From contig NZ_FMZH01000002.1 in the NCBI RefSeq assembly GCF_900101435.1, forward strand, positions 434,001-498,000: DNA of 64,000 bases, read 5' to 3'. The position numbers and the translations under genes were made by a program. Source of the stretch: Pedobacter soli (GTDB lineage: Bacteria > Bacteroidota > Bacteroidia > Sphingobacteriales > Sphingobacteriaceae). The notes beneath the pieces are model-generated. The model did no database searches, was not told the DNA's origin, and was given only the letters and a program-made list of their open reading frames with translations. The first letter of the stretch is position 1; the number at the start of each line of letters is the position of its first letter. Shown here one piece after another: positions 1 to 64,000 of this stretch.

Positions 1-207
1 CCTGGTGCATCAACAGCCGTTTCTATTATGCTCGATTTATTGAACCGTTGCTTTGCAGAAGATTTAGCTACCGACGAGTGGCAGGCTAAAATCAGAGAGA
101 TGATCCCAACTTATGGTAAAGCTTTGGCTCAGGATCCGACGCTTTGCAAAGAAACGAGAACAAGAACATCTAAGGTGTTGAAAATAGAAAATACGGTGGT
201 TGCTTAA
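1..207 (+). CDS. mqo: Malate:quinone oxidoreductase, C-terminal fragment
   Basis: The window opens inside a gene; the last 68 codons are present and end in TAA. The readable part starts PGASTAVSIMLDLL and continues with a W..KIREMIPTYG segment, which matches the conserved C-terminus of FAD-dependent malate:quinone oxidoreductases. These peripheral membrane enzymes oxidise malate to oxaloacetate and pass electrons to quinone, bypassing soluble malate dehydrogenase. The upstream FAD-binding domain lies outside the window, so completeness cannot be judged. A strong hairpin terminator follows within 30 bases, so this is the last gene of its transcript. Confidence 0.85.
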   Translation, partial: PGASTAVSIMLDLLNRCFAEDLATDEWQAKIREMIPTYGKALAQDPTLCKETRTRTSKVLKIENTVVA

Positions 208-232
208 TATATAGCCACTAATAAATTATATC

Positions 233-261
233 AAAGGTCTGTGTTTACACAGGCCTTTTTT
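233..261 (+). terminator. Rho-independent terminator of mqo
   Basis: An AAAGGTCTGTGT / ACACAGGCCTTT stem (one G-T wobble position) with a very short loop is followed by a run of T. It lies about 25 bases after the mqo stop codon. Confidence 0.85.
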
Positions 262-272
262 GTTGGCCTCAT

Positions 273-528
273 CGGTCGGTGGCCCACCGACCGAAATAAA
301 GCCATATCCTTTCCGTAGAGTTAAGCGCAGCGTTTCTACGGATTGATGAATAAGATTGAGTTTATAACTCAACTTTTAAGAACGAGTCAGAGACTCTTTT
401 CTATGCTGTAATCTGTAGAGCCCTTTGGAACTCTACAGACAGATAAAGTTCTATTCGCAACCCTATTGGTCGGTGGCCCAACGACCGAAACCGAGATCAA
501 TAAAGCTGGTTGGTGGGCCACCAACCAG
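273..528. repeat. Cluster of REP-like palindromes
   Basis: This part of the 387-base gap between mqo and ytxJ holds three related GGTYGGTGG palindromes: 273-293, 466-489 and 506-528. The arms are 9 to 11 bases; the third copy has T in place of C on one side and the matching A on the other, so pairing is kept. Three further hairpins lie between them: TCCGTAGA at 312-319 with 335-342, GAGTC at 384-388 with 392-396, and TCTGTAGAG at 412-420 with 431-439. No convincing gene lies here. The pattern resembles repetitive extragenic palindromes, which are often numerous in one genome. Confidence 0.7.
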
Positions 529-535
529 TAATAAT

Positions 536-568
536 CAAAAAAGGGTATCCAATTGCTTGAATACCCTC
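536..568 (-). terminator. Terminator of ytxJ
   Basis: AGGGTAT at 542-548 pairs with ATACCCT at 561-567. Read on the minus strand, the stem is followed by six T residues. It lies just beyond the ytxJ stop codon. Confidence 0.75.
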
Positions 569-594
569 TGTTTATCAAATTATTTTTTTATTGC

Positions 595-927
595 TTAAGC
601 TGCAATTACTTCTGCCACTTCTTCAGCAGAAATATCGCTGTGAGAAGCTTCCAATACACATTCACCGTCTTTAATTAATAAAATTTGTGGTGATTGGTGC
701 GCAACCTGAAATATTTCGGCAATCTGGTTCGAAATATCACGGTAGCTAATCAGATCTAAAAAGAAGAGTTTAGTATCCGATGGAATCACGTCCCAGTCAA
801 ACTCAAAATTCTTTTTAGCCATCAAGCTGATTGAGCAACGTGTGCTGTGCTTGAAAATAAGACTGTAGCCACTTGCATTTTTGATTTCTTCAAGTTGTTC
901 TACTGAAGTTAAATTAACCCAATTCAT
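595..927 (-). CDS. ytxJ: Bacillithiol-system redox protein YtxJ
   Basis: A 110-residue thioredoxin-fold protein of the YtxJ (DUF2847) family, proposed monothiol bacilliredoxins that remove bacillithiol from protein cysteines. The motif TRCSISLMA carries the single active-site cysteine near residue 30, without the second cysteine of classical thioredoxins, and HQSPQILLIKDG provides the cis-proline segment. The reading frame is open for 45 more codons upstream, but that extension does not resemble the family and overlaps the next gene upstream on the same strand, so the start MNWVNLTS is preferred. The call implies a bacillithiol-producing cell; no bshABC genes are in the window. Confidence 0.85.
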   Translation of the reverse strand: MNWVNLTSVEQLEEIKNASGYSLIFKHSTRCSISLMAKKNFEFDWDVIPSDTKLFFLDLISYRDISNQIAEIFQVAHQSPQILLIKDGECVLEASHSDISAEEVAEVIAA

Positions 928-1013
928 GAATATATTTATTGTTTTCAGAATAACACCTGCAGTCGAATAAAGTTCTGCAAATGACCTGAATATGAGAATT
1001 AAAAGATTGTAGA

Positions 1014-1136
1014 TTAATTTCTTCTGCGTTTTCCTTCCGGATAAGATCCGTATGCGGGACAAAGTTTAGAAGAACAAGATTCTAAAATGGTAATGGTGCA
1101 AAACACCGCCAATAATAAAATGGCTACTTTTTTCAT
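1014..1136 (-). CDS. Tiny predicted lipoprotein (40 aa)
   Basis: A 40-codon gene too short for most gene callers. It encodes MKKVAILLLAVFCTITIL, a hydrophobic signal segment, then ESCSSKLCPAYG, where the first cysteine is a plausible lipidation site and a second Cys-Pro follows. The tail is PEGKRRRN. Small Bacteroidota lipoproteins ending in a CPAYG-type motif are common and of unknown function. It lies upstream of ytxJ on the same strand and may share its transcript. A lipobox of ESC is acceptable in this phylum but not canonical. Confidence 0.6.
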   Translation of the reverse strand: MKKVAILLLAVFCTITILESCSSKLCPAYGSYPEGKRRRN

Positions 1137-1246
1137 CTGTATAATTTTGTTTCAAATTGATGAAGTTTTCATGGAAATCATGATCATTTCATCAGATCGG
1201 ATTAATATTGAATCTCTAAGTTACAAATAATAATTAAAAGGCAATG

Positions 1247-1738
1247 TTAAATGTTTGCAGAAAAATCGGCCATTTTAATGGCTGTAATTGCGGCTTCATC
1301 GCCTTTATTGCCATGTTTGCCACCTGCACGATCTTGTGCCTGCTCAAGATTATTGGTAGTTAAAACTCCAAAAATTACAGGTTTGCTATATTTAATGCCA
1401 ACATTGGTTACTCCTTGTGCTACCGCATCGCAAATGAAATCGAAATGTTTGGTATCGCCCTGAATTACACAACCCAGGCAAATTACCGCATCAATATCAC
1501 TTCTTTTGCTCAATAAAATTTCGGCACCACCGGTTAATTCGAAACTGCCTGGTACAGGTAATGAAACAATGTTTTCTTCTTTTACACCATTGGCCAGCAA
1601 AGTTTTTAATGCACCATTGTACAAAGCGCCGGTAATTTCGGCATTCCACTCGGCTACGATAATACCGAATTTATAGTCTGCTCCGCTAGGAACCGTGGTA
1701 TGAGAGAAATCGGATAGATTTTTTAGTTGTGTTGACAT
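1247..1738 (-). CDS. ribH: 6,7-dimethyl-8-ribityllumazine synthase
   Basis: Lumazine synthase of 163 residues, the penultimate enzyme of riboflavin synthesis. It condenses 5-amino-6-ribitylamino-uracil with 3,4-dihydroxy-2-butanone 4-phosphate, usually in an icosahedral or decameric shell. Visible family motifs are [41 protein letters not shown] (with the catalytic His in the TKHFD segment) and PVIFGVLTT. The gene stands alone here, away from other rib genes. A TATCTTTG -7 box ends only five bases before the ATG, so the mRNA may be nearly leaderless. Confidence 0.95.
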
Positions 1739-1743
1739 GCGTG

Positions 1744-1751
1744 CAAAGATA
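1744..1751 (-). promoter_or_regulatory. -7 box of ribH promoter
   Basis: On the minus strand this reads TATCTTTG, an exact match to the Bacteroidota -7 consensus TAnnTTTG. No clear TTG-type -33 box is present at the expected distance. The box lies so close to the ribH ATG that transcription would begin at or near the start codon. Confidence 0.5.
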
Positions 1752-1900
1752 AGCTTATGCTTTGAATGTTAAAAACGATAATGTTTGTAACTTGTAACAT
1801 TTAATTGGTTAATAATACATTAGTATCTAAATCAGATAAAACGCTAAACCTTTATGGAATTTCAGCGCAATGCCCATCTATATTAAAACCTCAGTTATTT

Positions 1901-4900
1901 ATGAACCTATATTTACGCTTTTTCGCTTCCGTATGCTGTGCCTTTTTACTTTCGCTAAATGTATCGGCGCAGCAATATACTTTAGATGATTTTCACCGGG
2001 TAGATTCAATTGCCAACCGCGCCCAGCCTAAAGATGCCCTGGCATTGATTGGAAAAATTAACAAACAGGCACGCGAAACACATAACACGCCTTTAATTAT
2101 CAAATCGGTAATTTACCGCATGTTGTTTCAAAGCTATCTGGAAGAAGATGCCTTTAACCAGATTCTGATCGATTTACGTCAGGATATCAACATCGCCAAA
2201 CAACCCGAAAAAAGTATCCTGCAATCGCTCCTGGCCGAAACCTACTGGAATTACCTGAGAGATAATAACTGGCAGATTATGCAACGCACCGAAGTACAGG
2301 GCGAAATTGGCGATGATATTAAAACCTGGGACATCAAAAAACTGAATAAGGAGACTGTAAAATATTACCTGTTATCGTTAAATGAAGTTTCGCTTTTACA
2401 ACAAACTAAAGTTGATGTTTTAGATGCCGTTTTAGCAGGAGATAAAAGCAACAGGAATTTCAGGCCAACACTTTACGATTTACTGGCACACCGTGCTATT
2501 GATGTTTTTAGCAATACACAAATCAACCTGACCAGTTACGATGATGAGTTGCTGGATAAAAACAATCCGGCATTATTGGGTAGCCGCGCTGATTTTTTAG
2601 CCGTTAAATTATCTGTTGATAGTATTTCATTTAAGCTACAGGCGCTGCAGTTATTCAAAAACCTAATCAGTTTTCATCAAAGCAATAATAATTTACCTGC
2701 CCTCACCGATGTTGACCTGAGCAGACTCAAGTTTGTTCGGCAGTATTTTATGAGCGATAATCCCGAAGCTTTTGCATCAGCTTTAAGCAATTTGGCCGAT
2801 CAAAGTACAGGGAGCGAAGTTTATGCCGATGTTTTGTATGAGCAAGCTTTGATTCATAAAAATACAGCGCTGCAGATTGATACCAACAAACAAAATCTGA
2901 TCACTGCAGTTGCCCTGGCTGAAAAGGCTATCAAAAGTTATCCTAAAAGTATCGGCGCAAAAAATGCTGAAAATTTAATTAGCCAGATCAAAAGCAGTCA
3001 GCTTACTATCCAAACCAAAGGCTATTTACAGCCCGAAAAAGCTGCCCAACTCCATTTGTCATATAAAAATGTTGATATGGTATATTTCAGGCTTTTTAAA
3101 AAACCTGAAGATAAAAATGAGTATCAGCAGTTTGATAGCAAAAAGGATTTTTTCGATTTCCTGAAAAATAAAAAGACTTTAAAAGAGTGGATGGTAGTAG
3201 TACCCAAAACCAGCGATTACCAGACACATACTTTAATTGATAAAATGGAGGGTTTGCCCTTTAACGATTATACCTTAATTGCTCAGGCCATTAACCGTGC
3301 ACAGCAGGATACCGTTTACAGTATAATCAATTTTGAGGTCACCGGTATGGCAGTAATTAACAGGATTAATATCGATAAACACGAATATTTTGTAAGTCAG
3401 CTTAACAATGGTACTCCTTTAAAAAACGTTAAAATTCAGCAACAGCAATACGATTACAATACCCGTAAATATGTTAACGGTGCTTTGCTCACCACTAACG
3501 ATCAGGGGTATGCCAGCACCAGTGAAATCAATAATAACATCTCCTGGGCACTGGTTACATTGGGGAAAGATGAACTGAAATTAAACATCAACAATTACAA
3601 TTACTATCGGGATAGGGAAGACGAAAACCGTGTAATCTTTTTTACCGATAGGCCCATTTACCGTCCGGGGCAAACAGTTTACTATAAGGGTTTGTGCTTG
3701 TTATCAAACGATGGCAAAAACAAAATTGAGGTAAATAAAACGCTCGAAGTTTATTTTAAAGATGCCAATGGAAAGAAAATTGCCACAACCAGTGTAACGA
3801 GTAATGATTATGGTACTTTTCAGGGTTCTTTCAGTGTTCCGATTGGTAAATTAAACGGTCGTATGATCATTGGTACTGAAGATGGTGATATTGGCGTGCA
3901 GGTAGAAGAGTATAAAAGGCCAACTTTTGAAGTCGTTTTCGATAAACCCAACCAGCGGTATAAACTAAACGACAGCATTAGGGTTATGGGCAAGGCCAAC
4001 GCTTTTTCGGGATATTCGGTAAGTAACGCCAGTGTGAATTATAAGGTTTTTCGCAGGGCGCTTTACGATTACCGGTTAAATAATGTGGAGCAATCGGCTA
4101 TTTATGGTTCACGTGCCTTTGAAAGAAAACAAGTGGCTATTGGTAAAACAACAACCAGGGCTGGAGGCAAATTTGATATTACATTTTTTGCAAAAGCTAT
4201 TGATACGAAACTGAATTACAGTTATGATATTGAAGCAGAAGTAATCGATTTAAATGGCGAAACCCGGAGCAAAACCACTTCAGTTAATGCGGGGCGAAAA
4301 GATATTAATCTGAGCGTGAGTGGCGAGCAGGTCATCTATGTGGATAGTAAGCGCGATAGCCTTGATTTTTGGGTGAGCAACTTAAATAACGAACCCATTA
4401 AGGCCAGTGTTAAAGCCGAATGGAGTTTGTTGCAGGCCCCGTCAAGGTTGATGAATAAAAGTCCTTTTTATGCCGAAAAGTATACGATGACCAAAGAGGA
4501 GTTTATCAAAATTTTCCCTGATGAAGATTACAATAACGAATTGGAAGTAGCCAAATGGCCGGTAAAATCGGTAGAACTGAAGCAAAATCTTACTGTTAAA
4601 AATGGCCGGGGCAATTTGGAATTTAGTCAGCGCGATTTAAAACCAGGCTACTATAAAATTAATTTAACGGCCATTAACGGGCAAAATGATACCATTAAAG
4701 TAGATAAATACCTGGTGGTTTACCATGAGCAACCAGCACAAATTCAATCCAATGCAGAGTGGGTGAGTACAGTGGCAAGTGTAATTAAACCTGGTGAAAG
4801 TGCTGTTTTTCGTTTAGCGGGTTTATCTGATAACAGTAAGGGCTATTATGAAGTGTATTACCGCGATAGTGTTACCCGCAAAGTTTGGCTTAACCTCTCA

Positions 4901-7900
4901 ACTAAACAAAGCATCGTGACCATTAAGCCCGATGCCAATTATGAAGATGGCTTTGCTGTGCAGTTTATTATGGTGCATGAGGGCATGGTTTACAATTCAA
5001 TGCAGCAGGTTAGAATTATTGATCCTAAAAAAGCGCTCGATATAAAGTTTTTAACCTTCAGGGATAAATTGCAACCGGGCGAAAAGGAAAGCTGGAAATT
5101 GCAAATCAGCAATAGCAATGGCGAAAAGCAGATGGCCGAAATGATTGCCACCCTTTACGATGCCAGTCTGGACGACTTTAAGAAAATGGATTGGAACCCT
5201 TATTTACAAACCAGTTTTAATTACTACTTCTACAACTGGACATTTAATACCAACAATAAGGCTAACCCAGGCTATTTGTGGTTTTTAAGATCGGGCATCG
5301 ATTACGCTACCATTACTCGTAAGTACGAAAACCTTAACCTCTTTGGTTACAGTTATTATGGCGGTTACAATTATGCTTACCGCAACTACCTTAGTAACCT
5401 AAAGCGGGGCAAAAAGAAAGGGTTATTGCCAGAAGCTATTCAAAAACTGGCTGAGCTTGAAAAGGGCAAGTTGACCTATGGCGTAGTGTTCGATGATCAG
5501 GGAGAAACAGTCCCAGGCGTGCAGATCAGGTCAGGTAAATTGGCAACCACCAGCAACGTGTTCGGTATTTATACTATCGATGCCAAAGCCGGCGATAAGA
5601 TTAGTTTTGCTTATATCGGTTTTAAGAACCAAACCGTGGTTGTGGGCAATAAAAAGAGAATGGATGTAACCCTGAAGCCAGATGGGGAAGCCTTAAAAGA
5701 GGTAATGGTAGTGGGATATGGAACACAACGAAAGGAAAGCATGACTGGCTCTGTGACCCAGATATCGAGTGCGCCGTTGGAAGGTAAAGCGGCAGGGGGC
5801 CAAGTAAAGTTAAGGGGGCTCTCAACTGTGGTTGAAGATAATAAAGTATACGATTTTGTAAGCATTAACAGTTACGATCCTAAAACCGGGTTGGAAATTG
5901 TAAATGGCAAACTTGTTATCAAAAACAATAATATAGTACCACGTACCAATTTCAACGAACTGGCGTTTTTCTATCCGCAATTGTTAACCGATGCCAATGG
6001 CGAAATTAAGATCGAATTTACCATTCCACAATCGTTAACACGGTATAAAATGATGGGTTTTGCCCACACCAAAGATTTAAAAACGGCATCGGTTACCAAA
6101 GAGCTTGTTACTCAGAAACAACTCGCCATTGCGATTAATACACCACGGTTTTTCCGCGAAGGCGATACCATTTTGTTAAGTGCTAAGCTAAACAATTTAG
6201 CTGGTAAAAAACTGGATGGTAAGGCTCGTTTAGCTTTAACCGATGCATTAACAGGTAAGCGAATTCAGATTTTTGGTCTGGCAGACAAGCCAGAAAAGAC
6301 CTTTGAAGTGGATAATGAAGGAAGTTCAGTTTTAAAATGGACATTAATTATCCCATCGGGTATTAATGCCATTACCTACAAGGTTTTGGCTGAAAGTGGC
6401 AAGTTTAGTGATGGCGAAGAAAATACCATTCCGGTGTTACCCAATGCGATGCTCATAACTGAAAGTATGCCGGTAAATGTGCGGGGTAACAGCACTAAAA
6501 CATTTAATATGGAGAAACTCGAAAAATCGGGTGCATCGAAAACTTTGCGCAACCAAAGTTTAACCTTCGAGTTTACCTCCAACCCGGTTTGGTATGCCGT
6601 ACAGGCCTTACCTTACCTGATGGAATATCCTTATGAATGTGCCGAACAAACTTTCAGCCGCTTTTATGCCAATAGCTTTGCTACAGGAATCATCAATTCA
6701 TCGCCAAAAATTAAAACAGTTTTTGCGCAGTGGCAAAACACCAACAAAGGCGAAGCACTTTTGTCCAATCTAGAGAAAAATCAGGAACTAAAAGCCGTTT
6801 TACTCGAAGAAACACCATGGGTACGTAATGCCGATAACGAAAGCGAACGTAAAAAACGCCTGGCTGTACTTTTCGATTTAAACCGGATGACCTATGAATT
6901 GAAGAACAATTACGATAAGCTGGCCAAAATGCAGTACAACAATGGGGCATTTCCGTGGTTTACCGGCATGAGAGAAGACCGCTACATTACCCAGCACATT
7001 GTTTTAGGTATGGGGCAGTTAAAAAAACTGAAAATGGTCGATGAAAAAGCTTATCCAGGTTTTAATACCATACTCAATAAAGCCATTGCTTATTTAGATG
7101 CACAATTGGTTCAGGATTATAAACAGGAACTGAAAGGAAATCACTTCGGCTATCTGCCACTACATTATTTATTTGCAAGAAGTTATACCAACCCCAAAAA
7201 TAGCAGTGCAGATTTTGTAAAAGCCAGAGATTTTTACCTGAAAAGATTAACCGCAAACTGGAAAACTTTCGATACCTATCAGTTGGCGCAAACCGCTTTG
7301 GTTTTAAGCAGGAATGGCAATACTGCCGAAGCTCAAAAGATCATCACCTTACTTAAACAGACCGCACAACAAAATGAAGAGCTGGGCATGTACTGGGCCA
7401 AGAATAAAGCTGGATGGTGGTGGTACCAAAGTCCGGTTGAAACACAAGCTTTGCTGATCGAAGCCTTTGATGAAGTAGCCGGTGATGTGAAAGCAGTTGA
7501 GGAAATGAAAATCTGGTTGTTAAAAAACAAACAGACTAACGATTGGAAAACTACAAAAGCTACAGTTGCGGCCTGTTATGCTTTGTTAATGAAAGGCACC
7601 GATTTGCTAAGTGAAAGCTATGAACCGCAAATCACTATCGGTAACCAGAAACTGAGCGATTTGCAAGGTCCGGAGGCTGTAAAAGAAGCGGGCACAGGAT
7701 ATCAAAAAGTAACCATTGCAGGAGCAAACGTAAAACCAGAAATGAGCAGGGTGCAAGTTAAAAATAACAACCAAACAGTTGCCTGGGGTGCCTTGTACTG
7801 GCAGTATTTTGAGCAACTGGATAAAATTACACCGGCTAGTACAGGAGTTAAAATTAAAAAACAGCTGTTTTTACAAAAGGCCGGCAATACGGGAAATATC

Positions 7901-8263
7901 TTAACCCCTTTAACCGCTACTAATGTTTTAGCGCCAGGCGATTTGGTAAAAGTAAGGGTAGAAATAGTTTGCGATCGCGATATGGAGTACATCCACTTAA
8001 AAGATATGCGCTCATCGGGCTTTGAACCGGTTAATGTAATTTCGAGATATAAGTACCAGGATGGTTTGGGCTATTACGAAAGTACTAAAGATGCTTCGAC
8101 CAATTTCTTTATCAGTTACATGCCTAAAGGAACTTATGTGTTCGAATATCCGTTAAGGGTTACACACCCCGGCAATTTTTCGAACGGTATTACCACTTTG
8201 CAAAGCATGTATGCACCAGAGTTTACGACCCATTCGGCAGGAATACGTGTGAATGTAAAGTAA
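1901..8263 (+). CDS. Alpha-2-macroglobulin family protein with SusC-like insert
   Basis: A 2120-residue secreted protein. The start MNLYLRFF is chosen because it begins a signal peptide ending at SAQQ; the frame is open 32 codons further upstream. Bacterial alpha-2-macroglobulins are large periplasmic or surface proteins thought to trap attacking proteases, often beside cell-wall enzymes. Visible landmarks: a helical N-terminus, the MG2-type segment DRPIYRPGQTVYYKG near residue 590, the A2M core motif NELAFFYPQL near 1350, and YPYECAEQT, with a thioester-type C-x-E-Q at Cys1580. Inserted before the core is a carboxypeptidase-like regulatory domain (about 1194-1265) followed by VVGYGTQRK, the plug motif of SusC proteins, ending near residue 1310. 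Only two-base-scale spacing separates its stop from the convergent regulator gene. Confidence 0.9.
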   Translation: MNLYLRFFASVCCAFLLSLNVSAQQYTLDDFHRVDSIANRAQPKDALALIGKINKQARETHNTPLIIKSVIYRMLFQSYLEEDAFNQILIDLRQDINIAKQPEKSILQSLLAETYWNYLRDNNWQIMQRTEVQGEIGDDIKTWDIKKLNKETVKYYLLSLNEVSLLQQTKVDVLDAVLAGDKSNRNFRPTLYDLLAHRAIDVFSNTQINLTSYDDELLDKNNPALLGSRADFLAVKLSVDSISFKLQALQLFKNLISFHQSNNNLPALTDVDLSRLKFVRQYFMSDNPEAFASALSNLADQSTGSEVYADVLYEQALIHKNTALQIDTNKQNLITAVALAEKAIKSYPKSIGAKNAENLISQIKSSQLTIQTKGYLQPEKAAQLHLSYKNVDMVYFRLFKKPEDKNEYQQFDSKKDFFDFLKNKKTLKEWMVVVPKTSDYQTHTLIDKMEGLPFNDYTLIAQAINRAQQDTVYSIINFEVTGMAVINRINIDKHEYFVSQLNNGTPLKNVKIQQQQYDYNTRKYVNGALLTTNDQGYASTSEINNNISWALVTLGKDELKLNINNYNYYRDREDENRVIFFTDRPIYRPGQTVYYKGLCLLSNDGKNKIEVNKTLEVYFKDANGKKIATTSVTSNDYGTFQGSFSVPIGKLNGRMIIGTEDGDIGVQVEEYKRPTFEVVFDKPNQRYKLNDSIRVMGKANAFSGYSVSNASVNYKVFRRALYDYRLNNVEQSAIYGSRAFERKQVAIGKTTTRAGGKFDITFFAKAIDTKLNYSYDIEAEVIDLNGETRSKTTSVNAGRKDINLSVSGEQVIYVDSKRDSLDFWVSNLNNEPIKASVKAEWSLLQAPSRLMNKSPFYAEKYTMTKEEFIKIFPDEDYNNELEVAKWPVKSVELKQNLTVKNGRGNLEFSQRDLKPGYYKINLTAINGQNDTIKVDKYLVVYHEQPAQIQSNAEWVSTVASVIKPGESAVFRLAGLSDNSKGYYEVYYRDSVTRKVWLNLSTKQSIVTIKPDANYEDGFAVQFIMVHEGMVYNSMQQVRIIDPKKALDIKFLTFRDKLQPGEKESWKLQISNSNGEKQMAEMIATLYDASLDDFKKMDWNPYLQTSFNYYFYNWTFNTNNKANPGYLWFLRSGIDYATITRKYENLNLFGYSYYGGYNYAYRNYLSNLKRGKKKGLLPEAIQKLAELEKGKLTYGVVFDDQGETVPGVQIRSGKLATTSNVFGIYTIDAKAGDKISFAYIGFKNQTVVVGNKKRMDVTLKPDGEALKEVMVVGYGTQRKESMTGSVTQISSAPLEGKAAGGQVKLRGLSTVVEDNKVYDFVSINSYDPKTGLEIVNGKLVIKNNNIVPRTNFNELAFFYPQLLTDANGEIKIEFTIPQSLTRYKMMGFAHTKDLKTASVTKELVTQKQLAIAINTPRFFREGDTILLSAKLNNLAGKKLDGKARLALTDALTGKRIQIFGLADKPEKTFEVDNEGSSVLKWTLIIPSGINAITYKVLAESGKFSDGEENTIPVLPNAMLITESMPVNVRGNSTKTFNMEKLEKSGASKTLRNQSLTFEFTSNPVWYAVQALPYLMEYPYECAEQTFSRFYANSFATGIINSSPKIKTVFAQWQNTNKGEALLSNLEKNQELKAVLLEETPWVRNADNESERKKRLAVLFDLNRMTYELKNNYDKLAKMQYNNGAFPWFTGMREDRYITQHIVLGMGQLKKLKMVDEKAYPGFNTILNKAIAYLDAQLVQDYKQELKGNHFGYLPLHYLFARSYTNPKNSSADFVKARDFYLKRLTANWKTFDTYQLAQTALVLSRNGNTAEAQKIITLLKQTAQQNEELGMYWAKNKAGWWWYQSPVETQALLIEAFDEVAGDVKAVEEMKIWLLKNKQTNDWKTTKATVAACYALLMKGTDLLSESYEPQITIGNQKLSDLQGPEAVKEAGTGYQKVTIAGANVKPEMSRVQVKNNNQTVAWGALYWQYFEQLDKITPASTGVKIKKQLFLQKAGNTGNILTPLTATNVLAPGDLVKVRVEIVCDRDMEYIHLKDMRSSGFEPVNVISRYKYQDGLGYYESTKDASTNFFISYMPKGTYVFEYPLRVTHPGNFSNGITTLQSMYAPEFTTHSAGIRVNVK

Positions 8264-8264
8264 G

Positions 8265-8939
8265 CTAGGTAAGTTGGATGCCGCTATAGGTAGCACCAAT
8301 TGGAATAACTTTCTCTTCTATCCAGATTTGGCTGCGGTCAAATCTGGATATTTTGTTTTTAGCTACAATAAACGCCCGGTGACAACGGATAAAATCCGCT
8401 TTTGGTAGTAAATCGGCCAGATCGTTAATGGTAATGCGCGAGCTCAGCAGTTTGTTTTTGAGCTGAATTTGGGTGTAGTTGCCCGATGCTTCGATGTACA
8501 AAATTTCATCCAGTTCTACTTTTACCTGTTCGTAGCCATCTTTTATAAAAATGTGGCTGGCTTTGGCCTCCTGTTTTTCGCTCCGCAGGTTAAACAGCTC
8601 ATGTGCTTTATTGCAGGCTTTTAAAAAGCGCGAAAGGGAAAAGGGCTTGAGCAGGTAATCAACCGCATCAAGTTCGAAACTTTGTACGGCATGTTCAGTA
8701 TATGCGGTGGTAAAAACAACCATTGGGGGCTTGCTCAGACTTTTTAAAAAATCAATCCCACTAATATCCGGCATTTTAATGTCGAGAAAGATCAGGTCAA
8801 TTTTGTGTTGCTGAAGGTAAGTGATGGCCGCAAAAGCATCGGTAAAAGTTTCCTGCAAAGTGATAAACGGAACTTTTGAGGCATGCGATTTTATAATATC
8901 TAATGCAATGGGTTCATCATCTATAGCAATGGCAATCAT
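8265..8939 (-). CDS. LytTR-family response regulator
   Basis: A 224-residue response regulator. The receiver domain carries the acidic pair Asp7-Asp8, the phosphoacceptor Asp53 in LIFLDIKMPD, VFTTAY with the conserved Thr, and the Lys of LLKPF. From about residue 125 a LytTR DNA-binding domain follows (IFIKDGYEQVKVELDEILYIEA, FIRCHRAFIV), which binds direct repeats upstream of target genes. Its partner is almost certainly the LytS-type kinase at 9493-11031, but the pair is separated by a GIY-YIG gene and repeats. Its 3' end meets the alpha-2-macroglobulin gene tail to tail with a single base between stops. Confidence 0.92.
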   Translation of the reverse strand: MIAIAIDDEPIALDIIKSHASKVPFITLQETFTDAFAAITYLQQHKIDLIFLDIKMPDISGIDFLKSLSKPPMVVFTTAYTEHAVQSFELDAVDYLLKPFSLSRFLKACNKAHELFNLRSEKQEAKASHIFIKDGYEQVKVELDEILYIEASGNYTQIQLKNKLLSSRITINDLADLLPKADFIRCHRAFIVAKNKISRFDRSQIWIEEKVIPIGATYSGIQLT

Positions 8940-8952
8940 TTTTTCTCGTCGG

Positions 8953-9446
8953 TGTCAGGCTGAGCGGAGTCGAAGCCTACTGTTTTTTGTAATTTTTATG
9001 GCTGGTTATATTGTTGCAAACTGAAAGTGGCCTAAGCTTATCCCAATTGTCATTTATAATCGCCTCTTTCTTTTTTCGTGACCAGCCTTTAACTTGTTTT
9101 TCAAATTCTATGGCTTCATTCACATCTTCAAAGTGTTCGCAAAATACTAAAACTAATGGTCTTCTCCCAGCAGTATAACAAGTTGGGTTTACCGCGTTTT
9201 CATGTTCATAGATTCGCCTGTCTATATCGTTTGTAACTCCGGTGTAGTAAGAGGAGTCGGCACATTTTAAGATGTAAACGGTATAGGTTTTCATGTTTTA
9301 TGCTTTAAAGACACTTAGACTCCGCTCAGCGTGACAGGCTTTATGAAGGCATCTGATTGCCATCGTGAGTGGAGTGGAAGAATAAATATTTAAAAATAAT
9401 AATATAAGCTGTTCTCTATATCGCTTCGACTCCGCTCAGCGTGACA
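8953..9446. repeat. 24-bp inverted repeat enclosing the GIY-YIG gene
   Basis: The sequence TGTCAGGCTGAGCGGAGTCG AAGC (written split) at 8953-8976 is the reverse complement of 9423-9446 with one mismatch. A further inner copy of the right arm lies at 9315-9336. The left arm ends directly against the GIY-YIG stop codon at 8977. The unit looks like a small mobile or repetitive element, but no target-site duplication was identified. Confidence 0.6.
8977..9294 (-). CDS. GIY-YIG nuclease family protein
   Basis: A 105-residue single-domain GIY-YIG protein. The two motif strands appear as YTVYIL and YYTGVTND, followed by the catalytic Arg in DIDRRIYEHE (residues 26-27) and the metal-binding Glu in AIEFEKQVKGW (about residue 63-65). 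KGWSRKKKEA then NDNWDKL complete the domain. Stand-alone members of this UvrC/YhbQ-like group are often multicopy in Bacteroidota; their substrates are unknown. It interrupts a kinase/regulator pair and is enclosed by an inverted repeat. The final 15 residues (after LRPLSVCNN) are not part of the domain and may derive from repeat sequence. Confidence 0.88.
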   Translation of the reverse strand: MKTYTVYILKCADSSYYTGVTNDIDRRIYEHENAVNPTCYTAGRRPLVLVFCEHFEDVNEAIEFEKQVKGWSRKKKEAIINDNWDKLRPLSVCNNITSHKNYKKQ

Positions 9447-9490
9447 GGCTTTAAGAAGAGATCGAATTGCCATCCTGAGTCAATTCGAAG
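9315..9490. repeat. Two repeat units about 110 bp apart
   Basis: GACTCCGCTCAGCGTGACAG GCTTTA (split) occurs at 9318-9343 and again at 9428-9453. Each copy is followed by GAAG, about 15 bases, then TGCCATCnTGAGT and a GAAG end. The unit fills the 198-base gap between the GIY-YIG gene and the kinase. Similar GACTCCGCTCAGC units are familiar as dispersed repeats in Bacteroidota genomes. Confidence 0.6.
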
Positions 9491-9492
9491 AA

Positions 9493-11031
9493 CTAAACCA
9501 ACTCCAACGTTAAATGTACAAAAAACTCATTGGCACTTTCGCGGATAATTAATTCGTGCTTACCCGGATAAAGCAACGAAAGACGTTGTTTTACATTTTC
9601 GAGCCCGATACCACTTTTTAATTTTTCGGGGTCATTATCTGCCTTAATGTAAATGCTGTTGCTTACATCAAAATACAGGGTACTTTCTTTAGTCTGTAAA
9701 GTCATTTTGATGTAGGAAGGTTGTTGCAGGCTGATGCCATGTTTAAAAGCATTTTCGATAAAGGGGATCAGCAACATAGGGGTAATCTGCAGATTATTGA
9801 TCTGTTCTTCAATATGTGCATCAATCCGGATATCTGCTGACCGTGAAGTGCGTAATTTTTGCAGGTCGATGTAATTGTTCAGGTATTCTACTTCGCGCGT
9901 AAGCGAAATTTTATCCTGTGTGTTTTCGTGCAACATAAAACGCATCATATCGCCCAGTTTCTGAATACCTTCGCCTGTTCTTTCGGCATTTTCCTGCAAA
10001 GCCGTACCAAATAGTGTATTTAAAGCATTGAAAAGAAAATGCGGGTTAATTTGAGATTTTAAAAAATTTAAACTTGCATCTGATTTACCCAGTTCAGTTT
10101 TCAGCATCTGGATTTCCGTTTGCTTCTCGAATTTGTTTTTATAAATGTACCAGGCCAATGGGGTGGTAATACAAACCATCGCTATGGCTGCTAATATTAA
10201 AGTAACCGGCACAGTCTCGCCATTGCGCATAAACGGAACCAGCATAATTAACAACAGGAGCGTGATGAGTGAACTAACAGCCACATTACCCCAAAAGTAA
10301 CGGCCAAAACCTTTCTGGTTTTTACGCAGGTTTGGAATAATGTAATAAATAGAGCAGAAGGCAAGAAAAATATTCACCGGAGGCGCAATTAGCCAGATAA
10401 CCAGTAAATCATAATCGAGCTTAAACGAAAGCACTGCTGCAAACACCAAAAGCGAAATGAGCCAAATCCGGGTGGTGGTAAAAATCTCCTGAACAATATT
10501 GTGATTGTAATCCCTTAAAAACTGAATTTTATTTAATAGTTCAAGACCCCTTTCGTTAAAGAAGGCGTATGCATTAAATAAAAGGTACAGGAAAAATACG
10601 TAGGTAAAAGCCTCACCAAAAAGCATATCGTAAGCATTGCTCATGTTGTCGAAATCGACTAAGCGATAAGCCTGTGCATAAGTATTGGCCACCATCCAGC
10701 CTACAATAGAAAAGCCAGTTACCAAAATTGAAAGTATAATGTTTAGTGCAATATTATTCTTCCTTGATAGTTGTGGCATAAAACAGAAGTTGAACAGCAG
10801 AAAACTGATATAGACCACACTGATTTTGAACATTTCGGGCAGGAAAAAGTTCTTCATTACGCTGTAGTCGATGCTGCTTGCGCTAAAATGATAGGAATAC
10901 CCCGAATTATAGGTTGTTTGTGTACAAATGCTGATCAATGCCAGGATATAGAGTGTGGTTGAGATCCAGAACTCCAGTTGGTTAATGTTTTTTGCTTTTT
11001 CGGAAGCAGGATTGCCAGAAATAATTTCCAT
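9493..11031 (-). CDS. LytS-type sensor histidine kinase
   Basis: A membrane histidine kinase of 512 residues from MEIISGNP; an in-frame ATG 16 codons upstream is less likely. About eight hydrophobic segments occupy residues 20-300 with no large extracytoplasmic domain. The cytoplasmic part has the His_kinase motif SQINPHFLFNALN with phosphoacceptor His331, then an HATPase domain with the N box FIENAFKHGI and G box SGIGLENVKQRL. This domain order is typical of LytS/YehU-like kinases that pair with LytTR regulators, here the gene at 8265-8939. The signal sensed cannot be read from the sequence. Confidence 0.9.
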   Translation of the reverse strand: MEIISGNPASEKAKNINQLEFWISTTLYILALISICTQTTYNSGYSYHFSASSIDYSVMKNFFLPEMFKISVVYISFLLFNFCFMPQLSRKNNIALNIILSILVTGFSIVGWMVANTYAQAYRLVDFDNMSNAYDMLFGEAFTYVFFLYLLFNAYAFFNERGLELLNKIQFLRDYNHNIVQEIFTTTRIWLISLLVFAAVLSFKLDYDLLVIWLIAPPVNIFLAFCSIYYIIPNLRKNQKGFGRYFWGNVAVSSLITLLLLIMLVPFMRNGETVPVTLILAAIAMVCITTPLAWYIYKNKFEKQTEIQMLKTELGKSDASLNFLKSQINPHFLFNALNTLFGTALQENAERTGEGIQKLGDMMRFMLHENTQDKISLTREVEYLNNYIDLQKLRTSRSADIRIDAHIEEQINNLQITPMLLIPFIENAFKHGISLQQPSYIKMTLQTKESTLYFDVSNSIYIKADNDPEKLKSGIGLENVKQRLSLLYPGKHELIIRESANEFFVHLTLELV

Positions 11032-11230
11032 TGTGTTGATTTGTTTATGCCACAATTTTACAAAGCGCAATAATACCAATATTTAAAATGTGACAGACAG
11101 GGCTAAAAATGTGACGAACGACTACAGTTAATGTGTTGGATAGGATTTTTAGGATTGAAAGATTTTAAGATCAGGTAGTATAAGACTGTGCCATTGAATA
11201 TTTCCATCTTCCACATCTTACATGAATGCA

Positions 11231-11414
11231 TCAATGTGCCGTCAGATGTTTCCATCTGATGGTTATTTTAATCAATCAGCTATTTGAATTACGCCGATCA
11301 TAATCAATCGCTATCGGGTTATTCATTGTGCCGTCAGATGTTTCCATCTGATGGTTATTTTAGTCAATCAACTATTGGAATTACTCCTATCGTAATCAAT
11401 CGCTATCAGGTTAT
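11231..11414. repeat. Two tandem 92-bp repeats
   Basis: Units 11231-11322 and 11323-11414 are near-identical. Each contains a hairpin, CCGTCAGATG / CATCTGATGG with a short TTTC loop, and ends in AATCAATCGCTATC(G/A)GGTTAT-like sequence. They fill much of the 459-base gap between the divergent kinase and reductase genes. Nothing else is recognised in the gap apart from a possible -7 box for the reductase gene. Confidence 0.8.
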
Positions 11415-11418
11415 TTAT

Positions 11419-11426
11419 TATCTTTG
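11419..11426 (+). promoter_or_regulatory. Candidate -7 box upstream of the ArsC-like gene
   Basis: TATCTTTG matches TAnnTTTG and lies about 65 bases before the ATG at 11491. No clear -33 box is seen, so the assignment is tentative. Confidence 0.35.
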
Positions 11427-11490
11427 ACTAAATTTTTAAGATTAAGTATTTTTCATTTAATCATTCAATAATTCACTCATTTAATTTATT

Positions 11491-11838
11491 ATGACCGTTT
11501 ACGGAATTCCAAATTGCAATACAGTAAAAAAATCGCTCGATTGGTTAAAAGCAAACCAAATTGATTTCGAATTTCACGATTTTAAGAAAAAAGGTATTAC
11601 TACCGAAAAGTTAAACGAGTGGTGTAATATTTTTGGCTGGGAAACCGTGCTTAACCGCAAAGGTTTAACCTGGAAAAAGCTGACTAAAGAAGAGCAGGCA
11701 GCAATCAATAATCAGGACTTAGCTATTGCCTATTTAAAAGAAAATACCAGTGCCATTAAGCGTCCGGTTATTGAGCAAAACAACAAGGCTGTATTAATCG
11801 GTTTTGATGAGGATAATTATTTAAAAACACTAATCTAA
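11491..11838 (+). CDS. ArsC/Spx-family reductase (YffB-like)
   Basis: A 115-residue protein of the ArsC/Spx superfamily. The N-terminal motif VYGIPNCNTVKKSLDWL has a single cysteine (Cys9) in a C-N-T-V-K-K context, as in YffB-type proteins, instead of the CXXC of Spx. KRPVIE near residue 90 is the characteristic cis-Pro/Arg segment. YffB-like proteins are thought to be glutathione- or thiol-linked reductases, and true arsenate reduction is not established for them. No ars genes are nearby, so an arsenic role is not supported by context. Confidence 0.8.
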   Translation: MTVYGIPNCNTVKKSLDWLKANQIDFEFHDFKKKGITTEKLNEWCNIFGWETVLNRKGLTWKKLTKEEQAAINNQDLAIAYLKENTSAIKRPVIEQNNKAVLIGFDEDNYLKTLI

Positions 11839-11907
11839 TTCCGGTTGTTATAATGTTAAAGTTTGTTAAAAGCAGATTTTAAACGAATAACTAAATTACT
11901 TTTGAAT

Positions 11908-12651
11908 ATGCGCAAACTAATCATTTTTCTATTGCTGGCTATGCCTTTTGGTGCTTTTGCACAAACGGTTACTACAGGTACAGTTTTCGATTTTTCGAAG
12001 AAAACACTTTCATTACCTGGTGTAACCATTAGAAATTTGAACAGTAAAAAAACAACTACTACCAATAAAGAGGGAAGGTATACCATTGGGGCCAACGTTG
12101 GCGATCTGATCGAATTTTCTGCCGTAGGTTACCATACCGATACCTTATATTTAACCAATCTGCTAAACCGGACCATTTACCTGCCGGTTAAAACCAATAA
12201 TTTAAAGGATATCAACATCAGCGCGGTAAGAATGAACAGCCAGATTACTGATGCAAAAGACCCTTTGGCCGAAAAATATACCTTGCTTAGTACCGGAGGG
12301 AACCTGAACCGTAAACGAATGACAGATAAAGTTGGTGGTTTAAACCTGAACCTGGGCTACGGCAAGTACAAAAGGCAACAGCGTAAAGAAGCCGATTTAG
12401 AGGAGAAAGAGATGTACATGGAGGAAATTGACGAGAACTTTACCGCGAAGGCAATTACCGACTTAACCAAGCTGGAAGGCGAAGAACTTAAAAATTTCAT
12501 GATTATTTACCGTCCTTCGGTTGAGGCTGTAAAAGGCGAAAGACCATTCCGCTATAGCTTCTACATTTCGCGGGCTTTTGTTGCCTGGAAAAAATTAACC
12601 CCACAGGAAAGAAAATTGCAGGATTTGCCGAAATTAAAGGCAGATCAATAA
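11908..12651 (+). CDS. Secreted carboxypeptidase-like regulatory domain protein
   Basis: A 247-residue protein starting MRKLIIFLLLAMPFGAFAQT, a clear signal peptide; the frame extends 15 codons further upstream but without signal-like sequence. Residues 18-100 form a carboxypeptidase-D regulatory-like beta-sandwich (GTVFDF...LPGVTIRN, TNKEGRYTIGANVGDLIEFSAVGY), the fold found at the N-terminus of SusC proteins. The remainder is charged and contains no recognisable catalytic motif. The gene has its own terminator. Function unknown; cell-envelope location is inferred. Confidence 0.75.
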   Translation: MRKLIIFLLLAMPFGAFAQTVTTGTVFDFSKKTLSLPGVTIRNLNSKKTTTTNKEGRYTIGANVGDLIEFSAVGYHTDTLYLTNLLNRTIYLPVKTNNLKDINISAVRMNSQITDAKDPLAEKYTLLSTGGNLNRKRMTDKVGGLNLNLGYGKYKRQQRKEADLEEKEMYMEEIDENFTAKAITDLTKLEGEELKNFMIIYRPSVEAVKGERPFRYSFYISRAFVAWKKLTPQERKLQDLPKLKADQ

Positions 12652-12679
12652 CCAATTACTGGCTGATTGGTAACATTAT

Positions 12680-12712
12680 AACCACATATAAATCTATATG
12701 TGGTTATTTTTT
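12680..12712 (+). terminator. Terminator after the carboxypeptidase-like gene
   Basis: AACCACATATA at 12680-12690 pairs with TATATGTGGTT at 12695-12705 across an AATC loop, followed by ATTTTTT. Confidence 0.85.
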
Positions 12713-12745
12713 ATATTTACCTCCACAATACAACCTTATTATATC

Positions 12746-14731
12746 ATGAATATGACTAAACTATTTACTTTTTGTATGGTTTGTTGTGCTTTTGCGTTTT
12801 CAGCATCTGCCCAACAGGCTACTACACCTGCACCAACCAGCAATTATAATCCGGCTGAGGCATTTGGACCACTATTTTATACCCAAAATGGAAATGAATT
12901 CCGTTCTGCCATTGGCGCACCAGGACCTAAGTACTGGCAAAACCGTGTAGATTATAACATTACAGCTAACCTTGATGATACCAAAAACATGGTTAGCGGA
13001 ACGGTAACCATCACCTATAAAAATAACAGTCCAGATAAATTGCCTTACTTATGGTTGCAGTTAGACCAGAATACCTTTAAAGAAACCTCGCGTGGTTATG
13101 CAGTAACCCCTGCACGTAGCCGTTATGGTGCCCAGGGCGAAAAGTTTGATGGCGGATATAAAATCCAGAACATCAGTGTATCGCAAAAAGCTGCTGCGGT
13201 AAAATTTACTTCATTGGTAGAAGATACCCGTATGCAAATCCGTTTAGATCAGCCAATGGCTCCAAATGGCGATATCATTACCATTAAAATGGATTATTCG
13301 TATATCGTACCCAAAGAAGGATCGGACAGAACCGGGCATTTAACTACTAAAAACGGGGAGATTTTTGCCATTGCACAATGGTTTCCACGTATGTCTGTGT
13401 ATGATGATGTAATTGGCTGGAATACTTTGCCTTATTGGGGCGGAGGTGAGTTTTACTGCGAGTACGGTGATATCAATTTCGCTATTACTGCTCCGGCAAG
13501 TCACATTGTTATGGGATCTGGCGAATTGTTAAACCCTGCCGAAGTTTTTACCCCAACACAATTGCAAAGATGGAATGCTGCTAAAACCAGCGATGCTACG
13601 GTGCATATTCGTACAGAAGCCGAGGTTACCGATCCGGCATCCCGTCCGGCGAAAGATAAATTAACCTGGAAATTTAAAATTTTAAATGCCCGCGATGCGG
13701 CCTGGGCTTCATCAAAAGCTTTTGTTTTAGATGCGGCAAGGTATAAACTGCCAAGTGGTAAAACAGGTTTGGCCGTTTCGGCGCAGCCGGTAGAAAGTAA
13801 TGGTGTTGATAGCTATGGCCGTGGTGTAGAGTATGTAAAATCTACAATCGAGCACTATTCGTCAAAATGGTTCGAATATCCATATCCAATGGCGGTTAAC
13901 GTAGCAACCAATATTGGTGGTATGGAATATCCGGGTATTGTATTTTGCGGCTGGACTGCCAAAAAAGGAAGTGCGTGGGGCGTAATTGATCACGAATTTG
14001 GCCATACCTGGTTCCCGATGATTGTAGGTTCGAACGAACGTAAATATGGCTGGATGGATGAAGGTTTCAATACTTTCATCAATGGGATCTCAAAAAGCAA
14101 CTTTAACCACGGGGAGTACGCCAGTGCACCAACTGATATGAACAGAATTGGTAAAGCTGTGATCGGCAATCCGGCTTTCGAAAATATTATGCAAATGCCT
14201 GATGGAATGGCCGAACGTAATATTGGTGTTAACCTTTATAGCAAACCAGGCTGGGGATTAGATATTTTAAGAAACCAGATTTTAGGCGAAGACCGTTTCG
14301 ATTATGCTTTCCGCCAGTACATTAAAAACTGGGCATTTAAACACCCAACGCCATTCGATTTTTTCCGCTCGATGGAAAACGGGGCAGGCGAAGACCTGGC
14401 CTGGTTCTGGAGAAGCTGGTGGTTAAACAGCTGGAAAATGGATCAGGGAATTGCAAGTGTTGAAGCCGTTAAAAAAGACGATAAACTAGCTGGCTATAAC
14501 ATTAAAGTAGTAAACCTGGAGAAAATGCCAATGCCGATTATTCTGCAGATTAAAACCAAAAGCGGTAAAACAGATATCGTAAAAGTACCTGTTGATGTTT
14601 GGATGAAAAATACCAGCTGGTTGGTACGTTACCCAACAACCGAAGAAATAGAATCGGTAACTTTAGATCCTAATAAAGTATTACCAGATTCGAACCCTGA
14701 TAACAATACCTGGACAGCCACAGGTAATTAA
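12746..14731 (+). CDS. M1-family metallopeptidase
   Basis: A 661-residue secreted zinc peptidase. The start MNMTKLFTF is followed by a signal peptide ending in SASAQQ. The substrate-pocket motif appears as GGMEYPG near residue 391 in place of GAMEN, and the zinc site is HEFGH (His416, Glu417, His420) with the third ligand Glu439 in MDEGF exactly 18 residues later. A beta-sandwich domain precedes it ([19 protein letters not shown]). Bacteroidota secreted M1 enzymes are annotated as aminopeptidases; substrate preference is not visible. It is a single-gene unit between two hairpin terminators. Confidence 0.92.
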
Positions 14732-14751
14732 GAAATTGCTATCAAGCAGGA

Positions 14752-14787
14752 AGCCTCCCGATCTCCAGGATCGGGAGGCTTTTTTTA
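14752..14787 (+). terminator. Terminator of the M1 peptidase gene
   Basis: AGCCTCCCGAT pairs perfectly with ATCGGGAGGCT across a seven-base loop and is followed by seven T. It starts 20 bases after the stop codon. Confidence 0.95.
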
Positions 14788-14847
14788 TTGCAAAGTACCG
14801 ACGGTTTAATCTTCCATATCACTTAGTTTAGCAATAAATTAGATGTC

Positions 14848-15255
14848 ATGAGTAATCCACTATTAGAAATAAGCAATCCCGAAGGGATTTATGATCCACG
14901 TCCACATGGTTATTCGCATGTTGCCGCAGTTCCTGCCTGGAGCCAGCTGGTATTTGTTGCCGGTCAGGGAGGGAGCAGAACCGATGGTATTTTAAGCGCC
15001 GATTTTAGCACACAGGTGGCCATTGTGTTCGAAAATATCGCCATTGCTTTGGCTAGCAAAGGCTTAAAAATGGAAAATATTGCGAAGTTAACTACGCTGG
15101 TGGTCGATTACGACGAAGAAAAACACCAGATACTGATCGAAGAATCGACTAAAATCTGGCCCGACTTAAAGTTTCCAGTAAATACGCTTATTCCGGTGCA
15201 ACGTTTGGCTTTACCCGGCATGCTGATTGAAATTGATACAACCGCAATAGGCTAA
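14848..15255 (+). CDS. RidA-family protein
   Basis: A 135-residue member of the RidA/YjgF family. Canonical RidA hydrolyses reactive enamine/imine intermediates from PLP enzymes to ammonia and a keto acid. The VFVAGQGG strand, the KLTTLVVDY strand and the VQRLALPGMLIEID segment are visible; the Arg of this last segment corresponds to the substrate-carboxylate Arg of active members. It lies three bases upstream of a methyltransferase gene and is probably co-transcribed with it. The N-terminus ISNPEGIYDPRPHGYSH suggests a divergent Rid subgroup rather than archetypal RidA. Confidence 0.85.
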   Translation: MSNPLLEISNPEGIYDPRPHGYSHVAAVPAWSQLVFVAGQGGSRTDGILSADFSTQVAIVFENIAIALASKGLKMENIAKLTTLVVDYDEEKHQILIEESTKIWPDLKFPVNTLIPVQRLALPGMLIEIDTTAIG

Positions 15256-15258
15256 AGG

Positions 15259-15870
15259 ATGGAAAAGGGAGAACGCAAAAACGTTTATCAGGTTTACAAT
15301 AAAATAGGTGATTGGTTCGCCGAAAACCGCTATGCCGATTCGGTAGAACGTGTTTATCTGGATGCGATTATTGAACAGCTCCCGCCAAATGCCAGCATGC
15401 TGGATGTAGGCTGCGGTAATGGAAAACCGATATTGGAATATTTCATTACCCACAATATTCGTGCTGTGGGTATCGATGGGAGCGAAAAAATGATCGAACT
15501 GGCAAGGAATAATTTTCCCGATGCCCGGTTAATGCTTTTAGATATGCGCCAAATGCAACTCGGCGAAAAATTTGATGTGCTTATTGCCTGGCATAGCTTC
15601 TTCCATCTACCAGCAGAAGATCAGCCCGCCATGTTCGAAATTTTTGGCAATCACCTTAATCCTGGGGGTATTTTATTATTCACCTCGGGCACCGAAAGGG
15701 GCGAAGCCTGGGGCATGAACGGTGGCGAGAACCTGTTCCATGCTTCGTTAGCTACTGAAGAATATCGTGCACTGCTCGAAAGCAATCATTTTGTGGTGTT
15801 AAAACACCGGGTAAACGATCCCGATTGTGGTGGCGCAAATGTTTGGATGGCAAAGTATAAACCTCAATAA
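15259..15870 (+). CDS. Class I SAM-dependent methyltransferase
   Basis: A 203-residue methyltransferase. Motif I is MLDVGCGNGKP, motif II is GIDGSEKMIELA with the ribose-binding acidic residue, and LLDMRQM then DVLIAWHSFFHLP cover the later SAM-fold strands. The substrate cannot be inferred; similar small enzymes act on metabolites rather than DNA or rRNA. It follows the RidA gene with a gap of three bases, which implies translational coupling. Confidence 0.88.
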   Translation: MEKGERKNVYQVYNKIGDWFAENRYADSVERVYLDAIIEQLPPNASMLDVGCGNGKPILEYFITHNIRAVGIDGSEKMIELARNNFPDARLMLLDMRQMQLGEKFDVLIAWHSFFHLPAEDQPAMFEIFGNHLNPGGILLFTSGTERGEAWGMNGGENLFHASLATEEYRALLESNHFVVLKHRVNDPDCGGANVWMAKYKPQ

Positions 15871-15878
15871 TTTTGCTT

Positions 15879-15886
15879 TAACTTTG
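15879..15886 (+). promoter_or_regulatory. -7 box immediately before the VF530 gene
   Basis: TAACTTTG matches TAnnTTTG and ends four bases before the ATG at 15891. It overlaps the spacer after the methyltransferase stop. A -33 box is not evident. Confidence 0.4.
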
Positions 15887-15890
15887 CAAC

Positions 15891-16109
15891 ATGGCCGAAC
15901 AGCAAAAGAACAATCCCCTGCATGGTATTACCTTAGAGAAAATTGTAACCGATCTTCAGATGCATTACGGATGGGAAAAACTGGGAACACTAATCAGAAT
16001 TGATTGTTTTAATAACAACCAAAGCATCAAATCGAGCTTAAAATTTTTAAGAAGAATGCCTTGGGCACGTAAAAAGGTAGAAGATTTGTATCTGGATACT
16101 TTTCATTAG
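15891..16109 (+). CDS. VF530 family DNA-binding protein
   Basis: A 72-residue protein matching the VF530 (DUF2132) family. The signature is [12 protein letters not shown], then [28 protein letters not shown] and [13 protein letters not shown] solved family member has a compact helical fold that was linked to double-stranded DNA binding, but the cellular role is not established. It is probably transcribed from its own promoter directly upstream. Confidence 0.85.
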
Positions 16110-16207
16110 TGATTGCATTTTGAATGATTTTAATATCACTAAATAATTCACGTCACCTTGCAACCTTTCCGCTAAAATGTCCGTCATCTTTTTCTAAACC
16201 TTATCCT

Positions 16208-16606
16208 ATGAAAAATATTGCCTATTGTTTTTTGCTGATACTTGCTTTAAGTAGCTGCGCCTTTTCGACTATGACAACTGTTTATTCCAAATCGAAAGGA
16301 AAGATAGATGTAACCCCTAAAGAAAATTATACCGTAACGTATCAGGTCGGTTTTGAGGAAAACTTAAAAGCCGACGTTGCTTATACCGATGAAAGTGGTA
16401 AGCAAAGTAAATTAGAAAATATTAGTGGTGAATGGGAAAAGCAGGTAACGCTAAAGGCAGGCACCCATGTAGAACTTAAAACACTGGCTAAAGCGAAAAC
16501 AAAATCGCGGGCAACATACAAAATCCTGGTTGATGGAAAAGTGGTAGCCGAATACATCCAAACCGGAAAAAGGTTAAGTTATATGCTTGCTTTCGATTTG
16601 CCTTAG
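16208..16606 (+). CDS. Predicted lipoprotein
   Basis: A 132-residue protein starting MKNIAYCFLLILALSSCAF; the LSSC lipobox places the lipidated Cys at residue 18. The upstream 28-codon extension of the frame is not signal-like and is left out. The mature part is short, polar and beta-rich, with a lysine-rich stretch (TLKAGTHVELKTLAKAKTK). No family was recognised. It lies between VF530 and a tiny secreted protein, all on the same strand. Confidence 0.65.
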   Translation: MKNIAYCFLLILALSSCAFSTMTTVYSKSKGKIDVTPKENYTVTYQVGFEENLKADVAYTDESGKQSKLENISGEWEKQVTLKAGTHVELKTLAKAKTKSRATYKILVDGKVVAEYIQTGKRLSYMLAFDLP

Positions 16607-16684
16607 TTCATCAAATCTTCATATTGATTTTAGAGATTTAATAAACAAAATAACAAGGTTTATTCATCTTTAAATTAAATAGAC

Positions 16685-16855
16685 ATGAAAGCAATTAAAG
16701 TTTTAGTAATCGCATTAGTAGCCGCTTTTACCATTAATACCGTAAGCGCACAAACCACCACACCAGCCAAAACAGGAACTGAAAAAACACAGACCAAAAA
16801 AGGCTATAAACATCATCATCACAAAAAACACAAAAAAGCAGCAGCAAAAGCTTAA
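16685..16855 (+). CDS. Small secreted His/Lys-rich protein (56 aa)
   Basis: A 56-codon gene with a cleavable signal peptide, MKAIKVLVIALVAAFTINTV then SAQ, and a mature part of only about 33 residues. The mature part is Thr/Lys-rich and ends YKHHHHKKHKKAAAKA. A strong terminator follows five bases after the stop, supporting a real gene. Similar short, basic, histidine-containing secreted proteins are common in Bacteroidota and uncharacterised. Metal or polyanion binding is possible from composition only. Confidence 0.7.
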   Translation: MKAIKVLVIALVAAFTINTVSAQTTTPAKTGTEKTQTKKGYKHHHHKKHKKAAAKA

Positions 16856-16860
16856 AATAG

Positions 16861-16893
16861 AAAGTCTTTCAGGTAACCTGAAAGACTTTTTTG
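16861..16893 (+). terminator. Terminator of the small secreted protein gene
   Basis: A perfect 13-base stem, AAAGTCTTTCAGG with CCTGAAAGACTTT, and a TAA loop are followed by a T run. Confidence 0.95.
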
Positions 16894-16966
16894 TTACAGG
16901 CCGGATTTATATTAAGTATAAGTTGTTGATCTTAAGTTGTTTTATGGTACAAATGGAAAGGATTTA

Positions 16967-16980
16967 ACGCAAACGTTTGT
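16967..16980. promoter_or_regulatory. LacI/PurR-like operator 1
   Basis: ACGCAAACGTTTGT contains the CAAACGTTTG palindrome with the central CG typical of LacI-family operators and matches 13 of 14 positions of the PurR-type consensus. It lies 310 bases upstream of the transporter gene in the 435-base gap after the small secreted protein, which otherwise holds only AT-rich sequence. Confidence 0.5.
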
Positions 16981-17141
16981 TTCGCATTTCAACTTAACCA
17001 ATTTTGCCATTTTGTATCATAAATCAGTTTTAAAAACGAAAGATAAAAATACACGGAAAATTCGTCAATTTATTGATTTACATATGCCTTATTCAGCTAT
17101 TTAAGCAGGATTGATAATTTTATAAAAAATAGATTTTTAAT

Positions 17142-17154
17142 CAAACGTTTGCGT
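17142..17154. promoter_or_regulatory. LacI/PurR-like operator 2
   Basis: CAAACGTTTGCGT is the same palindrome as operator 1 in the opposite orientation, with the ACGC/GCGT flank facing outward in each case. It lies 137 bases before the start of the CHR transporter gene. The two sites are 172 bases apart, a spacing that would allow looping by a tetrameric repressor. Confidence 0.55.
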
Positions 17155-17290
17155 AAAGTTTTAGCGCTTTTATCTCCTCCAAAATCTATAAATTAGGTTA
17201 TTAGAAAATGCAGGCTATCCCAAACTAACTGCTGTTATTTATCATCTTATAGAAAAAGAATATCAGGTTAAACCTTAAATAAATCAAAAT

Positions 17291-18523
17291 ATGGAGCTAT
17301 CGGTGCAGGGAGGTTTAACTAAGGAAGCAATAACGCTGAGGTACCTCTTTTTTACCTTTTTTAAAATTGGTTGTGTAAGCTTTGGTGGGCACATGGCGTT
17401 GGTATCTTTAATCCAGACCATTATGGTAGATCAGGATAAAAGTATCGATAACGAACTGGTTTTGGATAGCGTAACCGTGGCTTCTTTTATGCCAGGGCCA
17501 ATGGCGGTAAATGTTGTGGCCAACATTGGTTATACACTTAAAGGTAAATGGGGTGCCATAACGAGCATGTTTGCGGTGCTGTTACCTGCCTGCCTGCTCA
17601 TCCTGTGCCTGGCTTATGTTTACTTTTCAAATGGTTTTAAAATAGAATGGACTTCGGTAATGCAGTATGTTGGCGCTACCATAGGCATCATTATTTTTTC
17701 TACCGGCTTGCAGTTGTTTCGAAAAGAAATAGCATTCAATTATAGTAAAATAGCGCTTTTCTTGTTAGCCATTGTACTCGATTTATTTGCCGGAAGTTAT
17801 ATTTTAACCATCTTTTTAATGCTGGTTGGAGCCATGGGCGGTTTATTAATAGATAGAGAAAAGAATAATTACAAAGCAATTTTAGGTAGCCCTAAAGTAA
17901 AATACAAACTGCAGTTAAGCCCGGTTTCTTTATCCATCCTTGTTGTTTTATTGGTTAATCAGGTATTGTTTGTAAGTAACTTTTTTAAAAATTATCCTAA
18001 TATTTTTTTAAAAATTACGACGGTTTTTTCTGGGATCAGTATCTCTTTGTTTGGGGGAGGGTACGTTATTGTGCCAATTATGCAATCTCTATTTGTTAAA
18101 GATTTAAACTGGTTAAATACCAAACAGTTTATAGATGCCATTGCTTTTAGTCAGGTTACACCCGGGCCTATTTTAGTTAGCTCTACTTTTATCGGTTATA
18201 AACTGGCCGGCTTTTCGGGCGCCTTGCTGGCCACCTGTTGCATGTTTCTGCCAGCAGCAGCACTCATGATTACGGTTGCTAAAATCTTTAACCGTACAAA
18301 AGACCATCCCTTAATTAAAAGCATGATTGGAGGCATTAAAGTAGTCGTAATCGGCCTCATTATTTCTTCTGCCTTTAAAATATTATTAATGCAACCCCGC
18401 ACCATTTTAGTTGGTGCTACAGCACTAATTGCATTTGTGCTAAGTTTTAAATATAAATTGAGTCCGGTATATTTAATATTGGGCGCAATCCTTTTCGGCA
18501 TTTTAAACACTTTTATTTCATGA
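17291..18523 (+). CDS. CHR-family (chromate/sulfate) transporter
   Basis: A 410-residue integral membrane protein made of two homologous halves, as in long CHR proteins such as ChrA. The first half has FGGHMALVSLI and SFMPGPMAVNVV, and the second has FGGGYVIVPIM and SQVTPGPILVSSTFIGYKLAG. Characterised members export chromate and are affected by sulfate. No other chromate or metal resistance gene is nearby. Instead the stop codon overlaps the start of a sulfotransferase gene (ATGA), and PAPS metabolism genes follow. A sulfate-related role is therefore plausible but is inference. Confidence 0.85.
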   Translation: MELSVQGGLTKEAITLRYLFFTFFKIGCVSFGGHMALVSLIQTIMVDQDKSIDNELVLDSVTVASFMPGPMAVNVVANIGYTLKGKWGAITSMFAVLLPACLLILCLAYVYFSNGFKIEWTSVMQYVGATIGIIIFSTGLQLFRKEIAFNYSKIALFLLAIVLDLFAGSYILTIFLMLVGAMGGLLIDREKNNYKAILGSPKVKYKLQLSPVSLSILVVLLVNQVLFVSNFFKNYPNIFLKITTVFSGISISLFGGGYVIVPIMQSLFVKDLNWLNTKQFIDAIAFSQVTPGPILVSSTFIGYKLAGFSGALLATCCMFLPAAALMITVAKIFNRTKDHPLIKSMIGGIKVVVIGLIISSAFKILLMQPRTILVGATALIAFVLSFKYKLSPVYLILGAILFGILNTFIS

Positions 18524-19551
18524 ACAACATTTCCAGTCCACATGGCATCCAGATAATTGGTACGCAACGCTCAGGCTCTAATCTGTTGAGGGTGATTTTA
18601 GATCAATCGGACGAAATTGCTTCGCCACACCCGCCTCACATTTTGGTTACTTTTGTACCCTTATTAAATTTATACGCTCCCTTAACAGCTGAAAGATACC
18701 TGGAGCTGGTTAGCGATGTGGTAGACTATGTAAATGCCAATCCCGTACCTTGGGATGGGGTTGAGCTGGATAAAGTCTGGATTTACGAAAACTCGAAAGA
18801 GCAGAGTTTATTTGAAATTAACCGTCTGGTGTACGAATCTGTAGCCCGTACAAAGAAAGCGAAATATTGGTGTTGCAAAAGTATGGCTAACGTACACTAT
18901 GCCAGCGAGCTGGAAAAGTATTCGCCCAAACTTAAATACATCTATTTATACCGTGATGGGCGCGATGTAGCTTTATCTTTTAAAAAAGCCATCGTTGGCG
19001 AAAAGCATATATACCATTTGGCTCAACAGTGGTTTAAAGACCAAACAGCTTGTATTGAGCTGTCAAAGCAAATTGAGCCTGAACGTTTTTTTGCCTTGAA
19101 TTACGAAGAACTGATTGCCAACCCTGAAGAGGTGATCAAAAAGTTATGCCATTTTCTAGAGATTGAGTATTTTGAAAGTATGCTAGATTTTCACCACTCA
19201 AAAGAATCGCTGGCTACAGCCAATGCAGGCGAAATGTGGGAGAATTTAGCTAAACCCATCATTAAAGACAATACCCGCAAGTTTTTAAAAGAACTTAGTG
19301 CCGAAGAAATCAATATATTTGAGCTAATCAACCAGCAAACTTTAACAGCACTTGGCTATACTTTGGTAAATCCTTCAGTGGAGGGGCAATATATTCCTGA
19401 AGCGGATATTTCGCTTTTCAATAGCGAAAATGCCCAAATGAAACAGCAGTTTATGGATAATGCCCGCCAATCGGATTTGGATAAGCGAAATCCACAGCTT
19501 GAAATATTAAAACGGATTAAAAACTCAAAAATAGTGCTCGATGCAAAGTAA
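18520..19551 (+). CDS. PAPS-dependent sulfotransferase
   Basis: A 343-residue cytosolic sulfotransferase with no signal peptide. The 5'-phosphosulfate loop is GTQRSGSNLLR (residues 14-24) and the 3'-phosphate motif is YLYRDGRDVALS (about 141-153), both near canonical. Such enzymes move the sulfuryl group of PAPS to a hydroxyl or amine of a small molecule, lipid or glycan; the acceptor cannot be predicted. Start and stop both overlap neighbouring genes (4 bases with the transporter, 11 with cysQ), showing tight operon coupling. CysQ and CysC next to it supply PAPS and clear PAP. Confidence 0.85.
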   Translation: MNNISSPHGIQIIGTQRSGSNLLRVILDQSDEIASPHPPHILVTFVPLLNLYAPLTAERYLELVSDVVDYVNANPVPWDGVELDKVWIYENSKEQSLFEINRLVYESVARTKKAKYWCCKSMANVHYASELEKYSPKLKYIYLYRDGRDVALSFKKAIVGEKHIYHLAQQWFKDQTACIELSKQIEPERFFALNYEELIANPEEVIKKLCHFLEIEYFESMLDFHHSKESLATANAGEMWENLAKPIIKDNTRKFLKELSAEEINIFELINQQTLTALGYTLVNPSVEGQYIPEADISLFNSENAQMKQQFMDNARQSDLDKRNPQLEILKRIKNSKIVLDAK

Positions 19552-20314
19552 TATTAGTGAAAGTATCGATATCCAGGCAATTTTGGATATTGCTGTGGCT
19601 GCTGGCGAGGCAATATTAACGGTGTATAACCGCGAAGAAGGTTTTGAAGTAGAAACCAAAAGTGATGCATCGCCTTTAACCATTGCCGATAAAATGGCAA
19701 ACGATATCATTTGTGCAGGGCTGAAAAAACTATATCCGGCAATTCCAATCATATCCGAAGAAGGAAAAAGTATAGCCTATGAGGACCGGAAAGATTACAA
19801 TTATTTCTGGTGTGTCGATCCGCTTGATGGAACAAAGGAGTTTATTAAAAAGAATGGCGAGTTTACTGTAAATATTGCACTTATTAAAGCGGAAACGCCT
19901 GTTTTGGGTGTGATTTACGTGCCTGTACAAGGAAAATTATATTACGGTAGCGAAACCATCGGTAGCTGGAAACAATTGCCAGGAGAAGCACCGCAGCAAA
20001 TTAAGGCTGTAAATACTTCTTCGTGGACAGCCGCGGTAAGCCGTTCGCATGCCGATGGGAAGGAAAAGGAAATCCTTAGTCAATACCCGGTTACAAACGC
20101 TATTGCTGTGGGTAGCTCGTTAAAATTTTGCCTTTTGGCAGAAGGCAAGGCGCAAATTTATTTAAGAACAGGCCCTACAATGGAGTGGGATACAGCTGCA
20201 GGTCATGCCATTATTTTGTTCAGTGGCTGCAGCATTACTACCTTATCCGGAAAGCCCATGTTGTACAATAAAGAGTCGCTGTTAAATGAAGGCTTTTTAT
20301 GTAAAGTTGATTAA
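19541..20314 (+). CDS. cysQ: 3'(2'),5'-bisphosphate nucleotidase CysQ
   Basis: A 257-residue Mg-dependent phosphatase of the inositol monophosphatase superfamily. Metal-binding motifs are visible: Glu73-Glu74 in SEEGKS, the DPLDGTKEF motif (Asp93, Asp96, Thr98) and WDTAAGHAI near the C-terminus. CysQ converts 3'-phosphoadenosine 5'-phosphate (PAP) to AMP and removes the product that inhibits sulfotransferases. Its position between a sulfotransferase and APS kinase fits this role rather than inositol phosphate metabolism. Confidence 0.92.
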   Translation: MQSNISESIDIQAILDIAVAAGEAILTVYNREEGFEVETKSDASPLTIADKMANDIICAGLKKLYPAIPIISEEGKSIAYEDRKDYNYFWCVDPLDGTKEFIKKNGEFTVNIALIKAETPVLGVIYVPVQGKLYYGSETIGSWKQLPGEAPQQIKAVNTSSWTAAVSRSHADGKEKEILSQYPVTNAIAVGSSLKFCLLAEGKAQIYLRTGPTMEWDTAAGHAIILFSGCSITTLSGKPMLYNKESLLNEGFLCKVD

Positions 20315-20339
20315 TTTTAAAAGCTAACATCTCTATTTC

Positions 20340-20915
20340 ATGCCACAACAAACAATGCCTAATCTTCCATCTTCTATTTCTGCTCAAAACGGACTGGTGA
20401 TTTGGTTATTCGGCCTTTCTGGTTCAGGAAAAACAACCATTTCTAACCTGTTGGGGGAGCAATTGAAAGCAGAAGGTTATTTTTCGGTTGCGCTTGATGG
20501 AGATGCATTGAGAGAAGGTATCAATAAAGATTTGGGCTTTAGTGAGCAAGATCGTACAGAAAATATCAGGAGGGCTGCAGAAATAGCCAAACTGATGTTG
20601 AACAATAATATCATTACCATTTGCTCCTTTATTACTCCGTTGCAGACTCAAAGAACCTTAGCTGCAGAAATCATTGGTGACCGCTATTTTGAGGTTTTTA
20701 TTGACTGTCCGCTGAATATCTGCCAGGAAAGGGATGTTAAAGGTTTATACAGGGATGCCAATCAAAATTTAATAACCAATTTTACGGGAGTAAGTGCAAA
20801 ATTCGAGCCTTCAACCCATGCCAATCTGGTTATCAAAACCAATACTGAAAACGCTACCCAAAGCACAAACAGGCTGTTTAGTGCAATTAGTCATCAGCTT
20901 AAATCTAGTAGCTAA
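20340..20915 (+). CDS. cysC: Adenylyl-sulfate kinase
   Basis: A 191-residue APS kinase, which phosphorylates APS to PAPS. The Walker A motif is GLSGSGKTT (residues 25-33), followed by LDGDALREGINKDLGFS and the family signature DRTENIRRAAEIAKLM. The enzyme has no fused ATP sulfurylase or CysN domain, and no cysD/cysN is in the window, so APS must come from genes elsewhere. It closes the tightly packed part of the operon; the next gene begins 200 bases later. Confidence 0.93.
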   Translation: MPQQTMPNLPSSISAQNGLVIWLFGLSGSGKTTISNLLGEQLKAEGYFSVALDGDALREGINKDLGFSEQDRTENIRRAAEIAKLMLNNNIITICSFITPLQTQRTLAAEIIGDRYFEVFIDCPLNICQERDVKGLYRDANQNLITNFTGVSAKFEPSTHANLVIKTNTENATQSTNRLFSAISHQLKSSS

Positions 20916-21000
20916 GATTTTGCCATTTGCTGGTAGCCGCTTAAAATATCTCCATTTCTTCATTCATTTTTGATCGTTTCCGGCGTTAAGTCCGATTAGT

Positions 21001-21010
21001 CAATCGATTG
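21001..21010. promoter_or_regulatory. Possible operator upstream of SusC
   Basis: CAATCGATTG is a perfect palindrome with central CG, similar in form to LacI-family operators, in the 200-base gap before the SusC gene. It differs from the CAAACGTTTG sites. Short palindromes occur by chance, so support is weak. Confidence 0.3.
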
Positions 21011-21115
21011 CGCAGTGTTTTGCTGTACAAGTGAATTGTTTAATGACTAATATTATATAAGCAAGAAGCAAGAGTCGTTGCTTTTTGCCTGCTATCAACT
21101 ATCAAACGAATCATC

Positions 21116-24100
21116 ATGACTAAAATTTACAGAACCACAGCTCATTATAGGGAGAGGATTCCTATAAGAAGACGCAATCTTTTTAACGCACTCTTAAAAA
21201 ATATTTATTGTTGTTTGTTTTTGCTCATTCCCGTGGCTGTTAGTGCCCAAACTGTAGTAACGGGTACGGTAAAAGACGAAAAAGGTTTGCCGGCGGTCGG
21301 AGCCTCGGTAACCGAAACCGATGTGAAGAATGGCACCTCGGTTGATGCGAACGGTAAGTTTACCTTAACCTTAAAAGGAAAGTTACGTGTTTTAAATTTC
21401 ACCTTAGTAGGGTATAAAACACAAAAGGTTACAGTTGGTGTTTCTAACGTGGTGAATGTAAACCTGGAAGAAGACTTAAATAAACTGAACGAAGTTGTAG
21501 TTGTAGGTTATGGTACCCAGCGTAAAACAGATTTAACCGGCTCTATCAGTTCTATTAAGAGTGACGACCTGAACTTAGGTGGTACTACATCCAATATCGG
21601 GCAGGCCATTCAGGGTAAGGCAGCGGGTGTTCAGGTACAGCAAACCAGTTTTGCACCGGGCGCAGGTATGCAAATTACCGTAAGGGGAGGTAACTCTATC
21701 AATACCACCAACAGTCCGTTGTATGTAGTAGATGGTTTTATCTCTGATAACGGAAGTACGATTAACCCGAATGACATTGAGGATATCCAGATTTTAAAGG
21801 ATGCTTCTTCTGCAGCTATTTATGGTGCCAGGGGCGGAAATGGTGTTGTTTTAATTACAACTAAAAAGGGTAAAGCCGGCAGGGTAGCTATCGATTTGGA
21901 TTTATCTAATGGTAACCAGTTTTTAACCTATAAACCCGCTTTATTAAATGGTCAGCAGTATACTGCCATTCAGAATGCTACAGCGCTTGAAGATGGCAAA
22001 CCAGTATTATTCCCACCATCTTTCAATATCGCAAATACCAACTGGATGGAAGAAGCTACGCAAAACGCTTCGGTACACAACAGAAGTTTAAGCATTAGCA
22101 GTGGCGATCAGAATTCAAAATTATATGTATCGGGTAACTACCTTAACCAAAAAGGAGTTTTAAAAGGAACCGGACTAGAAAAATATACAGCAAGAATTGG
22201 TGCAGAAAAGAACCTTAATGAGCGTTTAAAATTAGCTGGTAACTTTTACGGTTCTACTGCTAAAGTATTACAACAATCTTACTCTGCCGATATTACCGCA
22301 CCATTGTTTGGTTTATTAACCGCATTGCCTAATATCCCGGTATATAATGCTGATGGAAGCTATTTCCGTTATCAGGGTAAAAACAATGCACTGGCAAGTT
22401 TGCTGGAGCCAACCAATACCAGTACCAATAAACTGGCTAATGCCAATGTTTCTTTGGATTACCAGATTATTAAAGGACTAACCTATCACTTAGGGGCAGG
22501 TGCTGAGTACACCAACCTTAACGAAGGACAGTACATTCCAAGAACATTAACCGCAGGTGCAGTAAATAATGGAATTGCCGCTCAAAAAGCCTCAACCACA
22601 TTTAGGTGGCTGGTAGAAAATTATTTAACCTATAAATTTAACTTCGGTAGTCATGATTTTACTGCCTTAGCAGGGGTTTCAAACCAAAAAGATGTGAACG
22701 AATTTATCGCTGCCGGTAGTAAAGGTTTTCCAACCGACGAATTTTTATTCTACAATCTTGGCGCGGGTTCAACACCAAACGGAACTAACGTTACCATAAC
22801 CAATTTGGGTAATGGCTACAATAGCTTTAAGGAGCAGTCTACCTTTAACTCAATGTATGCCAGGTTAAACTACGGTTATAAAGACAAGTTGTTAGCTTCC
22901 TTTACCTTAAGAAGAGATGGTTCATCGAAATTCGGACCTAATAACAGTTATGGTATTTTCCCATCAGGTGCTATTGCCTATAAATTTACTGATGAGGAAT
23001 TTATCAAGAACTTAAATACTTTTTCTAACTTAAAATTGCGCGCCAGTTATGGTGTTACCGGTAATGACAGGATTACGAACTATTTGTATTTACCTACTTT
23101 TACCAATTACAGTACGGTACTTAACCCTGGCGATCCATTACAAATTGGAACAGAGCCTAAAACCTTAGCAAACCCAAATCTAAAATGGGAAAGTACCAAA
23201 CAGTTTAACATTGGTTTGGATATGGGTTTCTTTGACGGACGTTTAAATGCCACTATCGATTTGTATGCAAAAAAGACATCCGATTTATTAATCAATATCC
23301 CAATCGAACAATACTGGGGATTTAGCTCTCAATTAGTAAATGCAGGTTCGATCCAGAATAGGGGAGTTGAATTGTTAATCAATACCGTAAATATCCGAAC
23401 TGATAACTTTACCTGGAATTCTAACTTTAATATTTCGCTAAACAGACAAAAAGTATTATCGTTAGGTCCAATAAACCAAATCTCAGTAAATACAGCAAAT
23501 CCAAGTGGTACGGTATCAGGGCGTGAATTTTCGAGGGTAATGCCAGGCAGAGAGCTTGGAGAGCTTTTTGGATATGTTTACACAGGCGTAATTAAAACCG
23601 GAGAAACTTATGCCCCACAACCAAATTCTAAGCCAGGCGATCCGAAATACCAGGATACGAATGGCGATGGAAAAATTACACCGGATGATATGACCTTTTT
23701 AGGTAATTCGAGCCCCCGTTACAGTATGGGTTTAGGTAACGATTTCCATTATAAAGGTTTCGATCTGAATATTTTCTTCCAGGGTGCTTTTGGTTATTCT
23801 TTATATAACATGAACAGATTGGTATTGGAATCGACCACTGGTGCCGATGCTTTGAACAGGTTTGTGGCTGGTGTTAACGAAAATACAGATATTCCACGTG
23901 AAGGATACTTTTTAAGTACCTATGGTAGTTATGTTAACTCACGTTTCGTAGAAAATGCATCATATGTAAGGTTAAAATCTGTTTCTCTTGGTTATAGCTT
24001 ACCAGCTAAAATTTTCGATCGCATAAAGGTGATAAAAGGCTTGCGGGTATATGCCGAAGGACAGAATTTATTTACCATTACCAATTATACCGGAACCGAT

Positions 24101-24208
24101 CCGGAAGTAAACTCGCACTCAGGTAGCAACTTTGGCGGCGGGATAGATTTTAACGCATTCCCGGCTTTCAGAACATTTTCGGCAGGTGTAAAATTAACCA
24201 TCAATTAA
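21116..24208 (+). CDS. SusC/RagA-family TonB-linked outer membrane protein
   Basis: A 1030-residue outer membrane transporter. A signal segment ends at VSAQ, then comes a carboxypeptidase-like domain (TGTVKDEKGLPAVGASV), the plug with VVVGYGTQRKTDLTGS and VYGARGGNGVVLITTKKG-like sequence (here IYGARGGNGVVLITTKKG), and a beta-barrel ending in AFPAFRTFSAGVKLTIN. There is no STN domain, and no ECF sigma or anti-sigma gene is adjacent. SusC proteins import ligands captured by a partner SusD, here the next gene. Position behind PAPS genes and before an ASST-like protein suggests a sulfated or phenolic ligand, but no glycoside hydrolase is present. Confidence 0.95.
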   Translation: MTKIYRTTAHYRERIPIRRRNLFNALLKNIYCCLFLLIPVAVSAQTVVTGTVKDEKGLPAVGASVTETDVKNGTSVDANGKFTLTLKGKLRVLNFTLVGYKTQKVTVGVSNVVNVNLEEDLNKLNEVVVVGYGTQRKTDLTGSISSIKSDDLNLGGTTSNIGQAIQGKAAGVQVQQTSFAPGAGMQITVRGGNSINTTNSPLYVVDGFISDNGSTINPNDIEDIQILKDASSAAIYGARGGNGVVLITTKKGKAGRVAIDLDLSNGNQFLTYKPALLNGQQYTAIQNATALEDGKPVLFPPSFNIANTNWMEEATQNASVHNRSLSISSGDQNSKLYVSGNYLNQKGVLKGTGLEKYTARIGAEKNLNERLKLAGNFYGSTAKVLQQSYSADITAPLFGLLTALPNIPVYNADGSYFRYQGKNNALASLLEPTNTSTNKLANANVSLDYQIIKGLTYHLGAGAEYTNLNEGQYIPRTLTAGAVNNGIAAQKASTTFRWLVENYLTYKFNFGSHDFTALAGVSNQKDVNEFIAAGSKGFPTDEFLFYNLGAGSTPNGTNVTITNLGNGYNSFKEQSTFNSMYARLNYGYKDKLLASFTLRRDGSSKFGPNNSYGIFPSGAIAYKFTDEEFIKNLNTFSNLKLRASYGVTGNDRITNYLYLPTFTNYSTVLNPGDPLQIGTEPKTLANPNLKWESTKQFNIGLDMGFFDGRLNATIDLYAKKTSDLLINIPIEQYWGFSSQLVNAGSIQNRGVELLINTVNIRTDNFTWNSNFNISLNRQKVLSLGPINQISVNTANPSGTVSGREFSRVMPGRELGELFGYVYTGVIKTGETYAPQPNSKPGDPKYQDTNGDGKITPDDMTFLGNSSPRYSMGLGNDFHYKGFDLNIFFQGAFGYSLYNMNRLVLESTTGADALNRFVAGVNENTDIPREGYFLSTYGSYVNSRFVENASYVRLKSVSLGYSLPAKIFDRIKVIKGLRVYAEGQNLFTITNYTGTDPEVNSHSGSNFGGGIDFNAFPAFRTFSAGVKLTIN

Positions 24209-24244
24209 TAATTTCTATCCATTAGGAATAATAAAGATAAAGAG

Positions 24245-25762
24245 ATGAAAAGATATAAGATTATTATAGCCATAGCTGCAATTGTACTTTTGCAGTATTC
24301 TTGTAAAAAGGATCTGGATCCTGTAGTATATAGCAGTTTAACCAGTACCAATGCCTTTAAAACAAAATCGGATGCCATTGCTGCAGTAAATGCAGTTTAT
24401 GCCCGCTTAAAAGGCCCTTCAGTTGGCGACAATTTTGATTACTGGACAGTTAGACACTTTGCATTAACAGATTTAACTACCGATGTAGGGCACTGTAGTT
24501 ATGGCGGCGACCCTGGCCAACTATCTAATGTTCAATGGAATTCGGCAAATGGTTTAATTGCTGAAGATTGGAGGCAGATTTACAAACTGATTTCGAATGC
24601 GAATAATGCAATTTTCAATATCAGCCCCATGACCAGCCTTTCGCAGGCAGAAAAAGATCAGTTCCTGGCAGAAATCAAATTTTTAAGGGCAGTTGCCTAC
24701 ATGGATTTAACAGATGCCTGGGGGCCTGTAATTCTGGCAACAGAAAAAGATTTGGTAAATCCTGATTATACCAAAAATGCAACGCTAACACCACTTGATC
24801 AGATAGAAGCGTTTTTGATTAACGACTTGCAGGCAGCAGCCAATACCTTACCTGCTAGTTATGCAAACAACCCAATATATTCAACTAATGATGCCGGAAG
24901 AGCTACAAAAGGTGCAGCCCTTACTTTATTGGCTAAATTATATTTGCGCCAGCACCAATGGCAAAAAGTGGTAGATGTTACCAAACAGGTGATGGATTTA
25001 AATATTTACTCGCTTTATCCTAGTTATGCAGGGCTTTTTGCCGAAAGTAACAAATGGTGTGCTGAAAATATTTTCTCGGTATTAAGCGATGCCAATGTAA
25101 ACGGGACTGAACTATTGAACCATTTTGGTCCATCAAATCACCCGGTTTTAACCGATAGATGGCAATATTATGCGGTAACCTGGGATTTTTATAATAGCTT
25201 CGACGCAGCAGATGATAGAAAAAAACTCTTTTTTGCTGAGTATACCGGTGTTGATAAATTGGTATACAAACAAGCACCAACGCTTGGCGCCACACCCCCT
25301 GCAGGTACTTTTTATATGCAGGATGTGGCCACCGCAAAATATGCAGACCCGAACGGTGCAAATACCTATTACGATGGCCATAGTGTAAATATTTTGCGCT
25401 ATGCCGATGTATTGCTAAGCAGAGCAGAGGCCATTAATGAATTAAGTGGTCCAAACGCCGAGTGTATCGACCTGATTAACCAGGTAAAAGGTAGATCGCA
25501 TGCTAAATTGCTGGTTGCAGCCAACTATAACCAAACCACATTAAAAGATGCGCTTTTGCAGGAACGTGGCTGGGAATTATTTTATGAAGGCAAAAGAAGG
25601 GCAGATTTAATGCGCTTTGGTAAATATGAAAGCATTGTAAACGGGTATTTAAAACGCATTAACCAAACCCCAACGGTAGTTATGCCGCGCGATCAGTATT
25701 TCCCGTACCCTTTAAACCAGGTAAATATTAACCCGAATTTAAATAACTCGGGCAGACAATAA
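24245..25762 (+). CDS. SusD/RagB-family surface lipoprotein
   Basis: A 505-residue lipoprotein; the signal MKRYKIIIAIAAIVLLQYSC carries the lipidated Cys20, followed by KKDLDP as is usual. SusD-type features include the helical TPR-like core (AFKTKSDAIAAVNAVYARLK, LAEIKFLRAVAYMDLTDAWG) and the C-terminal segment LLQERGWELFYEGKRRADLMRFGKY. SusD proteins cap the SusC barrel and bind ligand at the surface. It lies 36 bases after the SusC gene and is clearly its partner. Confidence 0.95.
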   Translation: MKRYKIIIAIAAIVLLQYSCKKDLDPVVYSSLTSTNAFKTKSDAIAAVNAVYARLKGPSVGDNFDYWTVRHFALTDLTTDVGHCSYGGDPGQLSNVQWNSANGLIAEDWRQIYKLISNANNAIFNISPMTSLSQAEKDQFLAEIKFLRAVAYMDLTDAWGPVILATEKDLVNPDYTKNATLTPLDQIEAFLINDLQAAANTLPASYANNPIYSTNDAGRATKGAALTLLAKLYLRQHQWQKVVDVTKQVMDLNIYSLYPSYAGLFAESNKWCAENIFSVLSDANVNGTELLNHFGPSNHPVLTDRWQYYAVTWDFYNSFDAADDRKKLFFAEYTGVDKLVYKQAPTLGATPPAGTFYMQDVATAKYADPNGANTYYDGHSVNILRYADVLLSRAEAINELSGPNAECIDLINQVKGRSHAKLLVAANYNQTTLKDALLQERGWELFYEGKRRADLMRFGKYESIVNGYLKRINQTPTVVMPRDQYFPYPLNQVNINPNLNNSGRQ

Positions 25763-25863
25763 TTTCATATTTTTATGATTACAAAAAGGAATATATAGTT
25801 TTTACTATGTATTCTTTTTTGTTTATAAGCAATATCCCACATATCTTTAATGATCAGAAGTTT

Positions 25864-27264
25864 ATGAAGTATATTTTAAAATCGGTAGTATTTTTACTGG
25901 TGCTGGCCCTTTCAGGATGCTCGGAAAAAGCCGGTATTAAAGAAATTAAAGTTGGCCTCCACAACAACAATGAATTGAAAATCCAGATTGATGTAAATAC
26001 CGGTTCGGACGCTGATGTTTATATCAAATACTGGCCCAACAAAATTGCCGATTCTGCCAAACTCGTTACAACCCTGTCGAAAGGGAAAAGTAAACACACA
26101 TTGGTATTGTGCAATATTTTGCCCAAAACCAGCTATGCCTATCAGGTAATTACGGTAAATAAGGGCGTTGAAACAACCAGTAAAACCTATACATTCGAAT
26201 CGCGCGAACTACCGGAGTGGTTAAAAGACCAGTTTAAAGCCAAAAGTGCCGATGATAAGTTGATTCCAAAGGAATTTAAAAACGGATTAATCCTCATCAA
26301 TAAAAGGTATTCGCCGGGGATGGCTTATCTGGTTGATTATAAAGGGAGGCTAAGGTGGTATCACCAGGTTGATAATGTGGGTTTCAAAGTCATCAATTTT
26401 AATAAAGATAAAACCTTGCTCTCTATTCTCGGAAGTAATGACGAGCCTACAAGTTATGGTAGCCAGATTTTGGAAATTAACCTCAATGGTGATACACTTT
26501 TGCACCTGAAAAAAGGACAAGCCGATTTTAAACAGACCATCCACCACGAAATTTTGAAAAATACCAAAGGCGAGCTGGTAACCTTGTTTATTGATCAGAA
26601 GATAACCGATTTAAGCCGTATTGGAGGAAGTAAACAGGATACCATAAACGGTGATGGCATTATGGTGATGGATCAAAAAGGAAAACAAATCTGGAAATGG
26701 AGTGTATTTGATGCCCTTGATCCATTTGCTGATAAAGCATTGCTCAAAACCAAAAAAGACTGGATGCATGCCAACAGCTTAAATTACGATACAGATGGCA
26801 ATTATATCATTTCTTTCTATAACAATGGGCAGATCTGGAAAATCGATTCGAAAACGGGTAAGGTAATCTGGAAGTTTGGCAAAGGAGGGGATATGACCAT
26901 GCCTGCCGAAGCCAGTTTTTCTCAGGCACATGCCGTACACATTAATGCCGAAGGCAATTTAATGTTTTTTGATAATGGGATAGATAAACACCAATCGGGA
27001 GTGTATACTTTTAAATTAAACCAACCGGCCAAAAGTGCAGCATTGGATATGCACATTAAATTACCCCCTCAGATTTATAACGACCGTATGGGGAGTGCTT
27101 ATATGATTACCCCTGAAAATATACTCTGCTGCAGTTCAAAAAGGCACATTATGGTATTAACCAATAGAAAAGGTGTGTTGCTGTGGACTTTAGAAGCATC
27201 GGTGCCTGCTTACAGGGCAATTTTTGTAAATTCGGAACAGCTAAGCCCCGTTTTAAAACCCTGA
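25864..27264 (+). CDS. Arylsulfate sulfotransferase (ASST)-like lipoprotein
   Basis: A 466-residue lipoprotein with lipobox ALSGC (Cys19). An N-terminal beta domain (residues 25-120) precedes a beta-propeller typical of arylsulfotransferases, which move sulfate from one phenol ester to another without PAPS. Conserved positions appear as HHEILKN (His227-His228), WMHANSLNYD (His302, Asn304), WKIDSKTGKVIWKFG and AHAVH...GNLMFFDNG (His356 as likely catalytic His). At the position where I remember a catalytic Arg, the sequence is ISFYNNGQIW, with Tyr319. The fold is clear; activity is uncertain. It sits 101 bases after SusD. Confidence 0.82.
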   Translation: MKYILKSVVFLLVLALSGCSEKAGIKEIKVGLHNNNELKIQIDVNTGSDADVYIKYWPNKIADSAKLVTTLSKGKSKHTLVLCNILPKTSYAYQVITVNKGVETTSKTYTFESRELPEWLKDQFKAKSADDKLIPKEFKNGLILINKRYSPGMAYLVDYKGRLRWYHQVDNVGFKVINFNKDKTLLSILGSNDEPTSYGSQILEINLNGDTLLHLKKGQADFKQTIHHEILKNTKGELVTLFIDQKITDLSRIGGSKQDTINGDGIMVMDQKGKQIWKWSVFDALDPFADKALLKTKKDWMHANSLNYDTDGNYIISFYNNGQIWKIDSKTGKVIWKFGKGGDMTMPAEASFSQAHAVHINAEGNLMFFDNGIDKHQSGVYTFKLNQPAKSAALDMHIKLPPQIYNDRMGSAYMITPENILCCSSKRHIMVLTNRKGVLLWTLEASVPAYRAIFVNSEQLSPVLKP

Positions 27265-27304
27265 TACCAACAACAAAATAAACAAACCAACTCATTTTAA
27301 GCCT

Positions 27305-27760
27305 ATGAAAAGAACTTTACTCTTAATCACTTTCAGCGCCATTTTATCTTTTGCAGGATGCAAAAAAGACCGGATTAATAATCTCAATAGTATCAGTTAC
27401 GGTACCTCATTTGGAATGTGCGTGGGCTATTGTTCCAATAATCTGTTCATCAGCGATTTGAAACTCACCTTTTCCAAATCAAAAAACGGCCAGGCCACCG
27501 ATACCAAAACCTGTAGCAAAACCATTTCTGAAGCAGATGTGAACGCCATAAAAAACGAACTGAACATGGAAAAAATTGCTGCCCTGCCCGAGACCATTGG
27601 CTGCCCCGATTGTGCAGATGGAGGTGCCGAGTGGATTGCGATTAATGCCGATGGTAAACAGTATAAAATTACCTACGAGTATGGTAAAGCACCTAAAGAA
27701 CTCGAGGCTGCGGTAGCCAGATTAAAGTTGTTGAAAGATGGTTTTAAGGATTGTAATTGA
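27305..27760 (+). CDS. Cysteine-rich predicted lipoprotein
   Basis: A 151-residue lipoprotein (MKRTLLLITF..LSFAGC, Cys19). The mature protein has FGMCVGYC near residue 38, a CSK segment and CPDCADGG, giving at least seven cysteines. The order of a cysteine pair, a beta strand, an S-E-A-D helix and a C-terminal helix resembles the DUF6438-like protein encoded on the other strand just downstream. It follows the ASST-like gene by 40 bases and may belong to the same transcript. Its 3' end overlaps the convergent gene by 17 bases. Confidence 0.65.
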   Translation: MKRTLLLITFSAILSFAGCKKDRINNLNSISYGTSFGMCVGYCSNNLFISDLKLTFSKSKNGQATDTKTCSKTISEADVNAIKNELNMEKIAALPETIGCPDCADGGAEWIAINADGKQYKITYEYGKAPKELEAAVARLKLLKDGFKDCN

Positions 27761-28682
27761 GTAATGTTGGCCAGTTAATACCAAGTGTCATCATTTTGGA
27801 GTAGATAGCGCTTAAGCCGAAAGTTCCCTGCATACCATAATCCTTAATAACTTTTGTTGATTTGTCTTTAAATGTAATTTTTAATGTAGCTGTCTGATCG
27901 TCGGTCCAGTTTACTGCGTAGTCATTTTTTAAGCTTTTAATATTGATATAATTGGCTAAGGCGGCTAGCTCATTAAAAGTATCGGGAGATAATTTTTTTG
28001 TTGATTTGCCCGTTTGTTTGGTGTAGCCAATGCCCTCATAATAAGCCATTCCGCTTTTAACAAGCTTTAAATTAAAAGACGGGCATGTTCCAAAGCAATA
28101 ACTGGTGTTAATTTCAATCGCTTCGATTTCATCCTTTTTAGCCTCATGTGCATTAAATTCAATAAAATCATTAAACTTAAAAGTCAACGTATCAAAAACC
28201 AATAAGCTTTTATATTGGAATGGTTGGTTATTTGCTTTATCCGGTTCATTCGTTTTACGAAATATTTTAAGGTGATTTCTTGAAGCAATTCGTGTGGGTT
28301 TTACAAACTCACAATTTTCGAAAGTATTTTTAGAAAAACTGTAAAACTTAAAATTGTTACTGCCAATATCTACTACTGCAGCTGAAAAATAACCACTCCA
28401 AGAGCCAATAAATATTAAATCTGTAAGGCCATCATTGGTTATATCAACTTTTTCCCAGTTTTTCATCCTCCATTTTTGGAAAATCCCTTCACAATCCAGG
28501 TTTTTGGCAAGCTGTTCTGTTGTTTGTATGCTGAAATTAGTGTCTTTGGCAAAGTCTTTATTTATTTGCTTAAGAAATCGTTCAACATCCTGGTCGGTTT
28601 TAAGCGAATCGATTTTATTTGAAAATGCATGAGTGCTAAAAAATAAAAGGATAATTAATGGTATACGAGCGTAATTATTCAT
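27744..28682 (-). CDS. Secreted protein with C-terminal DUF6438-like domain
   Basis: A 312-residue protein starting MNNYARIPLIILLFFSTHAFS, a signal peptide; the frame is open 11 codons further up. The middle (WEKVDITNDGLTDLIFIGSWSG) resembles an FG-GAP-like or VCBS-like repeat, and the last 120 residues begin INTSYCFGTCPSFNLKLVKSG, a CFGTCP motif that I associate with DUF6438. The function of that domain is unknown. It is convergent with the cysteine-rich lipoprotein gene and overlaps its stop. Confidence 0.65.
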   Translation of the reverse strand: MNNYARIPLIILLFFSTHAFSNKIDSLKTDQDVERFLKQINKDFAKDTNFSIQTTEQLAKNLDCEGIFQKWRMKNWEKVDITNDGLTDLIFIGSWSGYFSAAVVDIGSNNFKFYSFSKNTFENCEFVKPTRIASRNHLKIFRKTNEPDKANNQPFQYKSLLVFDTLTFKFNDFIEFNAHEAKKDEIEAIEINTSYCFGTCPSFNLKLVKSGMAYYEGIGYTKQTGKSTKKLSPDTFNELAALANYINIKSLKNDYAVNWTDDQTATLKITFKDKSTKVIKDYGMQGTFGLSAIYSKMMTLGINWPTLLNYNP

Positions 28683-28910
28683 GTTAATCGTTTTTTCGAA
28701 TTTACATTTTAGCAATGTGTTTTTAAAGAAACTGCATACATCTTTTACAAAGTAAAAAAACGTTCATCTCTGCACGCCATGACGATTGTCTGATGTGAAT
28801 TAATCGGGAAAACTGATAATTGAAAACTTAAAACCGCAAACCGGCCCGCAACTCCTTAATCTCCAACTGAAAACTGGCAATTGCCCACTGAAAACTTTTT
28901 ACGCTAACCC
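28683..28910. other. Spacer upstream of the rpsL promoter
   Basis: The 336-base gap between the divergent DUF6438-like gene and rpsL holds a stretch of imperfect AACTGAAAACTG-type repeats around 28812-28895, resembling low-complexity dispersed repeats seen between Bacteroidota genes. No gene or RNA was recognised before the rpsL promoter. Confidence 0.5.
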
Positions 28911-28942
28911 CTTGATTTTTAAAAAGAATTGTTCTACTTTTG
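28911..28942 (+). promoter_or_regulatory. Promoter of the rpsL operon
   Basis: A -33 box CTTG (28911-28914) and a -7 box TACTTTTG (28935-28942) are separated by 20 bases, a good match to the Bacteroidota TTG-N19-21-TAnnTTTG promoter. It lies 77 bases before the rpsL ATG. Confidence 0.8.
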
Positions 28943-29018
28943 CAGTCCGTTTTATGGGCTATCTGTAAAGAAGCCGGGGGAGCGGTAAATTTTTAATAAA
29001 AAAACATAAAAAAGCACA

Positions 29019-29432
29019 ATGCCAACCATTCAACAATTAGTTAGAAAAGGTAGAGTAGCACTGGAGTTCAAGAGTAAGTCTCCAGCGTTGGACAGCTGTC
29101 CACAGCGAAGAGGTGTATGTACACGTGTGTACACCACTACCCCTAAAAAACCAAACTCAGCAATGCGTAAAGTAGCCCGTGTTCGTTTAACGAACGGTAA
29201 AGAGGTGAATGCTTACATCCCTGGAGAAGGTCACAACTTACAGGAGCACTCAATCGTATTGATCCGTGGTGGTCGTGTTAAAGATTTACCAGGTGTACGT
29301 TACCACATCATCCGTGGTGCATTAGATACATCAGGTGTAGCTGGTCGTAACCAACGTCGTTCTAAATATGGTACTAAACGTCCTAAACCAGGACAAGTAG
29401 CTGCGGCGCCAACAAAAGGTAAAAAGAAATAA
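29019..29432 (+). CDS. rpsL: 30S ribosomal protein S12
   Basis: S12, 137 residues, lies at the decoding centre and influences accuracy. [17 protein letters not shown] and [13 protein letters not shown] are intact; the lysines at the two classical streptomycin-resistance positions are wild type, so no rpsL-type resistance is visible. The C-terminus is extended by a basic [13 protein letters not shown] tail. It is the first gene of rpsL-rpsG-fusA-rpsJ. Confidence 0.98.
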
Positions 29433-29449
29433 TCGGGAGGAAATAAGAA

Positions 29450-29917
29450 ATGAGAAAGTCAAAACCAAAAAAGAGAATTATTCTTCCTGATCCAAAATTC
29501 AATGATGTTCAGGTAACTCGTTTTGTAAACAACATGATGTACGATGGAAAAAAATCTATCGCTTACTCAATCTTTTACGATGCTGTTGAAATTGCTGAGA
29601 AAAAAGCAGGTGAAAACGGTTTAGAGGTATTCAAACGTGCATTAACTAACATTATGCCAGCTGTAGAGGTTAAATCTCGTCGTGTTGGTGGTGCTAACTT
29701 CCAGGTTCCAACTGAGGTTAGGCCAGAGCGTAAAACAGCTTTAGGTATGAAATGGTTAATTTTATACGCTCGTCGTCGTGGTGAAAAAACCATGAAAGAG
29801 AAATTAGCTGGTGAAATCGTAGCTGCTGCTAAAGGTGAAGGTGCTGCTGTTAAGAAGAAAGAAGATACGCACAAAATGGCTGAGGCTAACAAAGCGTTCT
29901 CTCACTTCAGATTCTAA
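29450..29917 (+). CDS. rpsG: 30S ribosomal protein S7
   Basis: S7, 155 residues, nucleates assembly of the 30S head by binding the 3' domain of 16S rRNA. The family segments [33 protein letters not shown] and [13 protein letters not shown] are all present. A 17-base gap from rpsL with a GGGAGGAAA-type purine tract is one of the few Shine-Dalgarno-like sites in the window. Confidence 0.98.
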
Positions 29918-29981
29918 TTTAGGATTAACAGACTAGTAAGATTACACAGATTTAATTAGAAGATTATACTGATTAGATAAT

Positions 29982-30014
29982 TTGCACCGATTTGTTTCTA
30001 CATAATCGGTGCAA
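29982..30014 (+). other. Hairpin upstream of fusA
   Basis: TTGCACCGATT at 29982-29992 pairs with AATCGGTGCAA at 30004-30014 (11 base pairs, 11-base loop) in the 129-base rpsG-fusA spacer. A homologous hairpin follows fusA. There is no T run, so it is not an ordinary terminator. Confidence 0.7.
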
Positions 30015-30046
30015 TCATTTAAAATCAGATAAATCAAAAACATAAC

Positions 30047-32161
30047 ATGGCAAGAGATTTAAAATTTACAAGAAATATTGGAATCGCGGCTCACATTGAT
30101 GCTGGTAAAACTACCACAACTGAGCGTATCCTTTATTATGCTGGTGTAAGTCATAAAATTGGTGAAGTGCACGAAGGTGCTGCAACAATGGACTGGATGG
30201 CACAAGAGCAAGAGCGTGGTATTACCATTACTTCTGCTGCAACTACAGTTAACTGGAAATACAGAAACCAGAACTATCACATGAACATTATCGATACACC
30301 GGGACACGTGGATTTTACCGTAGAGGTAAACCGCTCGTTACGTGTATTAGATGGTTTAGTGTTCTTGTTTTCTGCTGTTGATGGTGTTGAGCCTCAATCA
30401 GAAACTAACTGGCGTTTAGCTAACAACTATAATGTTGCCCGTATCGGTTTTGTTAACAAAATGGACCGTTCTGGTGCTGACTTCTTAAAAGTTGTTAAGC
30501 AGGTTAAAGACATGTTAGGTAGTAATGCAGTTCCATTGCAATTACCTATCGGTGCTGAAGATCAGTTTAAAGGTGTGGTTGATTTGATCAACAACCGTGG
30601 TATCGTTTGGAACGAGCACGATAAAGGTATGACCTTTACTGAAGTGCCAATTCCTGATGATATGTTAGATGAGGTTGCTGAGTGGAGAGAGAAATTATTA
30701 GAATCAGTTGCTGATTATGATGAGTCTCTAATGGAGAAATTCTTCGATGCTCCTGAAACCATCACTGAGCGTGAAGTTTTAGACGCTTTACGTGCAGCTG
30801 TTTTAGATGCTAAAATTGTTCCTATGGTTTGTGGTTCATCTTTCAAAAACAAAGGTGTTCAAACCATGTTGGATTACGTAATGGAGTTATTGCCTTCACC
30901 TTTAGATTCAGAAGGTGTTACTGGTACTAACCCTGATACTAACGAAGAAGTTTTATTGAAACCAAGTATTGATGAGCCATTTGCAGCTTTAGCATTTAAA
31001 ATTGCAACTGACCCATTTGTAGGCCGTTTATGCTTTATCCGTGTTTACTCGGGTAACTTAGAAGCTGGTTCTTACATTTACAATACCCGTTCAGAAAGTA
31101 AAGAGCGTATTTCACGTATCTTCCAAATGCACGCAAACAAGCAAAACCCTGTGCCTAATGTGGCTGCTGGTGATATTGCTGCTGTAGTTGGATTTAAAGA
31201 TATCAAAACTGGTGATACCCTTTGTGATGAGAAACACCCAATCGTTCTTGAGTCGATGGTATTCCCTGATCCGGTTATCGGTTTAGCTATTGAGCCTAAA
31301 ACTCAGGCTGACGTTGATAAATTAGGTATGGGTTTATCTAAATTAGCTGAAGAAGATCCTACATTCAGAGTACAAACAGATCAGGAAACTGGTCAGACTG
31401 TAATTTCTGGTATGGGTGAGCTTCACTTAGATATCTTAATTGACCGTTTAAAACGTGAGTTTAAAGTAGAGGTTAACCAGGGTGCGCCACAAGTAGCATA
31501 CAAAGAGGCAATCTTCGGTACTGCAGAACACCGCGAAGTTTACAAAAAACAATCAGGTGGTCGTGGTAAATTTGCCGATATCAAAGTGGTTATCTCTCCA
31601 ATTGATGCTGACTTTGAAAAAGGTGGTTTACAATTCGTAAACGAAATTGTTGGTGGTGCTATTCCTCGTGAATTTATCCCTTCAGTTGAGAAAGGTTTTG
31701 CATCTGCAATGGCAAATGGTGTATTGGCTGGTTATCCGCTTCCTGATATGAAAGTACGTTTGATTGATGGTTCATTCCATGCAGTCGATTCAGATGCTTT
31801 ATCATTCGAGCTTGCTGCCCGTATGGCATACCGTGAGGCTTTACCTAAATGTAGACCTTCATTGATGGAACCAATCATGAAAATCGAGATCTTAACCCCT
31901 GAAGAAAACATGGGTGATGTAATCGGTGATATGAACCGTCGTCGTGGCCAGTTACAAGGTATGGATACCCGTAACGGTGCACAGGTAATCAAAGCATTGG
32001 TACCACTTTCAGAAATGTTCGGTTATGTAACTCAGTTACGTACCATCACTTCAGGTCGTGCAACTTCTACAATGGAATTTGACCACTACGAGCCAGCGCC
32101 TAAAAACGTTCAGGACGAAGTTGTTGCTAAATCTAAAGGCAGAATTAAATCTGAAGACTAG
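30047..32161 (+). CDS. fusA: Elongation factor G
   Basis: EF-G, 704 residues, the GTPase that drives translocation and, with ribosome recycling factor, subunit splitting. G-domain motifs are [17 protein letters not shown] (P loop), DTPGHVDF and NKMDRSGAD; the effector region [12 protein letters not shown] and the domain IV segment GGRGKFADI are intact. This looks like the main housekeeping copy because it sits in the str operon. EF-Tu is not encoded after it, unlike in many bacteria. Confidence 0.97.
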
Positions 32162-32187
32162 TATAAAGGATTACACAGATTAAAAAG

Positions 32188-32219
32188 ATTACACCGATCG
32201 ATATTTGAATCGGTGTAAT
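32188..32219 (+). other. Hairpin downstream of fusA
   Basis: ATTACACCGAT at 32188-32198 pairs with ATCGGTGTAAT at 32209-32219 in the 141-base spacer before rpsJ. It is the counterpart of the hairpin before fusA, with one G-C pair replaced by A-T. An ATTACACAGATTAAAAAG-like repeat precedes both. Confidence 0.7.
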
Positions 32220-32302
32220 GCTTTAAATCGGTGAAATCACGCTAAGATAAATCCGGTTTCTGTTGTTAATAGCTCTAACAGGAAACCATAATTAAAAACA
32301 AG

Positions 32303-32608
32303 ATGAGCCAAAGAATCAGAATTAAATTAAAATCTTACGATTACAACTTAGTAGATAAATCTGCTGAGAAAATCGTAAAAACTGTTAAGCCTACGGGTGC
32401 AGTTGTAAGTGGTCCGATTCCACTTCCTACAGAGAAAAAAATCTTTACTGTATTACGTTCTCCACACGTAAACAAAAAAGCTAGAGAGCAATTCCAATTA
32501 TGCGCTTACAAACGTTTATTGGATATTTATAGCTCTAACTCTAAAACAGTTGATGCTTTAATGAAACTTGAATTACCTAGCGGTGTTGAAGTTGAAATCA
32601 AAGTTTAA
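32303..32608 (+). CDS. rpsJ: 30S ribosomal protein S10
   Basis: S10, 101 residues, a 30S head protein that also serves NusB/NusE antitermination. [47 protein letters not shown] (visible in two parts) and [11 protein letters not shown] are canonical. In most bacteria rplC follows directly. Here a terminator comes 19 bases after the stop and rplC is about 16 kb away. Confidence 0.98.
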
Positions 32609-32626
32609 TTGATTTTAAAAGAACGG

Positions 32627-32657
32627 AAAGTCCTGGTGCAAACCAGGACTTTTTTTA
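32627..32657 (+). terminator. Terminator after rpsJ
   Basis: AAAGTCCTGGT pairs with ACCAGGACTTT across a GCAA tetraloop and is followed by a T run. It ends the rpsL-rpsG-fusA-rpsJ transcript. Confidence 0.93.
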
Positions 32658-32704
32658 TGCCCGTATTTTTAGAACAAAAGGGATATTTCGTTGGTTCTAT
32701 TGAT

Positions 32705-32950
32705 ATGAAAAAGCAAGTAAAAACAGAGAACGAACCATCAGTAATTGGGCAGGATTTTGCCAATCCGGATAAAGAGGTAAATAAAAAACAGCCATCACAT
32801 GGTGAAGTGGCTAATCAAAAAGGTGGTGATTTTTCTGAGCTTGAAAAAAGCAGGATGGAAAATCCACCTCAGCATAGAGTAAACAATGGTTCTGATAAAG
32901 ATGATGTGGATAACAGTAGCAGAAGTAATCAGAGCAAAGGCGTAAAATAA
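32705..32950 (+). CDS. Small disordered hydrophilic protein (81 aa)
   Basis: The start MKKQVKTENEPSVIG is chosen because the open frame upstream runs through the rpsJ terminator. The 81-residue product is almost entirely polar (Asn, Lys, Ser, Glu, Asp) with no hydrophobic core and no signal peptide, so it is predicted to be disordered. Such proteins in Pedobacter relatives are unnamed. No family was recognised. Confidence 0.5.
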   Translation: MKKQVKTENEPSVIGQDFANPDKEVNKKQPSHGEVANQKGGDFSELEKSRMENPPQHRVNNGSDKDDVDNSSRSNQSKGVK

Positions 32951-33000
32951 TGAAGACCTTATTAACAGATATTGATGCAATATTGAGTGGACTTAAATTA

Positions 33001-33033
33001 AAAAGGGAATATCCATAAAGAATAATCCCTTTT
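33001..33033 (+). terminator. Possible terminator after the disordered protein gene
   Basis: AAAAGGGA at 33001-33008 pairs with TCCCTTTT at 33026-33033 across a 17-base loop. The remaining bases up to 33265 are AT-rich with nothing recognised. Confidence 0.45.
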
Positions 33034-33265
33034 AAATCTTTAATGCTTTTCCGGTAGATGGAAATTAAGTAGAATTCCACAACTGAATGCGTTAATCAAG
33101 TAGCAAATGCCCTTAAATTTTAGTTGTTAATGATCGTTTAGTTAATCTTAGTCGCGAATCCTATAGCCTTGCAAATTTCATAAACAGCTGATGAATTTAC
33201 AAGCTCTATCAGATAAATATCTTGATTTATATCAATTTTTTGTGTCTGTAAAATTTCAAATTTTG

Positions 33266-33460
33266 TCAGTATAGATCACTGGTTTGTCTGTAATCATGTC
33301 TTATTCTTTCTCCAAAATCATTGACATCGTCGAGATATTGAGTGGCTTTCACCTTAAAATCATCTACCATCGATTTGCCGTCTGAACTTCTTTTTCTGGT
33401 AGCATATTTAAATCCGTAAATTGCTGCCGCGCCTAAAATGGCGTATTTTAATAATCCCAT
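33266..33460 (-). CDS. Small membrane-anchored protein (64 aa)
   Basis: A 64-residue protein, MGLLKYAILGAAAIYGFKYATRKR, with one N-terminal hydrophobic segment followed by basic residues and a charged amphipathic C-terminal half (MVDDFKVKATQYLDDVNDFG). The arrangement resembles YtxH-like or stress-type membrane-anchored helical proteins, but no family match is claimed. It lies 11 bases after the next gene on the same strand. Confidence 0.6.
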   Translation of the reverse strand: MGLLKYAILGAAAIYGFKYATRKRSSDGKSMVDDFKVKATQYLDDVNDFGERIRHDYRQTSDLY

Positions 33461-33471
33461 GGCTATATGCT

Positions 33472-33852
33472 TTATATTCCTGTGTCAAGCGCATGATCCT
33501 CATCGGATTCATTAATGCCCGTTTTTGTTTTAAAATCATCAGACGAACTGCCCGTATGGCTTTCGGCACTTTTTAGGGTAGGGTGCTTGTCGGCACTATT
33601 GTAGGCATCGTCGCTTAAAGAATCAGCACCTTGCGTGCCGGTGTTATCCAAACCATCACGCGGTGTTGTTTTATCCAGGTGCATGGTTTCGGCGTTGTAT
33701 TTGGCAATCGTGTCTCTGCCAAAGCTGGTTACCTCATTGCCCTCATTTCCGGCCTCGTAAGCTTTCTGTACCTCCGATTTCTCTTCACTATTACCTTCCT
33801 TGCCAATATAACCTTCCAGGTGCTCTGCTTTATTATAGATGCTGGTTTTCAT
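33472..33852 (-). CDS. Acidic low-complexity protein (126 aa)
   Basis: A 126-residue hydrophilic protein starting MKTSIYNKAEHLEGYIG; 33 more codons are open upstream but look non-coding. The sequence is rich in Asp, Glu, Ser, Thr and Gly (SHTGSSSDDFKTKTGINESD) and carries no signal or membrane segment. It is probably co-transcribed with the membrane-anchored 64-residue protein. Hydrophilin-like stress proteins have this composition, which is only a suggestion. Confidence 0.55.
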   Translation of the reverse strand: MKTSIYNKAEHLEGYIGKEGNSEEKSEVQKAYEAGNEGNEVTSFGRDTIAKYNAETMHLDKTTPRDGLDNTGTQGADSLSDDAYNSADKHPTLKSAESHTGSSSDDFKTKTGINESDEDHALDTGI

Positions 33853-34004
33853 AATCTTAACATTAAATATGTGTATATAAAACCCTCCATCAGGTAAAAG
33901 GTTTGATTTTTGTTGGTGTTTTGCTGACATAAATTTAATATTTAAATGCATTAAATATTTGATATTTAACTCCTGTAAATTGTTTACCTAATTAAAACAT
34001 CGCT

Positions 34005-36614
34005 ATGGCAAATGCCGAACAAAAAAGAATCAACGCACAATACCAGCAAGGTGCAAAGTGGCTTAAATGGGGTTCATATGTATCAGAAAGGCAATGGGGA
34101 ACCATACGCGAAGATTACAGCAATAATGGCGATGCCTGGGCATATACCACACACGATACGGCCCGGAGTAAGGCTTTTAGATGGGGCGAAGAGGGGCTTG
34201 CTGCCATAAGCGATGATCAGCAACTGTTATGTTTAGGGCTGGCCCTTTGGAACGGTAAAGATGCCATTTTGAAAGAGCGGCTTTTTGGACTCAATAATGG
34301 CGAAGGAAATCACGGTGAAGATGTAAAGGAGGTTTATTATTATCTGGATAATACACCAACGCATAGCTATATGCAAATGTTGTATAAATATCCGCAATCT
34401 GCTTTTCCTTATGCCCGGCTTGTGGAAGAAAATGCCAGACGTAGCCGGAACGAAGCAGAATTTGAATTGATGGATACCGGCATTTTTGATCAGGACAAAT
34501 ATTTCGATGTATTTATCAGTTACGCGAAAAATGAGGGAGAAGATATTTTAATACAATATACGGTTATTAATCGCGGTAACGAAGATGCCGAAATTCACCT
34601 GTTACCCCATTTCTGGTACCGTAACAATTGGAGTTGGGAAGGAAGTGAAGCTAAGCCCACTATCAATTACCTTGGCGAAAATCAACTGCTTTTTCATTCC
34701 GATAAGGAAGGGAAAATGTATGCTTATGTTGATGGTGATCCTGATTTTCTATTCACCAATAACGAAACCAATAATGAGCGCCTGTATCAGTCAGCCAATG
34801 CTTCACCCTATGTAAAAGATGGTATCCATAATTACATTGTTAACGGAGAAAAAGATAAAGTAAATCCCACTAAAAGTGGAACTAAGGTGGCGGTGCATTA
34901 CCACAAAAAGGTATCTGCAAAGCAAAGTATTACTTTTAAGTTAAGGTTGTGTGATAAGCCAATTGAAAAACCCTTTGGAGATTTTGACCGGATTTTTGAA
35001 TTACGAAAAAATGAAGCAGATGAGTTTTATGCAGGTAAGTATAAAGACAAGAGTAGCGTTGAGGAGCAGCAGTTACAACGCCAGGCCTGGGCTGGCCTGC
35101 TTTGGAATAAGCAGTATTATAACTACGATGTAAATGTCTGGCTAAAGGGGGATGCCGGTTTACCCAAACCATCAGCACAGCGGGCTTGTGGGCGCAACTT
35201 TCACTGGAGTCATTTTATGGCAGCCGATATTATTCTCATGCCCGATAAATGGGAATATCCCTGGTTTGCCGCCTGGGATCTCGCCTTTCATTGTATTGCA
35301 CTGGCACCTATCGATCCCGATTTTGCCAAACAGCAACTCCGGTTACTGGTAAACAATAACTACATCCACCCCAACGGGCAGTTGCCAGCTTACGAATGGG
35401 ATTTTACGGATACCAATCCGCCGGTACATGCCATGGCCACCTATAAGGTTTACCTTACCGATAAAAAGAACAAAGGTGTTGGTGATCTGAAATTTCTTGA
35501 AGAAGTTTTTCAGAAGCTGCTGCTTAATTTTACCTGGTGGGTAAACCAAAAGGATAGCGAGGGCAATAATATTTTCGAAGGCGGTTTTCTTGGTTTGGAT
35601 AACATAGGCGTATTTAACCGGAGCGAACCGGTACCTGGAGGTGGATTTTTAGAGCAGGCTGATGGTACCAGCTGGATGGCCATGTATGCTTTAAATATGT
35701 TGCAGATAAGTATCGAACTGGCGTTGCATAATCCTGTTTACGAAGATATGGCCATTAAGTTTTCTGAGCACTTCCTGTTTATTGCAGGCTCGATCGATAA
35801 TATGGGCGAACACCATATCGGGCTGTGGGATGAGCAGGATGGTTTTTACTATGATTTATTAAGAAAACCTGATGGAGGTTGGGATAGGTTGCGAATCAGG
35901 ACATTGGTAGGATTGATCCCGATGTTCGCCGTAATCGTTTTTAGTGATCAGGATTGGAAAGATTTGCCCAAACTTAAAAACAGGCTAGAAACGTTTATGC
36001 AACAACGGCCGGATTTGGTTCAGCTGGTAAGCCATTGGGCCGATAAAAGTGGTAACGATAAGCATTTGTTCTCTCTGTTACGCGGTCACCGCATGAAAAT
36101 GTTATTGCGTAGGATGCTCGATACCACTGAGTTTCTGTCTGATTTTGGGGTGCGTTCTATTTCTAAGAAATATGAAGCCGAGCCTTATAATTACTGGTTA
36201 AACGGTAACGATTATTCCGTTAAATATATTCCAGCTGAAAGCGATACCGGAATGTTTGGGGGCAACAGTAACTGGCGGGGACCGATTTGGTTTCCGATTA
36301 ATTATCTGCTGATTGAAGCTTTAAAGCATTTTCATGAATACTATACCGACGATTTTAGGGTAGAATACCCTACAGGTTCCAATAACTATTTTTCGCTCGC
36401 CGAAATAGCTGATTTGTTGGGGAAACGTCTAAAAAATATCTTTTTAAAAAACGAAAAAGGAGAAAGACCTGTTTTTGGTGCGTGTGCAAAGTTTAACCAC
36501 GATGAACACTTTAGAGATTATGTTTTGTTTTACGAGTATTTCAATGGCGATAATGGAACAGGTTTAGGAGCCAGTCACCAAACCGGTTGGACAGCCTTAG
36601 TAGCCCTTTTATAG
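34005..36614 (+). CDS. GH63/MGH1-like glycoside hydrolase
   Basis: A cytoplasmic protein of 869 residues without a signal peptide. It matches the large GH63-related group called MGH1-like glucosidases: WKWGSYVSERQWGTIREDYS at the N-terminus, an N-terminal beta domain (ILLPHFWYRNNWSW-like, here LLPHFWYRNNWSW), and an alpha/alpha barrel with FAAWDLAFHCIAL (Asp425 as a candidate acid), ADGTSWMAMYALNML and NSNWRGPIWFPINYLL (from Asn754). Family members hydrolyse alpha-glucosides such as mannosylglycerate or glucosyl compounds. An SDR gene follows after 17 bases, so the two probably act together. Confidence 0.85.
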   Translation: MANAEQKRINAQYQQGAKWLKWGSYVSERQWGTIREDYSNNGDAWAYTTHDTARSKAFRWGEEGLAAISDDQQLLCLGLALWNGKDAILKERLFGLNNGEGNHGEDVKEVYYYLDNTPTHSYMQMLYKYPQSAFPYARLVEENARRSRNEAEFELMDTGIFDQDKYFDVFISYAKNEGEDILIQYTVINRGNEDAEIHLLPHFWYRNNWSWEGSEAKPTINYLGENQLLFHSDKEGKMYAYVDGDPDFLFTNNETNNERLYQSANASPYVKDGIHNYIVNGEKDKVNPTKSGTKVAVHYHKKVSAKQSITFKLRLCDKPIEKPFGDFDRIFELRKNEADEFYAGKYKDKSSVEEQQLQRQAWAGLLWNKQYYNYDVNVWLKGDAGLPKPSAQRACGRNFHWSHFMAADIILMPDKWEYPWFAAWDLAFHCIALAPIDPDFAKQQLRLLVNNNYIHPNGQLPAYEWDFTDTNPPVHAMATYKVYLTDKKNKGVGDLKFLEEVFQKLLLNFTWWVNQKDSEGNNIFEGGFLGLDNIGVFNRSEPVPGGGFLEQADGTSWMAMYALNMLQISIELALHNPVYEDMAIKFSEHFLFIAGSIDNMGEHHIGLWDEQDGFYYDLLRKPDGGWDRLRIRTLVGLIPMFAVIVFSDQDWKDLPKLKNRLETFMQQRPDLVQLVSHWADKSGNDKHLFSLLRGHRMKMLLRRMLDTTEFLSDFGVRSISKKYEAEPYNYWLNGNDYSVKYIPAESDTGMFGGNSNWRGPIWFPINYLLIEALKHFHEYYTDDFRVEYPTGSNNYFSLAEIADLLGKRLKNIFLKNEKGERPVFGACAKFNHDEHFRDYVLFYEYFNGDNGTGLGASHQTGWTALVALL

Positions 36615-36631
36615 TCAGTTAACCATAAATA

Positions 36632-37402
36632 ATGGAAAGATTTAAAGATAAAGTAGCACTGGTTACCGGTAGTAGTCAGGGAATTGGCGCAGCATGCGCT
36701 TTGCGTTTGGCAAGTGAGGGCGCCGATATGATTTTAAATGGAAGAAAACTGGATGAACGTGGCGAAAAGCTGATTGCTGCTATTGAGCAAATGGGCAGGC
36801 GGGCTGCCTTTGTAGAAGCAGATATCAGTCAGGTGATGGGGGTAAACCATCTGATTACGCAGGCGATCCAAACCTATAGCAGGCTCGATATTTTGGTAAA
36901 CAATGCCGGGGTTGAAAAGAACCACAACTTTTGGGAGGTTACTGAAACTGATTTTGATCTCGTGATGGATACCAATTTGAAAGGAGTATTTTTCGGTACC
37001 CAGGCTTTTGTTAAACATTGCATCGCCAATAAGGTAGCTGGTGTTGTGGTAAACATGAGCTCAGTGCATGAGGAAATTGTTTTTCCGCATTTTGCACCTT
37101 ATTGCGCCAGTAAAGGAGCGTTGAAAATGCTAACCCGTAATTTGGCTACAGAGCTGGCTCCCTTCAATATCAGGGTAAACAATGTAGCACCAGGTGCCAT
37201 TGCTACACCAATTAATAAATCGTTGCTCAATGATGAGGAAAAATTAGGGAAGTTACTGGAGAATATTCCAATGAAAAAACTGGGTACGCCCGAAGATGTA
37301 GCCGGTATCGTGGCTTTTTTGGCTTCTGATGATGCGAAATATGTTACTGGTTCTACTTATTTTGTGGATGGCGGACTGACTTATCACTATGAGGAACAGT
37401 AG
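36632..37402 (+). CDS. SDR-family oxidoreductase (glucose 1-dehydrogenase-like)
   Basis: A 256-residue classical short-chain dehydrogenase. TGSSQGIGAA (residues 12-21) is the cofactor loop, NNAGVEKNHNF the structural NNAG motif, NMSSVHEE carries the catalytic Ser, and YCASKGALK gives Tyr157 and Lys161. GAIATPIN follows. The closest remembered relatives are glucose 1-dehydrogenase/3-oxoacyl reductase-like enzymes. Its place directly after the glycosidase gene would suit oxidation of a released sugar, but SDR substrates cannot be read reliably. Confidence 0.85.
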   Translation: MERFKDKVALVTGSSQGIGAACALRLASEGADMILNGRKLDERGEKLIAAIEQMGRRAAFVEADISQVMGVNHLITQAIQTYSRLDILVNNAGVEKNHNFWEVTETDFDLVMDTNLKGVFFGTQAFVKHCIANKVAGVVVNMSSVHEEIVFPHFAPYCASKGALKMLTRNLATELAPFNIRVNNVAPGAIATPINKSLLNDEEKLGKLLENIPMKKLGTPEDVAGIVAFLASDDAKYVTGSTYFVDGGLTYHYEEQ

Positions 37403-37459
37403 CGGATACTGCAAACGTATCAGAAGAGAAGAGTAAAGCACTTACAATTATCTTGACAT

Positions 37460-37487
37460 AAAAAAGGCAGATATTCCTATCTGCCTT
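37460..37487 (-). terminator. Terminator of the CsgG/LpoB-like gene
   Basis: AAGGCAGATA pairs with TATCTGCCTT across TTCC. On the minus strand it is followed by six T, directly after the stop of the gene at 37492. It may also stop transcripts from the SDR gene. Confidence 0.85.
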
Positions 37488-37491
37488 CTGT

Positions 37492-38139
37492 TTAACTTTT
37501 ATAAGGAAAGTTTCTAGATATTTTCCGCATCATTCGTTCAATCATATCATCGGTAGAACTCATGATATTGTCATCCATAGTTTTAAAGAAACGCCAAAGT
37601 AGCTCGCCATCAGCACCATTGTTTATGGTTAAGAACATTGTTCCTGAACCAGATTTCCCCCCAAAACCACCAAATAAAACTGCAGAAGCAATTGCTCCCG
37701 CTTCAGACTTGCTTTGTTCTGTTTCAAAGCGACCGCCAATTACGGCATCTACACCAAGTATCTTGGCTAATTCATCTTTAGTTGTTTCATCTAACTTTCC
37801 AAGTACACCGGCCTTTTTCAATAAAATGTTTGTTTTATCAACATCTTGAAATGAAACAGTATAATCGGATGCCCTTCTTAATAAAAAAGTATACATACTG
37901 GATTGGATCGATTTTGCCATCGACTCTTCCTGGCTTTTATTAGCCTCTGCACTAAAGTTTTTTGGTTGCTTTCTGTAGGATATTTTTACCTCGAAAGGTA
38001 AAATGGCTACAATTTTTTGTGCTTTGATCGTTTCCTTTAGTTTCGGACTTTCAAAAATTTGCTTCGAGCCTTCAAATTGTGCTTTTGTTAAAATAGTAAA
38101 GCAGCATAAGATAGCGAGCGTTAAAAAGATTCTCTTCAT
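37492..38139 (-). CDS. Secreted CsgG/LpoB-fold-like protein
   Basis: A 215-residue protein with signal peptide MKRIFLTLAILCCFTILTKA. The mature part has KIVAILPFEVKISYR, a helix with QSSMYTFLLRR, the segment ELAKILGVDAVIGGRFE and a C-terminal beta strand before MIERMMRKISRNFPY. This alternation (an 'ILPF' strand, then 'LGVDAVI.G') is typical of CsgG/LpoB-type alpha-beta domains that occur in periplasmic or outer-membrane assembly proteins. There is no lipobox. Exact function unknown; single-gene unit. Confidence 0.6.
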   Translation of the reverse strand: MKRIFLTLAILCCFTILTKAQFEGSKQIFESPKLKETIKAQKIVAILPFEVKISYRKQPKNFSAEANKSQEESMAKSIQSSMYTFLLRRASDYTVSFQDVDKTNILLKKAGVLGKLDETTKDELAKILGVDAVIGGRFETEQSKSEAGAIASAVLFGGFGGKSGSGTMFLTINNGADGELLWRFFKTMDDNIMSSTDDMIERMMRKISRNFPYKS

Positions 38140-38276
38140 TATTTTGTTTGTTTAATTTGAGCCGAATATAGATAATCTTTTAATAATTGTAATATAAATT
38201 TTACTTCAAATTTTATGCTTAACCCTTTTAGTGTTTTTGTTTAACTTGCGCCAAAATTTAAAGGTTTAAGAGATAA

Positions 38277-39620
38277 ATGGAGTGGAAATATTTACTTTCG
38301 AATAAAAGGTTTGGACAGGAACAGTATGGTGCAAGCACCGATCGGGCACGTTCAGATTTTCAGCGCGACTACGACCGCCTGATTTTTTCATCGCCTTTTA
38401 GAAGATTGCAGAATAAAACCCAGGTTTTTCCCTTGCCCGGAAGTGTTTTTGTGCACAACCGTTTAACCCACAGTTTAGAAGTAGCCAGTGTAGCCCGCTC
38501 TATGGCCAATATTTTCCTCAACAGTGTTGAAGAGCATAACCCCAGCCTGATTAAAGAAGTTCCGTTAATTAACGAGGTAGGCAATATTGTGGCCGCGGCA
38601 GCTTTAGCCCACGATTTGGGCAACCCGGCATTTGGCCATTCAGGCGAAGCAGCAATTTCGCGCTATTTTACCGATGGCGATGGTAGGGTTTACCAGAATG
38701 AAATGAGCGAAGCGCAATGGCACGATTTGATTAATTTTGAAGGTAACGCCAATGCCATCCGCATTCTTACCCACCCGCTCAAAGGGAAAGGGAATGATGC
38801 TTATGCGCTTACCTATTCTACTTTGGCCTCTATAGCCAAATATCCATGCGCCTCTATTGCTGGTAAGCAAAAAGGTTTGTTGCATCGAAAAAAATATGGT
38901 TTCTTTCAATCGGAAGAAGAAAGTTTTAAAAAGATTGCTGCAGAACTTCAGCTGGCACAGGAAGATAATGAGTATCTTATCTACAAACGCCACCCATTGG
39001 TTTATCTGGTAGAAGCCGCTGATGATATTTGTTACAGCATCATCGATTTGGAAGATGCGCACCGCTTAAAAATCCTTTCGTATGAGGAAGTGAAAAATTA
39101 TCTATTGCCATTTGCCAATTCAACAACCATCGAAGATCGCCTGAAAAATGATTACGAAGATGATGATGCTAAAATTGGTTTATTGCGGGCTAAAGCGATC
39201 AATACATTAACCAACTTATGTGCGGGTATATTTTTTAATGAGCAGGAAAGGTTGTTGAAAGGTGAATTGAATCAGAGTTTAACCGATATGATTCCTGAGC
39301 CTTATTTGTCGGCCTGGAAAGCAGTTGAAAAGGTTTCGGTAGAGCGGATTTATAATTTCTCATCAGTAATACAAAAAGAAGTTGCTGGTTATAAAATTAT
39401 GGCTGGCTTATTGGAAGAGTTTGTTCCTGCATTGATTCATAACAATACGCATTACTATAAAAAGCTGGTTAAGCTTATCCCTAAACAATACCATACCGAT
39501 TTAACTGATATTTATTCGATTATTCAAAGTGTGCTCGATTTCGTTTCGGGCATGACAGATTTATACGCGGTCGATTTGTACCGCAATATTAAAGGCATAT
39601 CTTTTCCGTCAGAAACTTAA
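38277..39620 (+). CDS. dgt: dGTP triphosphohydrolase
   Basis: A 447-residue HD-domain dNTPase. Metal and active-site motifs are RLTHSLEVASVARS (His64), ALAHDLGNPAFGHSGE (His112-Asp113, His121) and EAADDICYSIID (third Asp). FRRLQNKTQVF at residues 41-51 is the family N-terminal signature. dGTPases release triphosphate from dGTP and influence dNTP balance and phage defence in some bacteria. No defence genes are near it here. Confidence 0.9.
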   Translation: MEWKYLLSNKRFGQEQYGASTDRARSDFQRDYDRLIFSSPFRRLQNKTQVFPLPGSVFVHNRLTHSLEVASVARSMANIFLNSVEEHNPSLIKEVPLINEVGNIVAAAALAHDLGNPAFGHSGEAAISRYFTDGDGRVYQNEMSEAQWHDLINFEGNANAIRILTHPLKGKGNDAYALTYSTLASIAKYPCASIAGKQKGLLHRKKYGFFQSEEESFKKIAAELQLAQEDNEYLIYKRHPLVYLVEAADDICYSIIDLEDAHRLKILSYEEVKNYLLPFANSTTIEDRLKNDYEDDDAKIGLLRAKAINTLTNLCAGIFFNEQERLLKGELNQSLTDMIPEPYLSAWKAVEKVSVERIYNFSSVIQKEVAGYKIMAGLLEEFVPALIHNNTHYYKKLVKLIPKQYHTDLTDIYSIIQSVLDFVSGMTDLYAVDLYRNIKGISFPSET

Positions 39621-39900
39621 TTGCCAATAATTTCAGGGATATATAATTATAGCCTGAACCTCTATTAGGGGCGTTTTTTCTTCTGTTTTTGCGCTATAAA
39701 TATTGCGAAAATAGGGTGTTGGTGTAAAATTACAAAATAAGATATTGTTTATCTTGTTGATTGTCAGTATTTTACGATTTGTATTGTATTTGCAAATCGT
39801 CTTTTGTGTAAAGTAGCCCCCACCGGATATACTAATTTGTAGATTTGAACGTAAGGCCATAATTTTTTCAGGCCTGTCAACTTAGATCTCGTCCCGGTTC
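39621..39900. other. Spacer before the collagen-like gene
   Basis: AT-rich gap of 280 bases. A weak stem CCTC/GGGG with TTTTTTC near 39660-39680 may terminate dgt. No clear TAnnTTTG box or gene was found. Confidence 0.4.
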
Positions 39901-42381
39901 ATGAAAAAATTTCTACTCATCACACTGCTGAGCTTTGCCCTGGCATTGACTGTTAAGGCACAGGCACCAAAACAATTTAACTATCAGGGAGCAGCCAGGA
40001 ATGCCAACGGCACACCAATGGTCAATAAGAACATTTCTTTGCGCATCAGTATATTGGATGGATCATCAAGCGGAACAGCACAGTACAGCGAGGTAAGGAA
40101 TATTGTAACCAACGCTTACGGTTTATACGCGGTAGCGATTGGCTCAAGTGGTGCAACCTCAGTGAGTGGAACTATTGCTGGTGTAACCTGGGCCAGTGGA
40201 TTAAAATTTGTTAAAGTCGAAATCGATCCCGATAATGGAACCAATTTCAGTTTGGCTGGAACTGCGCAGCTATTGAGCGTTCCTTACGCGCTATATGCAA
40301 CAAATGGCCCCGCCGGACCAAAAGGCGATACGGGAGCTACAGGTCCTGCTGGTTCACAAGGTGTAGCTGGCGTTGCCGGTCCGCAAGGACCTGCAGGTGT
40401 TGCGGGAGCAACAGGTGCCCAGGGGCCTATCGGTTTAACTGGTGCTACCGGTGCGCAAGGGCCTGCCGGTGTTAAAGGAGATACAGGAGCTACAGGTCCT
40501 GCCGGAGTTCAGGGTCCACAAGGTGTAAAAGGAGATAAGGGAGATAAAGGTGATACAGGTGCCACAGGGCCAGTTGGACCATCAACCGGAGTTGCAGGTG
40601 GCGATTTAACCGGTAATTATCCAAATCCAACTCTTGCCAACATCCAGGGAAAAACCTTAAGTGCCAACGCACCGGTTAATAATCAGGTGTTATTGTTCGA
40701 TGGCGCCGTTTGGAAACCAGTTACCTTAGATGTTGCCCAACTGGCAGGAGCAAAAGGTTTAACTTCTACCGATTTATCGGTAAGTGCAAATGGCGGTACA
40801 GCATTACTTAAAGATGTGGTGGTTGATATCAATGCCGGTGCAGTAACAACCGTTAAACTTGCAGATGCTGCTGTTACCACATTAAAAATAGCCGATGGGG
40901 CTATTACTACTCCTAAGTTGGCTGATGCAGCTGTTACTTCTGTAAAAATTGGTAATAAAGAAGTTAAAAATGTAAATATTGCCGATGCCGCTGTAAATAC
41001 ATTGCAACTGGCCGATGGTTCGGTTACCACGCCAAAACTGGCCGATGCAGCCGTTACCTCAATCAAAATCGGGAATAAAGAAGTTAAAAATATCAATATC
41101 GATGATGCAGCGGTAAATACCCTGCAACTGGCAGATGGTTCAGTAACTACACCAAAGCTGGCCGATGGGGCAGTTACCTCAATCAAAATCGGGAATAAAG
41201 AAGTTAAAAATATCAATATCGACGACGCAGCTGTAACCACCTTGCAACTGGCAGATGGTGCGGTAACCACGCCTAAACTTGCTGATGCCTCGGTAACATT
41301 GGCAAAATTAACGACGGCGGGTGTAGCCGATGCCAATAAAGTATATATTACAAATGCTGTTACTGGTAAACCCGAGCTCATTAGTCGCACCTTATTTGCC
41401 AACGCCAACGCCTGGGCATTAAAAGGAAATACCGGTAACGTCGATCAAACCAATAATTTTTTAGGCAATACCGATGATGTGGCCATCAACTTTCTGGTAA
41501 ACGGGCAAAAATCTGGTCGTTTAGGTAATTCGGGCGAAACCAATGTTTCTTATGGTTATAAAACCATTGCCAGCAATGTTTCGGGTTTTTACAACAGTGC
41601 ATTTGGTAAAGAAGCACTTTCGGTAAACATATCAGGTTACGAAAACAGTGCTTTTGGTCATATGGTACTGCAGAGGAGTTTCAGTGGTATTAACAACAGT
41701 GGCTTTGGTTCGCAGGCTTTAAGTGTTAGTACGGTAGGTTCTAATAACAGTGCTTTCGGTACTCATACCTTAATGGCCAACGGTACCGGAATTAACAATA
41801 CAGCGATAGGGAGTTTAGCATTAGAAGCCAGTAACGGCGATAACAATACTGCTTTAGGCTATGCAGCCGGATCAAAAAACAATGGTTCTGGCAATATTTT
41901 TATTGGTAGCAATGCAGGCAGTACGAGTACCGGTGTGAACAATACTTTGATGGTGGCCAATACCAATACCACCTATCCGCTTATTGCTGGAAGTATAACT
42001 ACCGATGGTGGTACTTTAACGCTTAATGGCACTAACTCAGCTACATCAACTACTTATGCGCCGGCAAATGCAAGCACGCTCAATGTAAATGGTTCGGTTT
42101 CGGCAAGTATCTTAACTTATACCACCGGTGGAACATTAACACTTGATGCCAGTCATTATACTGTTAGGCTAAAAAATACAGGTTTGGCTGTTACTTTAAA
42201 CCTGCCCGGACCGGTTACCTGCAAAGGCAGGATTTATGTGATTGTAAAAGCGCTATCAACGGGCAATGTTACTTTAAACAATGCCATTACGATGGACGAC
42301 GATACAACGCTTACTACGATTACCGGCAACAAAACATTAACCATCCAAAGCGATGGCTCATCGTGGATCTCTTTAAATTAA
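39901..42381 (+). CDS. Collagen-like and YadA-head-like surface adhesin
   Basis: An 826-residue secreted protein with signal peptide MKKFLLITLLSFALALTVKA. Domains in order: an N-terminal beta domain (QFNYQGAARNANG, residues 22-135) common in such Bacteroidota proteins; 31 uninterrupted Gly-X-Y triplets (residues 136-228), rich in GPAG, GATG and GDKG; a helical region of A-V-T-x-KLADAAV repeats with three 40-residue units (about 348-467); a head of about seven NNSAFG.xAL repeats (564-670) like trimeric autotransporter heads; and a C-terminal beta domain ending GSSWISLN. A trimeric fibre is inferred. The next two genes are type IX secretion-linked. Confidence 0.85.
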   Translation: MKKFLLITLLSFALALTVKAQAPKQFNYQGAARNANGTPMVNKNISLRISILDGSSSGTAQYSEVRNIVTNAYGLYAVAIGSSGATSVSGTIAGVTWASGLKFVKVEIDPDNGTNFSLAGTAQLLSVPYALYATNGPAGPKGDTGATGPAGSQGVAGVAGPQGPAGVAGATGAQGPIGLTGATGAQGPAGVKGDTGATGPAGVQGPQGVKGDKGDKGDTGATGPVGPSTGVAGGDLTGNYPNPTLANIQGKTLSANAPVNNQVLLFDGAVWKPVTLDVAQLAGAKGLTSTDLSVSANGGTALLKDVVVDINAGAVTTVKLADAAVTTLKIADGAITTPKLADAAVTSVKIGNKEVKNVNIADAAVNTLQLADGSVTTPKLADAAVTSIKIGNKEVKNINIDDAAVNTLQLADGSVTTPKLADGAVTSIKIGNKEVKNINIDDAAVTTLQLADGAVTTPKLADASVTLAKLTTAGVADANKVYITNAVTGKPELISRTLFANANAWALKGNTGNVDQTNNFLGNTDDVAINFLVNGQKSGRLGNSGETNVSYGYKTIASNVSGFYNSAFGKEALSVNISGYENSAFGHMVLQRSFSGINNSGFGSQALSVSTVGSNNSAFGTHTLMANGTGINNTAIGSLALEASNGDNNTALGYAAGSKNNGSGNIFIGSNAGSTSTGVNNTLMVANTNTTYPLIAGSITTDGGTLTLNGTNSATSTTYAPANASTLNVNGSVSASILTYTTGGTLTLDASHYTVRLKNTGLAVTLNLPGPVTCKGRIYVIVKALSTGNVTLNNAITMDDDTTLTTITGNKTLTIQSDGSSWISLN
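40942..41301 (+). repeat. Three in-frame 120-bp tandem repeats
   Basis: Units begin at 40942, 41062 and 41182, each encoding 40 residues starting V/IKIGNKEVKN. The second and third are nearly identical at DNA level over most of their length, which favours slippage or recombination and copy-number change without frameshift. Confidence 0.85.
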
Positions 42382-42386
42382 GCACG

Positions 42387-42890
42387 ATGAAAAGGATATA
42401 TTCCCTGTTTGTTTTTTTGCTGTTGCTCTGTTTTGGGGCTCAGGTTAAGGCGCAGAGTTTGCCTTACGTACTTAATTCGGCCAGTGGCTCAGGTAAAATC
42501 AATAACCAGCTCTACGATTTCAGTATTGGCGAAATGACACTTGTGCAAACTTTTCAGGTGAGCAATACCAGCTTAACACAAGGATTTTTGCAGCCCTTTT
42601 TAATTATCGATACACAGGCAGAGGTAAGCATTGTAAATAACATTCTTACCCCAAACGGCGATGGCAAAAACGATTTTTTCGTTATTAAAGGCCTTGACAA
42701 ATATCCAAACCACAAGCTCACCATTTTTGACAGGGGAGGGCGGATGCTTTATTCTGCCGTAAACTACAAGAACAACTGGGATGGTTATGTAAACGGATCG
42801 GCACTTTCCGAAGATACCTACTATTACATCCTCGATTTAGGTGGCGAAGGTACGGTTAAAGGGTTTATTTCTATTTTATATAAAAAGTAA
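42387..42890 (+). CDS. Gliding-type C-terminal domain (T9SS) protein
   Basis: A 167-residue secreted protein starting MKRIYSLFVFLLLLCFGAQVKAQ. After about 55 residues of beta sequence comes the gliding motility-associated C-terminal domain: NILTPNGDGKNDFFVIKGLD, LTIFDRGGRMLY, NNWDGYVNG and DTYYYILDL. This domain (type B) directs proteins through the type IX secretion system to the surface. The protein is unusually short, little more than a signal peptide plus sorting domain. It starts six bases after the adhesin stop and is followed by its PorP/SprF-type partner. Confidence 0.88.
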   Translation: MKRIYSLFVFLLLLCFGAQVKAQSLPYVLNSASGSGKINNQLYDFSIGEMTLVQTFQVSNTSLTQGFLQPFLIIDTQAEVSIVNNILTPNGDGKNDFFVIKGLDKYPNHKLTIFDRGGRMLYSAVNYKNNWDGYVNGSALSEDTYYYILDLGGEGTVKGFISILYKK

Positions 42891-42894
42891 CGGC

Positions 42895-43782
42895 ATGAGC
42901 AGCAGGAAAAGCATAATAACAGGGCTGTTGGTTTTATTAGGAATACCGGCATTAGCCCAGCTTAACCCCATGGGCAGTATTTATTATCAAAACCAGTTTT
43001 TGGCCAATCCGGCTATGGCAGGGATAGAAAAGGGACTAAACCTTAACGCAGCATTAAAGACCCAGTGGACTGGAGTAGAGGGCGGTCCCCGGATTCAATA
43101 TTTAACTGGCGATTATGGTTTGCAAAATGATAAGGTAGGCCTTGGCATACTTTTTTATAACGAAGGTGCCGGAGCCATTAACCGTACCAGGGCAACGATA
43201 ACCTATGCTTACCATTTACCTTTAAACGGTGGTACAGAATTTATCGATTTCGGTCTCTCGGCCGGGATTATGAATGAGTGGGTAGATTTTGGCAAGGTAA
43301 AAGGCGACCTGGATGATGATGTGCTGAATAGTTTTAACGACCGCAGATTATATTTGGATGGCGATTTTGGTGCGGCTTACCGTACAGATAAATTGACTAT
43401 TCAGGGTGCTTTGCCTAATCTGAAAAGGTTTTTTAAAAGAGACCAGATCAGAAATGTGGTAGATCGGTCTATCTATTTCCTGGCTGCAGGTTATAAGTTT
43501 ACTACCGATAAGTTGATTAACAGCATTGAGCCCAAACTGGTTTACCGCGGGGTACAGAACTACGATGGTATTTTTGATGCAGGCGTAAATCTTCAGTTTT
43601 TAGATCAGAAATTAATGCTTAATGGCATATACCACAGCACCAACAGTTTTACCGGAGGTTTTGGCGCCAACTATAAGAATCAGTTTTCGATTTTATTTCA
43701 GTACACTACCAATACCTCAAAAATGCAGAATTACAGTAATGGAGAGTTTGAGGTAGGGTTAAAGTATAGCTTGAAGAATTAG
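42895..43782 (+). CDS. PorP/SprF-family outer membrane protein
   Basis: A 295-residue outer membrane protein with signal peptide (MSSRKSIITGLLVLLGIPALAQ). The start of the mature part, LNPMGSIYYQNQFLANPAMAG, is the signature of PorP/SprF proteins, and the rest is beta-barrel-like, ending VGLKYSLKN. SprF-type proteins are partners for surface localisation of type IX substrates with type B domains, such as the one encoded four bases upstream. The three genes from 39901 form a single cassette. Confidence 0.93.
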   Translation: MSSRKSIITGLLVLLGIPALAQLNPMGSIYYQNQFLANPAMAGIEKGLNLNAALKTQWTGVEGGPRIQYLTGDYGLQNDKVGLGILFYNEGAGAINRTRATITYAYHLPLNGGTEFIDFGLSAGIMNEWVDFGKVKGDLDDDVLNSFNDRRLYLDGDFGAAYRTDKLTIQGALPNLKRFFKRDQIRNVVDRSIYFLAAGYKFTTDKLINSIEPKLVYRGVQNYDGIFDAGVNLQFLDQKLMLNGIYHSTNSFTGGFGANYKNQFSILFQYTTNTSKMQNYSNGEFEVGLKYSLKN

Positions 43783-43794
43783 CTATCGTTGATA

Positions 43795-43930
43795 GGGTTT
43801 GCGACGGGGTTTAGCAGCCTACAAGGCAAGCCTGAAGTAAAATAAACCAGACAGCAGCGGTTCCGGTTTTTCACCGGAAATAGCGAATGGCGGGGCTGGC
43901 GCAACCGATTAGCACAAGCACTGCTTTTCA
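43795..43930. repeat. GC-rich structured spacer element
   Basis: This 136-base stretch is clearly richer in G and C than its surroundings and contains a perfect hairpin, TTCCGGT (43861-43867) with ACCGGAA (43873-43879). It is free of long open frames and resembles dispersed GC-rich elements known between genes in this group. A second element follows at 43962-43996 (GTCATCCCGACTGAGCG type). Confidence 0.45.
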
Positions 43931-44007
43931 AATGAAAGTGACAGTTTTTAATAGAAAGATTGTCATCCCGACTGAGCGTAACGAATGGAGAGACCTATGT
44001 TTTGAAT

Positions 44008-44053
44008 GATTGAATTTTGAGTGACTGAATAATCAATCATTCAAAATTCAATC
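44008..44053. repeat. 21-bp imperfect inverted repeat
   Basis: Positions 44008-44028 and 44033-44053 are reverse complements with two mismatches, separated by four bases. It lies between two convergent genes and could act as a bidirectional stop, although no clear T run follows. Confidence 0.6.
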
Positions 44054-44064
44054 CTTTGGCTTGC

Positions 44065-44676
44065 CTATCTGCCGCGGCCTTCGTCCCATTTATTGCGCTC
44101 ATCCTGCAACTCGCGGGCCAGTTTCATTTCTTTATCTTTGGCTTTTACCTTATGCGCCTGAAATTCATCGGCCACTTCCTGGTAAAGTTCTGTACGGTAT
44201 TTGGCTTCGTGCCTTAATTTGCCCGATTGGAAAATAATAAAGGCCAAACCAAGGCCCAGTACAATAATAATGGTCCAAACAATGGTGTTATAAGTGCCCT
44301 TGTCAAAAGAAATTCCTAAAAACTTAATTTCATTAACCGAAGCGGTAGCATTAGCCAGCGAGCTTTCTTTTCCGCTTACTTCGCCTTTTAAACTCGAAAT
44401 ATTGCCAGCCTGGGCTTTAATTTCCTGCCTGGCCTCCTGCAATTGCTTGCGCTCCTTTCTCAGCGTATCGTTAACACTTTTCCATAAAGATGATAACCGG
44501 TTTGGGTTAATCAGCCTTGCGCCGTTAAAGCTTTTAGATTTCTTTAACATGAACTGATACTGGCCATTTAAAGATGGGTCGGTATTCTTTGTCGTGTCGG
44601 GTAAAGTTTGCGCAAACGCAACATTTAGAAAGAGCATAGCGCCTAAAAACAATAGGGTGTGTTTAATTTTTTGCAT
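44065..44676 (-). CDS. Secreted/membrane coiled-coil protein
   Basis: A 203-residue protein: signal peptide MQKIKHTLLFLGAMLFLNVAFAQ, a coiled-coil stretch (LRKERKQLQEARQEIKAQAG ... LKGEVSGKESSLANATASV), one transmembrane helix (TIVWTIIIVLGLGLAFIIFQ) and a highly charged cytoplasmic or distal tail ending NKWDEGRGR. Proteins of this layout are widespread in Bacteroidota and sometimes carry a misleading tRNA methyltransferase label; no such domain is visible. Function unknown. Confidence 0.7.
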   Translation of the reverse strand: MQKIKHTLLFLGAMLFLNVAFAQTLPDTTKNTDPSLNGQYQFMLKKSKSFNGARLINPNRLSSLWKSVNDTLRKERKQLQEARQEIKAQAGNISSLKGEVSGKESSLANATASVNEIKFLGISFDKGTYNTIVWTIIIVLGLGLAFIIFQSGKLRHEAKYRTELYQEVADEFQAHKVKAKDKEMKLARELQDERNKWDEGRGR

Positions 44677-44835
44677 AGTTTAAATATAGGTGTTATCGTG
44701 TAAAACTACATTTTTATCCATTTTCCGGGTAATAATTTTATGTGAAGTTTAGGGATGAAAGACAAAAATGTTTGTGTTTAACATGTTAAATAACAATTTT
44801 ATCGAAGTTTTATTATAAAATTATTTGCGATAGGT

Positions 44836-44843
44836 TACATTTG
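44836..44843 (+). promoter_or_regulatory. -7 box before the prephenate dehydrogenase gene
   Basis: TACATTTG matches TAnnTTTG and ends four bases before the ATG at 44848, which predicts an extremely short or absent 5' leader. Confidence 0.5.
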
Positions 44844-44847
44844 TTTC

Positions 44848-46104
44848 ATGCAAATAGGAATTATTGGTTTAGGCGATATGGGCAAATTGTACGCTGTATC
44901 GTTTGTAAACGCTGGTTATAAAGTATGCGGGGCCGATATGCCCCTGCGTTTTTCGGATTTAAAAAATGAGCTCGAACCTAAAGGAATTGAAGTTTTAATT
45001 GATGGCCATGAGGTAGCGCGCAAATCTGATTTTATAATTTATTGCGTTGAAGCCGAAAAAATTGATGAAGTGGTGGCTACTTTTGCACGTTCTACCAAGT
45101 ATGGTGCAATTGTTTCGGGCCAAACATCGGTTAAGCATCCCGAAATTGCAGCTTTTGAAAAACACCTTCCGCATGATACCCAGATTGTAACCTGCCATTC
45201 TTTGCATGGCCCGGCTTTTAGTCCGGAGGGGCAAACCCTGGTAGTGGTGCGCCACCGCGCTACAGACGAAGTTTATGCTCGGGCATTGGAAGTTTATCAA
45301 TCACTAAAATCGAACATTATCGAGATGGACGATTATCGTGAGCACGACCGCATTGTGGCCGATACGCAAGCTGTTACCCACATGGGTTTCGAAAGCATGG
45401 GCTCGGCGTGGAAGAATGCTGGTTTTTTTCCCTGGGATAATCCAGCCTATGCCGGTGGGATCGATAACGTTAAGATTTTAACCACCCTGCGGATTTTTAG
45501 CTACAAATCGCACATTTATGCGGGTTTGGCCATATTAAATCCTTACGCACAAAAGCAGGTTAAATATTATGCCCAGGCCGAATCTGAGCTTTATAAACTC
45601 ATGATCTGCGAAAATGAAGTCGAGTTCAGAGAAAAAATTTACGCTGCGCGCGATTTTGTTTTTCACGAAAGCCGCCAGCTGCTGCTGCTTGATGATAACA
45701 TCATGAAAGAATTCAGTCTTTCGGATGCTGACCATAAACAAAAACCCAATTCGCATTTAAGTTTGCTGAGTATGGTGTATGCCTGGTATAAAATGGGCGT
45801 AAATCCGTATGATAACCTGATTTGCCAAACCCCGCCTTTTAAATTAAGGTTGGGTATTGCCGAATATCTTTTCAAAAACAAGGAAATGCTCGAGGAATCG
45901 ATCCAAACGGCCTTGTACGATAAATCTATCCGTGGCGATGACCTCGAATTCCATACGGCTGTGCACGAATGGGCCTCGATTATAGGTTATGGTGATATTA
46001 ACGGCTATAAAGCACATTTTGAAGCGGCCAAATCATTTTTCGCCAACCGGCTGAATGATGGCAGGGATTTGAGTGCGGAAATGATTAAAAGGTTGGGTAA
46101 GTAA
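44848..46104 (+). CDS. Prephenate dehydrogenase of the fungal Tyr1 type
   Basis: A 418-residue NAD(P)-dependent enzyme. The Rossmann loop is GIIGLGDMG (residues 4-12). Landmarks that I remember from yeast Tyr1 recur in order: HSLHGP (His117), DTQAVTH (172-178), SMGSAW, NVKILTTLRIFS, HIYAGLAILNP, LLLLDD, NSHLSLL, NPYDNLICQTP, EYLF and DDLEFHTAVHEW. Tyr1 converts prephenate to 4-hydroxyphenylpyruvate in tyrosine synthesis. Ordinary bacterial TyrA proteins are shorter and differ beyond the Rossmann part. No aromatic-pathway genes are adjacent. Confidence 0.8.
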   Translation: MQIGIIGLGDMGKLYAVSFVNAGYKVCGADMPLRFSDLKNELEPKGIEVLIDGHEVARKSDFIIYCVEAEKIDEVVATFARSTKYGAIVSGQTSVKHPEIAAFEKHLPHDTQIVTCHSLHGPAFSPEGQTLVVVRHRATDEVYARALEVYQSLKSNIIEMDDYREHDRIVADTQAVTHMGFESMGSAWKNAGFFPWDNPAYAGGIDNVKILTTLRIFSYKSHIYAGLAILNPYAQKQVKYYAQAESELYKLMICENEVEFREKIYAARDFVFHESRQLLLLDDNIMKEFSLSDADHKQKPNSHLSLLSMVYAWYKMGVNPYDNLICQTPPFKLRLGIAEYLFKNKEMLEESIQTALYDKSIRGDDLEFHTAVHEWASIIGYGDINGYKAHFEAAKSFFANRLNDGRDLSAEMIKRLGK

Positions 46105-46248
46105 TGTAAAATGGAAAAATGTTAGCTGGATGAGGGTTGATATTCCATCTTTACATTTTACGTCTTCCATATTTAATTAAATGGCAGCAATAGGACCGTA
46201 GAAATATCAAAATAGTAGATCTTATCTAATTAGTGTTAAAAATAAATA

Positions 46249-46932
46249 ATGGTTCCAAACATCAATATCCAGCAGGATCAAAGTAACCCATTTTACGATC
46301 TGGTAAAGACCATTTATCGTTATTACGCAATTGGCGTAGGCGAACCTAATACATTTTATAAAGGATATCAGGATCTTACCAATATCATAACAGAAAAAAT
46401 AAATCGACTGATTGCTGGGGATATGCCAGTGGTGTGCGCTGAACTGTCAGGTGAGGTTAAACAGGCGTTTCCAAACTATACAGTCAGAACGAGTTACCAT
46501 AAGCAATTTCCGAATTATGCGATAGAAATAGAGCTGCCTAAAAAGGAATATCCTGAAATCCATTTAATTTATCATTTAAAACTAAGGATCTCTCTTTTAA
46601 CTAAATATTATACCTTATTTTTTGAAGAGATGACCCTACATCAAAATATTAAAAGCGGTTTAAGTGGTCAACAGCCTTTAAGGTCAATCGCCGTTTCTTC
46701 CGCATTGACCAATTTGCCCGAGAGTGAGCAAATGGTTACGGCGCTAAAAGAGATCATTAAAAAGATTTTTCCTGATTACCATTTTGTAAGCCATAGATTG
46801 CTAATGTCAAGAAAAATAAAAGGAGGTTATCCACATGGTGCAGATCACAATCCTTACAAGGATGAGTTCTCCATATATAACTTTTTGTTTGATAATGAAT
46901 ATGAGGTTTTTCCTGGCATTAGCATTTGCTAA
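46249..46932 (+). CDS. Hypothetical protein (227 aa)
   Basis: A soluble-looking protein without signal or membrane segments and no family recognised. It is rich in aromatic residues (FYDLVKTIYRYYAIG, IHLIYHLKLRISLLTKYYTLFFEE), with an N-terminal helical region and a C-terminal segment LMSRKIKGGYPHGADHNPYKDEFS. Both flanking spacers contain AT-rich TTCCATTTT-type repeats. It is isolated between unrelated genes, which may indicate recent arrival. Confidence 0.5.
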   Translation: MVPNINIQQDQSNPFYDLVKTIYRYYAIGVGEPNTFYKGYQDLTNIITEKINRLIAGDMPVVCAELSGEVKQAFPNYTVRTSYHKQFPNYAIEIELPKKEYPEIHLIYHLKLRISLLTKYYTLFFEEMTLHQNIKSGLSGQQPLRSIAVSSALTNLPESEQMVTALKEIIKKIFPDYHFVSHRLLMSRKIKGGYPHGADHNPYKDEFSIYNFLFDNEYEVFPGISIC

Positions 46933-47104
46933 TGATGAAATTCCTCTGAAATTAACTACCGGGTCTGTCATTCAATTATTCGAAACTTATTCCTTCAAAA
47001 TTATCATCCAGCTTCCATTTTCCATCCTCCATTTTACATATTCCATATATCATATAGACTTTATTTTATTCCTTTAATCCTTCGTTTCCCCAAAAACAGT
47101 ACAT

Positions 47105-47112
47105 TATATTTG
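47105..47112 (+). promoter_or_regulatory. -7 box before the TSUP transporter gene
   Basis: TATATTTG matches TAnnTTTG and ends five bases before the ATG at 47118. The -33 region is not obvious. Confidence 0.45.
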
Positions 47113-47117
47113 CCCGC

Positions 47118-47951
47118 ATGTCGGTATTGCTGTTTACCATTATCGTTTTATTGGGGGCTTTTTTAGCCGGTTTATTGGGCTCGTTAACAGGCTTGGGCGG
47201 GGGAGTAATTATTATTCCTTTACTTACGCTGGCTTTGGGTGTAGATATTCATTATGCCATTGGCGCTTCTATTGTTTCCGTTATTGCTACCTCGTCAGGT
47301 TCGGCGGCGGCTTATGTGAAGGAAGGAATTACCAATATCCGCATCGGCATGTTTTTAGAAATTGCCACTACCATAGGTGCCATTTGTGGTGCAATTGTGG
47401 CCGTTTATTTAAATGCTAACTACATTGCCATTCTGTTCGGTTGTATTCTCATTTTTTCGGCCATTATGACCCTCAAAAAGAAAGTAGACCATACCACTTT
47501 AGATGATACCGATAAATGGGCCAGGTTTTTTAAACTCAACGGCTCTTATCCCGATAGGGGCGAAGATCATCCTTATGCTGTAAAACATATTCCGGGTGGT
47601 TTCTTTATGATGCTTTTTGCCGGAACCTTATCAGGTCTGCTTGGCATAGGGAGCGGGGCTTTAAAAGTGATTGCCATGGATAATATTATGCGACTGCCTT
47701 TTAAAGTATCGACTACTACCAGCAATTTTATGATGGGGGTTACAGCAGCAGCCAGTGCAGTGGTTTACCTGCACCGTGGCCAGATAGATCCGGGGATAGC
47801 CATGCCGGTTTGTATTGGAGTTTTAACCGGTGCTACAGTAGGCTCGAAAGTTTTACTGAAAACCAAAACCGATAAACTTAAAATTGTGTTTGCTGTAGTT
47901 GTTGCATTTCTGGCATTGCAGATGATTTATAAAGGAATAAGTGGATTGTAA
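47118..47951 (+). CDS. TauE/SafE (TSUP) family transporter
   Basis: A 277-residue membrane protein with eight or so hydrophobic segments in two repeats: GSLTGLGGGVIIIPLLTLALGVD and GTLSGLLGIGSGALKVIAMD are the paired TSUP motifs. Family members move sulfite, sulfoacetate, organosulfonates or other small anions, mostly outward. The stop codon overlaps the start of a DUF1634 gene (TAATG), a recurrent pairing. Whether its substrate relates to the sulfonation island 20 kb away cannot be told. Confidence 0.88.
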   Translation: MSVLLFTIIVLLGAFLAGLLGSLTGLGGGVIIIPLLTLALGVDIHYAIGASIVSVIATSSGSAAAYVKEGITNIRIGMFLEIATTIGAICGAIVAVYLNANYIAILFGCILIFSAIMTLKKKVDHTTLDDTDKWARFFKLNGSYPDRGEDHPYAVKHIPGGFFMMLFAGTLSGLLGIGSGALKVIAMDNIMRLPFKVSTTTSNFMMGVTAAASAVVYLHRGQIDPGIAMPVCIGVLTGATVGSKVLLKTKTDKLKIVFAVVVAFLALQMIYKGISGL

Positions 47952-48346
47952 TGAATTTAGCCAATAAAGAAAATATAAAGGATAAAGATATTCAATTGAT
48001 ACTGGGTACGCTTTTGCGTGCAGGCGTAATTATTTCGATGGGGATTGTACTTGTTGGTGGGGTAATTTTCCTGATCCATAACAAAGGTGTAATTACCGAT
48101 TATAAAGTTTTTAAACCCGAACTTGCCAAATTCTCTTCTATCTCGGCCATATTTAAAGGGGTGCTTACTTTACAGGGCGATGCAGTAGTACAGTTTGGCA
48201 TATTGATGCTGATATTCACGCCAATAGCCCGGATTGTGTTCGCTATTTTTAGCTTTTTGGTTGAACGCGATTACCTCTACGTGCTGATCGGAATTATCAT
48301 TTTAGCGATTATAACCATCAGTTTAAATGGTGGTTTAGCACATTAA
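47951..48346 (+). CDS. DUF1634 membrane protein
   Basis: A 131-residue protein with three hydrophobic segments (LLRAGVIISMGIVLVGGVIF, FGILMLIFTPIARIVFAIFSFL and YVLIGIIILAIITISL). It matches DUF1634, which commonly follows TauE/SafE genes and may be an accessory subunit of the transporter. It starts within the TSUP stop codon. Confidence 0.85.
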   Translation: MNLANKENIKDKDIQLILGTLLRAGVIISMGIVLVGGVIFLIHNKGVITDYKVFKPELAKFSSISAIFKGVLTLQGDAVVQFGILMLIFTPIARIVFAIFSFLVERDYLYVLIGIIILAIITISLNGGLAH

Positions 48347-48410
48347 CACTACTTTTAAAGTTAAATCGCATCATATCAGCAATTTATTTGAAAAAATATT
48401 TCGCTAACTA

Positions 48411-48441
48411 TTTGAAAATTAATAATTCTTGTCTATCTTTG
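48411..48441 (+). promoter_or_regulatory. Promoter of the rplC operon
   Basis: TTTG (48411-48414) and TATCTTTG (48434-48441) are separated by 19 bases, a full match to the Bacteroidota promoter. The leader to rplC is about 75 bases and contains a CGAAGC/GCTTCG hairpin at 48476-48493. This promoter restarts transcription of the ribosomal cluster after the 16-kb interruption. Confidence 0.82.
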
Positions 48442-48518
48442 CCGTCCCTTTCGGGGGATGTACAACCACCTTGAACGAAGCCCTACTGCTTCGATGGGTG
48501 TTAAAAAGAAAAGATAAA

Positions 48519-49136
48519 ATGTCAGGAATTATTGGAAAAAAAGTAGGAATGACCAGTATTTTCGATGCAGAAGGAAGAAACATTCCTTGTACTGTAATCG
48601 AAGCTGGGCCTTGTGTAGTTACACAAGTAAAGACCGAAGAAAAAGACGGGTATTCAGCTGTTCAGCTAGGATACGATGAGAAAAAAGAGAAAAACACAAC
48701 TCAACCGTTAAAAGGCCATTTCGCGAAAGCAAACACAACTCCAAAACGCAAGCTGGTAGAATTCAACTCATTTACAACTGCACTTAACTTAGGTGATGTT
48801 GTAACTGTAGATGCATTTGCAGAAGGCGATTTTGTTGATGTTGTAGGTACCTCAAAAGGTAAAGGTTTTCAGGGTGTTGTAAAACGCCACGGATTTGCCG
48901 GTGTTGGTATGCAGACTCACGGTCAGCATAACCGTTTACGTGCCCCAGGTTCATTGGGAGCATCATCATTCCCATCACGTGTATTCAAAGGAATGCGCAT
49001 GGCAGGAAGAACAGGTGGAGACAGAGTGAAAATTCAAAACTTACAAGTTTTGAAAGTTTACGCTGAGCAAAACTTATTAGTAGTTAGTGGTTCCATTCCA
49101 GGAGCTAAAGGTTCTTACGTAATCTTAGACAAATAA
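48519..49136 (+). CDS. rplC: 50S ribosomal protein L3
   Basis: L3, 205 residues from [15 protein letters not shown]; an in-frame extension of 30 codons upstream overlaps the promoter and is rejected. L3 is an early assembly protein near the peptidyl transferase centre. [15 protein letters not shown], then [12 protein letters not shown] and [15 protein letters not shown], the loop region, are intact. Confidence 0.97.
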
Positions 49137-49140
49137 TCAG

Positions 49141-49770
49141 ATGGAAGTTAAAGTATTAAACATTTCAGGTAAAGAAACAGGTGCCAAGGTGCAACTTCCT
49201 GAATCGGTATTTGGTATCGAGCCTAACGACCACGCGATTTATTTAGATGTTAAACAGTATTTGGCTAACCAACGTCAGGGTACTCACAAATCTAAACAAC
49301 GTAATGAGATTGCTGGTTCGACCCGTAAACTATACAAACAAAAAGGTACAGGTGGTGCCCGTGCCGGTAGCATTAAATCTCCGTTATTTAACGGTGGTGG
49401 TCGTGTTTTCGGTCCTCAGCCACGTGATTACAGTTTTAAATTGAACAAGAAATTAAAATCATTAGCACGTAAATCGGCTTTAGCTTATAAAGCAAAAGAT
49501 AACAACGTGGTAGTTTTAGAAGATTTCAGCTTCGATACAATTAAAACTAAAAACTTTACAAGTTTATTGGCTGCTTTAAAAGTAGATACTCAAAAAACTT
49601 TGTTGGTTTTACCTGCGCAAAATAATAATATCTATTTATCAAGCAGAAACGTTCAGAAAACTAAAGTAATCTCAGCAGCAGATTTAAATACTTATGATGT
49701 ATTAAACGCTGGAGTACTTGTGTTAACTGCTGATTCTGTTAAAACTTTGGAGGAGGCGTTTGCCAAGTAA
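49141..49770 (+). CDS. rplD: 50S ribosomal protein L4
   Basis: L4, 209 residues, lines the peptide exit tunnel. [20 protein letters not shown] and [16 protein letters not shown] form the extended tunnel loop, followed by [13 protein letters not shown]. In E. coli L4 represses the S10 operon; no E. coli-type leader is recognised here. It starts four bases after rplC. Confidence 0.97.
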
Positions 49771-49771
49771 T

Positions 49772-50062
49772 ATGGAAATTTTAAAAAAACCAATATTAAC
49801 CGAAAAAGCTTCAGCTTTAACTGAGAAATCTAACCGTTTCACTTTTAGCGTTAACCACAAGGCTAACAAAATCCAGATCAAAGCAGCTATTGAGAAATTG
49901 TACGGTGTAACCATCGTTGCAGTTAACACCATGGTTGTTGATGGAAAAGCTAAATCTCGTTACACTAAAGCAGGTTTTGTATCTGGCCGTAGCCCGAAAT
50001 ACAAAAAAGCAATCGTAACGTTAAAAGACGGCGAAACAATAGATTATTACGCAACTCTTTAA
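49772..50062 (+). CDS. rplW: 50S ribosomal protein L23
   Basis: L23, 96 residues from MEILKKPILTEKA, which stands one base after the rplD stop; an ATG four codons upstream overlaps rplD. L23 sits at the tunnel exit and docks trigger factor and SRP. VNHKANKIQIKAAIEKLYGV and VDGKAKSRYTKAGFVSGR are canonical. Confidence 0.96.
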   Translation: MEILKKPILTEKASALTEKSNRFTFSVNHKANKIQIKAAIEKLYGVTIVAVNTMVVDGKAKSRYTKAGFVSGRSPKYKKAIVTLKDGETIDYYATL

Positions 50063-50082
50063 TTTAATAATTCATTATAACT

Positions 50083-50907
50083 ATGGGCTTAAGAAAATTT
50101 AAACCAGTTACTCCAGGTACCCGCTTCAGAGTTGGTGCTAGCTTTACGGAGATTACAGCAACCAAGCCCGAAAAATCATTGGTTGTATCATCAAAAAAGT
50201 CTGGTGGACGTAACAATACAGGTAAGATGACTATGCGCTATATCGGTGGTGGTCACAAAAAATCTTATCGTATTATCGACTTCAAACGCGATAAATTCGA
50301 TATTCCTGCTACAGTTGCTACTGTAGAATACGATCCAAACCGTACTGCCCGCATCGCATTGTTAAACTATGCTGATGGCGAGAAGCGTTATATCATTGCT
50401 CCTGAAGGATTGCAAGTTGGTTCGGTATTATTATCGGGCGATACTGCAGCTCCAGAAGTAGGTAACACTTTAAAATTATCAAACATTCCATTAGGTTCTA
50501 TCATCCACAATGTGGAGATTCACCCTGGAAAAGGAGCACAATTGGCTCGTAGTGCAGGTGCTTACGCACAATTAGCTGCCCGCGATGGTAAATATGCTAC
50601 TTTAAAAATGCCTTCAGGCGAAACCCGTTTAATTTTAGTTACTTGTTTAGCTACAATCGGTGCAGTATCTAACTCAGATCACGCAAACGAAGTATTAGGT
50701 AAAGCAGGTCGTAAACGTTGGTTGGGCCGTCGTCCGAGAACTAGACCGGTAGCGATGAACCCAGTTGATCACCCAATGGGTGGTGGTGAAGGTAGATCAT
50801 CAGGTGGTCACCCACGTTCAAGAAATGGCGTTTTAGCTAAAGGCTACAAAACCAGAGAACTTAAAAAATATTCTAATCGTTACATCATAGAGAGAAGGAA
50901 GAAATAA
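50083..50907 (+). CDS. rplB: 50S ribosomal protein L2
   Basis: L2, 274 residues, needed for subunit joining and peptidyl transferase structure. [37 protein letters not shown] and [19 protein letters not shown] are present, including the conserved His in the last motif. Its stop overlaps the rpsS start. Confidence 0.98.
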
Positions 50908-51173
50908 TGGCTCGTTCGATAAAAAAAGGACCTTATATTGACCATAACGTAGAGAAAAAAGTAAACTCTATGAATGATTCAGGCAAAAAGTCTGTAATCA
51001 AAACTTGGTCTCGCAGATCAATGATTTCACCAGATTTCGTTAATCATACATTTGCAGTACACAACGGTAATAAATTTATTCCTGTGTACGTAACAGAAAA
51101 CATGGTTGGTCACAAGTTGGGAGAATTTGCTCCAACCAGAACATTCAGAGGACACGCTGAAAAGAAAAAATAA
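50907..51173 (+). CDS. rpsS: 30S ribosomal protein S19
   Basis: S19, 88 residues, in the 30S head near S13. [39 protein letters not shown] and [17 protein letters not shown] cover the family signature. A TAATG overlap couples it to rplB. Confidence 0.97.
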
Positions 51174-51180
51174 TTAGACA

Positions 51181-51543
51181 ATGGAAGCAATAGCAAAATT
51201 AAACAATTGTCCAACCTCACCGCGTAAGATGCGTTTGGTTGTAGATCTTATCAGAGGTGAACGTGTAGAGAAAGCATTAAGCATTTTAAAGTTTACCAAC
51301 AAGGAAGCAGCAATAAAAGTTGAGAAATTATTATTATCTGCTATCAAAAACTGGGAAGCTAAAAATGAAGGTGCCCGCCCTGAAGAAAGTCAACTTTTTG
51401 TTAAAACAATTATGGTTGATGGTGGCCGTCAGTTAAAACGCTTACGTCCAGCTCCTCAAGGCCGTGGATATAGAATTCGCAAACGTTCTAACCACGTTAC
51501 GCTGATTGTAGATAGTAAAAACACAGAAACAACTCAAAACTAA
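51181..51543 (+). CDS. rplV: 50S ribosomal protein L22
   Basis: L22, 120 residues, whose beta hairpin reaches into the exit tunnel. [20 protein letters not shown] and the hairpin-region signature [23 protein letters not shown] (read in parts) are intact; no deletion of the kind linked to macrolide resistance is seen. Confidence 0.97.
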
Positions 51544-51550
51544 TTAGGAA

Positions 51551-52387
51551 ATGGGACAAAAAGCAAATCCAATAGGTGCCAGATTAGGAATTATCAAAGG
51601 ATGGGATTCTAACTGGTTCGGTGGCAACAACTACTCCGATAAATTAGTTGAAGATGAGAAAATAAGAAAATACCTTTCTGCCCGTATCGCTAAAGGCGGT
51701 GTTGCAAAAGTAGTTATTGAGCGTACCTTAAAACGTATCACTGTAACTATCCACACAGCTCGTCCGGGTATCGTAATCGGTAAAGCAGGTGCTGAGGTTG
51801 ATAAAATCAAAGAAGAGTTAAAGAAATTAACCAAAAAGGAAATTCAAATTAACATCTTTGAGATTAAACGCCCTGAACTTGATGCACAATTAGTTGCAGA
51901 AGGTGTTGCAAAACAATTAGAAGCAAGGATCTCATTCCGTAGAGCAATGAAATCTTCTATCGCATCAACCATGCGTATGGGTGCTGAAGGTATCAAAATC
52001 ATGACTTCTGGTCGTTTAGGTGGTGCTGAGATGGCACGTACTGAGCAGTACAAAGAAGGAAGAGTGCCTTTACATACTTTGCGTGCTGATATCGACTATG
52101 CTTTAGCTGAAGCTTTAACCACTTACGGTAAAATCGGTATTAAAGTATGGATCTGTAAAGGTGAGGTTTATGGAAAACGTGATTTGTCTCCAAACATCGG
52201 TTCGACAAATAACGGTCCAAAAGGCCAGTCAGAGAAACCAGCATTCGGTGGAAGAGATAACAGAGGTGGTGGAAGAGATAACCGTGGCGGGAACGACAGA
52301 CGTGGTGGAAACCAAGGCGGTCGCCCAGGTCAGGGTGGTGCAAACAGAGGTGGTGGCGCAGGCGCTAACAGAGGTCCTCGTAAATAA
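51551..52387 (+). CDS. rpsC: 30S ribosomal protein S3 with RGG-like tail
   Basis: S3, 278 residues. The KH domain ([17 protein letters not shown], with the GXXG loop) and the C-terminal domain ([20 protein letters not shown]) are canonical up to about residue 215. The final 45 or so residues are almost only Gly, Arg, Asn, Asp and Gln ([19 protein letters not shown]), a disordered RGG-like extension. E. coli S3 is 233 residues. Related Sphingobacteria seem to share such tails. Role unknown. Confidence 0.97.
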
Positions 52388-52427
52388 TTGATTTATTAAC
52401 ATCGTTTAACGATTAGAACAAAATAAA

Positions 52428-52850
52428 ATGTTACAGCCAAAAAGAACGAAGTTCAGGAAGATGCAAAAAGGCAGAATGAAGGGTTTAGCTTCTCGTGGAG
52501 CTGAATTAGCATTCGGATCTTTCGGTATCAAATCTTTAGAAGCAACTTGGATCACAAGTCGCCAGATAGAGGCTGCCCGTATTGCCGTAACACGTTTTAT
52601 GAAACGTGAAGGCCAGGTATGGATCAGAATTTTCCCTGACAAACCGGTAACTAAAAAACCTGCTGAGGTACGTATGGGTAAAGGTAAAGGTGCTCCTGAG
52701 TATTGGGTAGCAGTTGTAAGACCTGGACGTGTAATTTTCGAAGCTGAAGGTGTGCCTTTAGAAGTTGCTAAAGAAGCATTACGCTTAGCTGCTCAGAAAT
52801 TACCAATCCAAACCAAATTCGTAGTACGTAGAGATTACGTAGAAGCATAG
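52428..52850 (+). CDS. rplP: 50S ribosomal protein L16
   Basis: L16, 140 residues, beside the A-site tRNA elbow. [39 protein letters not shown] and [21 protein letters not shown] are canonical. The Arg of KGKGAPEYW segment is flanked normally. Confidence 0.97.
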
Positions 52851-52922
52851 TAAAGTGTTGAGGTGAATGTTGTAAATACTTGTTTATTATAACCGCTACA
52901 CTCAACGTAAAAGAAAAGAAAA

Positions 52923-53135
52923 ATGAAAAATTCAGAAATCACAGGGCTTTCAAAAGAAGAATTAGTAGCTAAGATTGCGGAAGAAAAAGAGAACTTATCA
53001 AAATTGAAGTTCGCTCACACTATTTCAGCTATCGAAAATCCTTCGCGTATTGCAAAAGTAAGGAAAGACATAGCCCGTTTAAACACTCAGTTGACTAAAG
53101 TGAAAAACAGCGAGTCAGCTACTGAAACCAAATAA
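52923..53135 (+). CDS. rpmC: 50S ribosomal protein L29
   Basis: L29, 70 residues, a two-helix protein near the tunnel exit. [18 protein letters not shown] and the signature [24 protein letters not shown] (read in parts) are clear. A 72-base spacer separates it from rplP. Confidence 0.95.
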
Positions 53136-53148
53136 TTTGAGAGTCGAC

Positions 53149-53403
53149 ATGGAAAGACAATTAAGAAAAACAAGAACCGGGTTAGTGGTAAGCAACAAGA
53201 TGGATAAATCTGTTGTGGTGAGCGTGGAGCGTAAAGTGAAACACCCGATTTATGGTAAGTTCGTAAAGAAAACTACCAAATTTATGGCTCACGACGAGAA
53301 AAACGAATGCGGTATCGGTGATACCGTATTGATTATGGAAACTCGTCCTTTGAGTAAAAACAAGAACTGGAGATTGGTACAAATTTTAGAAAGGGCTAAA
53401 TAA
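53149..53403 (+). CDS. rpsQ: 30S ribosomal protein S17
   Basis: S17, 84 residues from [11 protein letters not shown]; a TTG four codons upstream is possible but less likely. [18 protein letters not shown] and [20 protein letters not shown] are typical. It binds 16S rRNA early in assembly. Confidence 0.96.
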
Positions 53404-53404
53404 G

Positions 53405-53773
53405 ATGGTACAACAGGAATCGAGATTAAACGTTGCTGATAACAGCGGCGCGAAAGAAGTATTGGTAATTCGTGTGTTAGGTGGAACCGGCAAACGTTAT
53501 GCTTCAATTGGTGATAAAATAGTTGTTACCGTAAAAAGCGCTTTACCTTCGGGTAACATTAAAAAAGGTACAGTTTCTAAAGCAGTTGTTGTAAGAACTA
53601 AAAAAGAAATCCGTCGTAAAGATGGTTCTTATATCCGTTTTGACGATAATGCGGCTGTATTATTGAACGCACAGGATGAGCCAAGAGGTACACGTATCTT
53701 TGGCCCGGTTGCGAGAGAACTACGTGAAAAACAATTCATGAAAATCGTATCATTAGCACCGGAGGTATTATAA
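53405..53773 (+). CDS. rplN: 50S ribosomal protein L14
   Basis: L14, 122 residues, part of the intersubunit bridge region. [19 protein letters not shown] and the signature [21 protein letters not shown] precede [15 protein letters not shown]. It begins one base after rpsQ. Confidence 0.97.
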
Positions 53774-53774
53774 A

Positions 53775-54113
53775 ATGGGAAACAAAGTAAATACACCAAA
53801 ACTTAAAATCCGCACTGGAGATTTAGTTAAAGTAATTGCTGGCGATTCAAAAGGTCAACAAGGAAAAGTACTTTCAGTACAAACAGATAAAAACAGAGCC
53901 ATTGTAGAAGGCATCAACTTAGTTGCTAAACACACTAAACCAAATGCTGCAAATCCTAACGGTGGTATTATTAAAAAAGAGGCTGCTCTTCACATTTCTA
54001 ACTTGATGTTGGTTGATCCAAAATCTGGTAAAACTACCCGCGTTGGTCGTAAACTAAACGCTGATGGTAAAATCGTTAGAGTTGCTAAAATTTCAGGGGA
54101 GGAGATTAAATAA
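53775..54113 (+). CDS. rplX: 50S ribosomal protein L24
   Basis: L24, 112 residues, with an N-terminal KOW motif ([21 protein letters not shown]). It initiates 50S assembly. The final base of its stop is the first base of the rplE ATG. Confidence 0.96.
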
Positions 54114-54676
54114 TGGCTACACCTAGATTAAAAAGCAAATACAAAGAAGAAGTTGTAAATGCATTAAAAGAGAAATTTCAGTACAAAACTGTTATGCAGG
54201 TTCCTAAATTGGAAAAAATCTGTATCAATCAGGGTGTAGGTCGTTTTTCTGTTACTGATAAAAAGATTATGGATACTACAATCGTTGAGTTGACTACCAT
54301 TACTGGTCAGCAAGCGGTTCCGGCACAATCAAAAAAGGATATCTCTAACTTTAAATTACGTAAAGGTATGCCGGTTGGTGTACGCGTAACATTACGTGAT
54401 AACAACATGTACGAGTTCCTTGATCGTTTGATTTCTGTTGCTTTGCCACGTATCCGTGATTTCAAAGGTATTAACGATAAAGGTTTCGATGGTAAAGGTA
54501 ACTACACTTTAGGTGTTACTGAACAAATCATCTTTCCTGAGATTAATATAGATAAAATCAATAAAATTTTAGGGATGGATATAACTTTCGTAACTTCGGC
54601 AAAATCTGACGTTGAAGCGCTTGAGTTATTGAAACAATTCGGATTACCATTTAAAAATCAAAAAACAGCAGAATAA
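54113..54676 (+). CDS. rplE: 50S ribosomal protein L5
   Basis: L5, 187 residues, binds 5S rRNA and contacts P-site t[39 protein letters not shown] and [14 protein letters not shown] are canonical. TAATG overlaps link it to rplX and rpsN. Confidence 0.97.
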
Positions 54677-54945
54677 TGGCAAAAGAAGGTGTAAAAGCAC
54701 GCGAAGTTAAGCGCCAAAAATTGGTAGCTAGATACGCTGAAAAACGTGCAGCATTAAAAGCTGCAGGAGATTTCGAGGGTTTGGATAAATTACCAAAGAA
54801 CTCATCTCCGGTACGTTTACACAACCGTTGTAAATTAACTGGTCGTCCTCGTGGATATATGCGTACCTTTGGTATTTCAAGGGTAACATTCCGCGAAATG
54901 GCACTAGACGGTAAAATACCAGGTGTTAAAAAAGCATCTTGGTAA
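54676..54945 (+). CDS. rpsN: 30S ribosomal protein S14, zinc-free form
   Basis: S14 of 89 residues, the longer type without the two CXXC pairs of zinc-binding S14; only one cysteine ([12 protein letters not shown]) remains. [16 protein letters not shown] and KKASW at the end are canonical. A long inverted repeat follows in the 152-base spacer before rpsH. Confidence 0.96.
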
Positions 54946-54964
54946 TATAAAGTATCAAGTACAG

Positions 54965-55008
54965 AGTATCAGGTATCAAGACGGAATGGTTTCTTGATAC
55001 CTGATACT
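54965..55008. repeat. 17-bp perfect inverted repeat between rpsN and rpsH
   Basis: AGTATCAGGTATCAAGA at 54965-54981 is the exact reverse complement of 54992-55008, with a ten-base loop. An extra GTATCAAG copy precedes it. There is no T run. It looks like a small dispersed repeat inserted inside the spc operon. Confidence 0.75.
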
Positions 55009-55097
55009 TATGTCTTATTACTAGAAAAAGAATTTTAACCGATAGCAGGTCCCACAGCTGGGTAGCAGAAGGAAACCACTATCAAAAACAATAAATA

Positions 55098-55496
55098 ATG
55101 AATACAGATCCAATAGCAGATTATTTAACAAGAGTAAGGAATGCCATTAAGGCCAACCACAGAGTTGTAGAAATTCCTGCATCAAACCTTAAAAAGGAAA
55201 TCACTAAAGTACTTTTTGATAAAGGTTACATCGCGAACTATAAGTTTGAAGATACTACAGTTCAAGGCACCATTAAAATTGCTTTGAAATACAATCCGAT
55301 TACTAAAGTTCCTGCTATTCGTACATTAGTGCGAGTAAGTAAACCAGGTTTGAGACAGTATGCAGGCGTTGAAAATATGCCAAGAGTATTAAACGGTTTA
55401 GGTATCGCAATCTTATCTACTTCAAAAGGTGTAATGACCGATAAAGAAGCAGCCAAATTAAACATTGGTGGTGAGGTATTGTGTCACGTTTATTAA
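55098..55496 (+). CDS. rpsH: 30S ribosomal protein S8
   Basis: S8, 132 residues, binds the central domain of 16S rRNA and in E. coli represses the spc operon. DPIADYLTRVRNAIKANH at the start and GIAILSTSKGVMTDKEA near the end are canonical. Confidence 0.97.
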   Translation: MNTDPIADYLTRVRNAIKANHRVVEIPASNLKKEITKVLFDKGYIANYKFEDTTVQGTIKIALKYNPITKVPAIRTLVRVSKPGLRQYAGVENMPRVLNGLGIAILSTSKGVMTDKEAAKLNIGGEVLCHVY

Positions 55497-55515
55497 TATT
55501 TAGGAGAACAACACA

Positions 55516-56073
55516 ATGTCAAGAATAGGAAAAGCCCCAATTACAATCCCTGCAGGTGTAACCATTACAGTATCTAACGATAACGTTGTAACTGTAAAAG
55601 GCCCTAAAGGTGAATTATCACAAGCAGTTGATAAAGATATCACTGTAAGTCAGGAAGATGGAATTTTAACAGTTCAACGTCCATCAGATCAAAAGAAACA
55701 CAAAGCATTACACGGTTTATACCGCTCTTTGCTTAACAACATGGTTGTTGGTGTTACAGCAGGTTATACACTAACTCAAGAATTAGTGGGTGTTGGTTAC
55801 CGTGCTACAAACCAGGGTAATACATTAGACCTGGTTTTAGGTTATTCTCACCACTATGTATTCCAGTTACCAGCAGAGATTAAAGTAACTACGCAATCAG
55901 AAAAAGGTCAGACTCCTAAAATCATTTTAGAGAGTATCGACAAACAATTGATTGGTCAGGTAGCAGCGAAAATCCGTTCGTTACGTGCACCAGAGCCATA
56001 CAAAGGTAAAGGTATCAAGTTTGTGGGTGAAGTGTTAAGAAGAAAAGCAGGTAAATCAGCATCTAAAAAATAG
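55516..56073 (+). CDS. rplF: 50S ribosomal protein L6
   Basis: L6, 185 residues with the usual two related domains. [30 protein letters not shown] and the C-terminal signature [25 protein letters not shown] segment ([12 protein letters not shown]) are present. Confidence 0.97.
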
Positions 56074-56078
56074 TAATC

Positions 56079-56432
56079 ATGGCAGGTAAAAAATTATCAA
56101 GAAGAGATCGTATTAAAAAAGGGATCAGAAAAAGACTTACCGGTTCGGAAGAGCGTCCAAGGTTATCTGTATTTAGAAGCAATAAAGGGATTTATGCGCA
56201 GGTAATTAACGACGTAACCGGTACAACAATTGCTTCGGCATCATCATTATCAAAAGATTTTGCAGGTACAGGAAGCAAAAGCGACCAATCAGTTGCAGTA
56301 GGTAAATTAGTTGCTGAAAAAGCAATTGCTGCTGGTGTTAAACAAGTTGTTTTCGATAGAAATGGCTATTTATACCACGGTCGTGTAAAATCGTTGGCAG
56401 AGGGTGCCCGCGAAGCTGGTTTAGTATTTTAA
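56079..56432 (+). CDS. rplR: 50S ribosomal protein L18
   Basis: L18, 117 residues, a 5S rRNA-binding protein. [21 protein letters not shown], then [15 protein letters not shown] and [20 protein letters not shown], match the family. It starts five bases after rplF. Confidence 0.97.
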
Positions 56433-56449
56433 TCTGAAGAAAAAGTAAG

Positions 56450-56968
56450 ATGTCAACTATTAATATAAAAAGAGTAAAAACCACCGATATCGAATTAAAG
56501 GATCGTTTGGTTAGTATACAACGTGTTGCCAAAGTAACCAAAGGTGGCCGTACTTTCAGCTTCTCGGCAATTGTTGTTGTAGGTGATGAAAACGGTATTG
56601 TTGGTTTCGGTTTAGGTAAAGCGAAAGAGGTAACTGAAGCTATTGCAAAAGGTGTGGATGATGCCAAAAAGAACTTGGTAAAAGTTCCAATTTTAAACGG
56701 TACTGTTCCTCACGAACAAATCGGTAAATTCTCAGGTGGTTTTGTATTAATCAAACCAGCTGCAGTAGGTACCGGAGTAATTGCAGGTGGCGCGATGCGT
56801 GCTGTTTTAGAGAGTGCCGGTGTACACAACGTATTGGCAAAATCTAAAGGTTCATCTAACCCACACAACGTGGTAAAAGCAACTGTTGATGCATTAACTA
56901 AAATGCGCGACGCTTATACAGTAGCTCAAACCCGTGGTATTGATTTAAACAAAGTATTTAACGGATAA
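56450..56968 (+). CDS. rpsE: 30S ribosomal protein S5
   Basis: S5, 172 residues, a fidelity and mRNA-entry protein. [36 protein letters not shown] and [16 protein letters not shown] are canonical. The loop corresponding to spectinomycin resistance sites shows no obvious deletion. Confidence 0.97.
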
Positions 56969-56972
56969 TATC

Positions 56973-57152
56973 ATGGCTAAGATCAAAATAACACAAGTAA
57001 AAAGCGTTATCGACAGAAGCGAGCGCCAAAAAAGAACCGTTCAGGCTTTGGGTTTATCTAAATTGAACCAAAGTGTTGAGGTTGAAGCTACACCGCAAAT
57101 TATCGGTATGATTCGTAAAGTGAATCACCTGGTAGCTATCGAAGCAATCTAA
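56973..57152 (+). CDS. rpmD: 50S ribosomal protein L30
   Basis: L30, 59 residues, starts four bases after rpsE. AKIKITQVKSVIDRSERQK, then VQALGLSKLNQSVEV and MIRKVNHLVAI, give the complete short bacterial form. It is easily missed because of its size. Confidence 0.95.
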   Translation: MAKIKITQVKSVIDRSERQKRTVQALGLSKLNQSVEVEATPQIIGMIRKVNHLVAIEAI

Positions 57153-57163
57153 TAAAAAAAGTT

Positions 57164-57197
57164 AAAGGTAATATGGGGTAAAATCCGTATTACCTTT
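57164..57197 (+). other. Hairpin between rpmD and rplO
   Basis: AAAGGTAATA at 57164-57173 pairs with TATTACCTTT at 57188-57197 in the 105-base rpmD-rplO spacer. Only ATATA follows, so it is not a strong terminator and could be an mRNA-processing or regulatory structure. Confidence 0.5.
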
Positions 57198-57257
57198 ATA
57201 TATGTTTAATCGTTGTACCTGTTTAGTGAAAGCGAAGGGCAACACAAATTCAAAAAA

Positions 57258-57704
57258 ATGAATTTAAGTAATTTAAAACCTGCAAAAGGTTCTACAAAAA
57301 ACAGCAAAAGAATTGGTCGTGGTACAGGTTCAGGTCGTGGCGGTACTTCAACTCGTGGTCACAAAGGTGCGGGTTCTCGTTCAGGTCACTCAACCAAAAT
57401 CGGTTTCGAAGGTGGTCAAATGCCTTTACAACGTCGTGTGCCTAAAGTTGGTTTCAAACCAATCAACCGTACTGAATACGTTGGTGTAAACTTAGATGTA
57501 TTACAAAACTTAGCTGAAAAATTCAGCTTAACAACTATCGATTTCGCCGCTCTCCAGGCGCATGGTTTAGCTTCAAAAAACGACTTGGTTAAAATCTTAG
57601 GTCGTGGTGAAGTGAAAGCAAAATTAGAAGTTACAGCACATGCGTTTTCTGCAACCGCACAAAAAGCTATTGAAGCTGCAGGTGGTTCTATTGTAAAATT
57701 GTAA
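57258..57704 (+). CDS. rplO: 50S ribosomal protein L15
   Basis: L15, 148 residues from [14 protein letters not shown]; a TTG 15 codons upstream is not favoured. The glycine/arginine-rich N-terminus ([18 protein letters not shown]) and [18 protein letters not shown] are characteristic. Confidence 0.97.
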
Positions 57705-57711
57705 TTATTAA

Positions 57712-59052
57712 ATGAAGAAGCTATTTACTACTTTAAGTAATATCTGGAAAATTCAGGAATTAAAAGAGCGTATATTGTTTACGCTCTTAATTCTTTTGGT
57801 ATACCGTTTCGTTTCTCACGTGGTTTTACCAGGTGTAGATGCAACTGCTTTAGGCAATAACGAAAAATCAGGACTTTTAGGCTTACTTGATATGTTTGCC
57901 GGAGGTTCTTTCTCTCGTGTGTCTATTTTGGCGTTGGGGGTAATGCCTTATATCTCTGCATCAATTGTGGTGCAACTATTGGGTATTGCTGTTCCTTCTT
58001 TCCAAAAAATGCAGAAAGAAGGCGAAAGTGGTAGAAAAAAAATGAACCAGATTACCCGTTACCTAACGGTAGCGATCACAATCGTTCAGTCTGTTGGTTA
58101 TGTTAAAACACAAGTTCCACCAGAAGCTATTTTATTACCAAACACTTTATTTTTAGTGTTATCTACGTTTGTATTAACGGCAGGTACCTTATTTGTAATG
58201 TGGTTAGGTGAAAAAATTACTGATAAAGGAATTGGTAACGGTACCTCACTAATCATTATGGTTGGTATCATTGCCCGTTTACCTGTTGCAATTTCTCAGG
58301 AGTTTAGTGCACGTGTGGGTTCGTCAAGTGAAGGTGGAGGTCCGGTAGCATTAGTTTTAGAAATTGTTGCCTTATTTGCAGTTGTAATGTTCACCATTTT
58401 AATTGTTCAGGGTGTACGTAAAGTACCTGTACAATACGCTAAGAAAATTGTGGGTAACCGCCAGTTTGGTGGTGTTCGTCAGTATATTCCGTTAAAGGTT
58501 AATGCTGCCGGTGTTATGCCAATCATTTTTGCTCAGGCGTTAATGTTCATTCCAGGTGCAATTATGCAATTTGTTCCTTCATTACAAGGTTCTTGGTTAA
58601 TTCAGTTCAGCAACACTACATCGTTGGCTTATAGCTTAACGTTCGCATTTTTAATTATTGCCTTTACTTTCTTCTATACTGCCATTACAGTTAACCCAAC
58701 TCAAATGAGCGATGATATGAAGAAAAACGGTGGTTTTATCCCAGGTATTAAACCGGGTTTAGCAACATCAACTTTCATTGATGATGTAATTTCTAAAATC
58801 ACTTTCCCAGGTGCAGTATTTTTAGCGATCATTGCTATTTTACCTTCTATTGCGGTTAAGTTCGGTATTAAACAAGAGTTTGCTCACTTCTTTGGCGGTA
58901 CATCTTTATTGATTTTGGTAGGTGTTGTTTTGGATACCTTACAACAGATCGAAAGCTATTTATTGATGCGTCATTATGATGGTTTAATGAAAACCGGTAG
59001 GGTTACTGGCAGAACAGGTGTACCTGCTGCAAGTAGCAACGCTGCGTTGTAG
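57712..59052 (+). CDS. secY: Preprotein translocase subunit SecY
   Basis: SecY, 446 residues, the ten-helix channel of the Sec translocon. RFVSHVVLPGVDA, GGSFSRVSILALGVMPYISASI (read in parts), GIGNGTSLIIMVGI and the C-terminal MRHYDGLMKTGR are recognised. SecE and SecG are not in this window. It follows rplO by seven bases, the conserved spc order; adk, common after secY in other phyla, is absent. Confidence 0.97.
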   Translation: MKKLFTTLSNIWKIQELKERILFTLLILLVYRFVSHVVLPGVDATALGNNEKSGLLGLLDMFAGGSFSRVSILALGVMPYISASIVVQLLGIAVPSFQKMQKEGESGRKKMNQITRYLTVAITIVQSVGYVKTQVPPEAILLPNTLFLVLSTFVLTAGTLFVMWLGEKITDKGIGNGTSLIIMVGIIARLPVAISQEFSARVGSSSEGGGPVALVLEIVALFAVVMFTILIVQGVRKVPVQYAKKIVGNRQFGGVRQYIPLKVNAAGVMPIIFAQALMFIPGAIMQFVPSLQGSWLIQFSNTTSLAYSLTFAFLIIAFTFFYTAITVNPTQMSDDMKKNGGFIPGIKPGLATSTFIDDVISKITFPGAVFLAIIAILPSIAVKFGIKQEFAHFFGGTSLLILVGVVLDTLQQIESYLLMRHYDGLMKTGRVTGRTGVPAASSNAAL

Positions 59053-59060
59053 TGTAAAGG

Positions 59061-59846
59061 ATGTCTAAAATTTATTACAAGTCTCTTGAAGAGATCGAGT
59101 TAATAAGAGAAAGTTCCATGCTTGTTTCTAAAACTTTAGCCGAAGTGGCCAAGGTGATAAAAGCAGGCATGACTACTATCCAGTTAGATAAGTTAGCTTA
59201 TGAGTTTATTGGTGATCACGGAGCAATCCCTGCATTTTTAAACTACAATGGTTTCCCTTACTCATTGTGTATTTCGCCAAATGAACAGGTTGTTCATGGT
59301 TTTCCGGGCGAATATGTAATACAGGAGGGAGATTTGATTTCGGTTGACTGCGGCGTAATTAAAAACAATTATTTTGGCGATTCGGCTTATACTTTCTCCA
59401 TAGGGGAGGTTGATGCTGAAAAACAAAAACTGGTTGAGGTTACCAAGCGTTGCCTGGAGTTAGGCATTGAAAAAGCAGTAGCAGGCATGCGGATCGGTGA
59501 TATCGCTTTTGCAGTTCAGCACCACGCAGAAACTAATGGATTTGGTGTAGTAAGAGAACTGGTTGGACATGGCGTAGGTGTAAAGCTTCATGAGAAACCA
59601 GAAGTTCCCAATTATGGAAAGCGTGGGGCAGGACCAAAACTTGAAGAAGGAATGGTGATTGCAATTGAGCCCATGATTAATGCAGGCGTTGCCGGTGTTA
59701 AATTCCATAAAGACGGATGGACAGTAACGAGTAAAGACAATAAGCCATCGGCACATTTTGAACACACAGTGGCCATAAAAAAGGGCAAAGCAGATGTTTT
59801 ATCGACGTTTTCTATTATAGAAGAAGTTTTACAACAAAAAAAATAA
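59061..59846 (+). CDS. map: Type I methionine aminopeptidase
   Basis: Methionine aminopeptidase, 261 residues, removes initiator Met. Metal ligands are seen in SVDCGVIKNNYFGDSAYTF (two Asp), GHGVGVKLHEKP (His), EPMIN (Glu) and FEHTVAI (Glu). There is no N-terminal extension. It is coupled to secY with an eight-base gap. Confidence 0.95.
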   Translation: MSKIYYKSLEEIELIRESSMLVSKTLAEVAKVIKAGMTTIQLDKLAYEFIGDHGAIPAFLNYNGFPYSLCISPNEQVVHGFPGEYVIQEGDLISVDCGVIKNNYFGDSAYTFSIGEVDAEKQKLVEVTKRCLELGIEKAVAGMRIGDIAFAVQHHAETNGFGVVRELVGHGVGVKLHEKPEVPNYGKRGAGPKLEEGMVIAIEPMINAGVAGVKFHKDGWTVTSKDNKPSAHFEHTVAIKKGKADVLSTFSIIEEVLQQKK

Positions 59847-59865
59847 ATAATTAAAATTTTTTATT

Positions 59866-59873
59866 TAATTTTG
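59866..59873 (+). promoter_or_regulatory. Candidate -7 box before infA
   Basis: TAATTTTG matches TAnnTTTG, 45 bases before the infA ATG in the 71-base map-infA spacer. A -33 box is not clear, so an internal promoter is only possible. Confidence 0.4.
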
Positions 59874-59917
59874 CAACCCTGTTTAGAAGCAGCTAATTAA
59901 GTAACAATCAATAAAAT

Positions 59918-60136
59918 ATGGCTAAACAAGCCTCAATTGAACAAGACGGAGTAATAAGAGAAGCATTGTCTAATGCGATGTTCAGGGTTGAACTCGAAAA
60001 CGGACATGAAATTATTGCGCACATTTCAGGAAAGATGCGGATGCACTACATCAAAATTCTTCCTGGTGATAAAGTGAAACTAGAGATGTCGCCGTATGAT
60101 TTAACAAAAGGTCGCATCACTTATAGATACAAATAA
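59918..60136 (+). CDS. infA: Translation initiation factor IF-1
   Basis: IF-1, 72 residues, an OB-fold protein that blocks the A site during initiation. [39 protein letters not shown] and KGRITYRYK are canonical. Confidence 0.97.
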
Positions 60137-60137
60137 A

Positions 60138-60254
60138 ATGAAAGTTAGATCATCAATTAAAAAACGTAGCGCTGATTGCAAGATTATTCGCCGTAAAGGT
60201 AAACTTTACGTTATCAACAAGAAAAATCCTAAATACAAGCAACGTCAAGGGTAA
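60138..60254 (+). CDS. rpmJ: 50S ribosomal protein L36, zinc-free form
   Basis: L36, 38 residues, one base after inf[22 protein letters not shown] and the end NPKYKQRQG match the family. Of the four zinc ligands of the C+ form, only Cys14 is left; the other positions are Ser11, Asn27 and Tyr33. This is the zinc-independent type. Too short for many gene finders. Confidence 0.95.
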
Positions 60255-60266
60255 TTAGAAAATATT

Positions 60267-60306
60267 GTAATTTACCGTACAACGGTGGCCCGCCGTTCGG
60301 GATTAC
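60267..60306 (+). other. Nested hairpin between rpmJ and rpsM
   Basis: GTAAT (60267-60271) with ATTAC (60302-60306) encloses AACGG (60281-60285) with CCGTT (60293-60297). It sits in the 70-base leader of rpsM and is GC-rich for this genome. Confidence 0.4.
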
Positions 60307-60324
60307 TTCAAAACAACAATAAAT

Positions 60325-60702
60325 ATGGCAAGGATTTCAGGTATTGATTTACCAAGAAACAAAAGAGGAGAGATCGGTTTAACCTATATCTATGGTATCG
60401 GTAGAACAACTGCACAACGTATTTTAACTACTGCAGGAATCGATTTAAACAAAAAAGTACAAGACTGGTCTGATGATGAGTTATCAGCAATCCGTACTAT
60501 GATTAACGATGAGATTAAAGTAGAAGGTGCTTTACGCTCAGAGGTTCAGTTAAACATCAAACGTTTAATGGATATCGGTTGTTACCGTGGTTTACGTCAC
60601 AGAAAAGGTTTACCTTCTCGTGGTCAGCGTACTAAAAACAACTCACGTACTCGTAAGGGTAAGAGAAAAACAGTTGCTAACAAGAAAAAAGCTACTAAAT
60701 AG
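60325..60702 (+). CDS. rpsM: 30S ribosomal protein S13
   Basis: S13, 125 residues, contacts P-site tRNA and forms bridge B1. [22 protein letters not shown] (in parts), then [20 protein letters not shown] and the basic tail [13 protein letters not shown], are canonical. It begins the alpha-operon part. Confidence 0.97.
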
Positions 60703-60710
60703 AAATTGAT

Positions 60711-60850
60711 AGATATGAGATGTGAGATCCGATAGCTATCGGATGTAGATATGAGACCATATCTTCAACTCTACTCAATCTGGATTAAAGATAATAATTA
60801 GATATAAAGTACCGAGGTAGAGCAATTCTCATATCTCAATTCTCATATCT
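60711..60850. repeat. Inverted-repeat element between rpsM and rpsK
   Basis: The 166-base spacer holds AGATATGAGA at 60711-60720 and 60747-60756 and its reverse complement TCTCATATCT at 60827-60836 and 60841-60850. In the middle is an 18-base perfect palindrome, ATCCGATAGCTATCGGAT, at 60727-60744. It resembles a dispersed intergenic repeat inserted within the operon. Confidence 0.75.
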
Positions 60851-60868
60851 AGCATCTAATAAAAGAAA

Positions 60869-61258
60869 ATGGCTAAAAGTAAAAAAGTAACAAAAAAACG
60901 TATCGTTGTAATTGAGCCTGTTGGTCAGGCGCATATCAATGCTACCTTCAACAACATCATCGTTACCTTAACAAACAACAACGGACAGACTATTTCATGG
61001 TCTTCTGCTGGTAAAATGGGCTTTAAAGGTTCTAAAAAGAACACGCCTTATGCAGCTGGTCAAGCAGCTTCAGATTGCGGTAAAGTTGCGTTTGACTTAG
61101 GTTTACGTAAAGTTGAAGTATTTGTAAAAGGTCCGGGTTCAGGTCGTGAATCTGCAATCAGAACTTTACAGGTAGCAGGTCTTGAAGTAACATCTATCAA
61201 AGATATTACTCCACTTCCTCACAACGGATGTCGTCCTCCTAAAAAGAGAAGAGTTTAA
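60869..61258 (+). CDS. rpsK: 30S ribosomal protein S11
   Basis: S11, 129 residues, in the 30S platform. [41 protein letters not shown] and [17 protein letters not shown] are canonical, including the NGCRPPK end where an isoaspartate forms in E. coli. Confidence 0.97.
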
Positions 61259-61320
61259 TTAATTTTAAAGCTAAGAATCTCCAGCTACAGGTTGGATGAT
61301 ACTTTAAAAACAGAAAAAAA

Positions 61321-61929
61321 ATGGCAAGATATACAGGCCCAAAATCAAAAATCGCCCGTAAATTCAGAGAACCAATTTTCGGTCCTGATAAGGTGTTAGA
61401 CAGAAAAAATTATCCTCCTGGACAACACGGTGTGTCTAAAAGAAGAGGAAAACAATCTGAGTATGCAATCCAGTTAATGGAGAAACAAAAAGTAAAATAT
61501 ACTTATGGTGTATTAGAAAAGCAGTTCAGTAACTTGTTTAAAAAAGCATCTTCTCGTGCTGGTATTACCGGTGATAACTTACTTCAGTTATTAGAAGCAC
61601 GTTTAGATAACACAGTATACCGTTTAGGTATTGCAACAACCCGTTCTGGTGCACGCCAGTTAGTTAGCCATAAACACGTAACCGTGAATGGTGAAGTTGT
61701 AAATATCCCTTCATATCAGTTAAAAGCTGGTGATGTGGTTGCTGTTCGTGAAAAATCTAAATCATTAGAATCAATTAGTAACTCAGTTGCAGGCAGAACA
61801 ATTAACAAGTTCGCATGGTTAGAGTGGAACGCTGGTGAATTAACCGGTAAATTCTTAACTTACCCTCAACGTGATGAGATTCCTGAAAACATCAAGGAAA
61901 ACTTAATCATCGAGTTGTACTCAAAGTAA
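61321..61929 (+). CDS. rpsD: 30S ribosomal protein S4
   Basis: S4, 202 residues, an early 16S-binding protein and fidelity factor. The S4 RNA-binding domain is [20 protein letters not shown] (partly quoted) and [20 protein letters not shown]. The zinc-free N-terminus [18 protein letters not shown] lacks cysteines. In E. coli S4 represses this operon. Confidence 0.97.
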
Positions 61930-61940
61930 TAAATAAGCTA

Positions 61941-61973
61941 GTTAATTACCTCAAAAGGGTAATTAACTTTTTT
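61941..61973 (+). terminator. Terminator-like hairpin between rpsD and rpoA
   Basis: GTTAATTACC (61941-61950) pairs with GGTAATTAAC (61958-61967), followed by TTTTTTC. It has the form of an intrinsic terminator yet lies inside the conserved rpsD-rpoA-rplQ order, so it may attenuate rather than end transcription. Confidence 0.7.
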
Positions 61974-62014
61974 CTTGTTACTATATATTCAATAACGAAT
62001 TTAAAAAATTATAA

Positions 62015-63007
62015 ATGGCAATTTTAGCATTTCAGAAACCTGACAAAGTGATCATGCAGAAATCAACTGATTTCGATGGCACATTTGAATTTCGTCCTTT
62101 AGAGCCCGGTTTCGGTGTAACAATTGGTAATGCCTTAAGAAGAATTTTACTTTCTTCGTTAGAAGGTTATGCTATTACTACTATTCGTTTTTCAGGCGTT
62201 TCTCACGAGTTTTCTACCATGAAAGGTGTTGTAGAAGATTTAACTGATATCATCTTGAACTTAAAACAAGTTCGTTTTAAGAAAACAGGCGATTCAGGTG
62301 ATTCTGAAAAAGTTTTCATCATCGTTAATGGTCAGGATCAGTTCAAAGCTGGTGATATCACTAAATTCTCTAACAACTTTACAGTTTTAAACCCTGAGCA
62401 CGTAATCTGCAACATGGATAAATCTGTTACTTTGGAAGTGGAATTAACCATCAATAAAGGACGTGGTTATGTACCTGCTGAAGAAAATAAAGTTGCTGAT
62501 GCTGTTGTAGGTGTTATTGCGATCGATTCGATTTATACTCCGATGAAAAATGTAAAATACACGATCGAAAACTTTCGTGTTGAGCAAAAAACGGATTATG
62601 AAAAATTAGTATTGGATATCTCTACTGACGGTTCAATTCATCCTGAAGAAGCATTAAAAGAAGCGGCTAAGATCCTTATCCAACACTTCATGCTATTCTC
62701 TGATGAGAATTTAGTATTAGAATCTCAGGCTAAAGAAGAAACTAAAGAAGTTGACGAGGAAATTTTACACATGCGTAAAATCCTTAAAACTGAATTGGTA
62801 GATATGGACTTATCAGTTAGAGCATTAAACTGCTTAAAAGCTGCTGATATCCGCACTTTAGCTGATTTAGTTTCTTACGATGTTGCTGATATGTTAAAAT
62901 TCAGAAACTTCGGTAAAAAATCTTTAACAGAGATTCAGGAACTTGTAAAATCAAAAGGTTTATCATTTGGTATGAACCTGTCTAAATTTAAATTAGACGA
63001 AGAGTAA
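62015..63007 (+). CDS. rpoA: RNA polymerase alpha subunit
   Basis: RpoA, 330 residues. The N-terminal assembly domain has [21 protein letters not shown] and [11 protein letters not shown], and the C-terminal domain (from about residue 250) has the helix-hairpin-helix [21 protein letters not shown] and [12 protein letters not shown], which contacts UP elements and activators. The linker is acidic. A terminator-like hairpin precedes it and palindromes follow. Confidence 0.98.
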
Positions 63008-63010
63008 AAA

Positions 63011-63098
63011 GCATGGCGCCATGCGCTTAGCGCTAAGCGTTGAATAAAATAATTTATAACAGTGTATAATTCCCTCTGAGACAGAGACGGTATACACT
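63011..63098 (+). other. Palindrome-rich leader of rplQ
   Basis: Between rpoA and rplQ lie GCATGGCGCCATGC (63011-63024) and CGCTTAGCGCTAAGCG (63024-63039), two adjoining perfect palindromes. A nested stem follows: AGTGTATA (63061-63068) with TATACACT (63091-63098), enclosing CTCTG (63074-63078) with CAGAG (63082-63086). No gene fits in this 104-base spacer. Confidence 0.75.
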
Positions 63099-63111
63099 TA
63101 ATCCAAGAACA

Positions 63112-63651
63112 ATGAGACACGGTAAAAAAGTTAATCACTTAGGCAGAACCGACAGCCACAGAAAAGCGATGTTAGCTAACATGGCTACTTCACTTATTAA
63201 AGCAAAAAGAATTACTACAACTTTAGCTAAAGCTAAAGCTTTACGTACTTATGTTGAGCCATTAATCACTAAAGCGAAAAATGACACCACTCACTCACGT
63301 CGTACAGTTTTCTCTTACCTACAGGATAAAGAAGTAATCACTATTTTGTTCCGCGAAGTGGCTGAGAAAGTTGCTAACCGTCCAGGTGGTTACACTCGTA
63401 TCATTAAATTAAACAATCGTCAGGGTGATAACGCTGAGATGGCTTTAATTGAACTGGTAGATTATAACGAAGTTTACGGTAAAGAAGTAGAAGCTAAAGA
63501 AGAGAAGAAAACTACTCGTCGTGGTAGAAGCAAATCTGCTGCTGCTCCTAAAAAAGCTGCTGAAGCGAAAGCTGAGGTTGCTGAAGAGGCTGCACCAGAA
63601 GCTGCTCCTGCTGAAGAAGCTCCAGCTACTGAAGAACCAAAAGGCGAATAA
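63112..63651 (+). CDS. rplQ: 50S ribosomal protein L17 with acidic tail
   Basis: L17, 179 residues. The core [20 protein letters not shown] and [18 protein letters not shown] (about residues 1-122) is canonical. The last 55 residues are an Ala/Glu/Lys/Pro-rich extension ([20 protein letters not shown]) absent from E. coli L17 (127 residues) and probably disordered. It ends the ribosomal cluster, and a strong terminator follows. Confidence 0.97.
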
Positions 63652-63670
63652 TTTTATTCACCTTAAAATA

Positions 63671-63704
63671 AAAAAAGTCCTGTTCGAAAGAGCAGGACTT
63701 TTTT
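63671..63704. terminator. Terminator after rplQ
   Basis: AAAAAAGTCCTG (63671-63682) pairs with CAGGACTTTTTT (63693-63704) across a ten-base loop. T runs on both strands allow it to work in either direction. Confidence 0.93.
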
Positions 63705-63722
63705 GTTTTATATGCTTTTGAT

Positions 63723-63796
63723 CGTCATTGCGAGGTACGAAGCAATCTTAATGCGATCGTTGTAAGATTGCTTCGTCGTTCCTCCTCGCAATGACG
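63723..63796. repeat. Long imperfect palindrome (REP/MITE-like)
   Basis: CGTCATTGCGAGG at 63723-63735 is the reverse complement of 63784-63796, and ACGAAGCAATCTTA at 63737-63750 of 63763-63776. The 74-base unit forms one long hairpin. GTCATTGCGAGG...AAGCAATCT elements are known as dispersed repeats in many bacterial genomes. Confidence 0.8.
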
Positions 63797-63808
63797 GGTA
63801 AATTTGAT

Positions 63809-63818
63809 CAAACGTTTG
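63809..63818. promoter_or_regulatory. LacI-like operator upstream of the last gene
   Basis: CAAACGTTTG is identical to the ten-base core of the two operators at 16970-16979 and 17142-17151. It lies 69 bases before the start at 63887. Confidence 0.45.
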
Positions 63819-63886
63819 TCTCATTTTTTCATTACATGGTTTTATTTCAAGCAGCTATGCATAAATTAGCTTCAAACAAATTAAAC

Positions 63887-64000
63887 ATGAAATTTAGGTT
63901 TTTTCTATTCTCCTGCCTTTTGTGGCAGTCAGCTCTCCATGCACAAACACTAAAATATGCCAATGGCAACAACTCATGGAATGCCGATTCGCTGGGTAAC
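63887..64000 (+). CDS. Secreted protein, N-terminal fragment
   Basis: The last 38 codons of the window begin MKFRFFLFSCLLWQSALHAQ, a signal peptide, and continue TLKYANGNNSWNADSLGN into the next window. The mature start is reminiscent of secreted carbohydrate-active Bacteroidota proteins, but the fragment is too short to name. The LacI-like operator upstream fits a catabolic gene. Confidence 0.7.
   Translation, partial: MKFRFFLFSCLLWQSALHAQTLKYANGNNSWNADSLGN

Follow-up and report, generated by a model that had tools for sequence, protein, structure and literature searches.

A sulfotransferase, CHR transporter, SusC/SusD and ASST-family gene island in Pedobacter soli and its possible role in a sulfate relay

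Gene content and sequence features of the island

The window is a stretch of 64,000 nucleotides of Pedobacter soli (contig NZ_FMZH01000002.1, positions 434,001 to 498,000). It carries seven genes on one strand in the order CHR-ST-cysQ-cysC-SusC-SusD-ASST, with a further gene of interest upstream of them.

12698..14731, + strand: secreted M1-peptidase-like protein, possible accessory part (zinc motif HEFGH...E intact)
17291..18523, + strand: CHR-family membrane transporter, two-domain, the proposed carrier exporter (PF02417, TIGR00937)
18520..19551, + strand: ST, PAPS-type sulfotransferase (Sulfotransfer_3)
19541..20314, + strand: cysQ, 3'(2'),5'-bisphosphate nucleotidase, clears PAP (TIGR01331)
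20340..20915, + strand: cysC, adenylylsulfate kinase (TIGR00455)
21116..24208, + strand: SusC/RagA TonB-linked outer-membrane transporter (TIGR04056)
24245..25762, + strand: SusD/RagB lipoprotein (CKKDLD after the signal)
25807..27264, + strand: ASST-family propeller lipoprotein (PF05935; lipobox; likely start at 25864)

CHR and ST overlap by 4 bases and ST and cysQ by 11 bases; the remaining gaps are 25 (cysQ to cysC), 200 (cysC to SusC), 36 (SusC to SusD) and 44 bases (SusD to the ASST ORF). The gene content, order and overlaps given in the initial annotation were confirmed for all seven genes by profile searches and coordinates. Homologues of the M1-peptidase-like protein lie within or adjoin 12 of 79 ST loci. 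No carbohydrate-active enzyme, glycoside hydrolase included, was found among the Pfam-scanned ORFs of 12698-28715. No carrier-synthesis gene was recognised; a type III PKS, as Tang is said to have described for caprazamycin in 2013, is absent among those ORFs of the window that were scanned with Pfam. A reading as a defence system was dropped: with CysC, CHR, ST, CysQ and ASST as input, SusC and SusD being left out, padloc returned one weak match for CysC (VakA, 21.9 bits) and none for the other four proteins.

The ST scores 96.3 bits against Sulfotransfer_3 (cut-off 27), and use of PAPS is predicted from the family. Its motifs IIGTQRSGSNLLRVIL and RDGRDVA-S, which we take to be the 5'-phosphosulfate loop and the 3'-phosphate motif, are invariant in 10 of 10 orthologues. 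CysQ and CysC also exceed their cut-offs (TIGR01331, 285.6 against 228.8; TIGR00455, 188.6 against 138.7). The island ST and the island cysC are the single matches to their profiles in the genome. The genes cysD, cysN and cysH are grouped on a different contig, and PAPS synthesis beside the ST is incomplete, comprising cysC and cysQ only. The CHR protein matches PF02417 in two stretches (226.6 bits) and TIGR00937 at 207.4 (cut-off 171.7), in agreement with the two-domain chromate-transporter profile; it gave nothing at E 0.1 against solved structures. The genome encodes three CHR proteins (six domain matches). SusC matches TIGR04056 with 828 bits.

The ASST-family protein, unrelated to the ST and the single match in the genome, scores 107.1 against PF05935 (cut-off 24.2); translation probably begins with the ATG at 25864. 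The predicted structure, a single prediction, has the ASST propeller fold, with Z scores of 34.3 and 33.5 to Cpz4, about 31 to the E. coli ASST and 21.9 to the next fold. Cpz4 (9kf6, 9kf4) is also the closest solved relative by sequence (E 1e-13); no paper on structures 9KF6/9KF4 was found by PDB code in the open-licence PMC literature. Residues H375, H247, H321 and N323 correspond to His436, His252, His356 and Asn358 of the known ASST active site and do not vary among the 17 family rows. The position of Arg374 is held by Tyr338, and the protein is therefore filed as an ASST-family protein, not a proven ASST; aryl-sulfate transfer by it is putative. Arg occurs at this position in 43 of 87 ASST rows, 10 of which are duplicates. 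The Thr501 position lies outside the reliable pairwise stretch of the alignment. The protein had been taken for a surface protein, a placement that was not supported: despite the lipobox of the window's protein, a lipobox-like Cys is missing in 53 of 97 non-duplicate ASST rows (simple pattern), which points rather to a membrane-anchored protein in the periplasm.

Three operator-like palindromes precede the two halves of the island.

16970..16979, no strand assigned: CAAACGTTTG palindrome, LacI-type operator-like, 321 bp 5' of CHR
17142..17151, no strand assigned: CAAACGTTTG palindrome (ATCAAACGTTTGCGT), 149 bp 5' of CHR
21001..21010, no strand assigned: CAATCGATTG palindrome (TTAGTCAATCGATTGCGCAG), operator-like, 115 bp 5' of SusC

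The palindrome at 16970 is present in loci L055, L056 and L084, and in L057 with one mismatch; that at 17142 is kept in all five Pedobacter loci aligned upstream of CHR. A 26-base block at the 21001 palindrome is identical in five of five aligned Pedobacter loci. Among the 12 loci of the window type a LacI-type palindrome precedes SusC in all 12 and CHR in 11; the remaining locus is truncated by the end of its contig. A LacI orthologue is encoded at L223:5143-6159. The initial annotation had named separate regulation of the two halves as something that would speak against their link; in silico, for the window's architecture, LacI-type palindromes instead stand before both. No palindrome was found before CHR in six named loci of the clade with ST and ASST unlinked, nor before SusC or CHR in 18 Arg-type loci. 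Consensus promoters were uninformative, their number (40) being close to the shuffled expectation of 40.6, and TAnnTTTG, the Bacteroidetes -7 motif, is absent from the two intergenic regions in eight loci scanned.

Recurrence of the gene set in Bacteroidota

In a sample of 300 genomes of the order, all 31 genomes with the ST also carry an ASST (hypergeometric P 7e-28, kinship uncorrected). The two genes are linked in 25 of the 31, the ASST lying 3' of the ST in 13, which is the window's arrangement, and 5' in 12 (by coordinates), and are unlinked in six. An ASST is nearby in 10 of 10 ST genomes of the family sample. Among 79 ST loci of named genomes an ASST is near the ST in 55, most commonly in the order ASST-CHR-ST (36), with 11 having it downstream of CHR-ST; the other 24 have no ASST nearby. 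CHR lies directly 5' of the ST in 64 of the 79. A further order, CHR-ST-ASST behind SusC/SusD-like genes, was found in genome G391. Loci of the window type are carried by the cultured soil strains Pedobacter borealis (L057), P. kyungheensis (L055) and Mucilaginibacter lappiensis (L082), and the set of ST, CHR, ASST and SusC/SusD recurs across families and classes of the Bacteroidota.

The reverse association is looser: an ASST without the ST occurs in 23 of 54 ASST genomes of the order sample, where ASST neighbourhoods were read in 40 of the 54, and in 7 of 9 of the phylum sample. Of the six ST genomes of the phylum sample, four lack an ASST match at E 1e-40. Their STs score as weak relatives (144-235 bits), and neither CHR nor ASST was matched within the 20 kb around them.

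In the ST tree the window type is nested in a 33-row clade with loci of the order SusC-SusD-ASST-CHR-ST (support 98). The ASSTs of these two locus types do not form one clade (p-AU 3e-5), and the ST module has therefore swapped its partner while the association was kept. The 70 cluster CHRs group together, apart from the two other CHRs of the genome (support 96), which is weak support only because both paralogue branches are very long. Taken with the co-occurrence, the recurrence across families and classes and the palindromes on both halves, the partner swap gives the functional link between the halves inferred in the initial annotation much firmer support than adjacency gave it. The comparison of neighbourhoods in relatives did not speak against the link for the window's architecture, in which the halves co-occur, but they lie apart in six genomes and ASST without the ST is frequent.

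Genes neighbouring the loci of relatives encode GH20, glucosamine-6-phosphate deaminase, relatives of N-acetylhexosamine 1-kinase and GH123-type proteins; the GH123-type protein of locus L087 gave nothing at E 0.01 against solved structures. From these neighbours the cargo of SusC/SusD is most likely an N-acetylhexosamine-containing glycan. SusC/SusD pairs import, as is established for the family, and the acceptor is therefore assigned to the SusC/SusD of the window; the earlier suggestion that this pair moves a cytosolic product was not supported.

A proposed two-step sulfate relay and competing readings

We propose, at a probability of roughly 0.5, that the PAPS-type ST, the PAPS-handling enzymes, CHR, SusC/SusD and the ASST act together to relay sulfate across the inner membrane in two steps. 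Judged by family membership, CysC would make PAPS using APS from CysDN encoded elsewhere, the ST would transfer the sulfate, still in the cytosol, to a small carrier with a hydroxyl group, probably a phenol, and PAP would be cleared by CysQ. Position and conservation suggest that the sulfated carrier would then cross the inner membrane, most likely via CHR. By comparison with Cpz4 and the E. coli ASST, the membrane-anchored ASST would take the sulfate on His375 and pass it to an acceptor, which, to go by the neighbours in relatives, would be the molecule captured by SusC/SusD, most likely an N-acetylhexosamine-containing glycan.

Export of an organosulfate by CHR is proposed from position and conservation. 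CHR proteins are chromate exporters, and we know of no organosulfate substrate for them. Chromate is an analogue of sulfate, and CHR adjoins cysC and cysQ here, so that CHR might instead import sulfate for PAPS synthesis while the donor reaches the periplasm otherwise. This doubtful reading competes with the relay at a single step and can otherwise hold alongside it. It gains from the available part of the account of the BT_0416 cluster, in which BT_0412 is proposed as sulfate importer (PMC9417993). However, 30 of the 64 CHR-ST loci have neither cysC nor cysQ in the available locus, some of them being short contigs, and CHR therefore follows the ST and ASST genes, not those of PAPS synthesis, as the prevalence of the ASST-CHR-ST order also indicates.

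The active site of the ASST admits a rather unlikely reading, in which the lineages with Tyr/Phe and Ala/Pro, including that of the window, have lost transfer and become a glycan- or ligand-binding propeller of SusC/SusD, while ST and CHR independently make and export a sulfated metabolite under the same regulator. Of 77 non-duplicate rows, 42 have another residue in place of Arg374, and the ASSTs of the 23 genomes without ST in the order sample carry Pro in 11 cases and Tyr/Phe in 7, the other 5 having a distant Arg form. Yet every readable row of the 87-row set retains the three histidines, among them the one that is sulfated in E. coli, bar one distant row gapped at H321; four more distant rows gapped there occur in a second set. 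For pure binding these histidines would be unneeded. It is unlikely that the ASST runs in reverse, SusC/SusD importing sulfated amino-sugar glycans from which it strips sulfate onto a phenolic acceptor as a sulfatase substitute, with ST and CHR handling the resulting sulfur or phenol. ST-less ASSTs do lie in loci of catabolic appearance, beside genes for GH123-type enzymes, N-acetylhexosamine kinase and LacI, where there is no PAPS-made donor and where a sulfatase is absent among the few Pfam-scanned neighbours. But the attached PAPS-type ST, cysC and cysQ would be left unexplained, and sulfate transfer from a sugar sulfate to a phenol is energetically uphill. The known ASTs, in the available part of a review, take sulfate from an aryl sulfate and pass it to phenols, alcohols and sugars (PMC13426309). 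A PAPS-dependent metabolite-sulfation operon that merely adjoins a SusC/SusD locus would suit the 200 bp between the halves, which contain a separate operator-like site, and the cases in which the halves lie apart or the ST has no ASST nearby; such a coincidence is very improbable and was rejected on the co-occurrence, the several orders across families, the partner swap and the palindromes on both halves.

Relation to known systems and significance

In bacteria the donor PAPS is found in the cytosol, which poses the problem of how targets outside it are sulfated. One solution, which we know so far for liponucleoside antibiotics, is a carrier that is charged from PAPS and discharged by an ASST. 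In the available parts of the caprazamycin literature, the PAPS-dependent ST Cpz8 and the PAPS-independent ASST Cpz4 of Streptomyces act in one pathway, in which sulfate passes from a phenolic sulfate to the hydroxyl of a sugar (PMC4257720, PMC6731281). A PAPS-charged donor feeding an ASST has a precedent in Cpz8/Cpz4, and like that pathway the window and 25 of 31 order genomes have a PAPS-type ST and an ASST in one locus. Unlike the window, the caprazamycin system is a Gram-positive antibiotic pathway with a triketide pyrone carrier, its available descriptions mentioning neither SusC/SusD nor CHR; the window ASST differs in its lipoprotein signal and in having Tyr for Arg374.

The Bacteroides cluster of BT_0416, which acts on cholesterol and steroids, likewise has a PAPS-dependent ST beside genes of PAPS metabolism, although there BT_0411 to BT_0415 are putative PAPS synthesis genes, whereas the CysDN genes of the window's genome are on another contig, and its description, as far as available, mentions no ASST, SusC/SusD or CHR (PMC9417993). 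The AssT of E. coli CFT073 is a soluble periplasmic protein encoded with DsbL/DsbI, no PAPS-dependent ST partner being named in the available part of the source (PMC13426309), and has Arg374 where the window protein has Tyr338. With polysaccharide utilization loci the island shares the SusC-SusD pair and LacI-type operator-like sites, and related loci have glycoside hydrolases and amino-sugar enzymes; it differs in that no glycoside hydrolase was found in the island and in encoding a PAPS-type enzyme that adds sulfate, in place of a sulfatase. Among the matches listed in the open-licence PMC literature, judged by titles and abstract openings, no description of the combination was found.

According to the available part of a 2026 review, the natural acceptors of most ASTs are still to be identified (PMC13426309). 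A conserved set of PAPS-type ST, CHR and ASST would give ASSTs a donor made within the cell, CHR proteins a role other than with chromate, and a SusC/SusD locus the function of adding sulfate. Tentatively, and as a possibility only, the set may represent a Bacteroidota-wide shuttle in which a PAPS-charged carrier is exported as an organosulfate by CHR and discharged by a periplasmic ASST onto N-acetylhexosamine glycans captured by SusC/SusD. If so, a locus for nutrient uptake would sulfonate what it takes in as it enters, rather than remove sulfate from it.

Gene content of the island

All seven genes called by the initial annotation were recovered in place on one common strand. They and further features of the window are as follows:

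1805-8263: alpha-2-macroglobulin family protein, 2152 aa
16685-16889: small secreted His/Lys-rich ORF shortly before the island, with a 13-pair hairpin behind it that is listed as a terminator-like element of the minus strand
17291-18523, +: CHR, chromate-transporter-family membrane protein; then ST (PAPS-type sulfotransferase, Sulfotransfer_3), cysQ and cysC, all +
21116-24208, +: SusC; then SusD, +
25807-27264, +: ASST, unrelated PF05935 propeller lipoprotein
27305-28715: convergent gene pair matching DUF6438; the match of the first gene stays below cut-off (23.9 vs 30 bits)
39901-43782: protein with collagen repeats; a PorP/SprF membrane protein of type IX secretion is encoded nearby

CHR shares its last 4 bases with ST, and ST its last 11 with cysQ; gaps of 25 and 200 bases separate cysQ from cysC and cysC from SusC. 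The genes rpsL, rpsG and fusA lie immediately downstream of the island. For ASST the ORF call begins at 25807; a start at 25864 is likelier, since a typical lipoprotein signal (MKYILKSVVFLLVLALSGC) begins there. Within its own genome the island has the only ASST, Sulfotransfer_3 and cysC matches, and CHR proteins number three. APS is presumably supplied from contig 13, where cysD, cysN and cysH stand together. Among solved structures, the CurM sulfotransferase is closest in sequence to ST (E 5.6e-12). A secreted M1-peptidase-like protein with an intact HExxH...E motif is encoded at 12698-14731; such a gene lies inside or beside 12 of 79 ST loci (homologues at L058, L059, L060, L061, L082, L122, L095, L097 and L115), in Mucilaginibacter directly after ST.

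Co-occurrence of ST and ASST

The family sample (151 genomes) contains ASST in 17 genomes, always immediately preceded by SusC-SusD, and ST in 10, all of which also carry ASST. Neighbourhoods were fetched for all 16 relatives among the 17. The window order (CHR-ST-cysQ-cysC, then SusC-SusD-ASST) occurs in two, one of them carrying an M1-like gene after ST. In another seven the order is SusC-SusD-ASST-CHR-ST followed by cysQ and cysC, the latter mostly on the opposite strand, and the remaining seven have no ST. In the order sample (300 genomes), ST was found in 31 and ASST in 54, and 31/31 ST genomes also have ASST (hypergeometric P 7e-28, a statistic that ignores relatedness). The two are linked by coordinates in 25 of the 31, ASST being downstream of ST in 13 and upstream in 12. 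In the six others (G227, G234, G274, G285, G286, G302) ASST is elsewhere in the genome, there too behind SusC-SusD. Among the 40 of 54 ASST neighbourhoods read, 35 have a profile-matched SusD directly before ASST and SusC ahead of it (G164 is cut by a contig end); the remaining five have a SusC match and a 535-544-aa gene, SusD-like in the one case tested.

Scanning of named genomes with the ST alignment gave 88 confirmed stretches, of which 80 were kept, representing 79 distinct loci. These include Sphingobacteriaceae, Chitinophagaceae, Spirosomataceae, Flavobacteriaceae, Prolixibacteraceae, Tannerellaceae and others, and single MAGs labelled Rhodothermota, Gammaproteobacteria and Armatimonadetes. 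In 64/79, ST has CHR as its immediate upstream neighbour. ASST-CHR-ST is contiguous in 36, of which 28 have SusC-SusD immediately ahead; 6 have ASST-ST, in 11 ASST lies downstream of CHR-ST, and in 2 it is elsewhere nearby. No ASST is nearby in 24, several of which are short contigs and six a Pedobacter clade resembling the unlinked genomes. Having been collected by ST, the set is uninformative on ASST without ST. An even phylum sample (395 genomes) has ST in 6, ASST in 9 and both in 2. Where ST occurs without ASST (four genomes), it is a weak relative (144-235 bits), and no CHR or ASST match was found in its neighbourhood. Six of the seven ASST-only genomes belong to one genus; the three read have SusC-SusD-ASST, then genes matching cytochrome, GH123-type and DUF5107 proteins in length, and the cytochrome beside ASST was confirmed in L192. 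A recurrent set beside ASST in L033, L044, L095 and L192 comprises GH123_N (about 1000 aa), DUF5107-TPR (about 1040 aa) or TsdA/SoxA-like cytochrome c proteins. Very large FG-GAP/UnbV_ASPIC proteins adjoin ASST and ST in MAGs (L096:7273-10617, L129:3392-7480).

Lineage exchange and operator-like palindromes

In the 80-row ST tree, loci of the window type form a 12-row clade (support 98) nested within a 33-row clade (98) that also takes in SusC-SusD-ASST-CHR-ST loci, a Niabella locus and the Pedobacter clade in which ST and ASST are unlinked. The 77-row ASST tree places window-type ASSTs in a Tyr/Phe clade of 30 rows (99) and, separately, 18 Arg-bearing ASSTs of SusC-SusD-ASST-CHR-ST loci in a clade of their own (100); a constraint uniting the 12 and the 18 lowers the log-likelihood by 142.7 units (p-AU 3e-5, quick trees). 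Because the two types group together by ST and not by ASST, the ST module has switched ASST lineage yet remained with an ASST. In G391 the order is SusC, a SusD-like gene, a 318-aa gene, CHR, ST and ASST. In G145, family-sample searches found neither ST nor ASST; its locus L186 (G145:C23:220000-239900) retains a cysC (73% identity to the window's) at the corresponding place on the rpsL side, together with another SusC/SusD, and the joint absence there of CHR, ST, cysQ and ASST is a natural loss.

In the window, CHR is preceded by two palindromes of the pattern CAAWCGWTTG, at 321 and 149 bp (CAAACGTTTG), and SusC by one at 115 bp (CAATCGATTG). TCAAWCGWTTG has 3 copies in the window, two at the island, vs 0.19 expected. 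Across 2.34 Mb of non-duplicate loci, 78 of 84 sites are outside ORFs, and the genes faced within 600 bp are SusC (41), CHR (18) and others (30). CAAACGTTTG has 69 copies and CAATCGATTG 8, vs 0-7 each for eight other ten-base palindromes. Window-type loci carry a site before SusC in 12/12 and before CHR in 11/12, the twelfth being cut by a contig end; in Mucilaginibacter both sites are CAAACGTTTG. In the 18 Arg-type loci (Arg at the Arg374 position of ASST) neither SusC nor CHR is preceded by such a site; one of these loci is truncated ahead of SusC. Among the 18, Parapedobacter L038 encodes a hybrid two-component regulator next to cysC; in L037, an additional locus of the Arg type, a gene for a propeller histidine kinase diverges from the cluster. 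A LacI regulator and an N-acetylhexosamine-1-kinase-like gene adjoin several ST-less loci and the window-type Mucilaginibacter locus L058, with the same palindrome sites; CHR and the kinase-like gene are divergent across shared sites in L059, L122 and L185. The LacI orthologue of the window genome (contig 14, 68% identical; next best full-length 34%) has a palindrome 64 bp before it, and we infer that it binds these sites. A further operator-like site, TCAAACGTTTG, lies after rplQ at 63808-63818, with no ORF assigned to it within the window.

Active site of ASST and the proposed relay

The AlphaFold2 model of ASST (pLDDT 88.9, pTM 0.84) is closest by Z to Cpz4 (34.3 and 33.5), then E. coli ASST (about 31), the following fold scoring 21.9; by Foldseek E-value an E. 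coli ASST chain is first (9e-17) and Cpz4 second (1e-16). Against the active-site residues listed in a review (PMC13426309), H247, H321, N323 and H375 match His252, His356, Asn358 and His436, and Tyr338 occupies the Arg374 position. That position is Arg in 43, Tyr in 25, Phe in 8, Ala in 6 and Pro in 5 of 87 rows (10 duplicates). Among the 77 non-duplicate rows, a biased sampling, 34 of 35 Arg and 25 of 42 non-Arg rows have ST in the locus. Of the 23 ST-less order-sample genomes, 11 carry Pro, 7 Tyr/Phe and 5 a distant Arg form that lacks an aligned His356, so that 0/23 have the full set. L119:1128-3916 holds two tandem ASST genes, both with His, His, Arg, His at these positions. ASST was initially taken for a surface protein. 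By a simple pattern, a lipobox-like Cys is present in 44 of 97 non-duplicate rows and absent from 53, so an anchored periplasmic protein would fit better.

Cpz8 is described to sulfate a triketide pyrone with PAPS, and the ASST Cpz4 to hand this sulfate to a sugar hydroxyl (PMC4257720, PMC6731281); the two-step logic fits the island, with the difference that a membrane would lie between the steps. ST, together with cysC and cysQ, would act on the cytosolic side and ASST outside the cytosol, with CHR connecting the two. Energetics favour transfer from PAPS through aryl sulfate to sugar sulfate. CHR could alternatively import sulfate; however, it follows ST and ASST even where the examined locus has neither cysC nor cysQ (30/64 CHR-ST loci), which indirectly favours handling of the ST product. 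Clues to the acceptor come from neighbouring genes: in Flavobacteriaceae these encode GH20, glucosamine-6-phosphate deaminase, a sodium symporter and an MFS transporter; loci of Bacteroidales and those lacking ST have GH123-type and DUF5107 proteins; a GH109-like protein, GH16 and N-acetylhexosamine 1-kinase relatives are further neighbours. ASTs are able to sulfate GlcNAc in vitro, according to the review (PMC13426309). Some marine loci have GH2, GH31, MGH1-like proteins and one sulfatase instead, so the acceptor may differ between loci. The functional link first proposed between the PAPS genes and SusC/SusD/ASST is supported well beyond the initial annotation. Its putative chemistry, a relay of PAPS-ST and ASST in two steps, would here involve a CHR transporter and SusCD as well and would extend across Bacteroidota.
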